This document shows, one piece after another, positions 1 to 64,000 of a DNA stretch of 64,000 nt. Within the stretch, counting starts at the first letter, position 1. Each line of letters begins with the position of its first letter. The stretch lies in NCBI GenBank assembly GCA_030427635.1, contig JAUIBA010000003.1:1-64000 (forward strand). Reading direction: 5' to 3'. The position numbers and the translations under genes are program-made. This stretch comes from Bacteroidia bacterium. GTDB lineage: Bacteria; Bacteroidota; Bacteroidia; Chitinophagales; Chitinophagaceae. Under the pieces are notes generated by a model. That model did not search any database and was not told the DNA's origin. It saw only the letters and a list, made by a program, of their open reading frames with translations.

Positions 1-2
1 GT

Positions 3-80
3 CTAAGCATCAGTCTTATTGCTGGCAGGTTGCTCTCCAGCAGAGCCCGCTTCCTCTTCAAACTGACAGCCGTATATTAA
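3..80 (+). other. possible 3' end of a gene cut by the window edge
   Basis: Frame 3 is open from the left edge to a TAA at 78-80 and encodes about 25 residues ending in a basic, hydrophobic stretch (RFLFKLTAVY). On the minus strand the same bases read as an acidic tail with no start codon after an in-frame TGA, so the plus-strand reading is slightly preferred. It is too short to identify, and may not be coding at all. Confidence 0.2.
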
Positions 81-125
81 ATATATTTTCGCTAAAATTC
101 ACCAACCATTTTTGGCCTCATTACC

Positions 126-998
126 TTAATTCTCCAGTATTCTTATTTCTACCCGGCGGTTCTTCTCAGCGTCCTCCTCGCTTAGCTCGTTATATATTAC
201 AGGGCGGCTACGACCATAGCCTACAAATGAGAGGCGGTCGGCAGCTATGCCACGGTCTACAAGGTAGGTATATATAGCCTTTGCCCTGTTCAGGGACAAT
301 GTGGGCTCAAAGGTATCTATATCCAGTGCATCAGGTGCATCACGCACACAGCATACATGCCCCTCAATACTTATCTTAAGCCTGGGGTTGTCCCGCATTA
401 CTTTGTATAGCATTTCCAGTGTCTCCTTTGATTCCGGCCTCATTACATGCCTGTCGGCAGGGAAGTATACATTGGATAGTTTGAACAGAGCCCCGGGGCG
501 CAGGTGGTTTATGTGCTCTACAGTGGTTACCGAGGTGGTGTGGTGTGATGTATCGCGCTTTACCCTTTTGCCTCCGTGGGGTTTTCCTGTCAGCGGGTTT
601 TTATTGTTTACTACTATATCCACACGGCGGTCTATAGCTTTGCCATATCTGCTAGTGGTATCTTTTCTGTTTATCTCTCCTTTTCCTATGCACAGGGTTA
701 TGTTATCCTCCCGTATTCCATACTTTACCAGATAGTCTTTTACATTTTCTGCCCGCTTCATAGACAAGTTTTTGTTGTATGTGTTGGAGCCAAGAAAATC
801 TGCATAACCTACTATGGTTATGGTACTTCCGTTTATTATTTTGTCATTATATATAAGGAGGTCTATCTTTTTCTCCATTTTGGGGCTGAGCGTAGGCACG
901 TCCAGCTCAAAGAATAAGCGGAACGTATCTACCGGTTTTTGCGCCTTCAGAACACCGGCAGGTAGCAGTAATAATATGTATATTATTTTCTTGTACAT
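126..998 (-). CDS. OmpA-family protein with two OmpA-like domains
   Basis: The product is predicted to be exported and to bind peptidoglycan through OmpA-C-type domains. From the ATG at 998 it starts with a signal peptide (MYKKIIYILLLLPAGVLKAQ). The first OmpA-like domain covers about residues 25-125 (GYADFLGSNTYN, then a basic RAENVKDYL helix). The second, about 175-290, contains IEGHVCC, LSLNRAKAIYTYL and VGYGRSRP and ends in RRVEIRIL. The frame is open upstream to 1076, but that extension has no export signal and would overlap the neighbour, so 998 is the better start. The SIEGHVCC form with a Cys pair is a common variant in Chitinophagales. Substrate and partners are unknown. Confidence 0.85.
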   Translation of the reverse strand: MYKKIIYILLLLPAGVLKAQKPVDTFRLFFELDVPTLSPKMEKKIDLLIYNDKIINGSTITIVGYADFLGSNTYNKNLSMKRAENVKDYLVKYGIREDNITLCIGKGEINRKDTTSRYGKAIDRRVDIVVNNKNPLTGKPHGGKRVKRDTSHHTTSVTTVEHINHLRPGALFKLSNVYFPADRHVMRPESKETLEMLYKVMRDNPRLKISIEGHVCCVRDAPDALDIDTFEPTLSLNRAKAIYTYLVDRGIAADRLSFVGYGRSRPVIYNELSEEDAEKNRRVEIRILEN

Positions 999-1072
999 CT
1001 GCAAACTAAAGAGAATATAAAGTAACTGATTTTTTGCTGAAAAATTAAATATGCACGCCCCACTCTGCAATT

Positions 1073-1714
1073 TCACCCCTGATATTCCCCCTTTGTGGTA
1101 GCAATAGGTTGTCTGAAATGCGGTAACGAGAGTCTGTATTTTACAGCTATTACTCTTATAATAAGGATAAGTGCAGCTGATGAGAGCATGGAAAACTCAC
1201 GCCCAATACCATTATATCTTAGCAGCAGGTATAGCGATGCCCCGGCAAGACAGGCTGTTGCATATATCTCTTTCCTGAATATTACAGGTACTTCGTTAGT
1301 GAGCACATCTCTCAGTACACCACCCATTATAGCAGAGAACATGCCCATAATGGCTGCAATAAATGGCGATACATGGTATGCAAGGGCTTTTTCTGTACCC
1401 AGAATGGTAAACAAGGCTATCCCCAGACTGTCGAACAGGAATAGTGTGCGCCTTAGTTTACGAAGCAGATTAAAGAATAATGCGGTAAAGGCTATGCCAG
1501 CTATTATCATGTACACCCGTGTCTCATCAGCTACCCATGACATAGGGTAGGCGCCCAGCAGCATATCTCTGATGCTACCACCTCCTATAGAGGTAATAAA
1601 CCCGATAAAGGTAACCCCAAACCAGTCTGGACGGGACTTTTCGGTTGCCGCTATCGCGCCGGATATAGCAAAGAAGAATGTGCCGGCCAGCTCAAGCCAG
1701 TATTGTGTCTGCAT
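1073..1714 (-). CDS. TRIC/UPF0126-family membrane channel-like protein
   Basis: This 213-residue protein is almost entirely hydrophobic, with about seven membrane segments. It shows the duplicated layout of the UPF0126 (YicG)/TRIC family: GGGSIRD at residues 44-50 and GGVLRDV at 131-137, each between helices. Prokaryotic TRIC homologues are trimeric cation (K+) channels; older annotations call them glycine transporter-like. The start lies inside the 3' end of the thioesterase gene (23 bp overlap), so the two are probably co-transcribed and translationally coupled. The ion specificity cannot be read from the sequence. Confidence 0.85.
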   Translation of the reverse strand: MQTQYWLELAGTFFFAISGAIAATEKSRPDWFGVTFIGFITSIGGGSIRDMLLGAYPMSWVADETRVYMIIAGIAFTALFFNLLRKLRRTLFLFDSLGIALFTILGTEKALAYHVSPFIAAIMGMFSAIMGGVLRDVLTNEVPVIFRKEIYATACLAGASLYLLLRYNGIGREFSMLSSAALILIIRVIAVKYRLSLPHFRQPIATTKGEYQG

Positions 1715-2090
1715 AACGTGCTTTTATTGTTGTCTTGTTGTTTAGTTTTCTGAATTGAAAATTTCCATGGCATATTTCTACCACTGCCTTTTTGTGTTTT
1801 CTTACAAAGCGTATTGTGGTTTCCAGCAAGCCATTTTCAGCTGAGGTACTACTGGCAATGAAAGTTATCATATCTCCGCGGCGGGCCAGCCCCGGAATAT
1901 CAATGTTATATTGTGTTACCCTTATGTTTTCCATACTGTCAATGCCAAAGGCTTTGGATACCATTGCATCGTTAGCAAGGGTTATTTCCCGTAGCATGGC
2001 GCAGGTAGTCATTATCCCGGCTTCGTTCACATCACTTTCTGTTACGGTAATATTCGTTGATATTGTTTGAATCTGTTCTGGTGTTTTCAT
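1692..2090 (-). CDS. hotdog-fold acyl-CoA thioesterase
   Basis: This 132-residue protein has the size and pattern of a single hotdog domain. The segment VTESDVNEAGIMTTCAML near residues 15-33 matches the catalytic-helix entry of YciA/acyl-CoA thioesterases (usual form: v-psd-N--G-mfgg-ll). A later strand region (GDMITFIASSTS, LLETTIRFV) fits the rest of the fold. The expected role is hydrolysis of acyl-CoA to free acid and CoA in the cytoplasm; chain length is unknown. A terminator-like hairpin with a T run ends only about 16 bp upstream of the ATG, leaving no room for a promoter between them, so expression probably depends on read-through of that hairpin. It overlaps the TRIC-like gene. Confidence 0.75.
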   Translation of the reverse strand: MKTPEQIQTISTNITVTESDVNEAGIMTTCAMLREITLANDAMVSKAFGIDSMENIRVTQYNIDIPGLARRGDMITFIASSTSAENGLLETTIRFVRKHKKAVVEICHGNFQFRKLNNKTTIKARYADTILA

Positions 2091-2105
2091 TATATCTGTT
2101 TTAAG

Positions 2106-2136
2106 AAAAAAATGGCCCCGCAGTTTTTGCGGAGCC
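2106..2136 (-). terminator. terminator-like hairpin just upstream of the thioesterase start
   Basis: Read on the minus strand, a 9-bp GC-rich stem (2128-2136 with 2114-2122, one mismatch) and a 5-nt loop are followed by seven Ts (2112-2106). The thioesterase ATG is at 2090, so the hairpin lies in its 5' leader and looks like an attenuator or a second barrier to read-through. Confidence 0.7.
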
Positions 2137-2241
2137 GTATTGTTGATAAAGATGGTATATACATCTTCAACATCGGGCCCGCAGGCTGATGGTGCAGCAG
2201 ATATGTTTTGTATGTATGGTATGTAGCATGTTCTTATAAAT

Positions 2242-2271
2242 AAAAAAATCCTTCAACGAATGCTGAAGGAT
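2242..2271 (-). terminator. intrinsic terminator of the leader transcript, probable attenuator
   Basis: On the minus strand the stem ATCCTTCA/TGAAGGAT (2271-2264 with 2255-2248) has an 8-nt loop and a T run (2247-2242). Its 5' arm, ATCCTTCAGC (2271-2262), can instead pair with GCTGAAGAGGAT at 2305-2294, which covers the stop codon of the leader ORF. The two pairings exclude each other, the layout of a translation-coupled attenuator. Confidence 0.7.
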
Positions 2272-2300
2272 GGACATTAATCATCGCACAACTATCCTCT

Positions 2301-2348
2301 TCAGCGGGGCAGAAGTTTTGTACAGCAGCGATGTTTTATGTGCATCAT
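2301..2348 (-). CDS. putative Cys-Cys leader peptide (15 aa)
   Basis: The short ORF encodes MMHIKHRCCTKLLPR and then TGA. It starts with tandem ATGs 3-4 nt after a -7-like box and ends inside a segment able to act as an antiterminator (2294-2305). Two adjacent Cys codons (TGC TGT, 2327-2322) sit about 20 nt before that segment. By analogy with trp/his attenuators, a ribosome stalled there would leave the antiterminator free, while one reaching the stop codon would mask it and allow termination. The downstream genes, thioesterase and TRIC-like channel, have no obvious tie to cysteine, so the sensed signal is uncertain. No functional class is assigned to the peptide beyond a leader role. Confidence 0.5.
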   Translation of the reverse strand: MMHIKHRCCTKLLPR

Positions 2349-2351
2349 GCT

Positions 2352-2382
2352 GCAAAGTTGAAGAAAAAATGCAAACCACAAA
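2352..2382 (-). promoter_or_regulatory. Bacteroidota-type promoter for the leader transcript
   Basis: On the minus strand TTTG (2382-2379), an 18-nt spacer and CAACTTTGC (2360-2352) approximate the Bacteroidota -33 TTTG / -7 TAnnTTTG promoter. The leader ATG begins at 2348, so the mRNA would be nearly leaderless. Confidence 0.45.
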
Positions 2383-2501
2383 AAAATATTTAGTTATTAT
2401 ATCCGTGACTAAATCTATGGTATGGCCGTAGCGACAGTGTTATGATGGTGTGAAAGATGTATGACATGCCATGATTAATTTATCATCTGCGGCTTACTGC
2501 T

Positions 2502-2509
2502 TACTTTTA
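2502..2509 (+). promoter_or_regulatory. -7-like box for lgt
   Basis: TACTTTTA matches TAnnTTTG except for the last base and lies 6 nt before the lgt ATG at 2515. No clear -33 element was found. Confidence 0.3.
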
Positions 2510-2514
2510 CAGCC

Positions 2515-3780
2515 ATGTATCCCGATTTTAAGTACCTGCTGCAATCGCTTACCGGTATAGAGATGCCGGCCTGGCTCAGTCTTTTTAAAACATTCGGATT
2601 TCTTGTGGCTATGTCCTTTCTGGGTGCTGCCTGGGCCACCGCTTCTGAGCTGCGCAGGAAAGCAAAGCTGGGATTACTGCATCCAGAGATGCGAACAATA
2701 GAGGTAGGGAAGCCGGCATCGGTTTCTGAATTATTACTTTCCGGCCTGGCTGGCTTTATTGCCGGGTTCAAAATCGGGGGGATGTTTGGAAACCTGGAGC
2801 AGGTGTCTCCAGACCCTATGGGTTATCTGTTTTCTCCTCATGGCAATCTGCTGGCGGGTCTGGCACTGGCAGCGCTTCTGGCATGGCAGAAATATGCTGA
2901 AAAGAAAAAGCAACAATTGCCTAAGCCCGAAATGAGGCAGGTGAGCGTATACCCTCATGATCTGATAACGGAGATAGTAGTAGTGGCCGCGGTTGCAGGT
3001 CTGGTGGGAGCTAAAATATTTAATGCTCTTGAGACATGGGAAGATTTTCTGCGCGATCCGATAGGCAATCTTACATCATCCAGTGGTCTTACTTTCTTAG
3101 GTGGGCTTATTATGGCTACTGCTGCCTTCTGGTTTTATACACGCAGGCACGGTATACCGTTTAAGTACATGTGCGATGCCGCCGCGCCCGGCATTATGCT
3201 GGCATATGGCCTGGGAAGACTGGGCTGCCAGTTCTCCGGAGATGGTGACTGGGGTATATACAATACCGCTTATGTGGCCAATGCTGACGGTACTATGCGC
3301 GCTGCTACCGAGGCCGACAGCAGCTATATCATGCACATGATAAACGGGGTGGACCATGCCAGCGCTACAGCGCCATCATGGTTGCCGGACTGGCTCTTTG
3401 GTATGGTATACCCGCACAATGTAGGCAATGAGGGGATGGCTATTCAGAACTGTGTAGGTGAGTATTGCCGGGTACTGCCGGTAAGTGTTTTTCCTACACC
3501 GGTATATGAGTTCTTTACCTGTGTGGCGTTGTTCTTTCTTATGTGGTCACTACGCCACAAGTTGAAAGGCACTCTGCAGATGTTTGGTCTGTATCTGATA
3601 CTGGCAGGTGTGGAGCGTTTTCTGGTAGAGCTGGTTCGGGTAAACTATAAGTACGATTTTGGGTTCATACACCCCAGCCAGGCCGAGATTATATCTGTAT
3701 TCATGGTGCTTACAGGTAGCTGGCTGTTGTTTTTCTACAAGGAAAAAAACAAAGCAGGTACAGCAGTTCCTGTATCATGA
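2515..3780 (+). CDS. lgt: prolipoprotein diacylglyceryl transferase family protein
   Basis: Lgt moves diacylglycerol from phosphatidylglycerol to the lipobox Cys of prolipoproteins in the inner membrane, the first step of lipoprotein maturation. The product has about seven or eight membrane helices. Family motifs visible are SGLTFLGGLI (residues 190-199, equivalent to the HGL-FFGGLIG loop) and YGLGRLGCQFSGDGDWG (231-247), which contains the essential Arg of the Lgt signature but has C-Q-F where enterobacterial Lgt has N-F-I. At 421 residues it is longer than the classical ~290-residue enzyme, because of an inserted cytoplasmic segment near 45-70 and extra helices, common in Bacteroidota. The window encodes many lipoproteins that would be its substrates. 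Confidence 0.85.
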   Translation: MYPDFKYLLQSLTGIEMPAWLSLFKTFGFLVAMSFLGAAWATASELRRKAKLGLLHPEMRTIEVGKPASVSELLLSGLAGFIAGFKIGGMFGNLEQVSPDPMGYLFSPHGNLLAGLALAALLAWQKYAEKKKQQLPKPEMRQVSVYPHDLITEIVVVAAVAGLVGAKIFNALETWEDFLRDPIGNLTSSSGLTFLGGLIMATAAFWFYTRRHGIPFKYMCDAAAPGIMLAYGLGRLGCQFSGDGDWGIYNTAYVANADGTMRAATEADSSYIMHMINGVDHASATAPSWLPDWLFGMVYPHNVGNEGMAIQNCVGEYCRVLPVSVFPTPVYEFFTCVALFFLMWSLRHKLKGTLQMFGLYLILAGVERFLVELVRVNYKYDFGFIHPSQAEIISVFMVLTGSWLLFFYKEKNKAGTAVPVS

Positions 3781-3830
3781 TGTGTATAATGCCAATAACT
3801 ATTTATCAGATACAAAAGCCGGTGCTGTAA

Positions 3831-6029
3831 ATGTCCGTAAAAGTACTGCTCATAATGCCTCCCTTTACACAGCTGAATACACCATATCCGGCTACAGCAT
3901 ACCTGAAAGGGTTTCTGAATACGCGTGGCATAACGGCACAGCATGCCGACCTGGGAATAGATGTCACAACGGCATTGTACAGCAGGGCAGGCTTTACTGC
4001 TATGTTTGACAGGGTAACAAAGTACTCCGGCGAATTGTCTGAAAATGCATTAAGAATACTGGCACTTAAAGATGCCTATACCGATACGGTAGATAGTGTG
4101 ATTGCTTTTCTGCAGGGTGCCGACCCTACAATGGCACATCGTATATGCCGGCGTGAGTGGCTGCCTGAGGCAGGACGTTTTGCGCAGCTGGCCGATCTGG
4201 ATGATGCTTTTGGGAGTATGGGTATTCAGGAGCGGGCGCGCCACCTGGCCACGCTGTATCTTGAAGATATAGCCGACCTGATACAGGAGTGTGTAGATCC
4301 CTGGTTTGGTCTTAGCCGGTATGCTGAAAGGCTGGGGCGTAGTGCCAATTCATTTGATGAATTATACACAGCCCTGAATAGTAGGGAAACTTATGTAGAT
4401 GAGTTACTGTTGTCGCTTCTGGAGCGGTTACTGAATACTGAGACGCCGGATATAGTGGCCTTTTCAGTTCCTTTTCCTGGCAATCTTTATGCGGCACTAC
4501 GCTGCGGCGGCTGGATAAAAAAGCATATGCCGCACATAAGTGTAGCTATGGGAGGCGGCTTCCCCAATACGGAGTTGCGCTCACTGTCTGACAGCCGGGT
4601 TTTTGAGTTTCTGGATTTTGTGACGCTGGATGATGGCGAAGCTCCGCTGGAGGCACTGGTGAAGCTGAGAGAGGGGAGCATTACCATACAGCAGTTAAAG
4701 CGCACATTTCTGGTGCAGGAGGGCAGTGTGGTGTATATAGATAATACAGACATGCCCGATTATGGTATGGGGCAGGTAGGTACGCCTGACTATACCGGGC
4801 TGCCTCTGAACAGCTATATATCAGCCATAGAAATAGCTAACCCCATGCACAGCCTGTGGAGCGATGGTCGGTGGAACAAGCTTACAATGGCTCATGGCTG
4901 CTACTGGGGGAAATGTACTTTTTGCGACACTTCGCTCGATTATATTCAACGTTATGAGCCACTTACTGCTGCTGTGCTATGTGACAGGATAGAAGACATA
5001 ATAGCACAGACGGGACAGACGGGATTTCACTTTGTGGATGAGGCTGCACCGCCGGTACTGATGCGCTCACTGGCTTTGGAGATTATTCGCCGTGGACTAA
5101 ATATATCATGGTGGGCCAATATCCGTTTCGAGAAAGCATTCACGCGCGACCTCTGTCAGCTACTCAGGGCATCAGGTTGCATTGCGGTTTCTGGTGGGCT
5201 GGAGGTAGCTTCAGACCGTCTGCTTGCGCTGATAGATAAGGGAATAACCGTAGCGCAGGTGGCAAAGGTCAATAAGAACTTTACTGAGGCGGGCATTATG
5301 GTACACGCATATCTCATGTATGGCTTCCCCACACAAACAGAACAGGAGACCATAGACTCGCTGGAGATGGTGCGCCAGATGTTTGCTGCCGGTGTGCTGC
5401 GCTCAGCTTTCTGGCACAGATTTGCCATGACGGTACATAGCCCTGTAGGCCTTCAGCCGGAAAAATTTATGGTGGTAAAAGAAACAGATGCTGTAGGAAC
5501 ATTTGCCAATAATGATGTGGTCTATACCGACCTTACCGGTGCCGATCATGACAGTTTTTCTCATGGGCTCAGGAAGTCGCTGCACAACTATATGCATGGT
5601 GCTTTTCTGGACCAGCCGCTGCATAAATGGTTTGATTTTAAAACACCCCGTACCACAGTACCTCAGTCTTATATCTCAGACCTGTTATCGGCACAGGAAT
5701 ATACCGAAGCACGGGATACCTCAAAGGTGGTGTATCTGGGCCGCATGCCGGCTGTGTCATATTTTACCAAAACGCACAAAGGTGACCAATGGGAAATGTG
5801 CTCACTTACATTTCATGGCGTTCGCTACGCTACCACGCTCAAGGTAAGCAGGGAAGAAGGGGACTGGTTGCTATCCCTGTTGCCGGCATTATCTGTTGCC
5901 AATATGAAGATGATGACCCTGCAGGAAGTACGCAATAGCTATGAAGCCGCCTGCAGCGGAGATTTTGACATATTCTGGTTCAATAAGCCCATGAATACGA
6001 TTTACAAAACAGGATTGTTGGTACTATAG
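3831..6029 (+). CDS. B12-binding-domain radical SAM protein
   Basis: This 732-residue protein has a Rossmann-like cobalamin-binding region at about residues 190-290 (DIVAFSVPFPGNLYAALRC, AMGGGFPNTE, DDGEAPLEAL), then a radical SAM core starting at GCYWGKCTFCD. The cluster cysteines are C357, C362 and C365, so the spacing is CX4CX2C and not the usual CX3CX2C. Downstream are typical barrel motifs (GFHFVDEAAPP, SGGLEVASDRLL, YLMYGFPTQTEQE). B12-dependent members mostly do methylations or rearrangements; no substrate can be assigned. A C-terminal region of about 170 residues past the barrel is not recognised. It lies 50 bp after lgt on the same strand and may be co-transcribed. Confidence 0.85.
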   Translation: MSVKVLLIMPPFTQLNTPYPATAYLKGFLNTRGITAQHADLGIDVTTALYSRAGFTAMFDRVTKYSGELSENALRILALKDAYTDTVDSVIAFLQGADPTMAHRICRREWLPEAGRFAQLADLDDAFGSMGIQERARHLATLYLEDIADLIQECVDPWFGLSRYAERLGRSANSFDELYTALNSRETYVDELLLSLLERLLNTETPDIVAFSVPFPGNLYAALRCGGWIKKHMPHISVAMGGGFPNTELRSLSDSRVFEFLDFVTLDDGEAPLEALVKLREGSITIQQLKRTFLVQEGSVVYIDNTDMPDYGMGQVGTPDYTGLPLNSYISAIEIANPMHSLWSDGRWNKLTMAHGCYWGKCTFCDTSLDYIQRYEPLTAAVLCDRIEDIIAQTGQTGFHFVDEAAPPVLMRSLALEIIRRGLNISWWANIRFEKAFTRDLCQLLRASGCIAVSGGLEVASDRLLALIDKGITVAQVAKVNKNFTEAGIMVHAYLMYGFPTQTEQETIDSLEMVRQMFAAGVLRSAFWHRFAMTVHSPVGLQPEKFMVVKETDAVGTFANNDVVYTDLTGADHDSFSHGLRKSLHNYMHGAFLDQPLHKWFDFKTPRTTVPQSYISDLLSAQEYTEARDTSKVVYLGRMPAVSYFTKTHKGDQWEMCSLTFHGVRYATTLKVSREEGDWLLSLLPALSVANMKMMTLQEVRNSYEAACSGDFDIFWFNKPMNTIYKTGLLVL

Positions 6030-6030
6030 T

Positions 6031-7188
6031 TTACTCGGCAGCGGCTGTGCTATCCACTATCACACGGGACAGCATATCTTCCAGCAGCTCGCCACGCAGG
6101 TTGCGTGCTATAATCTTACCATTGGGGTCTATCAGTACATTGCTGGGAATAGACTTGATAGAGTAGATAATGGCAGCATCCGATGACCATCCTTTCAGAT
6201 CACTTACCTGCACCCAGGATATGCCGTCTTCTTTTATAGCCTGTAACCATTTGTTTTTGTCATGGTCCAGAGATACGCCATATATCTCAAAGTTGCGGTT
6301 TTTATACTTATTGTAGGCCGATACAATATTGGGATTCTCTGCACGGCAGGGGCCGCACCACGATGCCCAGAAGTCTATCAGTACAAACTTGCCTCTTAAT
6401 GATGACAGTGCTATTTCCTGTCCCTCAGTTCCCGGTAGGCTAAGCTCAGGTGCAGGTGCTCCTGTTTCTATGAATTGTGGCTTTACGTTGGTACTCTGTT
6501 TGTTCACATTAGTTCTGGAGAAGTACTCAGAAAATTCACGTGTCATTTTCGTACCCGGAAATCTTCTGTTCAGTCCCTGAACAAATGACTCAAGAAATGC
6601 TCCTTCAGTCTGGGGGTTCAGGATACGTGCAGCGAATATGGCATTAGGTTCGTAGGGTGTGGTATCAGCATAGTTCTCAATAATCTGAGTCAGATCCTGA
6701 TTCATGTCCTGATAGTTTTTCTGGGCCAGCGCTACAAGGCTGTCATTTCCGCGGGCTCTGAGTGTATCCAGTACAATATTCATTGTATTGAAGTCTCTGA
6801 CCTTTTCGCGGAATATTTCCAGAAAAGAAAAAAGATGCTCTGATGCAGGTGAGCCTGCAATAGCATATTTCTCTATTGTATTCCAGTCGGTAGTAAGCTT
6901 TACATTCCCCTTGTCTACAGACAGCAGTATGAATTTATTTTCTGTAAAATGAAGCCTGTACAGTCCCGGCTCCGGAGACAGGCCGGATACCTCAAAGTGA
7001 CCTTTGGAATCACTGTGTACAGAGTCCACGATAGAGATGATGTCATTGGCACCCAGCTGTTCCAGCACCACGTTCTGTGCCGGCATGTTACTAATATCCC
7101 CTATAATGGTAAACTTCCGGCTGTTGCTTACGCATGCCGAAAGAGCGGAGACCAGTATGGAAAAACACAGTAGATGTTTATACTTCAT
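6031..7188 (-). CDS. TlpA/thioredoxin-like lipoprotein with DUF4369-type N-terminus
   Basis: The signal peptide ends in a lipobox (SALSAC, Cys 19), so the mature protein is a periplasm-facing lipoprotein. Residues about 25-120 form the beta-rich DUF4369-type domain common in Bacteroidota, followed by a helical linker. The C-terminal AhpC/TSA-thioredoxin domain runs from about 243 to 375, with the redox motif WCGPC at 277-281 and the cis-Pro segment KSIPSNVLID. It probably reduces disulfides in exported proteins; the exact partner is unknown. It converges with the radical SAM gene, the stop codons being almost adjacent. Confidence 0.87.
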   Translation of the reverse strand: MKYKHLLCFSILVSALSACVSNSRKFTIIGDISNMPAQNVVLEQLGANDIISIVDSVHSDSKGHFEVSGLSPEPGLYRLHFTENKFILLSVDKGNVKLTTDWNTIEKYAIAGSPASEHLFSFLEIFREKVRDFNTMNIVLDTLRARGNDSLVALAQKNYQDMNQDLTQIIENYADTTPYEPNAIFAARILNPQTEGAFLESFVQGLNRRFPGTKMTREFSEYFSRTNVNKQSTNVKPQFIETGAPAPELSLPGTEGQEIALSSLRGKFVLIDFWASWCGPCRAENPNIVSAYNKYKNRNFEIYGVSLDHDKNKWLQAIKEDGISWVQVSDLKGWSSDAAIIYSIKSIPSNVLIDPNGKIIARNLRGELLEDMLSRVIVDSTAAAE

Positions 7189-7374
7189 CAGGGGTTTTTT
7201 ATTGCTTCAGATATCTTTTCAGGGTCGAACGATTGCAATAATATCACAAAATCCCTACCGTTGTTCGGTTGGGCCCCGGTATTTACCGGGTATTCTATCC
7301 CAATTTCCAAAATTAGGGGTGCAAATGTCAACAAATACATAAAAAATGAGAAGATGCAATTTCTTTATATGCAA

Positions 7375-7406
7375 GAGGCAGGTGTAGTATTTACTACACC
7401 TGCCTC
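7375..7406. terminator. strong bidirectional hairpin downstream of recA
   Basis: A perfect 13-bp inverted repeat (GAGGCAGGTGTAG and its complement) surrounds a 6-nt loop. It lies 45 bp past the recA stop codon. No clean T run follows on either strand, so termination strength is inferred from stem stability alone. Confidence 0.6.
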
Positions 7407-7451
7407 GGGATTATATTTGTACAGGTCAGTTTGGCTGCAGCCTGTATATGG

Positions 7452-8453
7452 TTATGACTCTGCTGCAGGCATCTGTAGTGCTGCCCGTATCTGCGATTCT
7501 ATAGTTGCTGCTACTTCAGGGTTGTCGTTCAGGAACTGTTTTACGGCATCGCGTCCCTGTCCTATTTTACTGTCATTGTAGGCAAACCATGAGCCACTCT
7601 TCTGCAGTATGCCCAGGTCCACACCCATGTCTATGATCTCACCTGTTTTGCTGATACCCTCTCCGAAGATGATATCAAACTCTACCTGGCGGAAAGGTGG
7701 TGCTACTTTATTTTTCACCACTTTTACACGGGTACGGTTACCGCTGGCTACATCGCCATCCTTTATCTGGCTTATGCGGCGTATGTCCAGGCGCACCGAT
7801 GCGTAGAACTTCAGTGCGTTACCACCAGTAGTGGTTTCCGGGTTGCCAAACATAACACCTATCTTTTCACGCAGCTGGTTGATGAATATACAGCAGCAGC
7901 CTGTGCGGGATATAGTGGCGGTAAGCTTACGCAGTGCCTGGCTCATCAGTCGTGCCTGAAGACCCATTTTGCTTTCTCCCATCTCACCTTCCAGTTCGCC
8001 CTTGGGTACCAGTGCGGCTACAGAGTCCACCACTACTACGTCTATGGCTCCCGAAGATATAAGCCTGTCTGCTATTTCCAGGGCCTGCTCTCCATAGTCG
8101 GGCTGAGATATAATGAGGCTATCCACATCTACCCCCAGCTTACGGGCATAGGATGCATCAAAGGCATGCTCGGCATCTATTATGGCACATATACCACCTT
8201 TTTTCTGCGCCTCAGCTATAGTATGTATTGCTATTGTAGTTTTACCCGAAGATTCAGGACCATATATTTCTACTATACGGCCGGCAGGGAAGCCACCCAC
8301 ACCCAGCGCCACATCCAGTCCCAGAGAGCCGGTACTGGTCACTTCCATCTGCACCTTCTGCTTGTCTCCCAGCATCATCACAGAGCCCTTACCGTAGTCC
8401 TTTTCTATCTTGTCAAGGGTCAGTTTCAGTACTTTTAATTTGTCGTCTGCCAT
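7452..8453 (-). CDS. recA: recombinase RecA
   Basis: RecA forms ATP-dependent filaments on single-stranded DNA, drives strand exchange in recombinational repair and stimulates LexA-type autocleavage. The 333-residue product has the Walker A motif GPESSGKT (65-72), the following [12 protein letters not shown] helix, the Walker B region ([21 protein letters not shown]) and the L2 region ([28 protein letters not shown]). The C-terminal tail is short and only moderately acidic. An upstream TAnnTTTG box is present. I did not look exhaustively for a LexA-type operator, and none was evident. Confidence 0.98.
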
Positions 8454-8488
8454 CTTACTTATGTTTTTGAATACTTTATTTTATGAGT

Positions 8489-8496
8489 CAAAAGTA
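8489..8496 (-). promoter_or_regulatory. -7 box of the recA promoter
   Basis: On the minus strand the sequence is TACTTTTG, an exact TAnnTTTG, 35 bp upstream of the recA ATG. The -33 element is not clear. Confidence 0.5.
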
Positions 8497-8556
8497 GCAG
8501 AAAATGATACCCGATTTCAGGTTCCGGCAAAAAGATATCCACAATTTGAAAGCTGC

Positions 8557-9780
8557 TTAATAAAACTGTGTCAGATATGGGTAGCGCTCCTCATACAGCT
8601 TCTTTACCCGGCTCAGGATGGTATTACGCAGCCCGTCTATATTCCGCTTTTCTATAGCCGATACAAATATGGCAGAGTTGCCCGTCTGAGATTGCCAGCG
8701 GGCTTCAAGGTCGGTAAGCATCTCTTTCTTTACAGACTCGTCCAGCCACTCGTCAAACGTATTCTTTTCATACATATCCATCTTGTTAAAGATGACAAGT
8801 ATGGGTTTGTCAAATGCCTTTATATCCTGTAGTGTTTTGTTTACCACGCCCATCTGGTCTTCATAGCCGGGGTGCGATATATCTACCACATGCAGCAGGC
8901 AGTCGGCTTCGCGCACCTCATCCAGCGTACTCTTGAAGCTTTCTACCAGGTGGTGTGGCAGCTTGCGTATAAAACCTACCGTATCGCTGAGCAGGAAGGG
9001 GGTCTGCTCATACACAACTTTACGGGTGGTAGTATCCAGTGTGGCAAAGAGTTTGTTCTCGGCAAACACTTCCGACTTACTTAGTATGGTCATCAGGGTA
9101 CTCTTGCCTACATTGGTATAGCCCACCAGTGCCACACGCACATATGTACCGCGTTCCTTGCGCTGTGTTACGGCCTGTTTATCTATCTCACCCAGCCGTT
9201 TGCGCAGCAGGGCTATTTTGTCCTTTACTATACGGCGGTCGGTTTCTATTTCCGTTTCCCCCGGGCCCCTGCTACCGATACCGCCTCCCTGGCGTTCCAG
9301 GTGTTTCCACATACCCTTCAGCCTGGGCAGTATATACTGGTATTGTGCCAGTTCTACCTGCACCTTGGCCTGGGCCGTTTTGGCACGGCTGGCAAATATG
9401 TCCAGTATCAGGTCGCTGCGGTCTATGGTGCGTATGCCTGTGGCTTCTGTTATATTGCCTATCTGTGAGCCGGTAAGCTCATCATCAAAAATGATGAGTG
9501 TAGCACCCCGCGCATGGGCATACTCTTTTATCTCCTCCAGCTTGCCCTTACCTACAAAGGTTTTGCTGTCGGGTTTGGGTAGTTTCTGTATAAATGTTTT
9601 TACAGCGGTAGCGCCGGCTGTCTCTGCCAGAAACGCCAGCTCTTCCAGATATTCTTTGGCCAGGGTCTCGGTCTGCTCTTTGTATATGAGACCTACCAGT
9701 ATCGCCTTTTCTTCCTGATGTACTTTATTATTCTTATCGAGCAATGTATCCGATGTGTTTTTATTTGCCGGAACAGGCAA
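8557..9780 (-). CDS. hflX: ribosome-associated GTPase HflX
   Basis: HflX binds the 50S subunit and splits stalled or hibernating ribosomes, notably after heat stress. The product has the HflX N-terminal domain, the glycine-rich linker (RQGGGIGSRGPGETEIETDRR) and a G domain with G1 GYTNVGKST, switch/G3 DTVGFIRKLPHHLVESF and G4 NKMD. Length (about 400) is typical. The start is uncertain: TTG at 9780 lies one base after a perfect -7 box, which would make it leaderless or too early; TTG at 9744 is an alternative, and HflX homology only begins at about residue 24. Confidence 0.95.
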   Translation of the reverse strand: MPVPANKNTSDTLLDKNNKVHQEEKAILVGLIYKEQTETLAKEYLEELAFLAETAGATAVKTFIQKLPKPDSKTFVGKGKLEEIKEYAHARGATLIIFDDELTGSQIGNITEATGIRTIDRSDLILDIFASRAKTAQAKVQVELAQYQYILPRLKGMWKHLERQGGGIGSRGPGETEIETDRRIVKDKIALLRKRLGEIDKQAVTQRKERGTYVRVALVGYTNVGKSTLMTILSKSEVFAENKLFATLDTTTRKVVYEQTPFLLSDTVGFIRKLPHHLVESFKSTLDEVREADCLLHVVDISHPGYEDQMGVVNKTLQDIKAFDKPILVIFNKMDMYEKNTFDEWLDESVKKEMLTDLEARWQSQTGNSAIFVSAIEKRNIDGLRNTILSRVKKLYEERYPYLTQFY

Positions 9781-9781
9781 T

Positions 9782-9790
9782 GCAAAGCTA
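9782..9790 (-). promoter_or_regulatory. -7 box for hflX
   Basis: On the minus strand TAGCTTTGC is an exact TAnnTTTGC directly before the TTG at 9780, which argues for a very short leader or a slightly later start codon. Confidence 0.45.
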
Positions 9791-9862
9791 GCATATTCAG
9801 ACTACAGACAGATAATACACTGCCGGATGTATAGCATATTTTTTGCCAGCGTTTCTGCCAGA

Positions 9863-10228
9863 TTATTTCTTCGTTTCAGCAGCTTCGTTTTCCTGCACTC
9901 TGAACTGTACTATTCTGGTTATCAGGTCATCCGGCAGTGGCTGCCCGGTCGGGAACTGTACCGAACCTTTGGCATGTACATATTCCTGCTTCTCTGCTGC
10001 AAAAGCAGTAATGCCCGATGGGGTAGGGTAGAAGCCTATATGCTTTTTTGCCGCGGCATAATATACCAGTATGCGCCCGCAGTACCGTAGTGCAGGCATA
10101 CCATAGCTTATGGTTTCCTCTGCCTGTGGTGCCGCCGCTCTGATGATGGTACGCATTTGCTGCAGCAGGGGCTGCATAGCAGCTGGTTGTAATGATATAT
10201 AGGTATCAGTATCGTTACCGGTAGTCAT
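9863..10228 (-). CDS. DUF1801-domain protein
   Basis: A 121-residue cytoplasmic protein with the DUF1801 (YdhG-like) pattern: an N-terminal helix with repeated Gln/Leu (LLQQMRTIIRAAAPQAEETISYGMP), the strand pair RILVYYAAAKKHIGFYPTP, and KGSVQFPTGQPLPDDLITRIV. The fold is widespread, and no reaction has been established for it as far as I know. It ends in a short charged tail. It lies between hflX and a convergently oriented terminator region, with its own start at ATG 10228. Confidence 0.8.
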   Translation of the reverse strand: MTTGNDTDTYISLQPAAMQPLLQQMRTIIRAAAPQAEETISYGMPALRYCGRILVYYAAAKKHIGFYPTPSGITAFAAEKQEYVHAKGSVQFPTGQPLPDDLITRIVQFRVQENEAAETKK

Positions 10229-10284
10229 AGCATATGTATGTGAGTAGCTGCAAACCTATGCATATTTACACATGTTGCAGCAAA

Positions 10285-10317
10285 GCAAAAGCCTTCCGAA
10301 TCGTGGGAGGCTTTTGC
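10285..10317. terminator. terminator downstream of the T9SS cargo gene
   Basis: A 13-bp stem with one mismatch (GCAAAAGCCTTCC / GGGAGGCTTTTGC) and a 7-nt loop sits 14 bp past the stop codon of the 10331-11647 gene. The A-rich and T-rich stem ends allow it to act on either strand. Confidence 0.7.
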
Positions 10318-10330
10318 CTGGTCATTACTG

Positions 10331-11647
10331 TTACTTTATTACGGAGAATTGCTCGGATATCTTTCCTTGTTTGCCCACCAGTGTCAGTATATAGTGGCCT
10401 GGAGGAAGGTGGGAAATGGGTATCGTTTCCGTGTAGTACATACGCGGGCCTGAGGTCCAGCCGGTATATGTTTTTCCCTGCATATCGGTAATGGTTGCAG
10501 CGAAAGGCTGCGCTTCCTGCCATACTACGGATAGGTGGAGCTCGTTTGCTGCCGGTACAGGATATAGCTTTATGGTTGCCATACCGGCAGGTGCATCTTT
10601 TACCGATGCCGGTATCGTTTCATAATGAAAGCGGCTACCACACCAGGATGTGGCTATGTCCCATGTGCCGGTTCCTGTATTCCATTCTTCAAAATAGTGG
10701 AGGTCTGGTTTCCCATAGGCGTTATATATATAATTGTTTCTGTAGGCGCTGTCTGGCGTGTGCGTAATGGGATTCCACCCCATCGTTACACTTGTCCGGG
10801 GTTGATGCAGCATAGCAAAATCTCTGTTCAGTATTTGCCATGTGGTATCCCATGAGGTGCCGGAATAGTTTTCCCGCAGTTCGGTAATACGGTTGTCGGC
10901 CCCATCATAGGAAAACAATGTTCTGTATGTATCATACCATGCCAGAGTTGCTGTGTTCCACGATTGCGATGTCTCGATAGTAAGCCTGTCTGCAGCGTCC
11001 CATGTGTTGGTCAGTTTAGAATACGGCTCCCAGGTGGTAGTAGCGGTATTATAGTCATCTTCGGTACAGGTAGCAATTTTTCCTGTTCCGGTATAGGTAT
11101 ATGTCAGCCGCATATATCCATTCCATACACCGCTGGCATAGTTTTCATTCTGTTCAGTGATGATACGTCCGTCAGCATCTCTCACATATACGGTCCGTTG
11201 CAATGGTGCCCACTGCATCGTAACCCCGTTCCAGTTGTCATTAATAGCGGTATCCATATATCCTGCCGCATTGAATGTCTGTCGGTAACGGGAGTATGCA
11301 GCACCGGGTACGCCCGCTATAAAGGGGTACTGTGTAGCTGTATCATAATACCAGTACCACTGGTGTTCCCGCTCATTCAGATAGCCACCTTGAGCTCCGC
11401 TATAGGTCAGTGAAAAGCTGTCTATAGGGCTAAACGAGCCGGATGTATAGTTCAGATTTGCCGCAGATATCATGCGGATGTCGGCAGCTGTGCTCTTATT
11501 CATGGTGCCGGAATGTGCTTCCTGTGCTAGGTACATTGTGGTTGGGCTGTACCTGAGCGGATGAGGTACAGCATATGTCTGTGCTGATAGCTGTTGCGGT
11601 ATGGCCCATAGCATAGCCATCAGCATACCGGTTAAGGTTCTGTTCAT
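10331..11647 (-). CDS. T9SS-exported protein with Tyr/Trp-rich repeats
   Basis: The signal peptide (ending QQLSAQ) and a C-terminal type A sorting domain (about 360-438: IKLYPVPAANELHL, ITDMQGKTY, LPPGHYILTL) mark this as cargo of the type IX secretion system, exported to the cell surface or medium. The 300 residues between consist of degenerate repeats of about 35-40 residues with aromatic landmarks (W..Y.R....YD..D.ITE), of the kind found in Rhs-like or surface repeat proteins of Bacteroidota. No catalytic motif is visible. The function is unknown; adhesion is only a guess. Confidence 0.8.
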   Translation of the reverse strand: MNRTLTGMLMAMLWAIPQQLSAQTYAVPHPLRYSPTTMYLAQEAHSGTMNKSTAADIRMISAANLNYTSGSFSPIDSFSLTYSGAQGGYLNEREHQWYWYYDTATQYPFIAGVPGAAYSRYRQTFNAAGYMDTAINDNWNGVTMQWAPLQRTVYVRDADGRIITEQNENYASGVWNGYMRLTYTYTGTGKIATCTEDDYNTATTTWEPYSKLTNTWDAADRLTIETSQSWNTATLAWYDTYRTLFSYDGADNRITELRENYSGTSWDTTWQILNRDFAMLHQPRTSVTMGWNPITHTPDSAYRNNYIYNAYGKPDLHYFEEWNTGTGTWDIATSWCGSRFHYETIPASVKDAPAGMATIKLYPVPAANELHLSVVWQEAQPFAATITDMQGKTYTGWTSGPRMYYTETIPISHLPPGHYILTLVGKQGKISEQFSVIK

Positions 11648-11787
11648 TGTGTGTTTCTGATGTTTGGTTTGAATAATTAGTGCAGGTAGCGGTATCCTTA
11701 TAGTGCTATATTGAGATATTCATGCTGGTTAGTATATAAACGTATTTAGTAGCATGAAATTGTGCTGTTCGTTTTTTTTCGGTGCAG

Positions 11788-13038
11788 CTAATTGTGTGTC
11801 AGCGGGTTATTTCTGTCCATCAGCAGGTGAGTATACAGAACCAGATACCAGATGAAAAGCGGCAGTCTTATAAGGGGCTGCACACTACTGCGGCTCAGGT
11901 CGTGGCACAGTGTGGCCATTGAATCTCCGGGTACCATTGTTTTCATAAATGCGCCGTGAGATTCGAAGAATGCATACTCAGTTATGTAGGTAAGTGCGGC
12001 CAGTGTATAACCGGCTACCAGCATCCACTGCACTCTGCGCGATACGGTGGTGTACCACATTACTATCAGTGGCAGAAACCACAGTATATAGGGTGGAGAG
12101 TAGCCTGGCCCGAAGGTGGGTAGAAATACAAGCAGTGATAGTGCGGCGGCTACTATCTGGTGTGCCGTAAGCGAAGTGCGCCTGTGCAGCCGCCATGCAG
12201 CTGTAAGCATTACGGTAGATAGCAGAAACGGGGAGGCTGCACTCCACGCATCTACCCCGGTCTCGGCATGGAGTACATGCAGTATGCCGGTAAAGCCATA
12301 CCAGCCACTCATAGATCGGTAGCTGAGCACATGGGTAGATACGCCCACCGGCGCCAGTGTATAAATGACGCTCATGCCAATACATACAGGAGTCAGTACC
12401 ATGAGTGCGCCGGTAAGCGTTATTGTTTTTGCCCTCTCACGTATGCCCATTATCAGTAAGGGAGTCAGTACTATTGGTACCGTTTTGGCCAGTATGCCCA
12501 TACCCAGAAAGAAGCATGCAGCCAGCCAGTACTCTTCCCTTTTTTGTGTCACATATTCCATCAGGGTATAGATGAACAGTAATATCCAGCAGGATACCAG
12601 AATATCGAAATTGCAGTGCTGACAACTGAGAAATACAGATACAGGGTTAATGGCCAGTGCTGTAATCAGCAGTGAGGTTATCCGGTGTTTTTTGAAGAAG
12701 CGGGTGAGTATTACATAGCAGATAGTAAGTGCGGTCACTTCGCCGGCTATCAGTATGCTTTGTATAATGAGGGTGGTGGGTATATGCAGCACATCCGAAA
12801 GACGGCCGGCAAAGAATATAATCTGCATCCAGAATGGAGGCCAGTTAAGCACACCTGTCACTTCGTAGGGGTTGCCCCCGGCACGCAGCACATCTGTTAC
12901 GTCCAGCCATGCATATAAATCGCGGGAGTACACCTGAGGCATGAGCATTATAAACAGGATGCGTACCGCAAGCAGTATTATCACAGTTACCCAAAGGGGT
13001 TTGTGACTGGTTGTGGTATGGGGAGTGGGTATGCTCAT
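11788..13038 (-). CDS. GT-C/GT87-like polyprenol-sugar mannosyltransferase-type membrane protein
   Basis: This multi-pass membrane protein has about ten hydrophobic helices. Its first extracytoplasmic loop carries the GT-C pattern: an acidic residue soon after helix 1 (SRDLYAWLD), then GGNPYEVTGVLNWPP, the GT87/DUF2029-type signature. Members transfer sugars from polyprenyl-phosphate donors to lipids or glycans. A second acidic/His segment (QHCNFDILVS) fits the family. The ATG at 13038 is preferred; the frame is open to an upstream ATG at 13077, also possible because the preceding gene ends at 13087. The acceptor is unknown. Confidence 0.7.
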   Translation of the reverse strand: MSIPTPHTTTSHKPLWVTVIILLAVRILFIMLMPQVYSRDLYAWLDVTDVLRAGGNPYEVTGVLNWPPFWMQIIFFAGRLSDVLHIPTTLIIQSILIAGEVTALTICYVILTRFFKKHRITSLLITALAINPVSVFLSCQHCNFDILVSCWILLFIYTLMEYVTQKREEYWLAACFFLGMGILAKTVPIVLTPLLIMGIRERAKTITLTGALMVLTPVCIGMSVIYTLAPVGVSTHVLSYRSMSGWYGFTGILHVLHAETGVDAWSAASPFLLSTVMLTAAWRLHRRTSLTAHQIVAAALSLLVFLPTFGPGYSPPYILWFLPLIVMWYTTVSRRVQWMLVAGYTLAALTYITEYAFFESHGAFMKTMVPGDSMATLCHDLSRSSVQPLIRLPLFIWYLVLYTHLLMDRNNPLTHN

Positions 13039-13086
13039 GGAGGATGCTATGCTATAAATATAGTGTGTTACCGGCAATAAGAATCA

Positions 13087-14649
13087 TTAACCGGCATAGT
13101 GCTGCTGCACACACATTTCAGCACAGCGCTCACCGTCTATTGCCGCCGATACTATGCCTCCGGCATATCCTGCACCTTCGGCACATGGGAAAAGGCCTTT
13201 TATCTGCACATGTTCCAGTGTTTCCTTATCACGGGGTATGCGTACCGGTGAGCTGGTGCGGCTCTCTGTTGCTACCATTACGGCTTCCTCAGTATAGTAG
13301 CCCTTCATTTTCTTCCCAAAGGTCACTACCGCTTTTTGCAGGGCAGCATGTACTTCCTGTGGCAATACCGTTTTCAGCGGTACGCTGTGCAGGCCGGGCA
13401 GGTAAGAGCATCCGGGTAGGGTAGCGGAGCGTTTGCCGTTTACAAAGTCGGTCATGCGCTGTGCCGGTGCTACCAGTAGCCCGCCACCGGCTTTAAATGC
13501 CTGCTGCTCTACCATCTGCTGGTAGTGCATAGCAGCCAGTGGTCCGGTAAAACCATATCGGGCAAAATCTTTTTCGTCTACAGCCACCACAGTGCCTGAA
13601 TTGGCATAGGGGTTGTTACGTTTGGAAGGGCTCCAGCCATTTACCACCACCTCTCCCGGGGCCGTAGCTGCCGGAGCTATGATGCCACCGGGGCACATGC
13701 AGAATGAGAATACGCCACGGCCGGTTTCCTGTGCCACTAGTGAGTAGCTGGCAGGAGGCAGTCCGGTTTCTCTGACCGTACAGTGATACTGTGCAGCATC
13801 AATAATGCTCTGAGGGTGCTCTATACGCACACCTAGTGCAAAGGGTTTACACTCTATAAGTATCTTTTTCCGGTGCAGGAGCTCAAAGATGTCCCGGGCA
13901 GAATGTCCTGTAGCCAGGATTACTGCGCCGGATTTGATTACCGTGCCATCATCCGTCTTTATACCGTTTATCCTGTCGCCGTCCAGTAGCAGGTCCGTCA
14001 TACGGGTATTGAACAGTACTTCGCCACCACAGGCTATTATCTGCTCGCGCATGGCGGTGATAATATGCGGTAATTTATTGGTGCCTATATGAGGGTGAGC
14101 ATCAATGAGTATTTCCTCTGCTGCGCCAAAGTGGTGAAACAACTGCAGTATCCGCTGCACATTGCCACGTTTGGTAGACCGTGTGTACAGCTTACCATCA
14201 CTATAGGTGCCTGCACCACCCTCACCAAAGCAGTAGTTCGACTCAGGATTTACTACTCCTTCTTTGTTTATAGCCGCAAGATCTCTGCGACGGCTGCGCA
14301 CATCTTTGCCCCGCTCTATGATGATAGGTTTACGCCCCAGCGATATGAGCCGCAGAGCAGCAAACAGCCCTGCAGGTCCGGCTCCTACTATCACTACAGC
14401 CGGTACATTGCTTACGTTCTGCAGCTGCGGGTCAAATGCAGGTGCCTCTGGCAGCGGTTCATTAACCGCTATTGTTACCTGCAGTACAAAGCGTGCCTGC
14501 CGGGAGCGTGCATCTATGGAGCGTTTCAGTATACGGTGGCCTGTTATGCTTTTCGTGGTCACGCCGCATTCCTCGGCAGCTACGCGCAGTATGGTGCGGG
14601 TGTCTGCTGCATCGGCAGGGGCCAGTACTATGTTCACTGTTTTTATCAT
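13087..14649 (-). CDS. COG2509-type FAD-dependent dehydrogenase
   Basis: The 520-residue product matches the uncharacterised FAD-dependent dehydrogenase family COG2509. It has an N-terminal ~80-residue domain with a conserved basic pattern (RILKRSIDARS), the FAD-binding motif VGAGPAGLFAALRL (about 88-101), the family-specific FGEGGAGTYSDGKLYTR, CPGGIIAPAAT, and a C-terminal FAD-closing segment (GLFPCAEGAGYAGGIVSAAIDG). The physiological substrate is not established. It lies 48 bp before the membrane glycosyltransferase on the same strand, so they may share a transcript, although no functional link is evident. Confidence 0.9.
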   Translation of the reverse strand: MIKTVNIVLAPADAADTRTILRVAAEECGVTTKSITGHRILKRSIDARSRQARFVLQVTIAVNEPLPEAPAFDPQLQNVSNVPAVVIVGAGPAGLFAALRLISLGRKPIIIERGKDVRSRRRDLAAINKEGVVNPESNYCFGEGGAGTYSDGKLYTRSTKRGNVQRILQLFHHFGAAEEILIDAHPHIGTNKLPHIITAMREQIIACGGEVLFNTRMTDLLLDGDRINGIKTDDGTVIKSGAVILATGHSARDIFELLHRKKILIECKPFALGVRIEHPQSIIDAAQYHCTVRETGLPPASYSLVAQETGRGVFSFCMCPGGIIAPAATAPGEVVVNGWSPSKRNNPYANSGTVVAVDEKDFARYGFTGPLAAMHYQQMVEQQAFKAGGGLLVAPAQRMTDFVNGKRSATLPGCSYLPGLHSVPLKTVLPQEVHAALQKAVVTFGKKMKGYYTEEAVMVATESRTSSPVRIPRDKETLEHVQIKGLFPCAEGAGYAGGIVSAAIDGERCAEMCVQQHYAG

Positions 14650-14697
14650 GCTGCGGCAACCGGGGAAAATAAAAGTTCTGGAGTTGTTTGAATCCGT

Positions 14698-15066
14698 TTA
14701 TATAAGGTCCTTGCCCTCAAAGCTCATCTTCAGATAGCTGAACATGAGTATGATGGAGGCAGCTATACTTAATACTCCTGCTCCTACCATGCCGTATATG
14801 AATGGGTCAAATCCGGCCTTGCCGCCCCATGCCACAAAATGCAGCGTGCCGAATATGGACATCAGCAGCACAATGATACCTACTACCAGGTTGGCAATGC
14901 GATGATTATAATATGCCTGTATCGTAAAAATCACCAGCATGATAAGTGCATTATAATTAATACCTCCGCCTGCATACAGGCCCGCTATTACCCATGACAG
15001 GGATAGCAGTATGAGGAAGCCGTAAGCGGCATACACCAGTTTCCGGTAAGACAGTTTTTTCTGCAT
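14698..15066 (-). CDS. small membrane protein with four predicted helices
   Basis: From the ATG at 15066 the product is 122 residues: a short basic N-terminus (MQKKLSYRKLV) and four hydrophobic segments. The frame extends to 15207, but that part is not hydrophobic or signal-like and would overlap the start region of the divergent gene, so the shorter form is preferred. It resembles the many uncharacterised four-helix membrane proteins of Bacteroidota. No function can be assigned. Confidence 0.6.
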   Translation of the reverse strand: MQKKLSYRKLVYAAYGFLILLSLSWVIAGLYAGGGINYNALIMLVIFTIQAYYNHRIANLVVGIIVLLMSIFGTLHFVAWGGKAGFDPFIYGMVGAGVLSIAASIILMFSYLKMSFEGKDLI

Positions 15067-15195
15067 TGCTGATGCAAAGATAAATGTTCGTTTTTTCCTG
15101 GCGATAAAAAGCAGGTAGTACATATTCCGGTACATTTCGGGAGGCTGAACATCATATGGCCCGTTGCATGGTAGGGAGTTTTCAAATTGTCTCAT

Positions 15196-15203
15196 TATTT
15201 TTG
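15196..15203 (+). promoter_or_regulatory. -7 box for the TPR/GT-C membrane protein
   Basis: TATTTTTG is an exact TAnnTTTG, 18 bp before the ATG at 15222. This supports the internal ATG over the upstream in-frame ATG at 15156. No clear -33 element was seen. Confidence 0.45.
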
Positions 15204-15221
15204 GCAATATCTTATTGCTAC

Positions 15222-17519
15222 ATGGCTAAGTCAGGAAAGAAAAATAATAATGCATCATCAAAGCCGGTAAGTAAACCGCAGCCGGTGAGCAAACCGCAGC
15301 CCACGGCTACAGGTACAGCTCATACTGCGGTATCAGGTGCCGCCGGTTTGTTCACTATCCGCAATCTCTGTATCATTCTGGGGCTGGTGTCCTTTGTTGT
15401 ATACTTTAATACAATATGGAATGGGTTTGTGATGGACGATGTAATGGTGCTGAAGGAAAACCGTATGGTACTTAAAGGTATGAGCGCTGTACCAGAGCTG
15501 CTCACCACACCGCACATGCGTGGTTATCTTATTATACCTAACGATTTGTACCGCCCGCTTTCTCTGGTCATGTTTGCTATTGAGTATCAGCTGTTTGGCC
15601 TGTCTCCGGCAGCACACCACTTTTTCAATATTCTCACATTTGCGGGTTGCAGCATTATGCTGTTTCTCTTCCTCAATAAGTTTTTTGATGGTGCACGTAT
15701 CGGCCTTGCTTTTCTGGCAGCCCTCATTTTTGCAGTACATCCGGTACATACCGAGGTGGTAGCTAACATTAAGAGCCGTGATGAGCTGATGTGTTTCTTC
15801 TTCGGTTTCTGGTCGCTCAATCTTTTTATGAACTATATGAAGGATGGGAAGATGTTGCAGTTGCTCCTGGGCACACTTATGTTCTACCTGTCTATCATTT
15901 CCAAAGAGACGGTCATAGCGTTTGTGGGTATCATTCCTATTCTTTTCTTTATATATAAGAATGGAGACCGTAAGCGGGCCATGTTTATTTCGGGTGCTAC
16001 GCTACTGGCCTTTGCCATATTTATGGGGGTACGCTCCTCTGTTCTTAATGCTTATGATGCTAATAATCCTGCTGCCAATGTAGAGTTTATTGATAACGCA
16101 CTTTCCGGTGCTCCTGACTTTCCGGTCACTGCCATTCAGGTATTCTGCACTAAGGTGGTAGTAATGGGGCATTATCTGAAGCTTATGTTTTTCCCCTATC
16201 CATTGGTTAGTACCTATTCTTACAATGCTATCCCCTTTGCCGACTTTTCCAGTATCGGTTTCTGGCTGTCACTACTGGCCAATGCTGCCCTGATTTACTT
16301 TATGGTAACCCGGTTTATGAAAGACCGTAAAGACCCATGGGCCTTTGGTATCATGTTCTACTTTGCTACCATTTTCCTGTTCTCTAACTTCCCGTTTCTT
16401 ATGGGTGCAGAACTGGCAGAGCGATTTGCATTTTTTGCCTCAGCAGGTACATGTCTGCTCATGGCGCTGGCTATTGAAAAATGGGTGCTGAAGGGACTGG
16501 CACAGCATGTGGCACAGCTCAATACAGGTAAAGTGCTTACCGTACTGGTACCACTGTGTCTGGTATACGGAGGCTGGGCTATAGCGCGCAATGCAGAGTG
16601 GAAAGATAACATAACCCTGTACAAGGCCGATGTAAAACGCTCCCCCAATGACACCCGTTTGTATCACAATGTGGGTTCTGCACTTGCAGAGGAGGTATAT
16701 GAGCAGGAGACTGACTCCCTGAAAAAGTTAGAAATAGATAATGAGGCGCTCACATACCTGCGCCGCGGAGCCGAAATATACCCGGGATATGCCGACCTGT
16801 ATGTGGAGATGGCACGTATATACGACCGTAAGAAAATCTATGATTCTGCCATAAAATACAATACGCTGGCACTGAAGCTGAACCCTATTAACTTCACTGC
16901 CAATAACAATCTGGGTAGTGTATTGCTTACTGCGGGCCGCTATCGCGAGGCCATCCCTTACTTCATGCTGGCCATGCAGTACAATCCCAATTTCAAGTAC
17001 GCATATATCAATGTGGCCCGATGCTATCAGCAGCTGCAGAAGTATGACTCGGCTATTATTAATTTCCGCAAGCTGCTGGAGTTTGAGCCGGATAATATTG
17101 ATGTTTACACAGAGATAGGCACCGGCCATTTCATGCAGCAGCATTATGATTCTGCTGCTTATTACTATAGCATAGTTGCCAAGGCAAAGCCGGATGACCC
17201 TAACATTGTTAATAACATAGGAGCCGTACTGCTCAATCAGCAGAAGTATGCCGAGGCGGTTCCTTATTTTCAGAAAGCGGTTGCTATCAATCCATCCTAT
17301 TTTAACGGGTACACTAATCTGGCACGGGCCTATTATTTCTCCGGTCAGTATCAGGCAGCTATTGAAACCATTAATAAGGAGATACAGCTGGATCAGCAGC
17401 AGGCAGTAAAAGATATACCTTATATAGCGCTCTGCTATCAGAAGATGGGAAACATGGCCGAAGCCCGCAGGTATGAGGCTATAGCAAAGCAGTACTACGC
17501 AAACTTTACGCTTGAGTAG
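15222..17519 (+). CDS. membrane glycosyltransferase-like protein with C-terminal TPRs (TMTC-like)
   Basis: The 765-residue product begins with a Lys/Pro/Gln-rich cytoplasmic tail, followed by about ten membrane helices to residue 450. The first loop (WNGFVMDDVMVLKENR) carries the Asp pair of GT-C enzymes, and VHTEVVANIKSRDEL is typical of the TMTC/DUF1736 type. The C-terminal 300 residues are at least six TPR units (for example YDSAIKYNTLALKLNP, YAEAVPYFQKAVAINP). Animal TMTC proteins are O-mannosyltransferases; bacterial relatives are mostly unstudied, so protein glycosylation here is an inference. Bacteroidota are known for O-glycosylating exported proteins. Confidence 0.8.
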   Translation: MAKSGKKNNNASSKPVSKPQPVSKPQPTATGTAHTAVSGAAGLFTIRNLCIILGLVSFVVYFNTIWNGFVMDDVMVLKENRMVLKGMSAVPELLTTPHMRGYLIIPNDLYRPLSLVMFAIEYQLFGLSPAAHHFFNILTFAGCSIMLFLFLNKFFDGARIGLAFLAALIFAVHPVHTEVVANIKSRDELMCFFFGFWSLNLFMNYMKDGKMLQLLLGTLMFYLSIISKETVIAFVGIIPILFFIYKNGDRKRAMFISGATLLAFAIFMGVRSSVLNAYDANNPAANVEFIDNALSGAPDFPVTAIQVFCTKVVVMGHYLKLMFFPYPLVSTYSYNAIPFADFSSIGFWLSLLANAALIYFMVTRFMKDRKDPWAFGIMFYFATIFLFSNFPFLMGAELAERFAFFASAGTCLLMALAIEKWVLKGLAQHVAQLNTGKVLTVLVPLCLVYGGWAIARNAEWKDNITLYKADVKRSPNDTRLYHNVGSALAEEVYEQETDSLKKLEIDNEALTYLRRGAEIYPGYADLYVEMARIYDRKKIYDSAIKYNTLALKLNPINFTANNNLGSVLLTAGRYREAIPYFMLAMQYNPNFKYAYINVARCYQQLQKYDSAIINFRKLLEFEPDNIDVYTEIGTGHFMQQHYDSAAYYYSIVAKAKPDDPNIVNNIGAVLLNQQKYAEAVPYFQKAVAINPSYFNGYTNLARAYYFSGQYQAAIETINKEIQLDQQQAVKDIPYIALCYQKMGNMAEARRYEAIAKQYYANFTLE

Positions 17520-17523
17520 TAGT

Positions 17524-18675
17524 ATGAGGCGTAATATTATCCTGCTTACACTGTCCGGGTTGTTTATGGCACCGGCAGCACTTGCTTTGCCATACGCTGA
17601 TACTGCTGCATCTTCACCGGCTCCCCATCACTCAGGGCTTACAGGAGTAGGCTTTGAGGCTAACGTTATTGGTGGGCGTATCATCCGTCACTCGGCAAAG
17701 TTTACGGCACCTGTACCCGCTATGTCCTATGCGCTGGACCTCAATATTGCATGGCAGACATGGGGGCGGCGCTCATGGCAGCAGTCACTGGGTTACCCCC
17801 TTGTAGGTGCAGGAGTAGTACTTACCAATTATTGTAGCCCGGATATATTCGGACAATGTGCAGGTGCATACCCCTATGTACAGGTACCGCTGGTGCGCTC
17901 AGGGCGGTTTGAATGGACTTACCGTTTTGGTGTAGGGCTGGCATATGTTACCCGTACTTACCTTGATGATACGCTTAATACAGCCGTGAGCACACATCTC
18001 AATGCATTTGCCATAAGTATGACCGACCTGCGCTGGCGTATCAATGAACACTTTGATGTGCAGCTGGGAGCAGGCATCACACATATATCCAATGCACTGT
18101 TCCGTGAGCCCAATCTGGGGGTGAATATGTGGGGCCTACATATGGGTGTGCGCTGGTTCCCTGTGTCGTCGTCGCCCGACCGTATCATGCGCAAGATGGC
18201 TCCCGTAAGCAGGCGGTGGCTGGTAGAGGCACGTGCCGGCATAGCACACAGAGAGGCACGCGCAAAGGGTAATCCTGTAAAACCGGCATATGTAGGGGCT
18301 TTATCGGTAAGTAAGCGGCTGAATGGGCATAACAAAGTCTTTGGTGGTATAGATGCGGCATATCATGCCGATGTTCATGCCTTTCTGATAAACTACGGTG
18401 TGGAGTACGGACGGGAAAAGCAGCACTCATGGGACGGTGGTGTTTTTGTGGGCGATGAGTACATCATTGGTCACCTGGGGCTTATGGCAGCAGTAGGTGT
18501 ATATTACCGGCAAACATTTCTGGACTTTGATCCCATATATCAGAAGATGGGAGGTAAGTATTACATCCTGAACCGGGAAAGAGGATTGGTAAAAGAAATG
18601 TTCCTTTCTGCGCTGCTCAATACACATGGTGCAGTGGCAGAGTATGCCGAGTTTGGTATGGGACTGGCGTTTTAA
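17524..18675 (+). CDS. PagL-like acyloxyacyl hydrolase (lipid A 3-O-deacylase family)
   Basis: After a signal peptide (ending ALALP) the protein has alternating strands typical of an outer-membrane barrel. The segment GITHISNALFREPNLG at about residues 180-195 contains the H-x-S-N motif that forms the His/Ser catalytic pair in PagL. PagL removes the 3-O-acyl chain of lipid A in the outer membrane. At about 383 residues it is longer than PagL (~170); the C-terminal half looks like a second barrel-like section (FGGIDAAYHADVHAFLINYG). Two starts are possible, TTG 17512 and ATG 17524; the latter avoids overlap with the upstream stop codon and follows it by 4 bp, suggesting one transcript. Confidence 0.75.
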   Translation: MRRNIILLTLSGLFMAPAALALPYADTAASSPAPHHSGLTGVGFEANVIGGRIIRHSAKFTAPVPAMSYALDLNIAWQTWGRRSWQQSLGYPLVGAGVVLTNYCSPDIFGQCAGAYPYVQVPLVRSGRFEWTYRFGVGLAYVTRTYLDDTLNTAVSTHLNAFAISMTDLRWRINEHFDVQLGAGITHISNALFREPNLGVNMWGLHMGVRWFPVSSSPDRIMRKMAPVSRRWLVEARAGIAHREARAKGNPVKPAYVGALSVSKRLNGHNKVFGGIDAAYHADVHAFLINYGVEYGREKQHSWDGGVFVGDEYIIGHLGLMAAVGVYYRQTFLDFDPIYQKMGGKYYILNRERGLVKEMFLSALLNTHGAVAEYAEFGMGLAF

Positions 18676-18752
18676 GCAGCCTATGTATCGCCGGTATCAA
18701 TTATCATCAATTATCAACGCTAAATTAACTGGCAGATAGTGAAATTTATTGC

Positions 18753-18760
18753 TATTTTTG
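18753..18760 (+). promoter_or_regulatory. -7 box for the outer-membrane protein gene at 18777
   Basis: TATTTTTG is an exact TAnnTTTG, 17 bp upstream of the ATG. Confidence 0.4.
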
Positions 18761-18776
18761 TCCGCAACATACGAGT

Positions 18777-19829
18777 ATGCGTTCAGGAAATCCTACACAT
18801 AAGCGATTGAGTCTTTTGCTACTGGCATTATCTGCTATGGCCTATGCTCCTGTCAGGGCACAGGTAAGTTTCGCCGATGCTGAAAAAAGAGGCTCCATTT
18901 ATTTCAGTGTGGGTATGAATAGTCCGTCGCATAAAACCTCCGATATTGATATCGTTTCCGGTCGTCCGGGAAGTGTCAGCAATTACACACTTTCAGGTGT
19001 TGCAGGCGATAACAGTACTACTAAAACTTCCGGTTTTCCGTACAACTTCCGCATCGGATACTTCTTTGACTATTTTCAGAACTGGGCAGTAGAATTAAGC
19101 TACGACCCTCTGAAATATCATGTATCTGACGGGCAGATAGTAAAAATGACAGGCCAGCTGGACGGGCGCACTATTGATAGTTCCTTCGCCTTTTCCCCTG
19201 CCAATGGTTATTTCTATAACATTGATGGCGCTAATCTGCTGTCTGTGAACATAGTAAGGCGCATTCAGCTGTTTCAGATAAAGAGCCACAACCTTCGTAT
19301 AGATGCACTTGTACGTGCCGGTATTGGTCCATGCATGCCGCACATATATAACAGTCTGCAAGGCAAGGTGGCTGAGTATCCATCGTTTCAGCTGGGTGGA
19401 TGGAATGCCGGTGCCGATGGTTCACTCCGCATAACACTGATGCGGCATGTGTTCCTGGAAGCATCTTATAAATATTCATACGCTTCGTACAAGGACCTTG
19501 GGGTATATGACGGTGGCGCATCTCAGAAACTGGTATCATCACAGGTAATATTCAGCCTGGGTTATTGGTTCTCTACTACTAAGCATAATCCGCTTTTCAT
19601 GAAGCCGGATAACAGGAAGCCGCCATTTGCCATTAAGCCTATCATGCCGCCAGATAATCAGGAAGACCAGCGGAAGACGCTTGAAAAAGCGCCGGAAAAG
19701 ACACCGCCGGCCGAAGAGGCACCCGCACCTGCTCCGGTACCGGATACGCCGCCAGATACACCACCCGACGAACCTACGCCTGATATGCCACCTTCTCCCG
19801 ATGCTCCAGTACCGGAGCCGGGGCAGTAA
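18777..19829 (+). CDS. outer-membrane beta-barrel protein with Pro/Glu-rich C-terminal tail
   Basis: The signal peptide (ending PVRAQ) is followed by about 240 residues of alternating aromatic strands (YNFRIGYFFDYFQNWAVELS, VFLEASYKYSYASY, IFSLGYWFS), matching small outer-membrane barrel proteins of the OmpW/porin-family type. The last 70 residues are a low-complexity tail of Pro with Glu/Asp and Thr (PDTPPDEPTPDMPP). Such tails usually extend into the periplasm or surface and can act as spacers. There is no OmpA-like peptidoglycan domain. Ligand and role are unknown. Confidence 0.7.
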   Translation: MRSGNPTHKRLSLLLLALSAMAYAPVRAQVSFADAEKRGSIYFSVGMNSPSHKTSDIDIVSGRPGSVSNYTLSGVAGDNSTTKTSGFPYNFRIGYFFDYFQNWAVELSYDPLKYHVSDGQIVKMTGQLDGRTIDSSFAFSPANGYFYNIDGANLLSVNIVRRIQLFQIKSHNLRIDALVRAGIGPCMPHIYNSLQGKVAEYPSFQLGGWNAGADGSLRITLMRHVFLEASYKYSYASYKDLGVYDGGASQKLVSSQVIFSLGYWFSTTKHNPLFMKPDNRKPPFAIKPIMPPDNQEDQRKTLEKAPEKTPPAEEAPAPAPVPDTPPDTPPDEPTPDMPPSPDAPVPEPGQ

Positions 19830-19894
19830 TTCCGGCCGCTGAATGTTAAATCATTTTAACATTGCTGTTTAATTTTTTGGACTAATCTTGTTTT

Positions 19895-21238
19895 ATGATA
19901 ATCAGGATACTGCCTGTTATTGCGTTTGTCGCAATGACATTTCAGTCATCTGCTCAGGCCGCTACAGATACGGCAAAGAGCATCAGCGAATTAAAGCTGA
20001 AACTTAATGCAGACGGCTCAAAGTATATAAAAGCTACAGTGCTTAACCAGACATGGGTACGGTGGAATCAGAGTAATCCCGGTACCACAGTAAATGGCGA
20101 ACCTACCGACAATACATTTGATATAGGACTACGCCGCACCCGTATGCAGCTCTTTGGTCAGATATCTGACCATGTATTTTTCTATACCCAGTTTGGGATG
20201 AATAACTTCAACTTCCTGGCTCAGAACTCAGGCAATCGTAAGTTGCAGGCGTTTTTTCATGATGCCCTGGGTGAGTACAAGGTATTTAAGGGTAATGATA
20301 AGCTGAAGATAGGTGCAGGACTTACCATCCTCAATGGTCTCAGCCGTTTTTCGCAGCCCAGTATAGGCACCATCATGACTACTGATGTACCGGTATTTCT
20401 CCAATCCACCGTCGATCAGACAGATGAGTTTGCCCGTAAACTTAGTCTGTATGCCCGCGGTCAGGTGGGGAAGATAGATTATCGTATCTCTATAGCAGAC
20501 CCTTTCCCCGTGCAGACAAACGGAGCCACAGCACCTGCTTTGGGAAAAACAGCAACATTCACTACCTGGGGGCATTCCCATCAGTATAATGCGCTGCTTA
20601 TATACAACATACTGGATAAGGAGCCCCATACCACACCCTATATGACAGGAACCTACCTGGGTAGCCGCAGGGTGCTGAACATAGAGGCGGGTGCCATTTA
20701 TCAGCCCGATGCTACATGGAACCTTTCCGGTACTGATACTATCTTTAACAACATGCTGCACTGGGGCGTAGCGCTCTATGCCGATATGCCGCTGAAGAAC
20801 AATAAGTACGCATTCTCGGGCTATGCGGGCTACTTTGCTACAGATTATGGTACAGATTACATACGCAACAATGGCATCATGAACCCTGCCAACGGCAATG
20901 CAAAACCTGTCATATTCAACGGCGCAGGCAACACTTATCCCATGTTTGGCACCGGTAGTAACATCTATGTGCAGGCAGGTATACGCTTACCACAGCATAT
21001 GCTGGGCGATGCCGGCACACTCATGCCATACGTATCCCTGCGCACCTCCTCTTACGACCGCCTGGCGGATGCTGTGAATGTGTATAATGCCGGCATTAAC
21101 TGGCTTATGAACAGGCACCAGTCCAAACTGTCGCTTAATTATGAGCACCGGCCCGTATTTGAGTATCTGGCAGATGGTACTATTGGTACTACATCAGGTG
21201 CAGGCAGTATGTGGGTACAGTATCAGATATACTTCTGA
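19895..21238 (+). CDS. porin, OprO/OprP-like fold
   Basis: A 447-residue exported protein. After the signal peptide it has an early strand pair with the phosphate-selective-porin-like pattern (FDIGLRRTRMQLFGQISDHVFFYTQFG), then regularly spaced amphipathic strands, and ends in a final strand with a terminal aromatic residue (MWVQYQIYF), the outer-membrane insertion signal. It probably forms a trimeric 16-strand channel for small solutes. Phosphate or pyrophosphate selectivity is known only for the Pseudomonas members and cannot be assumed. It stands alone, 65 bp after the previous gene. Confidence 0.8.
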   Translation: MIIRILPVIAFVAMTFQSSAQAATDTAKSISELKLKLNADGSKYIKATVLNQTWVRWNQSNPGTTVNGEPTDNTFDIGLRRTRMQLFGQISDHVFFYTQFGMNNFNFLAQNSGNRKLQAFFHDALGEYKVFKGNDKLKIGAGLTILNGLSRFSQPSIGTIMTTDVPVFLQSTVDQTDEFARKLSLYARGQVGKIDYRISIADPFPVQTNGATAPALGKTATFTTWGHSHQYNALLIYNILDKEPHTTPYMTGTYLGSRRVLNIEAGAIYQPDATWNLSGTDTIFNNMLHWGVALYADMPLKNNKYAFSGYAGYFATDYGTDYIRNNGIMNPANGNAKPVIFNGAGNTYPMFGTGSNIYVQAGIRLPQHMLGDAGTLMPYVSLRTSSYDRLADAVNVYNAGINWLMNRHQSKLSLNYEHRPVFEYLADGTIGTTSGAGSMWVQYQIYF

Positions 21239-21253
21239 TTACTGCCGAAGGTA

Positions 21254-21595
21254 TCAGAAAATAAAGGTAAACCCGTAGAAGGCCACGCATACACCGGTAC
21301 CGGTAAGGCCATACAGCACTACATTATGTGCCACGCTTGACTCCGGAAATGCCCCCAGCAGGGTGAGCAGAAAACTCAGAAAGCATAGCATAGCGCCTAT
21401 CAGCACAAGATTCAGCCCCCGCGATTGTCGCCGGGACTGGTATAGCTTTGCCGACTCCGCTACCAGCTCCTTTACAAAGGCAAGTGGCAGATTCATAGAG
21501 GTGAGCAATGATTCTGCATCCTCCCGCGTTTTTCCCTCCTGCAGCATTTGCAGCACTTTGTCAGAGAGATGGTCATGTTGTTCTGTCTGGTGCAT
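21254..21595 (-). CDS. small membrane protein of unknown function
   Basis: The 113-residue product has a soluble N-terminal half with charged helices (KVLQMLQEGKTREDAESLL, resembling a short UBA/CUE-like three-helix segment), a basic stretch (RRQSRG) and two membrane helices at about 61-81 and 90-110. It converges with the porin gene, the stop codons being 15 bp apart. I do not recognise the family. Confidence 0.55.
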   Translation of the reverse strand: MHQTEQHDHLSDKVLQMLQEGKTREDAESLLTSMNLPLAFVKELVAESAKLYQSRRQSRGLNLVLIGAMLCFLSFLLTLLGAFPESSVAHNVVLYGLTGTGVCVAFYGFTFIF

Positions 21596-21797
21596 GATAT
21601 TCTGATTGGGTAATATACAGCTTTTTCAAACCTATTTTTTTTCAGATATAGATTTCATGATATTGGTCAGGGTCAGTTATTTGTTTTTTTGTAAATATTA
21701 ACAAAGATGCATCCCACTAATTATTTTTCTTTGCCACACCAAAATAAAAACACGCATCTGTTCGTTTTTCGGTCATTCATCCATTCGTTACATCCCT

Positions 21798-24095
21798 ATG
21801 TTATCCAGATTATCATTTCCTGTATTATTGTTTTTGCTTGTTGTTTCCGGTAGTATATCGGCACAGAATATAACCATTAGTGGTTATGTATCTGATGGCA
21901 GCAGCGGTGAGCGGCTCACAGGTGCCGTCGTATTTATTCCCGGTATGGAGATAGGCACCAGCAGTAATACTTTCGGGTTTTACTCTATTACCCTGCCCGC
22001 CGGCGATAGTGTTACCCTCAGTGCTGCCTATGTAGGTTATGCCACATTTGCCCGTCGTATAGCCCGGGATAGTAATCTCACTATGAATATAGAGCTGGGT
22101 GAAAGCCATGAGCTGAAAGAGGTGGTAGTAAGCGCAGAAAAAGCGTTGCAGGAGCGCACTCAGATGAGTTCCATAGACCTGCCTATACAAACTGTAAAAT
22201 CCCTTCCTGCCTTCCTGGGTGAGCCGGATATTATGAAGGCTATACAGTTACTGCCCGGTATTCAGGCAGGTAATGAGGGCACCTCAGGGCTTTATGTACG
22301 TGGTGGCAGCCCCGATCAGAATCTGATATTGCTGGATGGGGTACCGGTTTACAATGCCAGTCACCTGTTTGGTTTCTTCAGCGTGTTCAATGCCGATGCC
22401 ATACGCAGCGTAGAGGTCATAAAGGGAGGCTTTCCTGCCCGTTATGGTGGTCGTCTCTCATCGGTAATAGATATCAATATGAAGGAGGGCGATAAAAATA
22501 AACTGCATGGAGAGGGTGGTATAGGTATTATTGCTTCCCGCCTTACACTGGAGGGGCCCATAAAAAAAGGTAAGTCTTCCTTCATGGTATCGGGCCGCCG
22601 CACGTATATAGATGTGCTGGCCGCACCGTTTATGAACAAGGATTCAAAAGGCGGTTACTACTTCTACGACCTTAACGGCAAGGCCAACTTTACCCTGGGT
22701 AAAAAAGACCACATTTACGTCAGTGGTTATTTTGGCAATGATAAGTTTTATTTCAAGGATAAGTCGGGCAATGATGATAACACCAGCTCCACATTTGCAG
22801 GTGGCATCCGCTGGGGCAATACTACAGCAGTAGCCCGCTGGAATCATCAGTTTTCCCCACAGGTATTTGGCAACCTCACCAGCTATTACAGCCGGTACCG
22901 GTTTCAGGTTACTGCCGAGGCCAACACTTCCGGCAATGGTGTAAATGAAGATTATCTACTGAAGTTTTCTTCCGGCATCAATGATATGGCTGTGAAGTAT
23001 GACTTTGATATCATCCCCTCTGTCAATCACTATATCAAAACAGGGGTAAGCGCTATATATCATACCTACACGCCCGGCGCACAGACCACTAAGCTCAATA
23101 GTAATACAGGCTCTGACTACGATACCACTATAGGCCAGCCCTCTATATACAGTACCGAGACTGATGTATATGTAGAGGATGATATCCGCTTCAGCTCAAA
23201 GCTGAAAGTAAATGTGGGCCTGCATCTGGCAGGGTTCTATGTACGGGAAAAGCTATACACATCTCTTCAGCCACGTTTATCGGGCCGTTATCTTATCAAT
23301 GAAAAGCTCAGTGCCAAGGCATCCTTTGTGCAGATGAATCAGTATATCAATCTCCTTACCAATTCATCTATCGGCCTGCCTACCGACCTCTGGGTACCAT
23401 CTACCGATAGGGTAGCGCCGCAGCTTTCCCGTCAGGGGGCTGTAGGTATGGCCTATACACATGATGCCGGCTTTGAGGTAAGTGTAGAGGGCTATTACAA
23501 GACCATGGAAAACATTATTGAGTACAAGGAAGGTGCAGGCTTCTTTAACAGTGCCAATAACTGGGAAGACAAGATAGAAAGCGGCAAGGGCAGCAGTTAC
23601 GGAGGTGAGCTGTTTATACAGAAAAAGAAGGGCCGCTTTACGGGCATGCTGGGTTATACCCTCTCATGGACCAACCGCACCTTTGCCAATCTGAACAATG
23701 GCAAACAGTTCCCCTATAAGTACGACCGCCGGCACGACTTTAAGGTGGCTGGCGTGTACACCATATCGCCCCGCATAGAGGTAAGTGCAGAGTGGGTATA
23801 TGGCACTGGCAATGCTATTACGCTGCCCGTAGGCTACTACCAGCTGGGTACCACCGGCGAGCGCATTACCCTCTATGGCAGCCGCAACGGTTACCGCATG
23901 CCGCCCTATCACCGTGGCGATGTCAGCATCCGGTTCACGAAAGAAAAGGAGCGTTTTACCCGCTCATGGATACTGGGTGCATATAATGTGTATAACCGTA
24001 AGAATCCGTTTTTCATCTATGAGGACAATGGCCGCTTTAAGCAGATAAGCCTGTTCCCCATTATACCATCAGTAAGCTACCAGTTTAAATTCTAA
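21798..24095 (+). CDS. TonB-dependent receptor with CarboxypepD-regulatory domain
   Basis: An outer-membrane active transporter energised by TonB-ExbBD. The signal peptide ends in SISAQ. Residues about 22-105 form the CarboxypepD_reg-like domain (ISGYVSDGSSGERLTGAVVFIPG), followed by the plug (LLPGIQAGNEGTSGLYVRGG, QNLILLDGVPVYNASHLFGF) and a 22-strand barrel ending SVSYQFKF with a terminal Phe. At 765 residues it is shorter than SusC proteins and belongs to the smaller DUF4249-associated class. The stop codon is followed 3 nt later by the DUF4249 lipoprotein gene, so the two form an operon. The ligand is unknown. A paralogous pair lies at 47.4-50.5 kb. Confidence 0.93.
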   Translation: MLSRLSFPVLLFLLVVSGSISAQNITISGYVSDGSSGERLTGAVVFIPGMEIGTSSNTFGFYSITLPAGDSVTLSAAYVGYATFARRIARDSNLTMNIELGESHELKEVVVSAEKALQERTQMSSIDLPIQTVKSLPAFLGEPDIMKAIQLLPGIQAGNEGTSGLYVRGGSPDQNLILLDGVPVYNASHLFGFFSVFNADAIRSVEVIKGGFPARYGGRLSSVIDINMKEGDKNKLHGEGGIGIIASRLTLEGPIKKGKSSFMVSGRRTYIDVLAAPFMNKDSKGGYYFYDLNGKANFTLGKKDHIYVSGYFGNDKFYFKDKSGNDDNTSSTFAGGIRWGNTTAVARWNHQFSPQVFGNLTSYYSRYRFQVTAEANTSGNGVNEDYLLKFSSGINDMAVKYDFDIIPSVNHYIKTGVSAIYHTYTPGAQTTKLNSNTGSDYDTTIGQPSIYSTETDVYVEDDIRFSSKLKVNVGLHLAGFYVREKLYTSLQPRLSGRYLINEKLSAKASFVQMNQYINLLTNSSIGLPTDLWVPSTDRVAPQLSRQGAVGMAYTHDAGFEVSVEGYYKTMENIIEYKEGAGFFNSANNWEDKIESGKGSSYGGELFIQKKKGRFTGMLGYTLSWTNRTFANLNNGKQFPYKYDRRHDFKVAGVYTISPRIEVSAEWVYGTGNAITLPVGYYQLGTTGERITLYGSRNGYRMPPYHRGDVSIRFTKEKERFTRSWILGAYNVYNRKNPFFIYEDNGRFKQISLFPIIPSVSYQFKF

Positions 24096-24098
24096 GTC

Positions 24099-25007
24099 AT
24101 GAAAAGCAACAACAGCATATATAGCCTCATCATAATAGCAGCACTTTTCTTCACCTCCTGCGAAAAGTCGATTAATGTCAATGTACCACCGCAGGTATCC
24201 CGCCTCACGGGTGCCATAATAGGCGAGGTGGGCACACCGCTGTATGTTACCGTAGGGCGCACAGCAAAGCTCACAGAAAGTGGTATCAGTACAGACCTCG
24301 CCATTCGTGATGCAAAGGTGCAGCTATATGAAGATGATGTACTGGCTGAGACCCTCGTGTACGATTCCTCAGTAGCCAGTTACCCCTCTGCCACTATTAC
24401 CCGGCCCGGCCACCGTTATAAGGTGCGCATAGCTGCTCCCGGCTATGAAGATGCCGAGGCTACAGAAACGGCCCCCACTCTTGTACCTGTAACCCGTGTA
24501 GAGCGCCAGTACGATGTGCGCAGCATGGATGGCAGTAAGCAGGATGCCGTTATCCTCACCTTTACCGACCCGCCCTCTCCCAACGACCATTATGTCATAG
24601 CCATTACCGGCCCGCAGGACTCATTCCAGTACCATGGCGATTTCTGCGTCTATTCCCCCGACCCTGCAGTAGAATCTCCTCAGGAAGATGTAACCGAGGG
24701 TAGTGTATGCCTGCATAGTTATGGCATCTTCCTGCGCGATATTATTTTCAACGGGCAGGAGCGCGCAGTAAAATTTTATGTGGAAGGTGGCTCACTGGGC
24801 CCATACTATAACGGCACCGACTCCATATATGCACACATAACCCTGTGGCATGTATCAGAGGCATACTACCGCCACCTGCAAACCCTTCAGGTAGCCTTCG
24901 ATGCCGGCAACAACCCCTTTGCCGAACCCGTTAACGTACACACCAACTTCACCAACGGCTACGGCATCTTCGCCATTACCGCCATGGAAGATAGGGAGAT
25001 AAGGTAG
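24099..25007 (+). CDS. DUF4249-family lipoprotein
   Basis: The signal peptide ends in a lipobox (LFFTSC, Cys 21). The mature protein has the DUF4249 pattern: early beta strands (VNVPPQVSRLTGAIIGEVG, YVTVGRTAKL), a Pro/Gly-rich middle (RPGHRYKVRIAAPGYEDAEA) and a C-terminal region (ITLWHVSEAYYRHLQTLQV) ending just after FTNGYGIFA. DUF4249 proteins are almost always encoded next to TonB receptors in Bacteroidota and are thought to be surface-exposed partners of the transporter. The gene ends only 31 bp before the left repeat of the genomic island. Confidence 0.88.
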   Translation: MKSNNSIYSLIIIAALFFTSCEKSINVNVPPQVSRLTGAIIGEVGTPLYVTVGRTAKLTESGISTDLAIRDAKVQLYEDDVLAETLVYDSSVASYPSATITRPGHRYKVRIAAPGYEDAEATETAPTLVPVTRVERQYDVRSMDGSKQDAVILTFTDPPSPNDHYVIAITGPQDSFQYHGDFCVYSPDPAVESPQEDVTEGSVCLHSYGIFLRDIIFNGQERAVKFYVEGGSLGPYYNGTDSIYAHITLWHVSEAYYRHLQTLQVAFDAGNNPFAEPVNVHTNFTNGYGIFAITAMEDREIR

Positions 25008-25037
25008 AGGGGGATTATGAGGTGTATTTACATCGGT

Positions 25038-25056
25038 CTTACTTCCCGATACAAAA
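25038..25056 (-). repeat. left att-like repeat (copy of the mnmE 3' end)
   Basis: The plus strand reads CTTACTTCCCGATACAAAA; its complement reads TTT TGT ATC GGG AAG TAA, that is, FCIGK and stop, but with no mnmE gene upstream of it. It matches 29056-29074 except for one base (A for G at 25054). Confidence 0.8.
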
Positions 25057-25174
25057 TGTAAAGAGTATTGATTCTAGTGCGTTCTATGGGATTCAGCCAC
25101 AGAATAGTACCAAAGTCACGGAAAAAAACGGAAAATAGATGCAAATACGATACTAATAAGTAAGAAGTATACGT

Positions 25175-26403
25175 TCACCCTTCGTCGTCCCCTTCCCATC
25201 CAAGTTTAATTAGCGCCAAATCAATATAAAGTATTCGCTCTTCTGAGTGAATGAAATTATGGTACCACTGCCCGAAATTATAGACAATATTGAACATGAA
25301 CTGTCCTTCATTTTTTAATCGTAGTTCTGTCAGAACTCGAAAGAAGCCGCTAACAGAAATGAAAAGTGGTAGCTCCTCTTTTTGATATTGTTGTATGATA
25401 TTTCTACTATTGGCTTCATCAAGGATTGTTTTATCATTCACCAAGCAAATCTTCACAACGAAATTTACTCGATCTATCAGTTTAGCAAAAACGTCATCCA
25501 CCAAACGAGCTTCTTTGTTTTTTATTAGTTTTTCAGCTCTATCCAGCTGTTCGACTGCCTTCTTTATTGCAGCATTTCTCTTAGTTGTTTTATCGCTGAT
25601 GACGTATTTTGATTCAATAATTATGCAAGCGTTTTTATAGATCACAAGAAAGTCGGCGAATTCATTACCATCAACTTGCTTTGGCGATACAAAAAAATCA
25701 ACATTGGGCTTTAATAGTCTCAAGAAATTATTAAGAACTGAGAGCTCTTGCCAATAACCATGTTTACCGTCTCCAGCGTAATCATCATAATTAAATGCGC
25801 CATGCTTTATTATCGCTTCACTCTGGACGTCATAGTCATAGTCAGGCGAAATTATTATTAGCTTCTTTTCTTTTGAATTGTCCTTGTTTAGTACTTTAAC
25901 TCTGAAACCGGTTCGCTCATTTTCTGGGAAATATATCCCTAAAACATCTTTAGGAACATTTTTGAACTCATCATGGCTTTGCACTTTCAGCAGCCAAGAA
26001 CTAAATTCATCAGCACTATAATCAAGTTCAAGAAACGTTGTAAAAATTGGATGAGAAAACTCATTGTAGAGTACCACTCGAATTTGAGGCTTGGTCAAAA
26101 GCTTCATAACAATTTCGTCAAAACCCCTCACAGCTTTGTCTTCATCACTAAAATTCTCCCCAGTTACACAATACGGATTTGTTAGTATATCATAGGCATA
26201 AAGGGTACAAGTTCTAACAGCAATGTTTGGATTTCGCAATACAATTTCAATTGGACAGCCATTGATAATACTAGTCAACAACGAAGCATCTAGCTTTACT
26301 AACAATGCTATTCGGCCGTCTTCTTCCTCGTCAATAAAAAACCATGTAATAGGCCTTTCAACTTTTCAAACATTTCTTCTTGAGGGAAATAGACGTATGT
26401 CAT
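25175..26403 (-). CDS. PD-(D/E)XK nuclease-like protein, 5' end split by a -1 frameshift
   Basis: The main frame (TTG 26305, 376 residues) shows a PD-(D/E)XK core: E187 in YWQELSVL, D218 in EFADFLV, E231-S-K233 in CIIIESK, and Q253 in a following helix. About 185 residues precede the core, with no recognised domain. There is no ATG at the start. An ATG at 26403, 10 nt after the stop of the preceding gene, opens a frame encoding MTYVYFPQEEMFEKLK before running into a TAG at 26310-26308, while the main frame is open back to about 26375 and reads RPITWFFIDEEEDGRIALL, a natural continuation. The gene therefore needs one -1 shift: a one-base deletion, a sequence error, or frameshifting at the heptamer at 26341-26335. 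Confidence 0.65.
26335..26341 (-). other. slippery heptamer T TTT TTA at the frame junction
   Basis: On the minus strand, in the frame starting at ATG 26403, codons GGT TTT TTA form the exact -1 frameshift heptamer T TTT TTA (as in HIV-1 gag-pol). A -1 slip here enters precisely the frame of the nuclease ORF. No convincing hairpin or pseudoknot is seen downstream, so chance occurrence in an AT-rich gene is quite possible. Confidence 0.3.
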
Positions 26404-26413
26404 AAAAAATTAA

Positions 26414-27205
26414 TTATAGTCCATTTGCGAACTTATCATTGTGGTTATTATCTAGCATGTAAAGTATAAACTCTTTCAGCCACTGATATTTATCTACATG
26501 GCTTTGCCCATTCATGCTCTGAATTTTCTCATTGATTGTTTTCAGGTGTTTTTCTAATAACATATTCCTGATTTTCTTTTCAGGTAATAATTCGTCTCCT
26601 AATTTTTTCGCAAAAAACATTTCATCAACAATTGAATAATTAAAAGGATTTAGAAAGTTCCTTCCGGCATTGTCATGGGCGAACATATAATTGTAATAGC
26701 TTTCATTAGCAAAATTTCTTTCGTTTATTTCCGACAAGAGTTTTGATGAAATCATTATAAGTGGGTACACGGCTTGCTTTGATTCGATATAATAGGCTTC
26801 AACTTGCGCTTTCGAGAAAATAATATCACTGTCCTCGTAGTGCCAGCCTTGGGTGATTCCTCCACGGCATAAAAAGCCGTTATCAAGTAGTTCATTGTAA
26901 AATACCATTATCCACTCATAAAATGCAACAAGATTCTGTTTATAGTCTTTTTCTCCTCTTTCAAATTCTAATGGTATAGAAAAACAAAAGCAATCTGAAA
27001 AGCTTTTTATTTTAAACTCTTCGTACCAAAAATTATACTCGTGATTTAATTCTTTTTTTCGCATTTTCATATCGTCGGTTCCTTTTGAAACTGCCGTCTT
27101 TAAGATTTGAAGGTATTCACCAGTTCCATTATCTCTTTCAATTAAATCTCGAAAACCCAAGACATCAATAAATGCTACAAAACACTCTTTAATTCTATTA
27201 GGCAT
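26414..27205 (-). CDS. class III nucleotidyl cyclase-like protein (divergent)
   Basis: The first 160 of 263 residues follow the order of a class III cyclase domain. FVAFIDVLGF (residues 9-18) corresponds to the first metal-binding Asp (D14); KIKSFSDCFCFSIP (65-78) to the second (D71, usual form GD-x-x-x-x-F); RGGITQG (114-120) to RIGIHTG; FSKAQVEAYYIESKQAVYPLIMIS (130-153, in two parts) to the AVN-AARL...ILVS region. The catalytic Asn/Arg of true adenylate cyclases are not evident, so product formation is uncertain; it could be a degenerate cyclase, a pyrimidine cyclase as in Pycsar, or a nucleotide-binding regulator. The C-terminal 100 residues are helical and unrecognised. It is the middle gene of the island operon, with gaps of 9 and 10 nt. 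Confidence 0.5.
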   Translation of the reverse strand: MPNRIKECFVAFIDVLGFRDLIERDNGTGEYLQILKTAVSKGTDDMKMRKKELNHEYNFWYEEFKIKSFSDCFCFSIPLEFERGEKDYKQNLVAFYEWIMVFYNELLDNGFLCRGGITQGWHYEDSDIIFSKAQVEAYYIESKQAVYPLIMISSKLLSEINERNFANESYYNYMFAHDNAGRNFLNPFNYSIVDEMFFAKKLGDELLPEKKIRNMLLEKHLKTINEKIQSMNGQSHVDKYQWLKEFILYMLDNNHNDKFANGL

Positions 27206-27214
27206 AAAAAATGG

Positions 27215-28462
27215 TTAGAGGTGAACTAATTTATAAATAGGATACAAACGTTGGAATTCGGTTAAAACTGTATCAGCAATATTTTCTTCCGAAAGGGATA
27301 AGTCATCAATCTTATAGTCTCGACCAACTATAAAATAATCTGAATATTCGTCAGTCTGGATAAAGTACTTTAATTGTTTTCTGCTTGTAATCTCACTAAC
27401 ATTTAATTTTTTCGACCCGATATTTATCCAATACGAGCCCCCTAGATTCAAAACTTCTTGGTAAAATAATTCTGAAAAGAAAACAGAGTTCTCCAAATCT
27501 TCTTTCAATTTCCTCCTTTCTGAGTAACACCCACCGTCTTTGCCAATCACAAACCATATCCCTATGTACTTCCATCTAAGTATTACTTGAATACGCGGAT
27601 GGTCTATAAAACTAGCGTCCTTCATTTCTGGTTTAGAATATCCATAGTGCAGCCATATTGATTCTAAACTAGGTTGATTAAAGTTCTTTCGGTAAGTATG
27701 ACTTGATACAATGTTTTGAGCATGGTAATGCTTATTTAGTGCGTTCAAGCCCCATGCTGGAAATTGTGGGTAGATTAAGTTATGCAATTGCTGCAACCTA
27801 TTTTTCACTAATTTACGCCTGTCGTTCGCTGGCTTTAGATAATCTTTATAGTATCTCGGATTATACGCTTCAAAATGATTGGATTTAAAGAATTGACCTT
27901 GAATATTTAACAAGGGTTGTGCAGTATTGTTGTTTAGTGTGTTCGATATGCCAGTAATATCAGAACGGATTATTGCCTGATTTCTCTTAATCTTTTTGAA
28001 AGCAATTTTATACTTTTCTAAGAATTCTTGCGTGATCTTCGAAGATTGATTGAAAAGACTATTAAACCATTCAATTAGTTGATTGCACTGAATAGAATCT
28101 TCTATACTCACGGTCATCTCAATATTTGTCGAAAGCCCACCGTTTGTAGTATTGGCAGACCCAACGAATGCTATAAGTGAGTTATCTTGTTTTCTTAGAA
28201 TATAGACTTTGGGATGAAAGGTTTTAGAAGAATTGTAGATTCTAGCATTTAGTTTGCTGCTATCATTTTGTTCCATCAGTTCTTCGAGAACGTAAGGGCT
28301 AGAAGGCAGATCAATTCCAACTACATAGTTGCAAAAACAGCTTGGGGGTAAATTATTCTTTAAGAAATCAAAACCTTTTGGACTTATAAGAGCTGAGGCT
28401 ACAAAAATTTCTTTAGCAGCAGGAAGATGTATTTTTAATTCGGACTCAAGGCTACTAATCAT
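27215..28462 (-). CDS. single-HKD phospholipase D-type nuclease protein
   Basis: The N-terminal 180 residues are a PLD-like domain: a Rossmann-like start (IFVASALISPKGFDFLKNNL), then FHPKVYIL with the H83-x-K85 pair, AFVGSANTT (G101-S102-x-N104) and NIEMTV with an acidic residue (E115) in place of the HKD Asp. This arrangement is typical of BfiI/NgoFVII-type nucleases, which use one HKD half-site per subunit and work as dimers. The C-terminal ~230 residues (IQVILRWKYIGIWFVIGKDGG, YFIVGRDYKI, EFQRLYPIYKLVHL) are unrecognised and could recognise DNA. It is the first gene of the island operon; its promoter must lie in the long non-coding region upstream. Expected activity: metal-independent nucleic-acid cleavage (inference). 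Confidence 0.65.
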   Translation of the reverse strand: MISSLESELKIHLPAAKEIFVASALISPKGFDFLKNNLPPSCFCNYVVGIDLPSSPYVLEELMEQNDSSKLNARIYNSSKTFHPKVYILRKQDNSLIAFVGSANTTNGGLSTNIEMTVSIEDSIQCNQLIEWFNSLFNQSSKITQEFLEKYKIAFKKIKRNQAIIRSDITGISNTLNNNTAQPLLNIQGQFFKSNHFEAYNPRYYKDYLKPANDRRKLVKNRLQQLHNLIYPQFPAWGLNALNKHYHAQNIVSSHTYRKNFNQPSLESIWLHYGYSKPEMKDASFIDHPRIQVILRWKYIGIWFVIGKDGGCYSERRKLKEDLENSVFFSELFYQEVLNLGGSYWINIGSKKLNVSEITSRKQLKYFIQTDEYSDYFIVGRDYKIDDLSLSEENIADTVLTEFQRLYPIYKLVHL

Positions 28463-29056
28463 TTGAAATTCAGTTTATGCGTCTCGAATAGTTTTGAAGT
28501 TGGCTAGAATGCTCTCTACGTCCCTAATTGGCGCAAGTGTTTTCCACTTGTGTCACCCGGTAGCAAGTCTTTGGGACTTGTAAATACAACTACCGTAGCC
28601 CCATTTCGTTAATTGCAACAGCAATATAATTCATTATCACACTTAAAAATACGTGAATACACCCATTGGCAATTTGAGAAAATACCAGTACCCATTTTTG
28701 CCGTTATTATGGAGTCATGCAAACTCCGTCATATAGCAAAAACATATCCACAAATTTCAGTGCCTGCCATACCCCGGCTATAGCTGTCGTACCTTTGCCC
28801 TGCCGGTTATACCATCAGCCGGCACCCCATGAGCTATGAACCCTGCTATCAGTTATAAAAGCCACATATTATTATTTTTTGCCGCGAAAAATGTGAGCAG
28901 TTTTTGCGCAGTTTTGGGAAGTTTATGGCTTGTTTGTCGTCATGTAACTAATTGGTTGTTAATTTATTGTGTGCATGTTGCACAGCCGCAGCTGCGCATA
29001 TAAAAATAACTGCGCAGTTTTTTGCGGTAGCAGTACACTAGCAAAAGTTTTACCCC
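28463..29056. other. 594-bp non-coding end of the island with several palindromes
   Basis: No credible coding frame was found. It contains the paired hairpins at 28531-28580, a plus-strand TACCTTTGC box at 28790-28798 followed by a GCCGG/CCGGC hairpin, a TGTGCA-TGT-TGCACA palindrome at 28970-28984, the 12-bp palindrome AACTGCGCAGTT at 29008-29019, and a repeated GCGCAGTTTT motif. It must hold the promoter of the island operon and perhaps the recombination site arms of the right end; a small RNA from the 28790 box is possible but unproven. Confidence 0.5.
28531..28580. repeat. REP-like pair of short hairpins
   Basis: CAAGTG-ttttc-CACTTG (28534-28550) and CAAGTC-tttgg-GACTTG (28564-28580) are separated by 13 nt ending in GGTAG. 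A GTAG tetranucleotide immediately 5' of a palindrome is the hallmark of REP elements mobilised by RAYT transposases. No RAYT gene is in the window. Copies elsewhere in the genome cannot be checked here. Confidence 0.4.
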
Positions 29057-29074
29057 TTACTTCCCGATACAGAA
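29056..29074 (-). repeat. right att-like repeat (true mnmE 3' end)
   Basis: The plus strand reads CTTACTTCCCGATACAGAA; its complement TTCTGTATCGGGAAGTAA encodes the last five residues of MnmE and the stop codon. This 18-bp end is the known attachment site of SGI1-type islands in trmE. Confidence 0.8.
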
Positions 29075-30448
29075 CTTGGAGAAAATGTAGTCAAGTTTAT
29101 CCTCTGTGGTTACAACGCCGGTTATCTCTCCCAGGTAATACAGGCACCTTCTTATGTCGGCAGAGAGGAGGTCGCCGGGTAGTCCGGCATCCATTCCGGC
29201 TTTAATGTCGGCCAGTGAGCGCAGCACCTCCTGCAGTGCGGCATAGTGGCGGGCATTGGTTACTATAGTGCCCTCATGCTGCACCATGCCATCGGTCACC
29301 AGTTCATACAGCCTGTCTTTCAGCAGTTGTATATGGTCCCGGTTCTGTGCAGATAGTAGTAGTACATTTTCACCGGCAGCATGGAGGGCATCAGCAGCCT
29401 GTTGTGCATCGGCTATATCTACCTTGTTGCCCACCAGCAGGTGTTTTACCCCTTGTGCTTGTAGTGCTTCAGTCTGTCGCAGCAGTTCTGTTTTCTCATA
29501 GTCCGATTCCAGCCATGCAGCCACGTCAAAGAGATACACCACCACATCTGCCTTGTTCATAGCCTCGCGGCTGCGTGCTATGCCTTTCTGTTCTATCACA
29601 TCGGTAGTATGCTCCCTGATGCCTGCGGTATCTATGAGCCTGAAGGTGATGCCGTTTATGTTCAGCAGTTCTTCTATAGTATCGCGTGTGGTCCCCGCTA
29701 TTTCGCTTACTATAGCACGCTCCTCATTGAGCAGTGCATTGAGCAGGGTGCTTTTTCCGGCATTAGGTTTACCCACAAGTGCCACACTTACCCCGTTCTT
29801 GATAGCATTACCCAGGCCAAAGGAGCGCAGCAGTTCACTGGCAGAGAGTTCTATCCCGGCTATCAGCTCATAGAAGCGGCTGCGGTCGGCAAATTCTACA
29901 TCCTCCTGGCTGAAGTCCAGTTCCAGCTCTATGAGTGCGCTGAACTGAATGAGCTGCTCCCGCATCGCCATCAGGTCGTGACTGAAGCCGCCGCGCAGAT
30001 GGTGCATGGCAGCCTTGTGTGCACTGGCGGTATCGCTGGCTATAAGGTCGGCCACGGCCTCGGCCTGTGTAAGGTCCAGCCTGCCGGCCATAAATGCCCG
30101 CATGGTAAACTCTCCGGCCTGTGCCAGCCGGGCTCCCCGGGAAGTACACAGCAGCAGTACCCGCTGCAATATGTAGGCGCTGCCGTGGCAGCTTATCTCG
30201 GCTATATCCTCGCCCGTATAGCTGCGCGGACCTTTATAGATGCTTACTACCACCTCGTCTATTACAGTATCGCCATTCACTATCCGCCCAAAGTGCAGTG
30301 TGTGGCTGGCCTGCTGCATGAGGTCTTTACCGCGGAAGATGCTGTTCACAATACTGATGGCCTCCTTACCGCTCAGGCGGATGATGCCTATGGCGCCTGC
30401 CCCGGGTGGGGTGGCAATGGCTGCTATGGTGTCGCTGTTATGATGCAC
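29057..30448 (-). CDS. mnmE: tRNA modification GTPase MnmE
   Basis: MnmE with MnmG adds the carboxymethylaminomethyl (or aminomethyl) group at U34 of certain tRNAs. The N-terminal tetrahydrofolate-binding domain (DTIAAIATPPGAGAIGIIRLSG) is followed by a helical domain and an inserted G domain with G1 GKPNAGKST, G2/G3 IAGTTRDTIEE and DTAGIREHTTD, and G4 NKVD. The C-terminus is FCIGK with the invariant Cys. GTG at 30448 gives a start matching homologues (MHHNSDTIAAIATPPG) and lies 3 nt after an exact -7 box; the frame also contains an earlier GTG at 30481, which that box makes unlikely. The 3' end doubles as the attachment site of the adjacent island. Confidence 0.96.
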   Translation of the reverse strand: MHHNSDTIAAIATPPGAGAIGIIRLSGKEAISIVNSIFRGKDLMQQASHTLHFGRIVNGDTVIDEVVVSIYKGPRSYTGEDIAEISCHGSAYILQRVLLLCTSRGARLAQAGEFTMRAFMAGRLDLTQAEAVADLIASDTASAHKAAMHHLRGGFSHDLMAMREQLIQFSALIELELDFSQEDVEFADRSRFYELIAGIELSASELLRSFGLGNAIKNGVSVALVGKPNAGKSTLLNALLNEERAIVSEIAGTTRDTIEELLNINGITFRLIDTAGIREHTTDVIEQKGIARSREAMNKADVVVYLFDVAAWLESDYEKTELLRQTEALQAQGVKHLLVGNKVDIADAQQAADALHAAGENVLLLSAQNRDHIQLLKDRLYELVTDGMVQHEGTIVTNARHYAALQEVLRSLADIKAGMDAGLPGDLLSADIRRCLYYLGEITGVVTTEDKLDYIFSKFCIGK

Positions 30449-30451
30449 GCA

Positions 30452-30460
30452 GCAAAGGTA
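30452..30460 (-). promoter_or_regulatory. -7 box for mnmE
   Basis: On the minus strand TACCTTTGC is an exact TAnnTTTGC. The start codon at 30448 follows after 3 nt, so the transcript would be leaderless or nearly so. Confidence 0.45.
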
Positions 30461-30551
30461 CAGGATGCCGCTGTGTAACACATAGGCTGCCGCGGTATGT
30501 AAAGGAAATCAGTAGGCTTTTCGTTACCTTTAAATCAGTAAAAGCAGGGTA

Positions 30552-31004
30552 ATGAGAGTAGTCATACAGCGTGTGTCCTCAGCCAGCGTCACAATAGATG
30601 GGCAGGTACATGCGCAGATAGAGCAGGGATATATGATATTGCTGGGCGTGGAAACGGAAGACACAAAAGAAGATGCAGACTGGCTTACCGACAAGATAGC
30701 CCGCCTGCGGGTGATGGGTGATGAGAACGGCCTGATGAACAGAGATATTACTGAGGCCGGGGGAGCAGTGCTGGTAGTGAGTCAGTTTACCCTGCACGCC
30801 TCCTATAAAAAAGGGAACCGCCCCTCATTTATAAGAGCCGCCCGGCCGGAGCAGGCCATACCCCTCTACGAATACTTCAATACACAGCTGTCACAGAAGC
30901 TGGGGCAGCCCGTAGCTACCGGAGTGTTTGGCGCCGATATGAAAGTAGCACTCGTAAATGATGGTCCCGTTACCATTGTTATGGATACCAAAAACAGGGA
31001 ATAG
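30552..31004 (+). CDS. dtd: D-aminoacyl-tRNA deacylase
   Basis: Dtd hydrolyses D-aminoacyl-tRNAs and Gly-tRNA(Ala), recycling mischarged tRNA. The 150-residue protein carries the family hallmarks: [13 protein letters not shown] at the start, the active-site segment [18 protein letters not shown] (about 75-92) and the C-terminal VNDGPVTI with the Gly-cisPro motif that excludes L-amino acids. A TACCTTTA box at 30525-30532, 19 bp before the ATG, is a likely -7 element. The gene is divergent from mnmE, so two tRNA-quality genes share this intergenic region. Confidence 0.97.
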
Positions 31005-31050
31005 TAATAACGACTAAAGACTAAGTACTAAAACAAACAATTGCTGAAAA

Positions 31051-31905
31051 ATGAAATTACATACTGTAAATGCCGGATATTTTAAGCTGGATGGTGGCGC
31101 TATGCATGGCGTAGTACCCAAGTCTATGTGGAATAAAGTAAATCCTGCCGATGACAACAATATGTGCAGCTGGGCTATGCGCTGTCTGCTCATAGAGCAT
31201 GGCACACGTCTCATACTGGTAGATACTGGTATGGGCACCAAGCAGGACGAGAAATTCTTTAGTCATTATTACCCGCATGGGGAAGATACATTGGAAAAAA
31301 GCATAGCTGCCCGTGGTTTTACCCCGGACGATATAACGGACGTCTTCCTCACCCACCTGCATTTCGACCACTGTGGTGGTGCTGTAAAAAGAGAGGGCGA
31401 CAAGCTGGTGCCTGCTTTTCGTAATGCTACCTACTGGAGCAACCGTAGCCACTGGGACAGCGCAGTAGCGCCCAATGAGCGGGAGAAAGCCTCATTTCTG
31501 AAAGAGAATATTCTCCCCCTGCAGGAGCAGGCAGAACTGAAGTTTATAGAAGTAGAAGATGGTATGGAGTGGATGCCTGATATAAGGGTACGCTTTGTGA
31601 ATGGCCATACAGACGCTATGATGCTGCCACAGATACGTTGCAACGGACGCACCCTCCTGTACTGTGCCGATCTGCTGCCCAGTGCAGCACATATATCACT
31701 GCCGTGGGTCATGTCATATGATATGCGCCCGCTGGATACACTGGCCGAAAAGAGACGCATATTCAGTGAGGCCGTGGCCAATGACTGGTTACTCTTCTTT
31801 GAGCACGACCCTAAGAATGAGTGCGCATCACTACAGCAGACAGAAAAAGGAGTAAGGATAAAAGAGACAATGACGCTGGAGGCATCCGGTATCAGCCCAC
31901 GATGA
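31051..31905 (+). CDS. metallo-beta-lactamase-fold hydrolase
   Basis: A 284-residue cytoplasmic MBL-fold enzyme (no signal peptide). The metal-binding motif is THLHFDH (H102, H104, D106, H107), with further ligands expected in VNGHTDAM and LLYCADLLPS. The early segment LILVDTGMG is the typical second strand-turn. The layout resembles the N-acyl-homoserine lactonase/quorum-quenching-like branch, but many members act on other esters or lactones, so the substrate is open. The start has 46 bp of spacing after dtd, and co-transcription is possible. Confidence 0.85.
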   Translation: MKLHTVNAGYFKLDGGAMHGVVPKSMWNKVNPADDNNMCSWAMRCLLIEHGTRLILVDTGMGTKQDEKFFSHYYPHGEDTLEKSIAARGFTPDDITDVFLTHLHFDHCGGAVKREGDKLVPAFRNATYWSNRSHWDSAVAPNEREKASFLKENILPLQEQAELKFIEVEDGMEWMPDIRVRFVNGHTDAMMLPQIRCNGRTLLYCADLLPSAAHISLPWVMSYDMRPLDTLAEKRRIFSEAVANDWLLFFEHDPKNECASLQQTEKGVRIKETMTLEASGISPR

Positions 31906-31907
31906 TA

Positions 31908-32348
31908 TTATTCGTCATACTGTATATATACCGGGTTGGCATCCATGGTGTCACCCCGGTATAACATTCTAATCTCTTCAAAGTATAGCTTTACATTGGG
32001 GCCGTCAGTGTTGCGTATCACCCGCTTCATAGAGTCTGTCAGGTCTCCGCCCGATACATATACAGGACCATAGAAACCCTTACCAGGGGCTATCATGGAA
32101 AACTTATAAGACGTCACCCTGCAGTTATTTACATCTGCTGTTAGCAGTGCATTTTTCAGCACCCTGTAGCGTGTGGTCACTATCGGCAGGGATTTCCCAT
32201 TTTTCATTTCTGGTATGGGTAGCAGCCCCAGCCGAATGATGGGTATCCGCATTTTTACATTCTGCCCCATTGCAGGTATGGTAGCCCCTGTCAGCAGGGC
32301 TATGCATAGCAATGCAGGTATACTATTCAGCACCTTTCTCATCCTCAT
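31908..32348 (-). CDS. secreted GldM-C-like protein
   Basis: A signal peptide (ending PAMGQ) precedes a single small beta domain of about 110 residues. The pattern NALLTADVNNCRVTSYKFSMIAPG ... FYGPVYVSGGDLTDSMKRVI ... KLYFEEIRM resembles the C-terminal domain of the gliding/T9SS protein GldM (IR--nnCdF-ItsF-v---p---------GN-lt-----i-----g-ki-F--I). Full-length GldM has an N-terminal membrane helix and three other domains that are absent here. It overlaps the 3' end of its paralogue by 26 bp. The function is unknown; it may bind the periplasmic motor or be an orphan. Confidence 0.55.
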   Translation of the reverse strand: MRMRKVLNSIPALLCIALLTGATIPAMGQNVKMRIPIIRLGLLPIPEMKNGKSLPIVTTRYRVLKNALLTADVNNCRVTSYKFSMIAPGKGFYGPVYVSGGDLTDSMKRVIRNTDGPNVKLYFEEIRMLYRGDTMDANPVYIQYDE

Positions 32349-32754
32349 TATAATAGTATTTCAGTGGGGGGGAGGTAGCGTCTTTCTCGTGGCAGTTCAG
32401 GTGTATGTCCTGCACCAGCAGGGTTATGTTCTTTTTATCTTTCCAGCGCTCTATAGCTCCGCGCTGCATCTCGTTCATGGTATTCCCTATAGCATGAAAC
32501 GGACCATAAAATGGCTCTCCGGGTGCCGTTAACGAGATGGTAAATACAGATACTTTACAGCCGGGCGAGTCTGTAATAAGCATAGGATTGGCAGCAATAA
32601 GGTCGTAGGTAGTATTGTATGTAGGTATGTTGGCTATCCATACTTTAGGGGGCGGCAGTACACCATCATTTTCATGCTTCCTGTGTTTCTTTCGCTGTGC
32701 ATCAGCAGTGGTTATGCACAGTAATGCCAGTAAGAAGCAGATTATTGTTCTCAT
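32323..32754 (-). CDS. secreted GldM-C-like protein, paralogue
   Basis: The second copy: signal peptide ending in TADAQ, a short basic stretch (RKKHRKHEN), then the same domain pattern (ANPMLITDSPGCKVSVFTISLTAPG, FYGPFHAIGNTMNEMQ, ITLLVQDIHLNC). It shares the P-G-(K/E)-x-F-Y-G-P signature with its neighbour although overall identity is low, indicating an old tandem duplication. ATG 32754 is preferred over 32763 because it starts directly at the signal peptide. The acidic C-terminus (YYNEDEKGAE) overlaps the start of the downstream paralogue, so translation is coupled. Confidence 0.55.
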   Translation of the reverse strand: MRTIICFLLALLCITTADAQRKKHRKHENDGVLPPPKVWIANIPTYNTTYDLIAANPMLITDSPGCKVSVFTISLTAPGEPFYGPFHAIGNTMNEMQRGAIERWKDKKNITLLVQDIHLNCHEKDATSPPLKYYYNEDEKGAE

Positions 32755-32836
32755 ATAGCCCATTATTTAGCTTGCAATACTAGTAAAGATACGGCGCACC
32801 TCCGGCTATGGATGATAAAAAGATGTGAAAGATATT

Positions 32837-34117
32837 TCAGACATTTTGTATCGTAGCCATTTTTTCTGTTATGTACCTGCGTTCCGCAGGCTGCTTTACA
32901 ATGGCTAGCGCCCGCTGGAAACAGTCGATTGCCGTTTGCGGAGCCGAGGCAAAGTGTATCTCTGCCAGCAGACAGTGATACAGATAGTTGCCCTCCCATT
33001 CTTTTATGTACGGCGACAGTCTTATTTGTGCAAGGGTCTGCTCATCGCCATGTACCTGCCGGTATACTGCCATACGGTTTAGGTGTACAATGGCTGTGGG
33101 GCTTATGAGTACAAGCATATCATACAGTGCCAGTATGCGCTGCCAGTTTGTATCTGCAAATTTTGTGGCTTTACAGTGTTCATAAGCTATGGCGGCTTCT
33201 ACATGATATCGGCTTATGGTGTCTCCTCCGGCCGATAGTTCCAGATTGTGGATGCCCTCTCTTATCAGTTGTTGGTTCCAGGTGGCTCTGTCCTGGTCCT
33301 GCAGCAGTATTACATCTCCGTTATCATCTGTACGACTGTCAGCCCTGGCCGCATGAAACTGCATCAGAGCAAGCGCTGCAAAGGCTTCCGGTTGTTGTGT
33401 ATGTTCATTCCTGCATAGCATGCTGCACAGGTATATGGCCTCATTCATTACCTCCCTGCGCATCAGTTCACTGCCATGAGTAGGTGCATAACCCTCGTTG
33501 AACAGCAGGTATATGGAGCGCAGCACAGGAGCCGTGTTTACAGATAGTGCAGCAGGAGGCGGAAAGGAAGGACGTATTCTGTTTTGTCTGAAAAACTCAC
33601 GGGTACGGTACAGGCGTTTGTTTATGGCATCTTCGGTGGTGAGCAGTGCGCGGGCTGTTTCTGCAATGCTGAAGCCGCACAGGGTTTTCAGCATCAGTGT
33701 TATCTGACTTTCGGCAGGCAGGTCTTTGTGGCAGCAGACATACATCATGCGTAGCAGGTCATCTTCCATGGTCAGCTCGTTCCAGTAGCTGTCCATTACC
33801 GGCCCCATCGTATAGCCCGACTCCAGCAGCGGTCGCTCCTCATCCGTATGGTCAAACTGTATCTGATGCCTGCCACGTCTCAGCTGGTCTATAGCCTTAT
33901 TACGGGCGGCCCGGTGCAGCCATGCCGCCGGATTGTCCGGTATACCACGCAACTTCCACGTTTCCAGTGCCTGTAGCAGGGTATCCTGTACTACATCTTC
34001 GGCCAGCTGCAGATGTGCAGTACCAAATATGCGCACCAGCACAGAAAGCATCTTCCCCGACTCCCGCCGGAAAAGATGCTCTGTAAGCTGGTTTATGTTG
34101 CCCGGTTCGGCGTTCAT
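32837..34117 (-). CDS. ECF42-type RNA polymerase sigma factor
   Basis: The 426-residue product is far longer than a minimal ECF sigma factor. It has sigma2 (AEDVVQDTLLQALETWK, AAWLHRAARNKAIDQLRR), sigma4 (LMLKTLCGFSIAETARALL, EDAINKRLYRTREFF) and a C-terminal ~220-residue TPR-like extension (LYDMLVLISPTAIVHLNRM, DCFQRALAIV) with the conserved YLLFNEGY segment of the DUF6596/COG4941 family. ECF42 factors have no classical anti-sigma factor and are encoded next to DGPF/YCII proteins, exactly as here: the YCII-related gene ends 2 bp upstream. The extension is known to be needed for activity in characterised members. Confidence 0.93.
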   Translation of the reverse strand: MNAEPGNINQLTEHLFRRESGKMLSVLVRIFGTAHLQLAEDVVQDTLLQALETWKLRGIPDNPAAWLHRAARNKAIDQLRRGRHQIQFDHTDEERPLLESGYTMGPVMDSYWNELTMEDDLLRMMYVCCHKDLPAESQITLMLKTLCGFSIAETARALLTTEDAINKRLYRTREFFRQNRIRPSFPPPAALSVNTAPVLRSIYLLFNEGYAPTHGSELMRREVMNEAIYLCSMLCRNEHTQQPEAFAALALMQFHAARADSRTDDNGDVILLQDQDRATWNQQLIREGIHNLELSAGGDTISRYHVEAAIAYEHCKATKFADTNWQRILALYDMLVLISPTAIVHLNRMAVYRQVHGDEQTLAQIRLSPYIKEWEGNYLYHCLLAEIHFASAPQTAIDCFQRALAIVKQPAERRYITEKMATIQNV

Positions 34118-34119
34118 TG

Positions 34120-34470
34120 CTACATATTCATGCTTAGTATTTCACGTACTTCTACAGTGCCACTGGGTTGTTCCAGTATCGGACAGCCTTTAGCTATCTC
34201 TATTGCCTCCTCATATGAGGCTGCTTTGCACTGCAGATAGCCGCCTACTGTTTCCCGGCCATCCATATAAGGGCCATCTGTAACCACTTTATCAGTACCG
34301 GTTACTACCTTTCCTGAGTTCTGCAGGGGTTGTGATGGTCCCAGTTTACCTTCGGCAGCCAGGCTACCCATCCACTTTGTCCATTTTTCCATTTCGGCCT
34401 GTGCCTCGGCTGGTGATGTTCCCATCCATTCATTGTTTCCGCCTCTGAATAACAAAAGATAATCGTTCAT
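34120..34470 (-). CDS. YCII-related (DGPF) protein, ECF42 partner
   Basis: A 116-residue protein with the DGPF signature VVTDGPYMDGRETVGGYLQC and the N-terminal MNDYLLLFRGG strand. The fold is a dimeric ferredoxin-like barrel. It is encoded 2 bp upstream of the ECF42 sigma factor in the same direction, the standard genomic arrangement; such DGPF genes are usually targets as well as neighbours of the sigma factor. Biochemical function is unestablished. Confidence 0.92.
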   Translation of the reverse strand: MNDYLLLFRGGNNEWMGTSPAEAQAEMEKWTKWMGSLAAEGKLGPSQPLQNSGKVVTGTDKVVTDGPYMDGRETVGGYLQCKAASYEEAIEIAKGCPILEQPSGTVEVREILSMNM

Positions 34471-34690
34471 TGTGTTTTGTTTTTGATGATTGAAAAATAA
34501 GCATTCATTTTTTGAAATTGCATCCGGCAGTCCCGGCCGCAGGCTACAGGGCGAATTTCATGGTTATGACGAACGGGAATAAAGAATCAGGACACGCAGG
34601 TAGAAATATTTTTCAACTAAATGTGTTCTATCTTTAAACCTTGCGGGAAATATAGGGTCATAGTGTTGTAACCCGGATAGAATTACAGAC

Positions 34691-35242
34691 TTGAATCACA
34701 CACATACAGATCAGGAGTTGATTGCAGCATTCCGCCACGAGCGTGGCAGAGATGCTGCATTCACTGCGCTGGTTCGTAAGTATCAGGAGCGGCTTTACTG
34801 GCACATACGCAGGATGGTGGTGGCGCATGACGATGCCGATGATGTACTGCAGAATGTCTTTATCAAGGTGTGGCGGAATATGGAGGGATTCAGGGAAGAA
34901 GCTAATCTGTACACATGGCTCTACCGGATTGCTACCAATGAAACGCTGACATGGATAGAGCTGCAGAAAAGAAATAGTGCAGTGCCTATAGATGGTAACG
35001 AAGACTTTTTTGAAAGCAGGCTTACCGCCCAGCGCGATTTTGACCCTAAAAAAATAGAATGGAAATTACAGCAGGCTATTGCCCGCTTGCCTGAAAAACA
35101 GCGGATAGTGTTTAATTTGAGGTATTATGATGAGATGCCTTACGACGAGATGTCTCAGGTGCTGGATACATCTGTAGGCTCATTGAAGGCTTCTTATCAC
35201 CATGCCGTGAAAAAAGTTGAGGAGTATCTTGCGGGCAGTTAA
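34691..35242 (+). CDS. ECF-type RNA polymerase sigma factor
   Basis: A 183-residue sigma70 family member. Region 2 is visible as FTALVRKYQERLYWHIRRMV, DADDVLQNVFIKVWRN and YTWLYRIATNETL; region 4 as AIARLPEKQRIVFNLRYYDEMPYDEMSQVLDTSVGSLKASYHHAVKKVEEYL. The start is a TTG (34691), since no ATG lies in a suitable place. It leads a small operon whose next gene encodes a single-helix membrane protein (the likely anti-sigma factor) and whose third gene encodes an exported Arg/Lys/Glu-rich protein, a layout typical of envelope-stress regulation in Bacteroidota. Confidence 0.92.
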   Translation: MNHTHTDQELIAAFRHERGRDAAFTALVRKYQERLYWHIRRMVVAHDDADDVLQNVFIKVWRNMEGFREEANLYTWLYRIATNETLTWIELQKRNSAVPIDGNEDFFESRLTAQRDFDPKKIEWKLQQAIARLPEKQRIVFNLRYYDEMPYDEMSQVLDTSVGSLKASYHHAVKKVEEYLAGS

Positions 35243-35283
35243 ACCCATAGTAGTTTTTATAGTCATAATATGTAGTAAAGCAT

Positions 35284-35823
35284 ATGGACAACGAAGTAAA
35301 TAATGAGTTGAGGGGTATGGGGAGTTACCTTCATGAGCACCGGAACAATCCGTTTCAGGTGCCTGAAGGGTATTTTGATAGTATTAGTGACCGCGTAGCA
35401 AATGCTGTAGTGCCGCATAATGATGAGGTCACTGGGGCTGGTCTGTCGCGTATAGATATGCCTTGGCAGGTGCCTTCTGGTTACTTTGATAGTTTTCCTG
35501 AGCGGGTTAAGGCTCAGGTGGTACCGCAGAAAAAGAAAGGGATTCTTATTTCTTTTACTTCACTGCGTTGGGCTGCCGCAGCCATGCTGGTAGTGATGAT
35601 TGGGGCGGCGGCATCTTACCGCATCTTTGATACTCAGATTAAGCCCGCCACATCTGGCAGTGGCTGGCTGGCATCGGTTAAGGATGAAGATATAGTAGAG
35701 TATCTGGGATATGCGGCAAATACCAATGGTAGTGTGCAGGGCAATCTGGGAGTACTGGATGTAGGTAATGATGATATTGTAAGCTTTCTGGACGAAACCG
35801 GCTGGGACGAAACATTGTACTGA
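35284..35823 (+). CDS. putative anti-sigma factor with VP-x-GYFDS repeats
   Basis: A 179-residue protein with a soluble N-terminal half, one membrane helix (about 97-113) and a C-terminal periplasmic segment. The N-terminal half holds two copies of the motif F/W-Q-VP-x-GYFDS followed by RV (FQVPEGYFDSISDRV near 24-38 and WQVPSGYFDSFPERV near 60-74). The C-terminal part has two short acidic motifs (DEDIVEYLGY, NDDIVSFLDETGWDE) that also look duplicated. Position 42 bp after an ECF sigma gene and topology argue for an anti-sigma factor; there is no ZAS zinc motif. This is inference from context. Confidence 0.6.
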   Translation: MDNEVNNELRGMGSYLHEHRNNPFQVPEGYFDSISDRVANAVVPHNDEVTGAGLSRIDMPWQVPSGYFDSFPERVKAQVVPQKKKGILISFTSLRWAAAAMLVVMIGAAASYRIFDTQIKPATSGSGWLASVKDEDIVEYLGYAANTNGSVQGNLGVLDVGNDDIVSFLDETGWDETLY

Positions 35824-35850
35824 TAAGTATTGAATTAAAAAATAGCGAGA

Positions 35851-36294
35851 ATGAGATTCCTTATAGGTTGCCTGTTATTTACTTTTCTGTTTGCTACAGT
35901 TGCTGTAGGAAAGCAGGGGCGTGGACTGCAGCGCATTCACGCCGCCCGTATGACGTATATCACTGACCGCATTCAGTTGCAGCCGGGCCAGTCGGCCCGC
36001 TTTGTGCCGGTATATAACGAGTACGAAAAAGAAATGCGTGGTATAAGAAAAGAATACTACAGGAAGTATAAGATAAAGCCGGGGTCTTCAGAAGATAACC
36101 TCATGAGTACCCGGCAGCAGATAGAAGAAGACCTGGATTACCAGGAGCGTATCATAGAGCTGAAGCGGAAGTATAATGACCGGTTTCTGGCAGTAATATC
36201 TCCCGGGCAGCTATCTGAAATGTATGTTGCAGAGCGGGAGTTCAGGCAGATGCTCATAAAGCGGCTGAAGGAAAAAGGAGGCAGGGGTAAATAA
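35851..36294 (+). CDS. exported helical protein, Spy/CpxP-like
   Basis: Signal peptide (ending TVAVG) followed by about 125 residues that are almost all charged helix: ITDRIQLQPGQSARFVPVYNEYEKEM ... (LTxxQ-like entry, given here in part), RIIELKRKYNDRFLAVISPGQLSEMYV and a basic tail KRLKEKGGRGK. This is the pattern of periplasmic LTXXQ proteins such as Spy/CpxP, which act as chaperones or stress sensors. It is third in the ECF sigma operon, 27 bp after the putative anti-sigma gene, so it may feed back on envelope stress. The assignment is by pattern and context. Confidence 0.55.
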   Translation: MRFLIGCLLFTFLFATVAVGKQGRGLQRIHAARMTYITDRIQLQPGQSARFVPVYNEYEKEMRGIRKEYYRKYKIKPGSSEDNLMSTRQQIEEDLDYQERIIELKRKYNDRFLAVISPGQLSEMYVAEREFRQMLIKRLKEKGGRGK

Positions 36295-36375
36295 TTTTTC
36301 AGCGACATTAAACCAGTAAATAATTCTATTGTCTTACCAATATCTATCATCAATCACCATTAATACACTGAGATT

Positions 36376-37197
36376 ATGCAAAAGCCAAAGTTTATCATTT
36401 ATGCAGGTACACTGCTGCTTGCCGCTACAATGACGTTTTTTGCTGCCTGCCGTAAGAACGACAACAAAGACACGACCACTACGAAGGAGGATACAGGATA
36501 CGCATCAGATCAGGCTATGTCTGAAAAGATATTTGATGATGCACAGACTCTGGCCGATAAAGGCAATGCTACTACAGGTAGCGGCGCATTCAAAACCAGC
36601 GCCTGTGGTACGGTAACACATACTACCGGTTCATTCACTATTGATTTTGGCACTACCAATTGCCTGTGTGCTGATGGGCGTAACCGCAGGGGCAAAGTTA
36701 TCGTCACCTATTCAGGCGCATACAGAGACAGTGCATCTACACATACTATCACGTTTGACAACTATTATCAGAACGACAATAAAGTAGAAGGAACGAAGAC
36801 TGTGACTAATATGGGTACAAACAGTGCCGGGCAGCAATACTTCAATGTTTCTGTAAACGGAACGATTACCAAGCCGGACGGCACAGTAATATCGGTAAGT
36901 TATAACCGGGTACGTACGTGGATAGCGGGTAGCAGTACTCTGCTTAACTGGGCAGATGACGTTTATGAGGTTACAGGTGGCGGTACCATAACACGTCCTT
37001 CAGGGGTTATTGATGTAAATATATCTTCTCCGCTGGTAGTTGCGCTTAACTGCAGGCATATAGAGGCCGGTACTATCGTTTATACATTGCCGTCAGGTCT
37101 CACCCGCTCGCTCAATTATGGTAATACTGCCATTTGCGACGATGAGGCAATACTTACTTTACCCAGTGGGGCTACATATACGATCACACTCCCATAG
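36376..37197 (+). CDS. lipoprotein of unknown function, Thr/Gly-rich
   Basis: The lipobox is TFFAAC (Cys 25), followed by a Lys/Asp/Thr linker. The mature domain of about 220 residues is all-beta, rich in Thr, Gly and Asn, with four Cys in the first half (TSACGTVTH, TTNCLCADG) and repeated YSGAYRDSAST/YNRVRTWIAG strand motifs. Such proteins are frequent in Chitinophagales and their role is not known. It follows the sigma operon but is preceded by an 81-bp gap and followed by a strong terminator, so it is probably its own unit. Confidence 0.65.
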   Translation: MQKPKFIIYAGTLLLAATMTFFAACRKNDNKDTTTTKEDTGYASDQAMSEKIFDDAQTLADKGNATTGSGAFKTSACGTVTHTTGSFTIDFGTTNCLCADGRNRRGKVIVTYSGAYRDSASTHTITFDNYYQNDNKVEGTKTVTNMGTNSAGQQYFNVSVNGTITKPDGTVISVSYNRVRTWIAGSSTLLNWADDVYEVTGGGTITRPSGVIDVNISSPLVVALNCRHIEAGTIVYTLPSGLTRSLNYGNTAICDDEAILTLPSGATYTITLP

Positions 37198-37225
37198 TGG
37201 AGCAGGGTGTTCAGGTTGGGTTCAG

Positions 37226-37256
37226 GAGGACGGATTTTTTTCCGTCCTCTTTTTTT
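37226..37256 (+). terminator. intrinsic terminator after the 36376-37197 gene
   Basis: A perfect 9-bp stem (GAGGACGGA / TCCGTCCTC) with a 6-T loop is followed by seven Ts. It lies 29 bp past the stop codon and shows that the recQ frame open across this region cannot start before it. Confidence 0.85.
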
Positions 37257-37294
37257 GTATCCTGCTACATTTGTACAGAATACTACACACTAGC

Positions 37295-39199
37295 TTGCCA
37301 GGCAGTCCGCAACAAATACTGAAACAATACTGGGGGTACGACAATTTCCGTCCCCTGCAGCGCGATATTATTGATGCTGTCATGCAGGGGCATGATACCC
37401 TTGCCTTATTGCCTACAGGTGGGGGAAAGTCGGTATGTTACCAGGTGCCGGCCCTGGCTATGAAAGGAATGTGCCTGGTTATTTCTCCGCTTATTGCACT
37501 CATGCAGGACCAGGTAAGAAGATTGGAGCAGGTGGGGGTAGATGCTGCCTGTATTCATTCCGGTATGCATTATAATGATGTGGTACGTATGCTGAATGAT
37601 GCGGCTGATGGTCGTTACCGTTTACTCTACGTATCGCCTGAGCGTATCCGTACTGAATTGTTTTCCGGCTTCCTGCCGGATATGCAGCTGAATATGGTAG
37701 CTATAGATGAAGCCCATTGCATATCGCAGTGGGGGCATGATTTCCGCCCGGCATACCTGCAGATACCTCTGGTGCGGGAGGTTCATCCCCGTGTCCCGTT
37801 GCTGGCGCTTACAGCTACAGCCACAGAGCGGGTACGTGCCGATATTACAGAGCAGGCGGGAATGAAAAATGCGCGTACATTTTCTGCCAGCTTTGCACGC
37901 AGCAATATTTTCTATGAGGTTTGCCGTACCGATAATAAGCCTGCCGATGTGGTGAATACTCTTAAAGGAGGCAGCAGCATTGTGTATTGCCGCAGCCGCC
38001 GGCTTACAGAGAGTGTAGGGGCCTCACTGGCGTATCAGGGACTGGCTACATCGGTATATCATGCAGGCATGCAGAAGGATGCGCGCGATGAGGCACAACA
38101 GCAGTGGATGGATGGCACAACAACGGTGATGGTAGCTACTACTGCCTTTGGTATGGGTATAGACAAGCCCGATGTGCGGCAGGTCGTGCATTATGATGCG
38201 CCCGAGCATCTGGAAGCATACTATCAGGAGGCTGGCCGCGCCGGTCGTGACGGGCTGCCCTCACAGGCTGCACTATTGTATAATATCCTTGACATCAGAA
38301 AGCTGGAGGCAAGTACAGAACTGCAATATCCTCCGGAGGAATATCTGCGCAGGGTATATCAGGCCGTGGTGGATTATCTGCAGATACCTATTACGGCACA
38401 GCCCGACAGATATTATGACTTTGATCTTCAGGAGTTCTGTACCCGCTTTGGCCTGGATGCAGCGCAGACTATCTATGCACTAAGACTACTGGAGCGGGAA
38501 GGGTTATGGACCATTACAGAGTCGGTGTACCATCCGGCTACAGTACGCTTTATTACAGATCGTTATACACTGGATGCACTGGAGCATGCTCACCCCACAC
38601 TATCTTATATATCTGTAGGCATCCTGCGTATGTATAGTGGTGTTTTCAGCCACCCTGTGCGTATAAGGGAGACTGCTGTGGCGCGGCAGTTGCGCCTGTC
38701 GCGCGATGAGGTAGTGCGGGCATTGCTGCAGATGCATGATATGGAGCTGCTGGAATATAACCGTCCAGGTGAAGGACCACAATTATTCTTTCATCATTAC
38801 AGGGTAGATAGTCGACATCTGCATATAGATATGAAACGTATAGCTATGCTGCGCAAACAGCATGAGGAGCGTACGGCGGCTATGATTGGGTTCCTGTACA
38901 ATACAGAAGTATGCAGGGAAAGGCTGATACTGGAATATTTCGGGCAGCAGTCACAGGGCAATTGCGGGCACTGTGATATATGCAGAAATAAGGAGAAGCG
39001 AAGCGTAAAAGGGGAAGATATACAGGCTATGGTATTATCTGTTTTTAAAGCTACGCCCCTTATTACCGTCAATGCCCTTCTGGCCCTTCACGACCCTCAT
39101 ATTAAGAATGATATTCTGGATATGGTACGTATACTGGCCGATAAGGGTGTGCTGAAGGTAGAGGGTTCCGTTATACGTATGGCGGGCACTGCCGGTTAA
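37295..39199 (+). CDS. recQ: ATP-dependent DNA helicase RecQ, short form
   Basis: A 3'-5' superfamily 2 helicase used in recombination and fork repair. Motifs: YWGYDNFRPLQRDII (motif 0), LLPTGGGKSVCYQVPAL (I), DEAHCISQWGHDFRPAY (II and aromatic loop), ALTATAT (III), VATTAFGMGIDKPDVR (V) and EAYYQEAGRAGRDG (VI). The zinc-binding region ends CGHCDIC. At 634 residues it lacks the HRDC domain present in its paralogue at 57-59 kb. The frame is open to 37118, but that would cross the terminator and the previous gene; TTG at 37295 gives MPGSPQQILKQYWG, a normal RecQ beginning. A TACATTTG box at 37266-37273 is a probable -7 element. Confidence 0.93.
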   Translation: MPGSPQQILKQYWGYDNFRPLQRDIIDAVMQGHDTLALLPTGGGKSVCYQVPALAMKGMCLVISPLIALMQDQVRRLEQVGVDAACIHSGMHYNDVVRMLNDAADGRYRLLYVSPERIRTELFSGFLPDMQLNMVAIDEAHCISQWGHDFRPAYLQIPLVREVHPRVPLLALTATATERVRADITEQAGMKNARTFSASFARSNIFYEVCRTDNKPADVVNTLKGGSSIVYCRSRRLTESVGASLAYQGLATSVYHAGMQKDARDEAQQQWMDGTTTVMVATTAFGMGIDKPDVRQVVHYDAPEHLEAYYQEAGRAGRDGLPSQAALLYNILDIRKLEASTELQYPPEEYLRRVYQAVVDYLQIPITAQPDRYYDFDLQEFCTRFGLDAAQTIYALRLLEREGLWTITESVYHPATVRFITDRYTLDALEHAHPTLSYISVGILRMYSGVFSHPVRIRETAVARQLRLSRDEVVRALLQMHDMELLEYNRPGEGPQLFFHHYRVDSRHLHIDMKRIAMLRKQHEERTAAMIGFLYNTEVCRERLILEYFGQQSQGNCGHCDICRNKEKRSVKGEDIQAMVLSVFKATPLITVNALLALHDPHIKNDILDMVRILADKGVLKVEGSVIRMAGTAG

Positions 39200-39247
39200 T
39201 GTTATACCGTAGCATACTATAACATATCATCTTCCGTTTGGGTTTTA

Positions 39248-39255
39248 TACATTTG
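39248..39255 (+). promoter_or_regulatory. -7 box for the Gfo/Idh/MocA gene
   Basis: TACATTTG is an exact TAnnTTTG, 8 bp before the ATG at 39263, which again implies a very short leader. Confidence 0.4.
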
Positions 39256-39262
39256 AACACTT

Positions 39263-40261
39263 ATGAGCGAAAAGGTTCGTTTTGCAATAGTAGGATATGG
39301 GAATATCGGCAGCAGGCATGCTATACAGATAGCGGCCAACCCTGCTGCTGAGCTGGTAGCGGTATGTGATGTACGTAGAGATATATCACTGCCGGAAAAT
39401 GTGCCCTATTACGCTGATTTGGAAGCGATGCTGGCCGGTGTGGCAGCAGATGTACTCTGCGTATGCACGCCCAACTATCTGCATGAAGCACATACTATAG
39501 CAGGCTTAAATGCCGGTATGCATACTGTGGTAGAAAAGCCTATGGCGCTTAGTGCCGATGAATGTACCCGTATGATGGCTGCTGCCGACGCTAATGACCG
39601 TATCATTTTTGCTGTAAAGCAAAATCGCTATAATCCACCTGTACAGGAGGTGAAAAAACTGATGGCATCAGGGGCGCTGGGGCAGATTTATATGATACAG
39701 GTAAACTGTTTCTGGAACCGCGGTGATGCCTATTATGCGGGTAGCAACTGGCGGGGCAGCAAGCTGCGTGATGGTGGCTGTCTGTTTACCCAATTCAGTC
39801 ATTTTGTAGATATACTATACTATCTCAATGGCCCTGTAACAGATGCCAGAGGTAGCGTGCACAACTATGCACATGAGCATAATACCGAGGTAGAGGATAC
39901 CGGTAGTTTTGTATTGAGCGCAGCCAATGGCGCTACGATAGCATTCAGCTTTACTACGTGTGCTTATCAGCGCAATATGGAAGGCTCTATTACTGTTTTT
40001 GCAGAAAGGGGTACCGTAAAAATTGGTGGGCAGTATCTGAATACAATAGAATACCAGCAGCTGGCCGATGGAGAACTTCCCCCTGTGAATATATCTGCCA
40101 AGTCAAATGATTATGGTCTGTATCAGGGATCAATGAGCAATCATGATAAGGTTATTCAAAACGTGGTGGACGTATTGCATCACGGGCATCAGGTTATGAC
40201 CAGTGCCGAGGAGGGTAGGGAAGTGGTGCGCATCATAGAGATGATGTATGCCGGAGTTTAG
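39263..40261 (+). CDS. Gfo/Idh/MocA-family oxidoreductase
   Basis: An NAD(P)-dependent dehydrogenase of 332 residues. N-terminal Rossmann motif FAIVGYGNIGSRHA, then VCTPNYLHEAHTIAGL and the EKPMALS catalytic Lys motif, with VKQNRYNPPV. The C-terminal domain contains GGCLFTQFSHFVDILYYLNG, which carries the His/Asp of the active site. The overall pattern resembles WbpB/WlbA UDP-GlcNAcA 3-dehydrogenases used for making O-antigen sugars, but no other sugar-biosynthesis gene is nearby, so the substrate is unsure. It stands alone, followed by a bidirectional terminator. Confidence 0.85.
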   Translation: MSEKVRFAIVGYGNIGSRHAIQIAANPAAELVAVCDVRRDISLPENVPYYADLEAMLAGVAADVLCVCTPNYLHEAHTIAGLNAGMHTVVEKPMALSADECTRMMAAADANDRIIFAVKQNRYNPPVQEVKKLMASGALGQIYMIQVNCFWNRGDAYYAGSNWRGSKLRDGGCLFTQFSHFVDILYYLNGPVTDARGSVHNYAHEHNTEVEDTGSFVLSAANGATIAFSFTTCAYQRNMEGSITVFAERGTVKIGGQYLNTIEYQQLADGELPPVNISAKSNDYGLYQGSMSNHDKVIQNVVDVLHHGHQVMTSAEEGREVVRIIEMMYAGV

Positions 40262-40292
40262 ATTATGGTAATCTCCTTCGATAATAGTTTAT

Positions 40293-40327
40293 AGAACGGT
40301 GGCTGGTATCATATCAGCCACCGTTCT
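40293..40327. terminator. bidirectional terminator between convergent genes
   Basis: A perfect 13-bp stem (AGAACGGTGGCTG / CAGCCACCGTTCT) with a 9-nt loop lies between the oxidoreductase gene and the minus-strand gene ending at 40340. Confidence 0.8.
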
Positions 40328-40339
40328 GTTTGTATCAGG

Positions 40340-40549
40340 TTAATCCAGTATCGCACATTCAAAACCCTGTTCGCATAGTATAGCTGCTACCTCGCTGTGC
40401 GGTATTACAGGGCCCACTATACGCAGTACACGGTCACAGTCTTCCAGGTCAAAACTGACTCTTTCCGGGGAAAAGCGCAACGTAAGCAGTTGTGTTATTG
40501 TCACTGCCTGTATATGCGTGTTCACATTGGTTTTGAATATTGCTATCAT
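40340..40549 (-). CDS. small HMA-like protein without CxxC
   Basis: A 69-residue protein starting MIAIFKTNVNTHIQAV (ATG 40549, which avoids overlap with the upstream gene). The pattern (strand, helix, SFDLEDCDRVLRIVG, helix, CEQGFECAILD) fits the beta-alpha-beta-beta-alpha-beta layout of heavy-metal-associated domains, but the metal-binding CxxC is absent. Similar small proteins are common in this phylum and have no known function. The longer frame (to 40576) is possible but less likely. Confidence 0.6.
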   Translation of the reverse strand: MIAIFKTNVNTHIQAVTITQLLTLRFSPERVSFDLEDCDRVLRIVGPVIPHSEVAAILCEQGFECAILD

Positions 40550-40556
40550 ATGTTTG

Positions 40557-41015
40557 TTATTGGCGGCTTTTATCAAAGCTCACCATCCAGCTGATACCAT
40601 ATTTGTCAGTAAACATACCGAAGTAAGCCCCCCAGAAACTATTTGCCATGGGCATATTTATCTTCCCATCCTTACTCAGTCCGGTAAAGAGTCTGTCGGC
40701 CTCATCGGCACTTGCTGTAGCTATAGAAATACTGAAGTTGTTGCCAAAAACAGCACTGCCGAATACCTCTGGCATATCACAGCCCATGAGTATGGTTTCA
40801 GCGCTTATGGGTAGTGATATATGTATCAGTTTATCGGGGCTGGTCTGGGGAGTATCCGGTACATCCTGCGGTACCTGACCATAGGTCATAACAGTCGCAT
40901 ATTCACCACCGAATACCGATTTGTAGAAATCAAATGCTTCCTGGCAATTGCCGTTGAATGTGAGGTAGGGACTTAACTGTGCCATAGCTTTTACGTTTTG
41001 GAGTTGGGCAGTCAT
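40557..41015 (-). CDS. VOC-family (PhnB-like) protein
   Basis: A 152-residue protein of the vicinal-oxygen-chelate fold, PhnB branch: LSPYLTFNGNCQEAFDFYKSVFGGE at the start, the middle HISLPISAETILMGCDMP, and the C-terminal KINMPMANSFWGAYFGMFTDKYGISWMV. PhnB-like proteins are close relatives of 3-demethylubiquinone-9 methyltransferase-like sequences, yet the enzymatic role is not known. It may share a transcript with the HMA-like gene 7 bp downstream. An internal ATG at 40985 is an alternative start. Confidence 0.85.
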   Translation of the reverse strand: MTAQLQNVKAMAQLSPYLTFNGNCQEAFDFYKSVFGGEYATVMTYGQVPQDVPDTPQTSPDKLIHISLPISAETILMGCDMPEVFGSAVFGNNFSISIATASADEADRLFTGLSKDGKINMPMANSFWGAYFGMFTDKYGISWMVSFDKSRQ

Positions 41016-41143
41016 TGCTTATTCTTAGTCTTGACCATGTATGAGTTTATATGTAAAAGTATATTGTGTAGCTGGCTTCTATGAGGCATGAATACGACAA
41101 AAAATAAGGGTGTATACGACAGTTTTTCTAAATTTGGTTTACT

Positions 41144-42115
41144 ATGATGCATGTATCAGTGCTTGTTCCCGAAACGGCTGTCCCCCAGGCTATTGTTGAC
41201 CCCCGTTATATGTTTACGGCAGTGAACGGATTTCTGGCGGGAGCTGGCCGGGAACCTTTTTTTGATGTAAAGCTGGTAGGCCTTACCCGTGAGGTAAAAC
41301 TTAATGATGGTACAATCACGGTCAATACAGATGCGCTTATCTCAGAAGTATCCCATACCGACCTTATAATTGTTCCCGCAGTAAGCGGAGATATAGATGA
41401 GGCACTACAGAAAAATGAGGCACTTATTCCGTGGATTATTGCACAGTATAATGCCGGGGCAGAAGTAGCCAGTCTGTGCATAGGTGCCTTTCTGCTGGCT
41501 GCCACAGGACTGCTCAATGGTAAGACCTGCTCTACCCATTGGCTGCATGCGCCGCTTTTCAGGGAAATGTTTCCAGATGTGCAGCTGGTAGATGAAAAGA
41601 TCATTACCGAGAACGGGCGTCTTTATTCCAGCGGCGGTGCCAACTCTTACTGGAATCTGTTACTGCATCTGGTGGAGAAATATACAAACAGGGAAATGGC
41701 CATCCTGGCATCCAAGTATTTTGTCATTGAGACAATGCGTAACAATCAGTCTCCCTTTATCATTTTCCGTTCACAGAAGGGGCATAAGGACGATACGATA
41801 CGCCGCGCACAGGAATATATAGAGCAGCACTATATGGAAAGGATTACCGTAGAGCATCTGGCAGATGTGCTGGCTACAGGTCGTCGCAGTCTGGAGCGTA
41901 GGTTTAAGGCCGCTACCACCAATACTGTTACTGAATACATTCAGCGGGTAAAGATAGAAGCCGCTAAGAAAAGCTTCGAGACAAAGAGAGATAATATCAA
42001 TGAGGTTATGTACTCCGTAGGCTATACCGACCCCAAGGCTTTCCGCTCTGTGTTTCGAAGGGTTACCGGCCTTTCTCCTGTAGAGTACAGGAATAAATAT
42101 CTGCGTTCTGCATAA
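41144..42115 (+). CDS. GlxA-family transcriptional regulator (DJ-1/PfpI plus AraC)
   Basis: The N-terminal ~180 residues are a DJ-1/PfpI-like domain (LIIVPAVSGDIDEAL, VASLCIGAFLLAATGLLNGK with the nucleophile-elbow Cys, STHWLHAP). The C-terminal ~110 residues hold two AraC-type helix-turn-helix motifs (ITVEHLADVLATGRRSLERRFK and INEVMYSVGYTDPKAFRSVFRRVTGLSP). Members usually respond to small amines or other metabolites. It is divergent from the VOC/HMA-like pair, which it may control. The first two codons are both ATG; either may be used. Confidence 0.92.
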   Translation: MMHVSVLVPETAVPQAIVDPRYMFTAVNGFLAGAGREPFFDVKLVGLTREVKLNDGTITVNTDALISEVSHTDLIIVPAVSGDIDEALQKNEALIPWIIAQYNAGAEVASLCIGAFLLAATGLLNGKTCSTHWLHAPLFREMFPDVQLVDEKIITENGRLYSSGGANSYWNLLLHLVEKYTNREMAILASKYFVIETMRNNQSPFIIFRSQKGHKDDTIRRAQEYIEQHYMERITVEHLADVLATGRRSLERRFKAATTNTVTEYIQRVKIEAAKKSFETKRDNINEVMYSVGYTDPKAFRSVFRRVTGLSPVEYRNKYLRSA

Positions 42116-42118
42116 AAG

Positions 42119-42145
42119 AAAAGGTTACCTGGATGGTAACCTTTT
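42119..42145. terminator. terminator between convergent genes
   Basis: A perfect 11-bp stem (AAAAGGTTACC / GGTAACCTTTT) with a 5-nt loop, 3 bp after the GlxA-type gene; the A/T ends make it work in both directions. Confidence 0.85.
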
Positions 42146-42169
42146 ATGTATAAAGTTGTTCGGGTATTA

Positions 42170-44137
42170 CTACTGCTGCACTACAAGGCGCTGCTGAAGT
42201 TTTTTACCGTTTATATCTGTAAAGAGTATGGTATATACACCAGTACCCATTCCCTGCAGGCTTATTTCTGTATGGGCGCTGTTGCATGGCTGGCTTTTCA
42301 CAATGCGGCCTATAGCATCAATGATGTGTATCTGCCCTGCCACATTTGTCATACCGGAAAGGTCCACATTTACCACGCCGTTGGCAGGATTGGGGTATGC
42401 TTCAATGCCGGTATTGCTGGCCGCTATATCAGTTACACCGGTAGGTGTGCTGGTATAGAAGTACTGCGTGAATTTACAGCCGAAGTCATGAGCAAATGTT
42501 CCTGAATATACATAGCCGTTCATCGGTATATTGCTGGTAATGTTTGTGAGCTTTCTTACAAAGAAGCTACCGGCATTAACACCTATACCGGGGTTCTGGT
42601 TATATACCCACCAGCTAAGTCCGTCACAGCCTTCATCAGTAAGCTCCAGGCGGTAGCAACCTGTAGGCAGTATCACCGTATCAGTATAGGTAGTATTGAT
42701 AGTAGCATCTACACGCTCACGTACTACATTATTGTCGGCATCATATATCTTCCAGTAGGTTTCGCTTTTACCACTGCTGGCAGTCTGGTTATTGGGTCTG
42801 AACACAACTTTGAACTGACCATCCCATTTGGGGGAAGGCATAAATTCACTTGTCATTACGTCGTTTGTTGTGTCAGCATCTGTGCTACCATTCACAGTTT
42901 TTATTTTGGCTACAAATGTGCTGGTCGTTGTATTGCCTGCCAGTCCCTGCAGGTTTATCAGGTCAGGTAAGGCTATTTCCTGTGTTTCCTGTGCATTCAG
43001 TATGCCCGACCATGTGTAGCTCTGCATCGCAGAATCTTTTATCCCGTATTCTATCGTCATCAGTGTTATCTGATTCCTGCCACGGTTTTTTACAGTTATC
43101 ATAGGTGAGCCACAGGTAGGGTTTGCCCTGAAATGGTTCTCATTATTGGTAGGCGATACTATATCTTCTATTCCTGCATCTACCAGTTTGTTATACTCAC
43201 CGTAGTAGATAACATGAGCCTCAGTAGTATAGCTACCCAGGCTGCCGCCCGAACTTGTATAGGGGTCAAAATATAGTCTCAGATTGTATGTACTGCTGCT
43301 GCCTATGCCGGGCAGTGAATGCCAGTTTGAATTCACAATGGCACCTGGACACCAGTTGGCACGGTCATATAACCATGTGCCTGACTGTGGGTACAGCTCA
43401 TTTTCTCCGCAGTTATCGCGCCATACCGCTTTGGTTGCCACAGGGCTGCTATTCACAAGTACATTATAGTTGGTACTCATAAACTCACAGCAGCCGCTGT
43501 TATCACTGCCATGTCCCGTTATGAGAAACTTCAGTGCAGCACTCTGTGTACCGCTGGGGGCAGTTTCCGTTACTGTCGGGAATTTAGTATTGATGTTTGT
43601 ACCGCCACCATAGCTGTAGCTACCATGCCAGGGACGGCTTATGCCCTTCACGTTACGGTCTGGGGTGCCCTCTATAAAAGCAAACTTAATGTTGCCCGTA
43701 AAGCCGCCCGAATAGCCGGAATAATGTATCCTTATGGTACCGGGACCCTGCAGTTTATCTACATAGTCTGTAACATCATACACATAGCGCTGTGTCCATG
43801 TAGCTGGTGTACGTGGCGCGCCGGAGTTGGCATATGGAGTTATAAGTCGTCCCAGTTCCAGCGTATCGCCGCCTGGTGTCATCAGGTATGTGAGGAAAGT
43901 ATAATCCCAGTCGCCACAGTAGGTGGGGGAGCCAGGACACACATATTTGCCTACTGTTACTATCATGTATATATTACGGTAGCTGCCTCCGGTAGGGAAG
44001 GTTACCGTAGAGTCGTAATTACCAAACCAGGACAGGGTGTCCATATTGGCATTTACCCATGTAGTGTCTCCTGTGGCAGCCTGGCTGTTCAGGCTTACCC
44101 CAGCCAGAGCAAGCAGAGCAAGTAAGTGTTTCTTCAT
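42170..44137 (-). CDS. T9SS-exported peptide-N-glycosidase F-like protein
   Basis: The signal peptide (MKKHLLALLALAGVSLNSQA; ATG 44137) is followed by two jelly-roll-like regions typical of PNGase F-type amidases: an N-terminal one with VCPGSPTYCGDWDYTFLTYL and a C-terminal one with GHGSDNSGCCEFMSTNYNVL and HVIYYGEYNKLV (about residues 30-330). A beta-rich section of about 230 residues follows, then a type A sorting domain (GIEAYPNPANGVVNVDLSG to the C-terminus). PNGase F removes N-glycans from glycoproteins; activity here is inferred, as I cannot confirm the catalytic Asp/Glu set. About 655 residues. Confidence 0.75.
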   Translation of the reverse strand: MKKHLLALLALAGVSLNSQAATGDTTWVNANMDTLSWFGNYDSTVTFPTGGSYRNIYMIVTVGKYVCPGSPTYCGDWDYTFLTYLMTPGGDTLELGRLITPYANSGAPRTPATWTQRYVYDVTDYVDKLQGPGTIRIHYSGYSGGFTGNIKFAFIEGTPDRNVKGISRPWHGSYSYGGGTNINTKFPTVTETAPSGTQSAALKFLITGHGSDNSGCCEFMSTNYNVLVNSSPVATKAVWRDNCGENELYPQSGTWLYDRANWCPGAIVNSNWHSLPGIGSSSTYNLRLYFDPYTSSGGSLGSYTTEAHVIYYGEYNKLVDAGIEDIVSPTNNENHFRANPTCGSPMITVKNRGRNQITLMTIEYGIKDSAMQSYTWSGILNAQETQEIALPDLINLQGLAGNTTTSTFVAKIKTVNGSTDADTTNDVMTSEFMPSPKWDGQFKVVFRPNNQTASSGKSETYWKIYDADNNVVRERVDATINTTYTDTVILPTGCYRLELTDEGCDGLSWWVYNQNPGIGVNAGSFFVRKLTNITSNIPMNGYVYSGTFAHDFGCKFTQYFYTSTPTGVTDIAASNTGIEAYPNPANGVVNVDLSGMTNVAGQIHIIDAIGRIVKSQPCNSAHTEISLQGMGTGVYTILFTDINGKKLQQRLVVQQ

Positions 44138-44287
44138 CTTATAATTGTTTTCTGTTATTAACAAAGGTAATGCCCATTGTTATAGTATTGAAACATTTCT
44201 GTTAATGTAATGTACGGCTGTTTTGCATAGATTAAGAAACATTATGCTGTGACAGTAAAAAAACAAGTGCAGCAACTTATTTACCAG

Positions 44288-44296
44288 TACCTTTGC
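44288..44296 (+). promoter_or_regulatory. -7 box for der
   Basis: TACCTTTGC is an exact TAnnTTTGC, 25 bp before the der ATG. An A-rich leader (AAATAAAAAAATTATA) separates them, the usual Bacteroidota substitute for a Shine-Dalgarno sequence. Confidence 0.55.
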
Positions 44297-44320
44297 AGAT
44301 TCAAATAAAAAAATTATATC

Positions 44321-45643
44321 ATGCCTGGCTTTACAGTCGCTATTGTTGGTAGGCCCAATGTAGGAAAATCTACGCTGTTTAACAGATTACTGGAACAGCG
44401 TAAGGCTATTGTTGATGATCAGAGTGGTGTTACCCGCGACCGTCAGTATGGTGTTGCCGAATGGACCGGAAAGGTATTTAACGTCATTGATACAGGAGGC
44501 TTTGTATCAAGGTCTGAAGATGTCTTTGAAAAAGAGATTCGTAAGCAGGTACATATTGCTGTCGATGAGGCCGATCTCATTCTGTTTGTTTGCGATACCA
44601 TTACCGGCATCACTAATCAGGACGAAGATATGGCCGATGTGCTGCGTCGTTCTTCCAAGCCGGTATTACTGGTAGTGAACAAAGTAGATAACGGTGAGCG
44701 TGCTTTACAGGCCACAGAGTTTTATTCACTGGGTTTTGACAATACCTTTTTCCTGTCGTCTATCTCAGGGTCGGGTACCGGTGAGCTGCTGGATGAGGTA
44801 GTAAAGCATATAGAAGAAGATATTCCGGTAGAGGTTACAGATAATGAAGGTAATCCGTTGCCTAAGTTTGCTATCATAGGTCAGCCCAATGCCGGTAAGT
44901 CTACACTGCTCAATGCACTGGTTAACCAGGAGCGTACCATCGTTTCTGATATTGCCGGTACCACGCGCGATACCATACATACGCACTACAAGCTGTTTGG
45001 TAAAGAGTTTGTACTTATAGATACAGCCGGTATCCGCAAGAAGAAGAACGTACATGAAGATCTGGAGTTTTACTCAGTTATCCGTGCCATCAAGGCTATG
45101 GATGAGTCAGACGTTTGTATGCTGCTGGTAGATGCACAGCAGGGACTTACAGCACAGGATATCAGCATATTCAGCCTCGCTACGCGCAAGGGTAAGGGCA
45201 TTGTAGTGCTGGTAAATAAATGGGACCTTGTAGAAAAGGCCACCAACACTGCCCGCGATTATGAGAAGGATATGAAACAGCGTCTTGCGCCGTTTACTGA
45301 TGTTCCCGTAATATTTGTTTCTGCTAAGGATAAGACCCGCATCTTCCAGGCAATGGAGAAGGCCCTGGAGGTATATGATAATCGTTCCCGCCGCATACCT
45401 ACATCGCAGCTTAATGAGATAATGCTAAAGGAAATAGAGCAGTTCTCTCCTGGTATGACCCGTGGTTACAACATTAAGATAAAGTTTGTACAGCAGGTAC
45501 CCACAGCAGTACCATCATTTGCTTTCTTTGCTAACTACCCCGATGCTGTGAAAGAGAGCTACCGCCACTATCTTGAGAATAAGATACGGGAGCATTTCAA
45601 CTTTAGTGGTGTGCCTGTACGTATCTTTATAAGAAAGAAATAG
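44321..45643 (+). CDS. der: ribosome biogenesis GTPase Der (EngA)
   Basis: Der helps assemble the 50S subunit and is essential in most bacteria. The 440-residue protein has two tandem G domains, each with a full set of motifs: GRPNVGKSTLFN, DTGGFVSR and NKVD in the first; GQPNAGKSTLLN, DTAGIRKKKNVHEDLEFYS and NKWD in the second. A KH-like C-terminal domain ends GVPVRIFIRKK. It is followed 49 bp later by rimO, another ribosome-maturation gene, and the two may be co-transcribed. Confidence 0.98.
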   Translation: MPGFTVAIVGRPNVGKSTLFNRLLEQRKAIVDDQSGVTRDRQYGVAEWTGKVFNVIDTGGFVSRSEDVFEKEIRKQVHIAVDEADLILFVCDTITGITNQDEDMADVLRRSSKPVLLVVNKVDNGERALQATEFYSLGFDNTFFLSSISGSGTGELLDEVVKHIEEDIPVEVTDNEGNPLPKFAIIGQPNAGKSTLLNALVNQERTIVSDIAGTTRDTIHTHYKLFGKEFVLIDTAGIRKKKNVHEDLEFYSVIRAIKAMDESDVCMLLVDAQQGLTAQDISIFSLATRKGKGIVVLVNKWDLVEKATNTARDYEKDMKQRLAPFTDVPVIFVSAKDKTRIFQAMEKALEVYDNRSRRIPTSQLNEIMLKEIEQFSPGMTRGYNIKIKFVQQVPTAVPSFAFFANYPDAVKESYRHYLENKIREHFNFSGVPVRIFIRKK

Positions 45644-45691
45644 TAAGGCAGAACAGGGATTATCTTTCAAATCTGACAAAAGGGAAGTATC

Positions 45692-46999
45692 GTGAGATCG
45701 AAGACATTAAAGAGCAATAAGGTAAACATCATCACACTTGGCTGCTCCAAGAATATGGTAGACAGTGAGAATTTCGGCGGCCAGCTTAGTGCCAATGGCA
45801 TTGCTGTAGTGCATGAAAACCGGAAGCTGGACCACAACATAGTGGTAGTGAATACCTGTGGCTTTATAGACAAAGCCAAAGAAGAAAGCGTCAATACCAT
45901 ACTGGACCAGGTAGAGCTGAAACGCCGGGGCAAGCTGGACAAAGTATATGTAACCGGATGCCTCAGTGAGCGCTACCGCGAAAACCTGCTGCAGGAAATA
46001 CCAGAGGTAGATGCATGGTTTGGCACTATGGAGCTGCCCCTGATGCTGAAAGAATTTAATGCCGATTTTCGCTCTGAGCTGGTGGGCGAGCGCCTGCTGA
46101 GCACACCTAAGCACTATGCCTACCTGAAGATATCAGAAGGGTGTAACCGAACCTGCTCATTCTGCGCCATACCGCTTATGCGTGGTGGTCATGTGTCCAA
46201 GACAATAGAAGAGGTAGTAGCTGAGGCAAAACGGCTGGTAAGCATGGGCGTAAAAGAAATCATGCTAATAGCGCAGGAGCTTACTTACTATGGTCTGGAC
46301 ATTTATAAGAAACGTGCCCTGTCCGATCTGCTCAAACATCTTTCTGATGTGAAAGGCCTGCACTGGATACGACTGCACTATGCCTACCCTTCTAAGTTCC
46401 CGATGGATGTACTGGATGTAATGCGCGAGCGCGATAACATCTGCAACTATCTGGATATGCCGCTTCAGCATATTTCAGACAATATGCTGAAGGCCATGAA
46501 ACGGCAGATAACCCGCCGCGAGATAACTGACCTCATAGCTGGCATACGTGACCGTGTGCCCGGCATTTGCATACGCACCACACTCATAGCCGGCTTCCCT
46601 GGTGAAACCCGTGATGATGTGGAAGATCTGAAACTGTTTCTGGAAGAAAGCCGTCTGGACCGTGTAGGTATCTTCACCTATTCGCACGAGGAGAATACCA
46701 GCGCCTATGAGTTGGCAGATACTCTCACCGCAGAGGAGAAGGAAGCCCGCGCACAGGAGATAATGGAAGTACAGCAGGAGATATCCTACGAAAAGAATCA
46801 GGAGAAGATAGGTAATGTGTACAAGGTGATTGTAGATAAGAAAGAAGCTGGTCGCTATCTGGCCCGTACTGAGTTCGACAGCGTAGAGGTAGATAATGAA
46901 GTTGTGATACACAGTAAGAAGCCATTACCAATAGGCGACTTTGTCAATGTACGTATCACAAAGGCATTTGATTATGACCTTGAGGGCGAAGTAGTGTAA
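45692..46999 (+). CDS. rimO: ribosomal protein S12 methylthiotransferase RimO
   Basis: RimO is a radical SAM enzyme that methylthiolates an Asp of ribosomal protein S12. Features in order: UPF0004 domain with three cluster Cys (LGCSKNMVDSENF, VNTCGFIDKA, VTGCLSERYR), the radical SAM motif CNRTCSFC (CX3CX2C), MPLQHISDNML, TLIAGFPGET, and a C-terminal TRAM domain (KVIVDKKEAGRYLARTEFDS). SKNMVDSE distinguishes RimO from MiaB. The start is GTG 45692; length (435) is typical. Confidence 0.97.
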   Translation: MRSKTLKSNKVNIITLGCSKNMVDSENFGGQLSANGIAVVHENRKLDHNIVVVNTCGFIDKAKEESVNTILDQVELKRRGKLDKVYVTGCLSERYRENLLQEIPEVDAWFGTMELPLMLKEFNADFRSELVGERLLSTPKHYAYLKISEGCNRTCSFCAIPLMRGGHVSKTIEEVVAEAKRLVSMGVKEIMLIAQELTYYGLDIYKKRALSDLLKHLSDVKGLHWIRLHYAYPSKFPMDVLDVMRERDNICNYLDMPLQHISDNMLKAMKRQITRREITDLIAGIRDRVPGICIRTTLIAGFPGETRDDVEDLKLFLEESRLDRVGIFTYSHEENTSAYELADTLTAEEKEARAQEIMEVQQEISYEKNQEKIGNVYKVIVDKKEAGRYLARTEFDSVEVDNEVVIHSKKPLPIGDFVNVRITKAFDYDLEGEVV

Positions 47000-47030
47000 T
47001 CGTTAATCATAACAGGCCGTAGTCTTTTCA

Positions 47031-47309
47031 TTACCGGGAAGCCGCTTCCAGTAGGGCAGCAAATGCTTCCGGCGTCTCAGCTATTCTGAATATTACCTGG
47101 CAGCCGTCATAGTCCTGGGCGTTTATATACACCATAGTGCGTGGCATATCAGCCTCATCTATTGTGCCGGTATTGTTCATGGCACGTTGCACGTCCTTCA
47201 TTATTTCAGGGTCCATTCCGTGAAAGAATGCTATAGATGCAATGTTTACATAGTACGTCTCATTGTCTTTTTCTACAGGTGCGTTTTTGATGGTAATAAA
47301 CCCCTTCAT
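47031..47309 (-). CDS. small protein of unknown function
   Basis: A 92-residue protein: MKGFITIKNAPVEKDNETYYVNIASIAFF at the start (shown in part), an acidic middle and ETPEAFAALLEAASR at the end. Soluble, with no signal peptide. It looks like a small beta-alpha domain of the kind found as stand-alone regulators in Bacteroidota, but I do not recognise the family. Confidence 0.5.
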   Translation of the reverse strand: MKGFITIKNAPVEKDNETYYVNIASIAFFHGMDPEIMKDVQRAMNNTGTIDEADMPRTMVYINAQDYDGCQVIFRIAETPEAFAALLEAASR

Positions 47310-47352
47310 GATTATTTTCTTTAGTTGATTGCTTCGTCAGTAGTTAGGAATA

Positions 47353-47381
47353 GGGGCGCCGCTATTGTTGTACGACGCCCC
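47353..47381. terminator. probable terminator hairpin between two minus-strand genes
   Basis: GGGGCG (47353-47358) and CGCCCC (47376-47381) form the outer stem, extended inward by a CG pair on each side after a bulged base. It lies 28 bp past the end of the DUF4249 gene on the minus strand. There is no strong T run, so confidence is moderate. Confidence 0.5.
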
Positions 47382-47408
47382 GTTTGTTCATAGGCCCCCC
47401 ATCTGTAT

Positions 47409-48212
47409 TTATTCTATTGCTATAGTTCGTTTTGCAGCTGTGTGTGCGCTGAAATATCCCAGTGCGCCCCCTTCCATATTTGTTTCAGGATTGGCGGGTG
47501 TAGCGCTTTGTGCTATCCCTGGTGTATTCTGGCTCAGGCCATAGAGATATTTGTACATGCCATGGCTGATGCATTGCATCTCTACCGTTACGATGTCTCC
47601 TGTTTTTAGCTTGTCTTCATCATCTCCCGCAGGGTATCGCAGTGGTAGTGTTATTCTGTTGCCATTGGTACGTTCATCATTTCTTATGAAGATATTATCC
47701 TCTCTTACTCCATTCCTGTACTGTACAAAGCGGTAATGATTAGTAGCATTTGCCGGGTCCCTGAATATTACATTCACCAGCTTGCGCTCATCACCGAATG
47801 TATTGTCTATGGCCGTAAACAGGCTGTCTGGTGCTACAGGATAGGGCATGGAACATACTGCCGTAAAATGATGCCCTGCCGTTGATACAGATAGGGTGTA
47901 GGTATGTCCGGGTACTCCTGTCAGCGATGGGGCTTCATATACCCCAGCTGTTGTTTCTGTGAATGTAGTTGTGCTTCCTGCATCGTCTGTTATGCTCACG
48001 GTAGCGCCACTTATACCTTCGTAGTCGTTTGTGTTATCTACAGCCTGTGTTTTGCTTACTACTACTATTGCACTCCCCGGCTGGTCGGTAAGTATGGCTT
48101 CCACCACAGGGCTTATTGCCGCAGCATCGGGTTTTATATCCAGTACTTTCTCACACGATGCCAGTAATGACATCAGTGCTATGCAGCATATTGTTATCAG
48201 TGTCCGGTTCAT
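47409..48212 (-). CDS. DUF4249-family lipoprotein (second copy)
   Basis: Lipobox LLASC (Cys 20), then the DUF4249 pattern (VLDIKPDAAAISPVVEAILTD in part, SGATVSITDDAGSTTTF, GHTYTLSVSTAGHHFTAV, NHYRFVQYRNG, MQCISHGMYKYLYGL). Encoded 4 nt after its TonB receptor. It differs from the copy at 24.1-25.0 kb in most positions, so the two modules probably handle different ligands. The C-terminus GGALGYFSAHTA is typical of the family. Confidence 0.88.
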   Translation of the reverse strand: MNRTLITICCIALMSLLASCEKVLDIKPDAAAISPVVEAILTDQPGSAIVVVSKTQAVDNTNDYEGISGATVSITDDAGSTTTFTETTAGVYEAPSLTGVPGHTYTLSVSTAGHHFTAVCSMPYPVAPDSLFTAIDNTFGDERKLVNVIFRDPANATNHYRFVQYRNGVREDNIFIRNDERTNGNRITLPLRYPAGDDEDKLKTGDIVTVEMQCISHGMYKYLYGLSQNTPGIAQSATPANPETNMEGGALGYFSAHTAAKRTIAIE

Positions 48213-48216
48213 CTGT

Positions 48217-50532
48217 TTAGAATTTAAAGTTGTAGGTAATGGATGGTATGTATTTGAATAGTGCAGTCTGTACCACTTCTGTTTTTCCGGGTTCTGTTTC
48301 GCTGTCGCGGAAGTCTATCACGTAAGCATTTTCTCGGCCATACAGATTATATACACCCATCATCAGCTCATGCAGTTTGCGTTCTCCCCGGGCTATGGTC
48401 CATGTAGCCCCTATGTCCAGTCGGTGATAGTTGGGCATACGGTACCCATTTCTGTTGCTGTAATAGTACACGGTACGTCCATCTACACGGTATTTGCCGG
48501 TAGGAAAGGTGATGGCATCGCCGGTATAGTATATCCAGTTGGCAGAGAAGCTCCATTTTTTATTCAGCTCGTACATACCTACCACAGCTATATCATGTGT
48601 GCGGTCCTGTCGTGCATTGTACCAGTTATTGTCGTTGATGCCATCTATCTTTCGCTCGGTTTTAGACAGGGTATAGCTTACCCATCCGGTAAATGAGCCC
48701 ACCTTTTTCTTTATCAGAAATTCCACTCCATATGCTCTGCCTATACCGTACAGCAGCTGCGCATCTATCGGCGTATTGCTGCTGAATACGTTAGCGCCGT
48801 TACGGTAGTCTATCTGGTTTTGCATAGACTTGTAGTAGGTTTCTACCGTCAGCTCATAGTTGCCACCCATCAGGTCTTTATAGTAACCTACAGATACCTG
48901 GTCCGATATTTCTGGTTTTATATTGTTGGTACTCGCTACCCATTTGTCGGTAGGGTTTGATGATGTGGAGTTGGATATCAGATGCAGGTACTGTGCATTC
49001 CTTACATAGGAGCCTTTCAGCGATGCACTCTCTGTAAGTGTATAACTCACTGCCAGGCGTGGCTCAGGGTTTATGTAGGTGTTTACTATCTCCCCACTGC
49101 CATAGCTCATAGTATCAGTTACAGCGCCGGCGCTGTCTATGTTGTAAAAGTCACCTTCGCCCAGTATGCTGAATGCCGAAAGGCGCAGGCCATAGGTTAC
49201 TGACAGGCGGGATGAAGCTTTCCATGTGTTGGTGGCAAACAGCGCATTCTCCCATGAGTATCGTTTCTGTAGTATCAGGTCATTCACCGCCGACTCGTCC
49301 GATGCTGTTATCTCTCCGGGTCTGATAGTGTGGTAGGTGCTGCTTATGCCCATCTTCACGCTGTTTCTGCTGTTAGGATACCAGCTCAGGTCTTCTTTTA
49401 TGTTGTAGTCCCGTATCTGTGAGAAGATATTGAAATTATTACCGCCGTTCTGTATCGTTATCTTATAGTCATAGTTGCTGTAGATGAATGAGGTATTCGA
49501 AAACAGTTTACTGTTGAATATGTGGTTCCATCTTGCCGTGCCTGTACTGTTGCCCCATGCCAGCCCGAATGTTTCACCCACACCCAGTTTATCCCGGCCA
49601 AAGTAGCCAGATACAAACAGCCTGTCTTTTTTGCTCAGCGTATAATTCATCTTGGCATTCAGATCATAGAAATATAGCGTGTTGTTATTCAGTTGCGGGT
49701 CGTTCGATAGTTTCAGAAACATGTCGCCATAGGTTCTTCTGCCGCTTATCAGAAAGGAGGATTTGTCTTTCTGTATAGGGCCCTCCACGTTCAGACGGGA
49801 TGAGATAAGACCCAGCCCGCCACTTACATTGTAGGTTTTGTTGTTGCCATCATTCATGCGTACGTCCATTACAGAAGATAACCTCCCGCCATACTGTGCA
49901 GGCATGCCCGATTTGTAGATGGTTACATCTTTTATTGCATCAGAGTTGAACGTAGAAAAGAATCCCAGCAGATGCGATGCATTATACACCGTAGCCTCAT
50001 CCAGTTGTATCAGATTCTGGTCGCCCGAGCCGCCACGTACATAAAATCCGCTGTTACCATCTCCTGCCGATTTTACACCCGGTAGCAGTTGTGCCACTTT
50101 AATGATGTCTTTTTCTCCCAGCAGTACAGGTATGGTTTTTATATCACTTACCGATAGTTTTTCAATGCCGGTCTGTGGGTTACTTAAATCTCTTTTCTGC
50201 GTTCTGGTAGATACTACTACCTCTTTCAGTTCTTTTGCCTGTCTGCCCAGCTCTACTTTTATAGTAGTGTCATGGGTTAGTGTCAGTGTTAGTGCATATT
50301 GCTGCATGCCTATAGCGCTTACAGCTATGTTGTGTGTGCCGCCGGCCAGTGTCAGTGAGTAGAAGCCATATTCATTACTTACTGTGCCGGCGCTGCCATC
50401 GGCCAGTTTCACAACGGCTCCCGGTATGGTTTCGCCCGATGTGGCAGAGGTTACGCTTCCACTTATAGTGTATTGTTGTCCCCACATACATACAGGCAGC
50501 AGCAGGGCAAGGAGTGTTATTACAATTCTCAT
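48217..50532 (-). CDS. TonB-dependent receptor with CarboxypepD-regulatory domain (second copy)
   Basis: A signal peptide is followed by the CarboxypepD_reg domain (ISGSVTSATSGETIPGAVVKL, shown in part), the plug (LLPGVKSAGDGNSGFYVRGG, QNLIQLDEATVYNASHLLGF) and a barrel ending SITYNFKF. 771 residues. It lies between a Spy-like gene (23 nt upstream) and a DUF4249 lipoprotein (4 nt downstream), forming one operon. The operon's upstream region holds paired direct repeats probably bound by the adjacent LytTR regulator, so uptake is likely controlled by the LytS-LytTR pair. Confidence 0.93.
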   Translation of the reverse strand: MRIVITLLALLLPVCMWGQQYTISGSVTSATSGETIPGAVVKLADGSAGTVSNEYGFYSLTLAGGTHNIAVSAIGMQQYALTLTLTHDTTIKVELGRQAKELKEVVVSTRTQKRDLSNPQTGIEKLSVSDIKTIPVLLGEKDIIKVAQLLPGVKSAGDGNSGFYVRGGSGDQNLIQLDEATVYNASHLLGFFSTFNSDAIKDVTIYKSGMPAQYGGRLSSVMDVRMNDGNNKTYNVSGGLGLISSRLNVEGPIQKDKSSFLISGRRTYGDMFLKLSNDPQLNNNTLYFYDLNAKMNYTLSKKDRLFVSGYFGRDKLGVGETFGLAWGNSTGTARWNHIFNSKLFSNTSFIYSNYDYKITIQNGGNNFNIFSQIRDYNIKEDLSWYPNSRNSVKMGISSTYHTIRPGEITASDESAVNDLILQKRYSWENALFATNTWKASSRLSVTYGLRLSAFSILGEGDFYNIDSAGAVTDTMSYGSGEIVNTYINPEPRLAVSYTLTESASLKGSYVRNAQYLHLISNSTSSNPTDKWVASTNNIKPEISDQVSVGYYKDLMGGNYELTVETYYKSMQNQIDYRNGANVFSSNTPIDAQLLYGIGRAYGVEFLIKKKVGSFTGWVSYTLSKTERKIDGINDNNWYNARQDRTHDIAVVGMYELNKKWSFSANWIYYTGDAITFPTGKYRVDGRTVYYYSNRNGYRMPNYHRLDIGATWTIARGERKLHELMMGVYNLYGRENAYVIDFRDSETEPGKTEVVQTALFKYIPSITYNFKF

Positions 50533-50555
50533 TTTGGTTTTAGGTTTTCAGGTTA

Positions 50556-50936
50556 TTAGCGCATACGTTGCTGCCGCATTTTTGCTGCCATTTCTTCCTG
50601 TATTTCCAGGTATTTATTGTATTGTGCTTCTGTAAGCACCTTTTTCATTTCTGCATTCTTCTGGTCGCGGTTTGTTCTTATGGCGCTCATCTTTTTCATC
50701 CGGCCTTCGTCTGCATTGGCTACCGCTTCGTTTTTCTGAGCGTACTTCAGGTTTATCTCACCTACCTTTTTGTATTGCTCATCGGTAAGTGTCAGTTCCT
50801 GATTCATTCGCTCCGTTTGTTTTCCGGCTCTTTCTTCAGGTAGTGCCCGGCCGGTATGCTGTGCACTAGCTGCCGATGTTGCTGCCAGCCATAGGAAAAA
50901 AGTACTGGCGTAGTGCTCAAAGTGTTGTTTTTTCAT
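50556..50936 (-). CDS. exported Spy/LTXXQ-like helical protein
   Basis: Signal peptide ending SAASAQ, then about 100 residues of charged helix with LTLTDEQYKKVGEINLKYAQK and a second LTEAQYNKYLEIQEEM, the two LTxxQ-type motifs of Spy-like periplasmic proteins. It is the first gene of the TonB receptor operon controlled, probably, by LytTR. It may act as a periplasmic chaperone or sensor. It resembles in layout the exported protein of the ECF sigma operon at 35.9 kb but is not a close paralogue. Confidence 0.65.
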   Translation of the reverse strand: MKKQHFEHYASTFFLWLAATSAASAQHTGRALPEERAGKQTERMNQELTLTDEQYKKVGEINLKYAQKNEAVANADEGRMKKMSAIRTNRDQKNAEMKKVLTEAQYNKYLEIQEEMAAKMRQQRMR

Positions 50937-51004
50937 GATTTGCTTTACTGTTTATAGTGCGAAGATGAGGTGCTGACAGGGCACATTTTATGTGTTCCGG
51001 TTAA

Positions 51005-51034
51005 GATGGACAACAAACACGCTATGATGGACAA
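51005..51034 (-). promoter_or_regulatory. paired direct repeats, probable LytTR operator
   Basis: GATGGACAA occurs exactly twice, at 51005-51013 and 51026-51034, start to start 21 bp. LytTR domains bind two 9-bp direct repeats separated by 12-13 bp, which is this geometry. The site lies 70-100 bp upstream of the Spy-like/TonB receptor operon and directly after the LytTR gene. Confidence 0.6.
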
Positions 51035-51059
51035 TCCGCACGGTAAACAGTCAGCCGGT

Positions 51060-51827
51060 TCAGCTCTGGCCCCACCATTTCAGAAAGTCGGCTGTGCGTA
51101 TCTTACTGATGACAATATGCTCTGGTGCGGTTATGGATAGCTTCACCAGAAGGCGCCTGTTAAAGTAATGCTCGGCCATTTGTATCGCTTTTCTGCTGAT
51201 GATGAATTGCCTGTTTGCTCTGAAGAAGGTGCCGCCATCCAGTTGCTTTTCCATATCATCCAGGGTGCCGCTTATGCGGTACACTCTTCCGTTATGGCCA
51301 TGTATAGCCAGCCCCTCATTGCCCAGATATATGAATGCGATGTCACTGGTGCTTACAGGGATTATTTTGTCAGATTCATGTACCAGCAGGGTGCTTTTGT
51401 ATTGCCGCTCCATGCCCGATAGCAGTGCTGCTATTTTATCTGTATAGCTGTGTGTGTCCTGTGTTACGTGTGCTTTTATTTTCAGGTACTTATCTACAGC
51501 CTGTTTCAGCCTGCTCTCATCTATAGGTTTCAGCAGGTAGTCTATCCCGTTGGTCTCAAATGCTTTGATGGCATATTCATCAAATGCCGTGCAGAAGATG
51601 ATGGGAGTATTTATGTGCACATTGGAGAAGATATCAAAACTCAGTCCGTCTGCCAGTTGTATGTCTGACACGATAAGGTCAGGAGCTTCGTTTTGCTCCA
51701 GCCATTTTATACCACCCTTTACAGTTGGTATTATATCCGCTATTGTTACCTCGGCCGATATGGTTTCCAGCAGTTTCTGCAGCTCTCTCGCAGTCTTTAT
51801 CTCGTCCTCTATTATCAGTATGTTCAT
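51060..51827 (-). CDS. LytTR-family response regulator
   Basis: A 255-residue response regulator. The receiver domain has the acidic pocket (IIEDE), the phospho-acceptor D55 in LIVSDIQLADG, and CTAFDEYAIKAFETNGIDYLLKP at the end. The C-terminal LytTR DNA-binding domain runs from about 145 (VHESDKIIPVSTSDIAFIYL) to 255, with TFFRANRQFIIS. The gene overlaps the kinase gene by 4 bp (ATGA), so they are translated together. Adjacent direct repeats at 51005-51034 are the likely target. Confidence 0.93.
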   Translation of the reverse strand: MNILIIEDEIKTARELQKLLETISAEVTIADIIPTVKGGIKWLEQNEAPDLIVSDIQLADGLSFDIFSNVHINTPIIFCTAFDEYAIKAFETNGIDYLLKPIDESRLKQAVDKYLKIKAHVTQDTHSYTDKIAALLSGMERQYKSTLLVHESDKIIPVSTSDIAFIYLGNEGLAIHGHNGRVYRISGTLDDMEKQLDGGTFFRANRQFIISRKAIQMAEHYFNRRLLVKLSITAPEHIVISKIRTADFLKWWGQS

Positions 51828-52840
51828 GCGGGAATGAGTGGTATTCTTACTACAAATGAGTCATGGTTAATGTCGGTCTCCATACTTCTCTGGCACAGTA
51901 GCCGGTACCGTTCGCGAATGTTATGCAGGCCCGTACCTGTCTGTTCTGCTACAGATAGTCTCCTGTTCAGGTTATTGGCTACTTCCAGCATATCATCTTT
52001 CCAGCGTATGTCTATTGTCAGCGGTTCCTCTACCGATACTATATTATGTTTTATAGCATTCTCTATCAGTATCTGTAATGCAAGCGGTGGTAGTTTATGG
52101 TGCAGTGCTGCCTCTGGTATTTCTTTGTTGATGAGCAGTGCATTTTCATACCGCTCTTTCAGTATTGCCAGGTATGACTCTGTAAATTCCATCTCATCTT
52201 TCAGCGTAGCCATGCTGTTGTCATTATAGCTCAGCAGGTACCGGTACACATGCGATAGCTGCACTATATACTGCCGTGCATCCGGTGCATCTGTCATTGT
52301 TTTCAGTGTGTTCAGAGAGTTGAATAGGAAGTGGGGACTTACCTGCTGTTTCAGCAGGCTTAGTCTTGCTTCCAGGTTTTCTTTTTTCAGTTGTTCAATT
52401 TCCATTTTTGCCCGCTGTACATGTTGTGTCATGGCAAAGTAGTAGATGACAAAGTATTGAAACGAACCTATTACCAGTCCTCTTATGCCCGGTAGGAATA
52501 AGAGTCTGCGCCTTGCCAGTACAAGGTCTTCTGCCATGTATGAGTCAGGGGCTATAATGCTGTAAAGTGTTTCATGTGCATAGGATAGTATTACTGCCAT
52601 TATCACACCGGTTATACCCCTCAACCATTGACGCTTTAGGCTTTCTCTTCCGGTACTGCCTGTCTGATGCACTACCTGTAGTACTGCCCAAGATAGTGTA
52701 AGGTAGAGGAAGGTGAGTGCCGCAAAGGAGAAGAACCCCACGGCAGGTTGGTCGCCTATGCGTATAAGGCGCCTCAGGGAAAGTACAAGCGTCAGGAGTA
52801 CTGACAATATAATGCCGGGTAGGAGCTGATATTTCTTCAT
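51824..52840 (-). CDS. LytS-type sensor histidine kinase
   Basis: A 338-residue membrane kinase: four hydrophobic segments in the first 140 residues, then the His_kinase (PF06580) domain with QQVSPHFLFNSLNTLKTM (phospho-acceptor H170), the N box LALQILIENAIKHNIV and the G box GTGLHNIRERYRLL. No extra sensory domain is present, so the signal is probably sensed within the membrane or by a partner. Cognate regulator: the overlapping LytTR gene. Confidence 0.93.
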   Translation of the reverse strand: MKKYQLLPGIILSVLLTLVLSLRRLIRIGDQPAVGFFSFAALTFLYLTLSWAVLQVVHQTGSTGRESLKRQWLRGITGVIMAVILSYAHETLYSIIAPDSYMAEDLVLARRRLLFLPGIRGLVIGSFQYFVIYYFAMTQHVQRAKMEIEQLKKENLEARLSLLKQQVSPHFLFNSLNTLKTMTDAPDARQYIVQLSHVYRYLLSYNDNSMATLKDEMEFTESYLAILKERYENALLINKEIPEAALHHKLPPLALQILIENAIKHNIVSVEEPLTIDIRWKDDMLEVANNLNRRLSVAEQTGTGLHNIRERYRLLCQRSMETDINHDSFVVRIPLIPA

Positions 52841-52899
52841 ACTTATTCGGAATATAAAGTTATACCAGTTGGGTCACTACCGTATATCAGGTACCGCAG

Positions 52900-52929
52900 G
52901 ATGGACAAAATAGCGGCTGAAATGGAATT
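52900..52929. promoter_or_regulatory. second LytTR-like direct repeat upstream of the kinase gene
   Basis: GATGGACAA (52900-52908) recurs, with a degenerate second half-site AATGGAATT (52921-52929; ATGGA core shared), again 21 bp start to start. It lies between the divergent kinase gene and the DUF1275 gene and may serve autoregulation. Confidence 0.45.
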
Positions 52930-52974
52930 TGCGACAGCTGGAATATCTGAGCTTTTCCTCACCTTTGCATACAA

Positions 52975-53691
52975 ATGCTCAGACATACAGGGCAGCGCAG
53001 GAGTTTTTTACATGATTTGCGACTGGCAGTTTTGCTTAGTCTTAGTGCTGGTTTTATCAATGCAGCAGGTTTTATAGCATTTCAGCTACTCACTACAAAT
53101 GTTACGGGTCACGCAGCCTTACTGGCTGTGAATATTGCACAGGGCGATTATGCACTGGTGCAGATGGCAGCACTTTGGTTACTCCTGTTTCTTGCCGGTG
53201 CTTTCTCCTCAGGCCTTATTATTGCGAGGGTAGGCAGGGACCGTACTGCGGCATACGTTATTCCCATTCTCATAATTATGGCGGTTGTACTTGCTGTTGC
53301 CTTGTTGGGAGCATCTGCGCAGGAGCATGTATTGTACACCCGTTATATGGCTGGTGCATTGCTCTATGCTATGGGCATGCAGAATGCGCTGGTATCCGTT
53401 ATCTCCGGTGCAGTAGTACGCACTACACATCTCACCGGTATGTTTACCGATTTGGGTATAGACCTTTCGGCTATGGTTTCTGGTGGTGAGCGGTCACAGC
53501 TGCGTCAGAGTATTCTGCTGCGCGTCACTATCATTCTTTCTTTCCTCTCTGGTGGTGTAGCAGGTAGTCTGTTGTTTATGAGCTGGCAGTTCAGTGCCTT
53601 TTTTGTGCCAGCAGCCATTTTGCTGGCGGCACTGTTTTACGATTATTTCCGCATCCGGCTAGTTCGTGCCGTACGCAGGCATCAGCAGTAG
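52975..53691 (+). CDS. DUF1275 (YoaK-like) membrane protein
   Basis: A 238-residue protein with six hydrophobic segments. The early LSLSAGFINAAGFIAFQLLTTNVTGHAALL and the later YAMGMQNALVSVISGAVVRTTHLTGMFTDLG segments are the duplicated signature of DUF1275 (each with NA...T--TG). The role is unknown. A CACCTTTGC box at 52960-52968 lies 6 bp before the ATG. The LytTR-like repeat at 52900-52929 sits in the right place to control it too, so it may belong to the regulon. Confidence 0.85.
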   Translation: MLRHTGQRRSFLHDLRLAVLLSLSAGFINAAGFIAFQLLTTNVTGHAALLAVNIAQGDYALVQMAALWLLLFLAGAFSSGLIIARVGRDRTAAYVIPILIIMAVVLAVALLGASAQEHVLYTRYMAGALLYAMGMQNALVSVISGAVVRTTHLTGMFTDLGIDLSAMVSGGERSQLRQSILLRVTIILSFLSGGVAGSLLFMSWQFSAFFVPAAILLAALFYDYFRIRLVRAVRRHQQ

Positions 53692-53762
53692 CAGGTAGTA
53701 CCGGATGTTGTTTATCCTGTATCATCTTATATCGTCGTACTTTTATCAATAAAAACACAAGT

Positions 53763-54527
53763 ATGTCAGTAACTAATGAGCGCGAGCTTACAGGTATGGA
53801 ACGGGTAAGTGATGTAGTGGCCTGTACACTTAGAGAAATGATGGAGTATGCACGTCCCGGTATGACCACAAAAGAGCTGGACGATTTCGGTGGGCGGTTG
53901 CTGGCAAAATTTGGTGCCCGTTCTGCTCCGTACCTCACATACCGCTTCCCGGGGCATACCTGCATTAGCATTCGTAATGAGTTTTGCCACGGTATCCCAT
54001 CTACCCGTAAGGTGCTGGAGGAGGGCGATTTAATTAACATTGATGTGTCTGCAGAGCTGGGTGGCTTCTGGGCAGATAATGGAGCCTCTTTTGTCCTGGG
54101 ACCAGACATTCACGGTCATGGCCGTTTGGTCAGTGCTTCTGAGCGCATTCTCGGCATGGCGCTATCAGCTATTACTGACGGGGTGCGCATTGCAGATGTA
54201 GGTGGTATAATGGAGGCCGAGGCTAAACGCAGTGGCTTTAAAGTGGTACGTAACCTTACCGGGCATGGGGTAGGGCGTAGCCTGCATGAAGAGCCTTCAG
54301 AAATAGCTAACTACCGCGATGTGTTCAATCGTCGCCGGTTCAAGAAAAACTCTGTTGTCGCCGTTGAGACTTTTATTGCTACCGACTCTTCTATTGCCGT
54401 CACCCTGCGTGATGGCTGGACCATGGTAGGGAACAAAGGTGGCTATATGGCACAGCACGAGCATACTGTTATGGTTACAGAGGCCGGGCCGCTTATTCTT
54501 ACGCATAAGAACGGCGTTTGTGCCTGA
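53763..54527 (+). CDS. map: type I methionine aminopeptidase
   Basis: Removes the initiator Met from new proteins. The 254-residue, extension-free form shows all metal ligands: NIDVSAELGGFWADNGASF (two Asp), LTGHGVGRSLHEEP (His), VVAVETFIAT (Glu) and QHEHTVMVTE (Glu). HGIPSTRKVLEEGDLINID (first His for substrate binding) is intact. The gene follows DUF1275 by 71 bp and stands alone rather than in the usual secY-map-infA cluster, so a second copy elsewhere in the genome is likely. Confidence 0.95.
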   Translation: MSVTNERELTGMERVSDVVACTLREMMEYARPGMTTKELDDFGGRLLAKFGARSAPYLTYRFPGHTCISIRNEFCHGIPSTRKVLEEGDLINIDVSAELGGFWADNGASFVLGPDIHGHGRLVSASERILGMALSAITDGVRIADVGGIMEAEAKRSGFKVVRNLTGHGVGRSLHEEPSEIANYRDVFNRRRFKKNSVVAVETFIATDSSIAVTLRDGWTMVGNKGGYMAQHEHTVMVTEAGPLILTHKNGVCA

Positions 54528-54617
54528 TGTGTCACTGCTTACAGGTATTACCATTGTTTTGTAATATCCGGTATCTTTATTGTGCATTTTTATTTTATCT
54601 GATTTCATCCCTCGCTT

Positions 54618-56864
54618 ATGCTGAAACAATTACTTTTTTCCTGCTTGTTCGCCTCTGCTACAGTTGTTGCTCACGGGCAGCAGGCTACACTCTCAGCGCA
54701 TACCCGTCTGTACCTGCATAAGGTAGCGCAGCATCCCGGCGACTTTGTACCGCTTGACGGATTTGTGTACAAGAGCATAGCTGGTCAGCCTTTTGTCAGT
54801 ACGCTTATTAAGGTTAATGGTACTGTTAGTGAGTCGGCACTCACAGCTCTGGGAGCGCATGTAGGTACAAAAGCCGGTACCGTTTGGACGGTGCAGGTGC
54901 CTTATAGTAATGTGGAGGCGTTGAGTCATGTTGCAGGTATATCACACATAGATATGGACCTCCCTGTCATCCCATGCCTGGATAATGCACGTAAGACCAC
55001 AAAGGCCGATTCGGCCCAGCTAGGCATAGGGCTGCCTTTACCTGTGACGGGTAAGAATGTGGTAGTTGGTATTATTGATGCCGGTTTTGATTATGATCAC
55101 CCTACGCTATACGATACTGCACATACACAGTACAGAGTGCGCCGTGTATGGGCACAGAAAAACACAGGTACGCCACCCATAGGCTACACCTATGGCAGAG
55201 AGTTTACAGACCCTTATGTAATGAGGGCCTGGGGCTATGATACAGGTATCACTACACACGGTACACACGTGGCTGGCATTGCTGCCGGGTCAGGGTATGG
55301 CAGTGCCGGTAATAACCGTTACCGGGGTATGGCTTATGAAAGCGATCTGGTATTTGTAGGTATCATGCCGGCTCCCGGTCAGTGGGCTGCCGGTGGCTCT
55401 ACCGATATACTGGATGGTATGAACTATATATACAACTACGCGGCATCGGTATACAAACCATGTATTGTAAATCTCAGCTGGGGTAGTAGCATTGGGCCAC
55501 ATGATGGTCATTCGTTATTCAGTCAGGCATGCGATGCCCTCACCGGTCCCGGACGTATTTTTGCGGCCAGTGCCGGGAATAATGGTGGGGATACCATACA
55601 CCTGCAGAAGACATTTACAGCTACAGATAATTCTGTAAGCACCTTTGTTACTTTCTCTGATCAGCTCGACTCTGCTAATCAGAAAACGTGGATAGATGTA
55701 TGGGGCGATACTGCTCAGTCATTCTGTCTTTCTCTGAAGTTATATAATGGTACTGCTCTGGTAGATTCCACTATTCCCATTTGTATAGCCGATACCCTGC
55801 AGAGCTACGTACTCACCGGGTCTGATGCTCACCCTCTTTATGTTACCATCAGCATGACGGCTAATGAGTACAACGGCAAGCCGCATGCATTTGTTTCCCT
55901 GCATAGTCTTTCGTCCGATAATATCTGTCTCACTGCTACCGGTACCTCAGGCACCATACACATGTGGGAGGGTTATATCCATCCTCCCGTAGGTTATTAT
56001 GGGGCATTGAAAAAGCTGGGATATCCCTGGGCAGTATCGGGCGATACAAAAGCCACAGTATCCGATATCAGTGCCAGTTATTCTGCTATTAGTGTAGGTG
56101 CTTATGTAAGTAAAGCATCATTCCGTAACATAGGTGGCGTAAACCTGAGTTATCCCGGTGCTGTTAATGGGCGTATTGCGCCCTTCTCTAGTCTGGGCCC
56201 TCTGCCCGATGGGCGCACAAAGCCCGATATCACAGGGCCGGGTATGGCACTGGCCTCGGCCATCAGCTCTTATGATACCTCTTATGCTGTAGGTGGCGAT
56301 AACCGTATTGCAGTTATCAGCGAGTCGTCTATGGGTGGGCGTACTTATCCCTATGCCATGGCGGCAGGCACATCTATGTCTTCGCCGGCCACATCGGGTA
56401 TCATAGCCATGCTGCTGCAGATGGACGCTACCCTCACCCCCGACTCAGTAAAGAGTATTCTGAGGCTTACAGCTATTACAGATGCCAATACCGGCACCAT
56501 ACCTGCTGCCGGTAGCAATACATGGGGATATGGCAAGGTGAATGCATACAAGGCCCTGAGACATATGGCCGCTCAGGTATCTGTAAAGAATGAAATCAGT
56601 GACGATATTACTGATTGCCTGGTATATCCCAATCCTTCAGATGGGAACTATACAATACTTTTCCATAATACCGGCAGGTATAAAAGCGCCGATATACAGG
56701 TGCTTGATATAACAGGTAAAGTAGTGTACAGCGCAGCACATGCATTAGGCGATAATTACACCCAAATTCAGGTAACACTGCCGGCATTACCACATGGCGT
56801 CTATTTTACATGCATCACCTGTGGTGGTAAGTCCAACGTAATTCGCACATTATTAAATCGTTAG
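54618..56864 (+). CDS. S8 subtilisin-like protease with T9SS sorting domain
   Basis: The signal peptide (ending AHGQQ) is followed by a propeptide-like section (to about residue 140), then the S8 catalytic domain with D154 (VGIIDAGFDYDHP), H214 (THGTHVAGIAAG), Asn of the oxyanion hole (AASAGNNGG) and S586 (AAGTSMSSPATSG). A domain of about 200 residues is inserted between the His and Ser parts. The C-terminal ~80 residues are a type A sorting domain (CLVYPNPSDGNYTIL, LPHGVYFTCI). It is a secreted or cell-surface endopeptidase. Confidence 0.92.
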   Translation: MLKQLLFSCLFASATVVAHGQQATLSAHTRLYLHKVAQHPGDFVPLDGFVYKSIAGQPFVSTLIKVNGTVSESALTALGAHVGTKAGTVWTVQVPYSNVEALSHVAGISHIDMDLPVIPCLDNARKTTKADSAQLGIGLPLPVTGKNVVVGIIDAGFDYDHPTLYDTAHTQYRVRRVWAQKNTGTPPIGYTYGREFTDPYVMRAWGYDTGITTHGTHVAGIAAGSGYGSAGNNRYRGMAYESDLVFVGIMPAPGQWAAGGSTDILDGMNYIYNYAASVYKPCIVNLSWGSSIGPHDGHSLFSQACDALTGPGRIFAASAGNNGGDTIHLQKTFTATDNSVSTFVTFSDQLDSANQKTWIDVWGDTAQSFCLSLKLYNGTALVDSTIPICIADTLQSYVLTGSDAHPLYVTISMTANEYNGKPHAFVSLHSLSSDNICLTATGTSGTIHMWEGYIHPPVGYYGALKKLGYPWAVSGDTKATVSDISASYSAISVGAYVSKASFRNIGGVNLSYPGAVNGRIAPFSSLGPLPDGRTKPDITGPGMALASAISSYDTSYAVGGDNRIAVISESSMGGRTYPYAMAAGTSMSSPATSGIIAMLLQMDATLTPDSVKSILRLTAITDANTGTIPAAGSNTWGYGKVNAYKALRHMAAQVSVKNEISDDITDCLVYPNPSDGNYTILFHNTGRYKSADIQVLDITGKVVYSAAHALGDNYTQIQVTLPALPHGVYFTCITCGGKSNVIRTLLNR

Positions 56865-56883
56865 GCTTCTTAATAATCTTCAG

Positions 56884-56914
56884 GCGGCAGGCACCATTGG
56901 TGTTTGCCGCTTTT
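56884..56914 (+). terminator. intrinsic terminator after the subtilase gene
   Basis: A 12-bp stem (GCGGCAGGCACC / GGTGTTTGCCGC, two G-U pairs) with a 3-nt loop is followed by TTTT, 19 bp past the stop codon. Confidence 0.8.
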
Positions 56915-57057
56915 CATTTATAACAAAACTATTGCAAATGCACAGATTATAGATTAATTTAACAGTCGTAAATTCGCTGACTTTTTTAAAAAATAGTGAT
57001 TCCCTTAATATTTATTTCGGCGAATTTTTAATAACTTTCAGTTAAATTAATTTCTCT

Positions 57058-59280
57058 ATGAACGCAGTAGGAAGCAGTGCAAAGGTGAACCTTAAAAAGG
57101 AGCTGCAGCGGTATTTTGGCTTCGATAATTTCAAGGGAGAGCAGGAAAAGATTATCAAAAGCATTCTTTCAGGGAAAGATACATTTGTTATTATGCCTAC
57201 GGGTGGCGGTAAGTCTATGTGCTACCAGCTACCTGCACTGCTGAGTGATGGCGTAGCCATTATTGTTTCTCCGCTTATCGCGCTGATGAAAAATCAGGTC
57301 GATTTGATTCGTGGATATAGTGCCAGTGATAATATCGCTCACTTTCTTAATTCCACGCTTAGTAAGGCACAGCAGAAGAAGGTAAAAACAGACCTTACTG
57401 AAGGCCGTACCAAGATGCTTTATGTAGCGCCTGAAACACTCACCAAGCAGGAGAACATCGCTTTCTTTTCTGACCTCAATATATCATTTGTAGCTGTAGA
57501 CGAAGCGCACTGTATCTCAGAATGGGGACACGACTTCAGGCCTGAATACCGCAAGCTGCGCGACATGATAGATATGATAAGCCCTGAGCTGCCTATCATT
57601 GCCCTTACAGCTACAGCTACACCTAAGGTTCAGGACGATATTGTAAAGAACCTCACCCTCAGAGAACCCAACATCTTTGTTGACTCTTTTAACAGGGCTA
57701 ATCTGTACTACGAAATCGTTCCCAAAACCTCAAAGGAGCAGACACTGAAAAGCATTGTGCGCTTCATCAATACCATGAAGGGTAAGAGCGGTATCATTTA
57801 TACCCTCAACCGTAAGACAACCGAGGAGCTGGCTCAGACACTCCAGGCCAATGGTATCAGTGCCGTAGCATATCATGCCGGGCTGGATGCGCAGGTTCGC
57901 TCAGGCCGTCAGGACCAGTTCCTGCTGGAAAAGGTAGATGTCATTGTTGCTACTATTGCATTTGGCATGGGTATAGATAAGCCCGATGTACGTTTTGTAA
58001 TACACTACAACATTCCTAAGTCGCTGGAAAACTATTATCAGGAAACCGGCCGTGCCGGTCGTGATGGTATGGAAGGCAAATGTCTTCTGTATTACTCTCA
58101 CAAGGATGTGCAGAAGCTGGAACACCTCATGCGCGATAAGCCCCTCAGCGAGCGCGAAATGGGAGCACAGCTCATATCAGAGACGCTGGCTTATGTAGAA
58201 AGTGGTGTGTGCCGCCGTAAGCTGCTGCTGCACTACTTTGGCGAGGAGTATAAAGGTGATAACTGTGGTAACTGCGACAACTGTAAGAATCCTAAAGAGA
58301 AACTGGAGGTTAAAGACAGTATCAAGATTACACTGGATGCTATTAAAGAGCTGGAGCAGCGTTTTGGAATAGAATATGTGGTCAATGTAATACTGGGCAA
58401 GGCCAACCCGCAGATAAATACTTTCCGTCACAACAAGCTCAAATCTTTTGGTGCCGGCCTTGTTATGGAAATGGATGCCAACTTCTGGAATTCACTCATT
58501 CGTCAGATGATGCTGGAAGGGCTTATCCGTAAAGATATTGAGGAGTATGGCCTGCTGAAGATTACAGAGAAAGGACAGAAGTTCCACAAGAAACCTTACT
58601 CTATCATGGTAGCGCTAAATCATAAGTATGAAGAGGCTACAGGTGATGATGATGAGGTGGCTACCGGCAGCGGCGGCCCCGCTACTACCGACCCTGTCCT
58701 CTTCGAAATGCTGAAGGATATGCGTAAGCAGGTAGCCCGTGAAAAGAACCTGCCGCCGTTTGTCATCTTCCTCGAAAACTCGCTGGAAGACATGGCAACC
58801 AACTATCCTACCTCTCTGCCTGAGCTGGAGAAGATACAGGGGGTAAGTAAAGGTAAGGCGCTGCGTTATGGTAAGAAGTTCGTAGAGCTCATCGCAAAGT
58901 ATGTGGAAGATAATGACATCGTGAAGCCCGACGATTTTGTGATGAAGAGTGTGGTGAATAAGAGCGGTATGAAGGTGTTCATTATCCAGAATATTGATAA
59001 GAAAATACCACTGGAAACCATTGCTAAGAACAAAGGTCTGTCCCTGCCCGATTTGCTGGTAGAGATGGAAACCATCGTCGCCAGTGGTACCAGACTCAAT
59101 CTTGACTACTGCCTGGAGCAGGAGCTGGATGAAAACGAGCAGGAAGATATCTTCGACTACTTCCGCAGCGCTCAGGACGATGATATGGAAAGTGCATGGG
59201 AAGAATTCCGCGATCGCGATGTAAGCATCGAGCATCTGAAGATGATGCGTATCAAGTTCATGAGCGAGTACGCTAACTAA
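57058..59280 (+). CDS. recQ: ATP-dependent DNA helicase RecQ, full-length form
   Basis: 740 residues. The helicase core has YFGFDNFKGEQEKII (motif 0), IMPTGGGKSMCYQLPAL, DEAHCISEWGHDFRPEY, ALTATAT, VATIAFGMGIDKPDVR and ENYYQETGRAGRDG. Then comes the zinc site (CRRKLLLHYF, CGNCDNC), the RQC winged helix, an HRDC domain (about 545-625: LLFEMLKDMRKQVAREKNL, in part) and a C-terminal ~90-residue helical extension with an acidic tail, typical of Bacteroidota RecQ. Together with the short RecQ at 37-39 kb it gives two RecQ helicases within 20 kb; this one looks like the housekeeping enzyme. Confidence 0.95.
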   Translation: MNAVGSSAKVNLKKELQRYFGFDNFKGEQEKIIKSILSGKDTFVIMPTGGGKSMCYQLPALLSDGVAIIVSPLIALMKNQVDLIRGYSASDNIAHFLNSTLSKAQQKKVKTDLTEGRTKMLYVAPETLTKQENIAFFSDLNISFVAVDEAHCISEWGHDFRPEYRKLRDMIDMISPELPIIALTATATPKVQDDIVKNLTLREPNIFVDSFNRANLYYEIVPKTSKEQTLKSIVRFINTMKGKSGIIYTLNRKTTEELAQTLQANGISAVAYHAGLDAQVRSGRQDQFLLEKVDVIVATIAFGMGIDKPDVRFVIHYNIPKSLENYYQETGRAGRDGMEGKCLLYYSHKDVQKLEHLMRDKPLSEREMGAQLISETLAYVESGVCRRKLLLHYFGEEYKGDNCGNCDNCKNPKEKLEVKDSIKITLDAIKELEQRFGIEYVVNVILGKANPQINTFRHNKLKSFGAGLVMEMDANFWNSLIRQMMLEGLIRKDIEEYGLLKITEKGQKFHKKPYSIMVALNHKYEEATGDDDEVATGSGGPATTDPVLFEMLKDMRKQVAREKNLPPFVIFLENSLEDMATNYPTSLPELEKIQGVSKGKALRYGKKFVELIAKYVEDNDIVKPDDFVMKSVVNKSGMKVFIIQNIDKKIPLETIAKNKGLSLPDLLVEMETIVASGTRLNLDYCLEQELDENEQEDIFDYFRSAQDDDMESAWEEFRDRDVSIEHLKMMRIKFMSEYAN

Positions 59281-59286
59281 CAATAT

Positions 59287-59295
59287 TACTTTTGC
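59287..59295 (+). promoter_or_regulatory. -7 box for yggS
   Basis: TACTTTTGC is an exact TAnnTTTGC located 7 bp after the recQ stop codon and 52 bp before the yggS ATG. Confidence 0.45.
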
Positions 59296-59329
59296 ACAGG
59301 CCGGACTCCCTCACAGGATTCCGGCCTGT
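59296..59329 (+). terminator. hairpin between recQ and yggS
   Basis: A perfect 10-bp stem (ACAGGCCGGA / TCCGGCCTGT) with a 14-nt loop. It directly follows the -7 box, so it lies at the 5' end of the yggS transcript, or acts as the recQ terminator, or both. Confidence 0.5.
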
Positions 59330-59346
59330 TACATTCATAAAATACC

Positions 59347-60018
59347 ATGGTCAATAAACCAGTCTGGGAAGCACTTACACAGGAATTAAACGCTGCAGGA
59401 GCTACACTGGTAGCCGTTTCCAAAACCAAACCCGCATCCGATATTCAGGAACTATACAATCTCGGTCAGCGCCATTTTGGGGAAAACTACGTGCAGGAGT
59501 TAGTTACAAAGCAGGAGCAGCTTCCTGCCGATATCTGCTGGCATTATATAGGTCACCTGCAATCCAATAAGGTAAAGTACATAGCTCCGTTCGTACATCT
59601 CATTCATGCTGTGGATAGCTATAAGCTGCTGGTAGAAATCAATAAGCAGGCCGAAAAGAACGGACGCGTCATTGACGTACTGTTACAGATGCACATTGCC
59701 GATGAGGAAACCAAGTTTGGCATGGAGGAGGCAGAGATATTCGGCCTTCTGGAGCATTATACAGCACAGCAGGATGCTATGCAGCATGTACGTATCTGTG
59801 GCCTTATGGGTATGGCGTCCAATACTGATGATGAAGCGAAGATATGCAGTGAGTTTGCCCGTCTCTGTAACTTCTTTACCCACCTTGCCGAAACAACTTT
59901 TTTCGCAAAACCATACTTCGCCATAAAGTCCATAGGTATGAGCAGCGATTATGGTCTGGCCCTTGCCGCTGGTGGCAATATGGTGCGCATTGGAAGTATG
60001 TTGTTTGGCAGCCGTTAA
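59347..60018 (+). CDS. YggS-family pyridoxal phosphate homeostasis protein
   Basis: PLP-binding protein of about 223 residues that adjusts vitamin B6 and amino-acid pools and has no known enzymatic activity. The lysine binding PLP lies in LVAVSKTKPASDIQ, followed by GQRHFGENYVQEL, WHYIGHLQSNKVKYIAP, GLMGMAS and the C-terminal SIGMSSDYGLALAAGGNMVRIGSMLFG (in part), the phosphate-binding segment. It overlaps the convergent ispF by 4 bp (60015-60018). Confidence 0.95.
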   Translation: MVNKPVWEALTQELNAAGATLVAVSKTKPASDIQELYNLGQRHFGENYVQELVTKQEQLPADICWHYIGHLQSNKVKYIAPFVHLIHAVDSYKLLVEINKQAEKNGRVIDVLLQMHIADEETKFGMEEAEIFGLLEHYTAQQDAMQHVRICGLMGMASNTDDEAKICSEFARLCNFFTHLAETTFFAKPYFAIKSIGMSSDYGLALAAGGNMVRIGSMLFGSR

Positions 60019-60491
60019 ACGGCGCGCAGCAGCACGTTGGCAGTAGCTACTACGCCCTCTTCCCTGCCTATAAAGCTCAGTTCTTCGGTTGTAGTTGCCT
60101 TTATAGATACGTCGTCCATACGCACATTTAGTATGTCTGCTATAGTGCGCCGCATATCGTCCACATACTTACGTATTTTAGGTGCCTGTAGCAGCAGCGT
60201 GCTGTCTATATTCACCACAGCATACCCTTTACGGCGTATCAGCTCATAGGTTTTCTGCAGCAGTATCTTACTGTCTATGCCTTTGTATTGTGCATCTGTG
60301 TCCGGGAAGTGTAGTCCTATATCTCCCATACTCAGCGCACCCAGTAGCGCATCGCATATAGCATGCAGCAGTACATCTGCATCAGAGTGTCCCAGCGCTC
60401 CCTTTGTATGGGGTATCAGTACGCCACCCAGCCAGAACTCCCGGCCCTCTACCAGTTTATGAAAATCAGTTCCCTGTCCTATGCGATACAT
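60015..60491 (-). CDS. ispF: 2-C-methyl-D-erythritol 2,4-cyclodiphosphate synthase
   Basis: IspF makes the cyclic diphosphate of the non-mevalonate isoprenoid pathway. The 158-residue protein has the zinc ligands D9-x-H11 (GQGTDFHKL) and the conserved GHSDADVLLHAICDALLGAL, then IGLHFPDTDAQYKGIDSKILL and the C-terminal KATTTEELSFIGREEGV (full set of family motifs). It ends in a 4-bp overlap with yggS on the opposite strand and starts 8 bp after the delta-60 repeat gene, so those two may share a transcript. Confidence 0.97.
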   Translation of the reverse strand: MYRIGQGTDFHKLVEGREFWLGGVLIPHTKGALGHSDADVLLHAICDALLGALSMGDIGLHFPDTDAQYKGIDSKILLQKTYELIRRKGYAVVNIDSTLLLQAPKIRKYVDDMRRTIADILNVRMDDVSIKATTTEELSFIGREEGVVATANVLLRAV

Positions 60492-60499
60492 CTTATCCT

Positions 60500-62044
60500 T
60501 TATGGTTTTATAAATTCTATAGTTGTTTTCAGTTTCTGCGATGTAGTCATTACCACCTCATACTTTCCTGCAGGCAGGGCTGCCATGTTTACGGTAAACT
60601 TATGTTCGCCCTCATCCTCGTGTTTATTTGTCTGCACACTGGCTACCTCTTTTTCAGCCTGGTCATACATCTTTATGGTTACCCGCTGGCTATCCACCAG
60701 CTCATAGTTCATTACCATATTTTTCACAGCAGGGTAGGGGTACACAAGCCGTTGTTTGTTACGGTCTGCCATATCTATTATGCCCAGGTCATTATCCTGC
60801 AGAAAGGCTTTCAGATATACCATTGTCTCTATAGCACCCGGCACTGTCATTTCACTTACGGCATACACCTTACTGTCCAGTGGCGATACCGCAATGGTAT
60901 TGGCTGCCGTGCGTGCTCCCGGCTGCACCGTCTGCACACTTAAGCCTTTGGCGCTGCCAAAGCCCCACAGGCTATCAGGCACACCGCCATCGGTTATTCT
61001 CAGTACAAACTGCCCTGCGGCCTTTCCTCCCTCTTTCATTTTTCCTGCACCCGATATGATGATGGTTCCCTCACTCGTCAGTGCCACATCGTCCAGTCGG
61101 TCATTGCCTGTTATCTGCAGTTGCAGCATACCTTTATTCCCGAATGAGGTATCTGCTTTCCCATCTTTGTGATAACGTAGTATAAATACACCCTGCCCCT
61201 TATCCTTTGTAGCGGTTGTGCCTGCTATCAGTATCTTCTCATCACTGGTCTGCAGCATTCTGTGGGGTACTATACTACCTCCTGCACTTTCCCTTACGGT
61301 CAGTATTCCGTTATCGCCCCACGAGTAGTCCCTGCCCCCATCCGTATTATAGCGCACCAGTAGCAGGCGGCAGGTATCATCGGTTGTGTTGTAGCCACAT
61401 ACTACTATGCGTCCGTCCCATTGTGCTACAGCAGCCGTCACCTTACTGTTTCCCGGCATGTCGCTGTCTACCCGTACACCTCTCGTTCCAAAGCTGGTAT
61501 CTCTGGCTCCGTTATAGATGTGTCTTATAAGAAAGAACCGGGCCTCACCACTGGCATAGCAGGTGCCTGCCGTTATTATTTTCTCATCAGGTAGCACACA
61601 TATCGCGTCCGTCTGGCTGGAGTCAGCTACAATAGACTGCACCATACCTTCAAAGTCTTTATCCGGGTCACCCTTCTTGTCCAGCCTCACAAGCGTTGCC
61701 GTGCGCTTACCATCTCTTTTGCAGTGTCCTGCCACCAGCACCCTGTTCCATTTGTCCAGCACAGCGGTTTGTGTGCGGCACTGTCCGGGAGGGCCATATG
61801 CCGCTTTCGATGTTCTTATCCCGTTGTAGGCATCGTCCTTATCTCCGTTGGCAAACAATCTGTCCGAATAGAAATTACCACCCGTCGCTGTGAAAAATAT
61901 CATGCGGCTGTCTGGCTGACGCAGCACACTGGCAGTACTGCTGGTATCCATACCACGAAGCAGTGCTTTACCCGGCATCTGTGCCCTGGCCAAACCAGAT
62001 AGTGTGCCTATTACCATCCCGGTTATGCAACATTTTATTTTCAT
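60500..62044 (-). CDS. delta-60 repeat exported protein, likely T9SS cargo
   Basis: From ATG 62044 a signal peptide (ending GLARAQ) is followed by about six delta-60 repeats (for example VLPDEKIITAGTCY, QWDGRIVVCGYNTTDD, TSDEKILIAGTTATKDKGQG, LTSEGTIIISGAGKMKEGG, with D-T-SFG-x-x-G between). Such repeats form beta-propeller-like structures. The C-terminal ~90 residues (LVYPYPAVKNMVMNYELVD, MAALPAGKYEVVMTTS) are a divergent type IX sorting-like domain. Function unknown. Another ATG at 62059 is possible. Confidence 0.7.
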   Translation of the reverse strand: MKIKCCITGMVIGTLSGLARAQMPGKALLRGMDTSSTASVLRQPDSRMIFFTATGGNFYSDRLFANGDKDDAYNGIRTSKAAYGPPGQCRTQTAVLDKWNRVLVAGHCKRDGKRTATLVRLDKKGDPDKDFEGMVQSIVADSSQTDAICVLPDEKIITAGTCYASGEARFFLIRHIYNGARDTSFGTRGVRVDSDMPGNSKVTAAVAQWDGRIVVCGYNTTDDTCRLLLVRYNTDGGRDYSWGDNGILTVRESAGGSIVPHRMLQTSDEKILIAGTTATKDKGQGVFILRYHKDGKADTSFGNKGMLQLQITGNDRLDDVALTSEGTIIISGAGKMKEGGKAAGQFVLRITDGGVPDSLWGFGSAKGLSVQTVQPGARTAANTIAVSPLDSKVYAVSEMTVPGAIETMVYLKAFLQDNDLGIIDMADRNKQRLVYPYPAVKNMVMNYELVDSQRVTIKMYDQAEKEVASVQTNKHEDEGEHKFTVNMAALPAGKYEVVMTTSQKLKTTIEFIKP

Positions 62045-62068
62045 TCCGCTCATAGCCATTTCTTTCCG

Positions 62069-62611
62069 TCAGTTATCGGTTTTGTCTGTAGCATCTTCCC
62101 ACCACAGTATATCCAGTGCATTTACATCTATAGCTTCCTGTACCAGATTACAGTATTGTTCAGGTATCCATGCATATAGCTTGCTGTTGCGCAGGCATAT
62201 CCATGTATCTACCGGGGGCAGGTCTAGCTCATCAATAAATCCTTCCGACTCTGCTTCCGATGCCCCATCCGGTATAGCCTCAGTGTAGCTGCATACCAGC
62301 ACTTTTCCCTTGTGGGGTGTGTCTGTTATTCCCTTTACCACTTCCTGCTTTATCTGTAGTTGCTGTAGCCATATATTGGCTATAGTCGTTTCGGTTACAT
62401 CCCGGTCACGCCATTTTACATGCCCTCTCTCTTTGTAGATGCATCCATCCTGTTCATACCCGGTTGTTATGGTCCACCAGGTATCTCCCGTAGCAGAGCG
62501 TAGTACTGCCGCGGCAGACTGATAGCCCCGTTCTGCAATCTGTATAGCACAGTATTGCTGTGTCAGTTGCCGCAGTTGGTCAAAGGTCAGTATGTCACCG
62601 TTTGCGTCCAC
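62069..62611 (-). CDS. protein of unknown function coupled to hutU
   Basis: A 180-residue soluble, acidic protein with many Trp (GDTWWTITTGYEQ, HVKWRDRDVTE, ANIWLQQLQ, DTWICLRNSKLYAWIPE, ILWWEDATDKT) and no signal peptide. The start is GTG 62611, whose first base is the last base of the hutU stop TAG, so translation is coupled. I do not recognise the family; expression with urocanase is certain enough to suspect a role in, or downstream of, histidine degradation, but nothing in the sequence shows what. Confidence 0.6.
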   Translation of the reverse strand: MDANGDILTFDQLRQLTQQYCAIQIAERGYQSAAAVLRSATGDTWWTITTGYEQDGCIYKERGHVKWRDRDVTETTIANIWLQQLQIKQEVVKGITDTPHKGKVLVCSYTEAIPDGASEAESEGFIDELDLPPVDTWICLRNSKLYAWIPEQYCNLVQEAIDVNALDILWWEDATDKTDN

Positions 62612-64000
62612 TACAGGTTCAGTCCATATTTATCTCCGGTTGCAATAGCTTCATCGTAGCCGGCATCTGCATGGCGTATCACACCCATTGCCGGGTCGTT
62701 ATGCAGTACACGGCGCAGGCGCTCTTCCGCATCCTGTGTGCCGTCTGCCACTATCACCATACCGGCATGCAGGCTGTAGCCCATACCCACACCACCACCG
62801 TGGTGAAAAGATACCCAGCTGGCACCGCCTGCGGTATTGATGAGCGCATTCAGTATGGGCCAGTCAGCCACAGCATCGCTACCGTCTTTCATAGCCTCTG
62901 TCTCTCTGTTGGGCGATGCTACACTACCTGTGTCCAGGTGGTCACGACCTATCACGATTGGTGCTTTTACCTTACCTGTACGCACCAGCTCGTTAAACAG
63001 GAGTCCGGCCTTTTCACGGTCGCCCATACCCAGCCAGCATATACGTGCCGGCAGTCCCTGAAATGCTATGCGCTCTCTGGCCATGGTCAGCCAGCGGTGC
63101 AGTCCCTTATTTTCAGGGAATAGCTCCATCAGTGCCTTGTCTGTTGTATAAATATCTTCAGGGTCGCCACTCAGCGCCACCCAGCGGAAAGGTCCTTTAC
63201 CCTCGCAGAACAGTGGGCGTATATATGCAGGCACAAAACCAGGGAAACGGAAGGCATCTGCCACCCCACGTTTATCATGTGCCTGACCACGCAGGTTGTT
63301 TCCGTAGTCAAATGTGATAGCACCCCTGTCCATCAGCGTCAGCATCTGGCGCACATGGTGCGCCATAGTGTCCAGAGAGCGGCTTTCATATTCTGTGGGA
63401 TTAGCTTCACGCAGCACATTGGCCTCTGCCACAGTCATATGCTCAGGATAGTATCCTATCAGGGCATCGTGTGCCGATGTCTGGTCGGTCAGTGTATCCG
63501 GTGTTACATTGCGGTCTATCAGTCGCTGCAGCAGGTCCACCACATTGCAGCATACGCCTATAGAAAGGCGTTCGCCCTTTGCTTTCGCTTCCAGCGCCCA
63601 GTCTATGCCCTCATCTATATTGCTGGTCCACTTGTCCAGGTAGCGGGTTTCTATACGCTTCAGTATGCGCCATTCTTCCACTTCTGCAGCCAGGCATACA
63701 CCCTCATTCATGGTTATGGCCAGTGGCTGAGCGCCACCCATACCGCCCAGGCCTGCTGTTACATTCAGCGTGCCTTTCAGGGTGCCGCCATAGTGTTTGT
63801 CGGCCAGGCTCATGTAGGTTTCATAAGTACCCTGCACTATCCCCTGCGATCCTATATATATCCAGCTTCCCGCTGTCATCTGTCCATACATCATCAGGCC
63901 CTTGGCATCCAGCTCACGAAAGTGCTCCCATGTAGCCCATTTACCCACCAGATTACTGTTGGCTATCAGCACGCGTGGCGCATCCTTGTGCGAGCGCAGC
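62611..64000 (-). CDS. hutU: urocanate hydratase (5' part beyond the window)
   Basis: Urocanase adds water to urocanate to give imidazolone propionate, the second step of histidine breakdown, using tightly bound NAD as electrophile. The visible 460 or so residues begin in [20 protein letters not shown] and contain [59 protein letters not shown] (with the conserved Asn), the active-site segment [47 protein letters not shown] (in part) and [17 protein letters not shown]. The N-terminal ~85-100 residues lie beyond 64000. Downstream it shares one base with a gene of unknown function. Confidence 0.95.

Follow-up and report, generated by a model that had tools for sequence, protein, structure and literature searches.

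Does an island holding only a PLD nuclease-like gene, a cyclase-like gene and a PD-(D/E)XK nuclease candidate encode an antiphage system that has not been described before? We addressed this question for a locus within a 64,000 nt stretch of a Chitinophagaceae contig (JAUIBA010000003.1, assembly GCA_030427635.1), referred to here as the window. An initial annotation made from the sequence had proposed the three genes as a candidate defence operon. The features of the locus are as follows.

25057–29055, no strand assigned: integrase-less mini-island, ~4.0 kb from repeat to repeat (from the repeats and a GC content of 0.355)
25038–25056, plus strand: distal copy of the attachment-site repeat, at the far end of the island (repeat search; the GC shift lies near here)
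29056–29074, plus strand: mnmE-side copy of the attachment-site repeat, containing the final mnmE codons with the stop codon
29057–30481, minus strand: mnmE (trmE/thdF), with the island integrated at its 3′ end (open reading frame; identity by eye from the sequence)
27215–28462, minus strand: gene 1, PLD-family nuclease-like protein, 415 aa (open reading frame; Pfam)
26414–27205, minus strand: gene 2, class III nucleotidyl-cyclase-fold protein, 263 aa (open reading frame; AF2; Foldseek)
26308–26403, minus strand: short frame from an ATG 10 nt past the gene-2 stop, 31 codons and then a stop (frame reading)
25175–26305, minus strand: gene 3, probable PD-(D/E)XK (NERD-like) nuclease, 376 aa from a TTG (open reading frame; motif; weak NERD match)

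A small foreign island at the 3′ end of mnmE

The island is a small piece of foreign DNA inserted at the end of mnmE. It is flanked on both sides by a 16-nt sequence that matches the 3′ end of mnmE exactly, and CTTACTTCCCGATACARAA is present in two copies within the window, at 25038 and 29056, against a mean of 0.00 in shuffled sequences (n = 100). The GC content of the island is 0.355, compared with 0.531 for the remainder of positions 24001–30500. Its cargo consists of three genes alone, all on the minus strand, and the repeat pair, the second copy of which is the mnmE 3′ end, together with the low GC content bears out the earlier description of an integrated island holding only these genes in one direction. 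Across positions 24900–29300, no Rfam family matched at gathering thresholds; the Bacteroidota-type promoter pattern, taken from general background knowledge, had no exact match and a single relaxed match, which lies within gene 2.

No integrase was found among the island genes (25057–29055). Elements that keep their att sites while missing integration and transfer genes are classed as cis-mobilisable in PMC5704250, and the island, with att sites retained and integration and transfer genes missing, is of this kind. It also resembles SGI1-type islands in its target, the trmE/mnmE 3′ end, and in the short direct repeats at both ends, but differs in its size (4 kb, three genes), its host family (Chitinophagaceae) and the absence of relaxase, integrase and resistance genes.

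Gene 1 carries a PLD domain with an altered motif

The PLD domain of gene 1 is N-terminal (about residues 59–145) and is followed by a separate C-terminal half. Pfam confirms the domain, with matches to RE_NgoFVII (PF09565; 1.2e-9, 38.1 bits against a cut-off of 23.8) and PLDc_2 (1.6e-9). The canonical PLD motif reads HxK(x4)D. In an alignment of four proteins, H83, K85, G101-S102-x-N104 and E115 are invariant, and Arg90, not Asp, occupies the Asp place, so that the label ‘HKD’ nuclease fits His83, Lys85 and the Gly-Ser-x-Asn element but fails at the Asp. An N-terminal PLD domain above the Pfam cut-off with a separate C-terminal half is also the arrangement of NgoFVII/BfiI-type PLD restriction enzymes (PF09565), from which the locus differs in having no methyltransferase partner within the island. 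A distant relative of near full length (23.5% over 95%) is encoded on a Paenibacillus plasmid, and no gene-2 relative lies within 5–6 kb on each side of the gene-1 relatives on Paenibacillus and Brevibacillus plasmids.

Gene 2 has a class III cyclase fold with both metal Asp residues

The AF2 model of gene 2 (pLDDT 89.1, pTM 0.89) retrieved 467 Foldseek matches, of which the 50 listed are all class III cyclases; the best E-value is 2.2e-5, 17 of the matches listed reach E ≤0.001, and TM-scores are moderate (0.32–0.46 by query length). The predicted model makes a class III cyclase fold well supported for gene 2, whose family is matched by no Pfam model. The match to PDB 6yii from P. aeruginosa (E 3.7e-3), described in its title as class III cyclase-like and ATP-binding, is to a longer protein (473 aa chain) with 9% identity to gene 2.

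The metal Asp residues are D14 and D71, both invariant in 22/22 sequences of one alignment (A1); D71 is also present in 73/73 sequences of a larger one (A4), whose members were collected with a search pattern that fixed D14. In class III cyclases, a transition-state Asn and Arg have a catalytic role. Two profile alignments of low significance (E = 1; probability 34%) place V135 and Y139 of gene 2 at the Asn and Arg places, and in A4 the Asn place holds N in two of the 73 sequences and the Arg place holds R in eight. Thus, of the proposed cyclase-like protein with both metal Asp residues, the fold and D14/D71 hold, whereas other residues stand at the aligned places of the transition-state Asn and Arg. 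From its sequence, gene 2 may be non-catalytic, and for this reason a nucleotide-signal role is putative. A further residue, R149, is found in 70/73 family members and is missing from the window protein.

Gene 3 has a nuclease motif and a divided 5′ end

The PD-(D/E)XK core comprises D-x(10–20)-(E/D)xK and an upstream helix Glu, and gene 3 contains such a core (E187, D218-x12-E231-S-K233). Its match to Pfam NERD is sub-threshold (E = 0.027, residues 182–263, 15.4 bits against a cut-off of 22.1), and the AF2 single-sequence model (pLDDT 35) is unusable for the fold. The initial PD-(D/E)XK call agrees with the motif, while the profile falls below threshold and the model is uninformative.

The two intergenic gaps had been given as 9 and 10 nt. 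The first, between genes 1 and 2, is correct; the second is not, since the frame from the ATG at 26403 closes after 31 codons. No single open frame runs from this ATG, and the 376-aa frame starts at TTG 26305, 108 nt after gene 2. The 31-codon frame and the gene-3 frame meet at six consecutive T residues of the minus strand (26336–26341). Beyond the window, gene 3 had no credible match in 395 phylum genomes and 388 family genomes; two matches in the phylum genomes (L047 and L048; E 0.004 and 0.009) were dropped as chance because they lie inside frames that by eye resemble an aminotransferase and a histidine kinase. Because gene 3 is an orphan and its 5′ end is divided, it may be broken or misassembled.

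Gene-2 relatives recur with changing partners

The gene-2 family spans several phyla, and its partners change, including nuclease-like genes, DNA methyltransferases and ParA-like ATPases. Gene 2 was matched at 137 of the 213 loci collected, some of which overlap. Lack of conserved co-occurrence in other genomes had been named in the initial annotation as grounds for rejecting its proposal, and here the trio did not recur: among the 137 gene-2 loci, gene 1 or gene 3 also matched (E 0.01) only in the window's own genome. The recurring pattern is looser: a gene-2 relative accompanied by a nuclease or a different effector that varies between loci.

A PD-(D/E)XK-like gene lies within 100 nt of the gene-2 relative at a minimum of five of about 105 loci (the window, L053, L092, L094 and L102). 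These five pairings are scattered on the tree, with four label changes, at least two of them forced by well-supported branches. The gap between the gene-2 relative and the nuclease-like gene is 10 nt in L094, 0 nt in L092 and 63 nt in L053. The L092 partner gives the sole strong match of the five (mREase_II, 1.1e-42); the matches in L094 (0.024) and L102 (0.017) are sub-threshold, the L102 partner lacks the strict PD-(D/E)XK motif and a PADLOC match, and the L053 partner has no meaningful match in Pfam or PADLOC. BLAST among the five partner nucleases gave chance-level matches alone (E 0.57 and 0.82).

The 83 genes adjoining gene-2 relatives include matches, some overlapping, to N6_Mtase (4), MmeI (3), C5 methylase (2) and HsdS (2). 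In a comparison set of 83 genes lying 4 kb or more away, none of these is among the families with two or more members. Defence genes (pAgo, LmuA, AIPR and YhcG) nevertheless occur at the 4-kb distance too, so the proximity is partly an island effect. At one locus (L090), CBASS genes lie directly upstream of the gene-2 relative.

mnmE ends in relatives

The 3′ part of mnmE was matched in 54 of the 60 genomes of a relatives sample, the window's own genome included. Within the bacterial family, a gene-2 relative is present in three mnmE islands that lack an integrase: that of the window, one (G383) that also holds a nuclease-like gene, and one (G631) with a gene that is SIR2-like by eye and has no Pfam or PADLOC match. 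Of ten other repeat-pair spans examined, nine have mnmE. The tenth (L212) was rejected as an mnmE island for this absence, and L210 was rejected on its host-like GC content and genes that look metabolic by eye; both are excluded from the island count. A tyrosine recombinase is the first or second gene in three of the nine mnmE spans (second in L209), and one recombinase-bearing span encodes ThsA (2.3e-206), two ThsB and LmuB (1e-44). Genes of Thoeris, of LmuB type and of type IIG restriction are found at mnmE ends elsewhere in the order.

Comparison with known defence systems

The earlier view that the combination is unlike any named system was upheld, with no known system matched in Pfam, PADLOC or NCBIfam. 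In PADLOC at E ≤10, genes 2 and 3 match no families and gene 1 matches only PLD-type models of other systems. These matches (PbeA, ZacB and DrmC; best 5e-9) fall only within residues 15–161 of gene 1, covering model positions 132–220 of 672 for PbeA, for example, and 33–138 of 153 for one short DrmC model, and against NCBIfam DrmC gene 1 scores 22.3 bits where 133 are needed. DISARM, Azaca and PbeABCD were rejected on the partial gene-1 match and the failure of genes 2 and 3 to match any system partner.

Mokosh has an RNA helicase and is not known to have a cyclase-like gene, whereas the island has a cyclase-like gene and no Pfam helicase match among its three genes; Mokosh membership was rejected on the latter result. 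The likeness is that PLD-like and NERD-like domains occur within one system, Mokosh type I having NERD and PLD-like domains according to PMC10952713. A PDB sequence search with the single proteins of the trio returned nothing useful. Neither the trio nor the cyclase-like family is named in the accessible parts of a mostly non-subscription literature (PMC11224242, PMC12839542, PMC13092281, PMC8409611, PMC5704250, PMC10952713, PMC12595487).

A candidate antiphage cassette and its alternatives

Our preferred reading, to which we assign a probability of about 0.4, is that a non-autonomous mnmE island carries a candidate antiphage cassette composed of a putative gene-2 sensor and two exchangeable nucleases. 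A role as a candidate defence locus is plausible because gene-2 relatives are repeatedly found next to genes of restriction and defence, and because mnmE ends elsewhere in the order carry such genes. Gene 2 would bind a metal-nucleotide, with the classic cyclisation chemistry lost or changed, and would serve as a sensing or licensing subunit that, upon infection, releases or activates both nucleases to cleave the DNA of the phage or the host. The partners of gene 2 would be exchangeable among Mrr-like, methyl-directed and PDDEXK_4-like nucleases and restriction-modification enzymes, which suggests gene 2 as a general accessory of restriction-type nucleases. The gene-2 protein, similar in shape to an enzyme that makes cAMP, has the look of an exchangeable module of antiviral defence in bacteria. 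Mobility of the island probably needs a related tyrosine recombinase in trans. Counting against this cassette are the single occurrence of the trio, the orphan status and divided 5′ end of gene 3, the weak matches of most partner nucleases, the SIR2-like gene of G631 with no database match, the defence genes also present 4 kb away, the moderate TM-scores of gene 2, its missing R149 and the fact that most gene-2 relatives have no adjoining nuclease.

It is somewhat unlikely that the genes do not form one system and are unrelated restriction-type cargo, brought side by side by chance on a decayed, cis-mobilisable island. The absent integrase, the single occurrence of the trio, the divided 5′ end of gene 3, the plasmid PLD relatives without a nearby gene-2 relative and the weak partner-nuclease calls all fit such an origin, but the single strand and the 9 and 10 nt gaps first reported, the recurring close pairs in L094, L092 and L053 and the gene-2 relatives in two further mnmE islands of the same family do not. 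Pycsar (PycC with PycTIR or PycTM) offers another model, in which infection would lead gene 2 to synthesise a cyclic nucleotide that activates the PLD and PD-(D/E)XK proteins as effectors. The class III fold, the two metal Asp residues, an adjoining gene of effector type and the CBASS genes upstream of the L090 relative are in keeping with this; however, the would-be effectors at this locus resemble nucleases, nearly all gene-2 family members have other residues at the Asn and Arg places, and genes 2 and 3 have no PADLOC match. A cyclic-nucleotide-binding domain is defined for PycTIR (PMC11224242), and none was matched in genes 1 and 3 by Pfam at E ≤10. Membership of Pycsar itself was rejected on the last two results, and we consider a Pycsar-like mechanism improbable. 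More improbable still is a toxin–antitoxin-like cassette, maintained by addiction, in which gene 2 restrains one or both nucleases: the compact operon, mobile island and changing nuclease-like partners would suit it, yet gene-2 relatives often have no nuclease and their conserved residues appear more like the pocket of an enzyme than a rapidly evolving interface.

The cassette reading can be widened to the whole family, in a form that we regard as unlikely when taken in full. Gene 2 would then represent an uncatalogued cyclase-fold family with both metal Asp residues, altered Asn and Arg, and a conserved R149 in most members (not that of the window), acting as a general antiphage sensor that licenses exchangeable nucleases (PLD, PD-(D/E)XK and restriction-modification) and spreading at mnmE on mini-islands that lack an integrase and are mobilised in trans. 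If true, the cyclase fold would be a new building block of immunity, a nuclease-licensing sensor and not a messenger synthase; many ‘hypothetical protein’ genes beside restriction systems would gain a testable role; and the mnmE end would stand out in this family as a hotspot for defence genes, with tiny islands dependent on a helper recombinase.

Relatives in viral sequences and on plasmids

No close relatives of genes 1, 2 or 3 were found in viral contigs, gene 2 had no match in a phage collection, and gene 3 had none in plasmids. Gene-2 relatives occur in six plasmid neighbourhoods, which contain no nuclease by annotated names; in one of the six, an AbiE-type pair lies just upstream of the gene-2 relative.

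The island in the mnmE end

The sequence CTTACTTCCCGATACARAA occurs twice in the window, at 25038 and 29056 (mean 0.00 in 100 shuffles), with 16 nt identical between the two copies. Since the copy at 29056 contains the 3' end of mnmE, the pair delimits an integrase-free island of 4.0 kb in the end of that gene. Together with a GC content of 0.355 within the island vs 0.531 in the remainder of 24001–30500, the repeats bear out the integrated island of the initial annotation. On the minus strand, the segment 25008–25174, which contains the distal copy of the repeat, has a better predicted fold than its shuffles (z −2.97; equalled by 3 of 200). The island carries:

28462–27215, minus strand: gene 1, ORF of 415 aa
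27205–26414, minus strand: gene 2, ORF of 263 aa
26305–25175, minus strand: gene 3, ORF of 376 aa, the long frame from TTG 26305

Three genes in one direction with gaps of 9 and 10 nt had been annotated. The minus-strand ORFs and the 9-nt gap between genes 1 and 2 stand, but the 10-nt gap needs ATG 26403, the frame of which closes after 31 codons. This frame and the long frame of gene 3 meet at a six-T run (26336–26341), where the frame change may reflect an error in the sequence, a genuine disruption or the use of a different start codon.

Gene 2 has a class III cyclase fold

Gene 2 had no match in Pfam, NCBIfam or PADLOC, and within a set of 73 gene-2 sequences any one Pfam family hit a single member at most. 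The AlphaFold2 model built from these 73 (pLDDT 89.1, pTM 0.89) gave 467 Foldseek matches at E ≤10 and 17 at E ≤0.001; the best 50 of the 467 are class III cyclases or cyclase-like (best E 2.2e-5), and TM-scores are moderate (0.32–0.46 by query length). Profile alignments to PDB 3mr7 (E = 1, below threshold and confined to the second half) and to class III domains from four of 12 fetched loci, chosen by an expression requiring the VNxA(A/S)R motif (E = 7.6e-5, probability 34%), agree in register. Asp14 and Asp71 align with the two metal Asp, and Arg114-Gly115 with the RxGI motif. These matches and aligned residues uphold the annotated class III cyclase-like pattern with both metal Asp, and two Asp are the catalytic residues named in the accessible portion of the Pycsar structure paper (PMC11224242). 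D14 and D71 are invariant in 22 of 22 sequences collected without a D14 search pattern; in the 73-sequence alignment D14 is conserved by construction, the search having required it. Gene-2 Q-V-E-A-Y-Y lies opposite V-N-V-A-S-R of the class III domains; in the 73-sequence alignment the Asn place holds N in two sequences and the Arg place R in eight. Arg149 is kept in 70 of the 73 and is Leu in the window protein. Ordinary class III cyclases vary within the genus, with 28 matches in genome G409, 24 in G398, two in the window's genome and none in G401 and G407.

The trio and its interpretation

A Pfam PLD domain supports gene 1 as nuclease-like, its PADLOC matches being confined to residues 15–161. 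A Paenibacillus plasmid encodes a relative (23.5% identity over 95%), with no gene-2 relative within the surrounding 12 kb. For gene 3, annotated as PD-(D/E)XK, the motif residues are present (E187, D218, E231-S-K233), but the NERD match falls under its cut-off (15.4 vs 22.1 bits); no relatives were found in plasmid, phylum-genome, family-genome or viral-contig searches. Conserved co-occurrence of the trio was not borne out: 137 of 213 collected loci (some overlapping) match gene 2, and genes 1 and 3 accompany it in only three, all from the window's own genome.

The island, the fold, the motifs and the recurrence of neighbours are all directly shown. The most parsimonious account of the locus is a defence cassette with a cyclase-fold sensor licensing nucleases. 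The gene-2 subunit would bind a nucleotide and sense a nucleotide-related signal; having sensed it, the subunit would control the nucleases by licensing them, and the cassette would act against phage. Doubt attaches chiefly to whether the three genes form a single unit, because the trio was found a single time and its third gene may be broken, and to several putative partner nucleases that rest on weak matches. The first observation was largely right and its interpretation is partly supported: rather than an 'undescribed three-gene system', the locus is better read as one case of a cyclase-fold protein that recurs with exchangeable partners, here on an mnmE mini-island.

Partners and neighbours of gene 2

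PD-(D/E)XK-like partners within 100 nt, picked by reading rather than by systematic screen, occur at five gene-2 loci: the window and L053, L092, L094 and L102. The L092 partner, 0 nt away, matches mREase_II (1.1e-42). L094, the closest gene-2 relative (its gene-2 start lies outside the called frame), has a partner 10 nt away (PDDEXK_4, E = 0.024). The L053 partner (63 nt) has the motif by eye and no meaningful Pfam or PADLOC match, and that of L102 (92 nt upstream; PDDEXK_5, E = 0.017) has neither the strict motif nor a PADLOC match. On a quick 90-row gene-2 tree, these five loci need four label changes (shuffled mean 4.9; at least two forced) and eight ParA-linked loci need two. L094, L095 and L083 form a group with the window protein (support 84), which L097 and L082 join (support 93), both supports being below the tree program's 95 mark.

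Matches to gene 2 occur in 16 of the 395 genomes from the phylum and in 14 of the 394 from the family, the window's own included, as well as in 42 plasmid records. A collection scan found 152 relatives, of which 80 loci were kept; with four of these counted as the same as family-draw loci, their contigs being equal in length, there are about 105 distinct loci, plasmids left out. Neighbours (within 200 nt, same strand, at least 80 aa, simple ORF caller) numbered 83 around the 80 loci, and included, as overlapping matches, ParA-like ATPase (8), N6_Mtase (4), MmeI methyltransferase (3), C5 methylase (2) and HsdS (2). These were absent among families with at least two members in 83 control genes, drawn from 114 lying at least 4 kb from gene-2 relatives; 25 families were listed for each set, so single matches may be hidden. 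The controls held AIPR (2) and YhcG nuclease (2), as well as pAgo, LmuA and other PADLOC matches.

In eight of 80 loci the ParA-like gene immediately precedes the cyclase-like one (L096, L098, L099, L100, L103, L108, L120 and L135), a separate recurring two-gene pair that is nearly one clade. In L090 (G697:C338, 1304–9573), the cyclase of a CBASS system (1.9e-74) and its 2TM effector (1e-30) are directly upstream of the cyclase-like gene, all within an apparent type I restriction operon (by eye). The L067 locus contains a ZorA-like gene (5.1e-29); by eye, the cyclase-like gene lies among DISARM-like genes in L173 and BREX-like genes in L104. Six plasmid neighbourhoods showed no adjoining nuclease by annotated name; in one of them an AbiE-type pair lies immediately upstream.

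Other spans at the mnmE end

Islands of the SGI1 type are known to target the trmE/mnmE 3' end (PMC8409611). An 18-nt degenerate pattern matched in 215 of 254 family genomes and, among the matches listed, at least 12 repeat pairs had both members on the same contig and strand, no more than 40 kb apart. Ten spans besides the window were taken: six of the 12 listed pairs and those of G383, G631, G406 and G441. All but L212 have mnmE, and L210 was rejected as an island, its GC being like host DNA. Three of the remaining eight encode a tyrosine recombinase, whose gene is next to mnmE in L203 and L213 and one gene further on in L209. By eye, no recombinase-like ORF (at least 70 aa) was found in L053, L082, L208 and L211, from the window's bacterial family, or in L207, from another family of the same order. 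Small Pseudomonas islands downstream of tmRNA are reported to have direct repeats, defence genes and, unlike the window island, an integrase (PMC12595487).

The window island would be mobilised in trans. A tyrosine recombinase elsewhere in the window's genome (G000:C41:35977–36423, L188), which shares 31% identity along most of its length with one recombinase of the mnmE islands, is a possible helper.

L213 (G653:C14:543500–560500) holds a 13.4-kb mnmE island (1360–14750) whose recombinase adjoins mnmE and whose cargo includes Thoeris genes (ThsA, 2.3e-206; two ThsB) and an LmuB match (1e-44). L207 carries a type IIG restriction enzyme and, at the far end of its 8.7-kb span (4191–4403), a second mnmE C-terminal end (71 aa, 49%), as if the island had brought a spare gene end.
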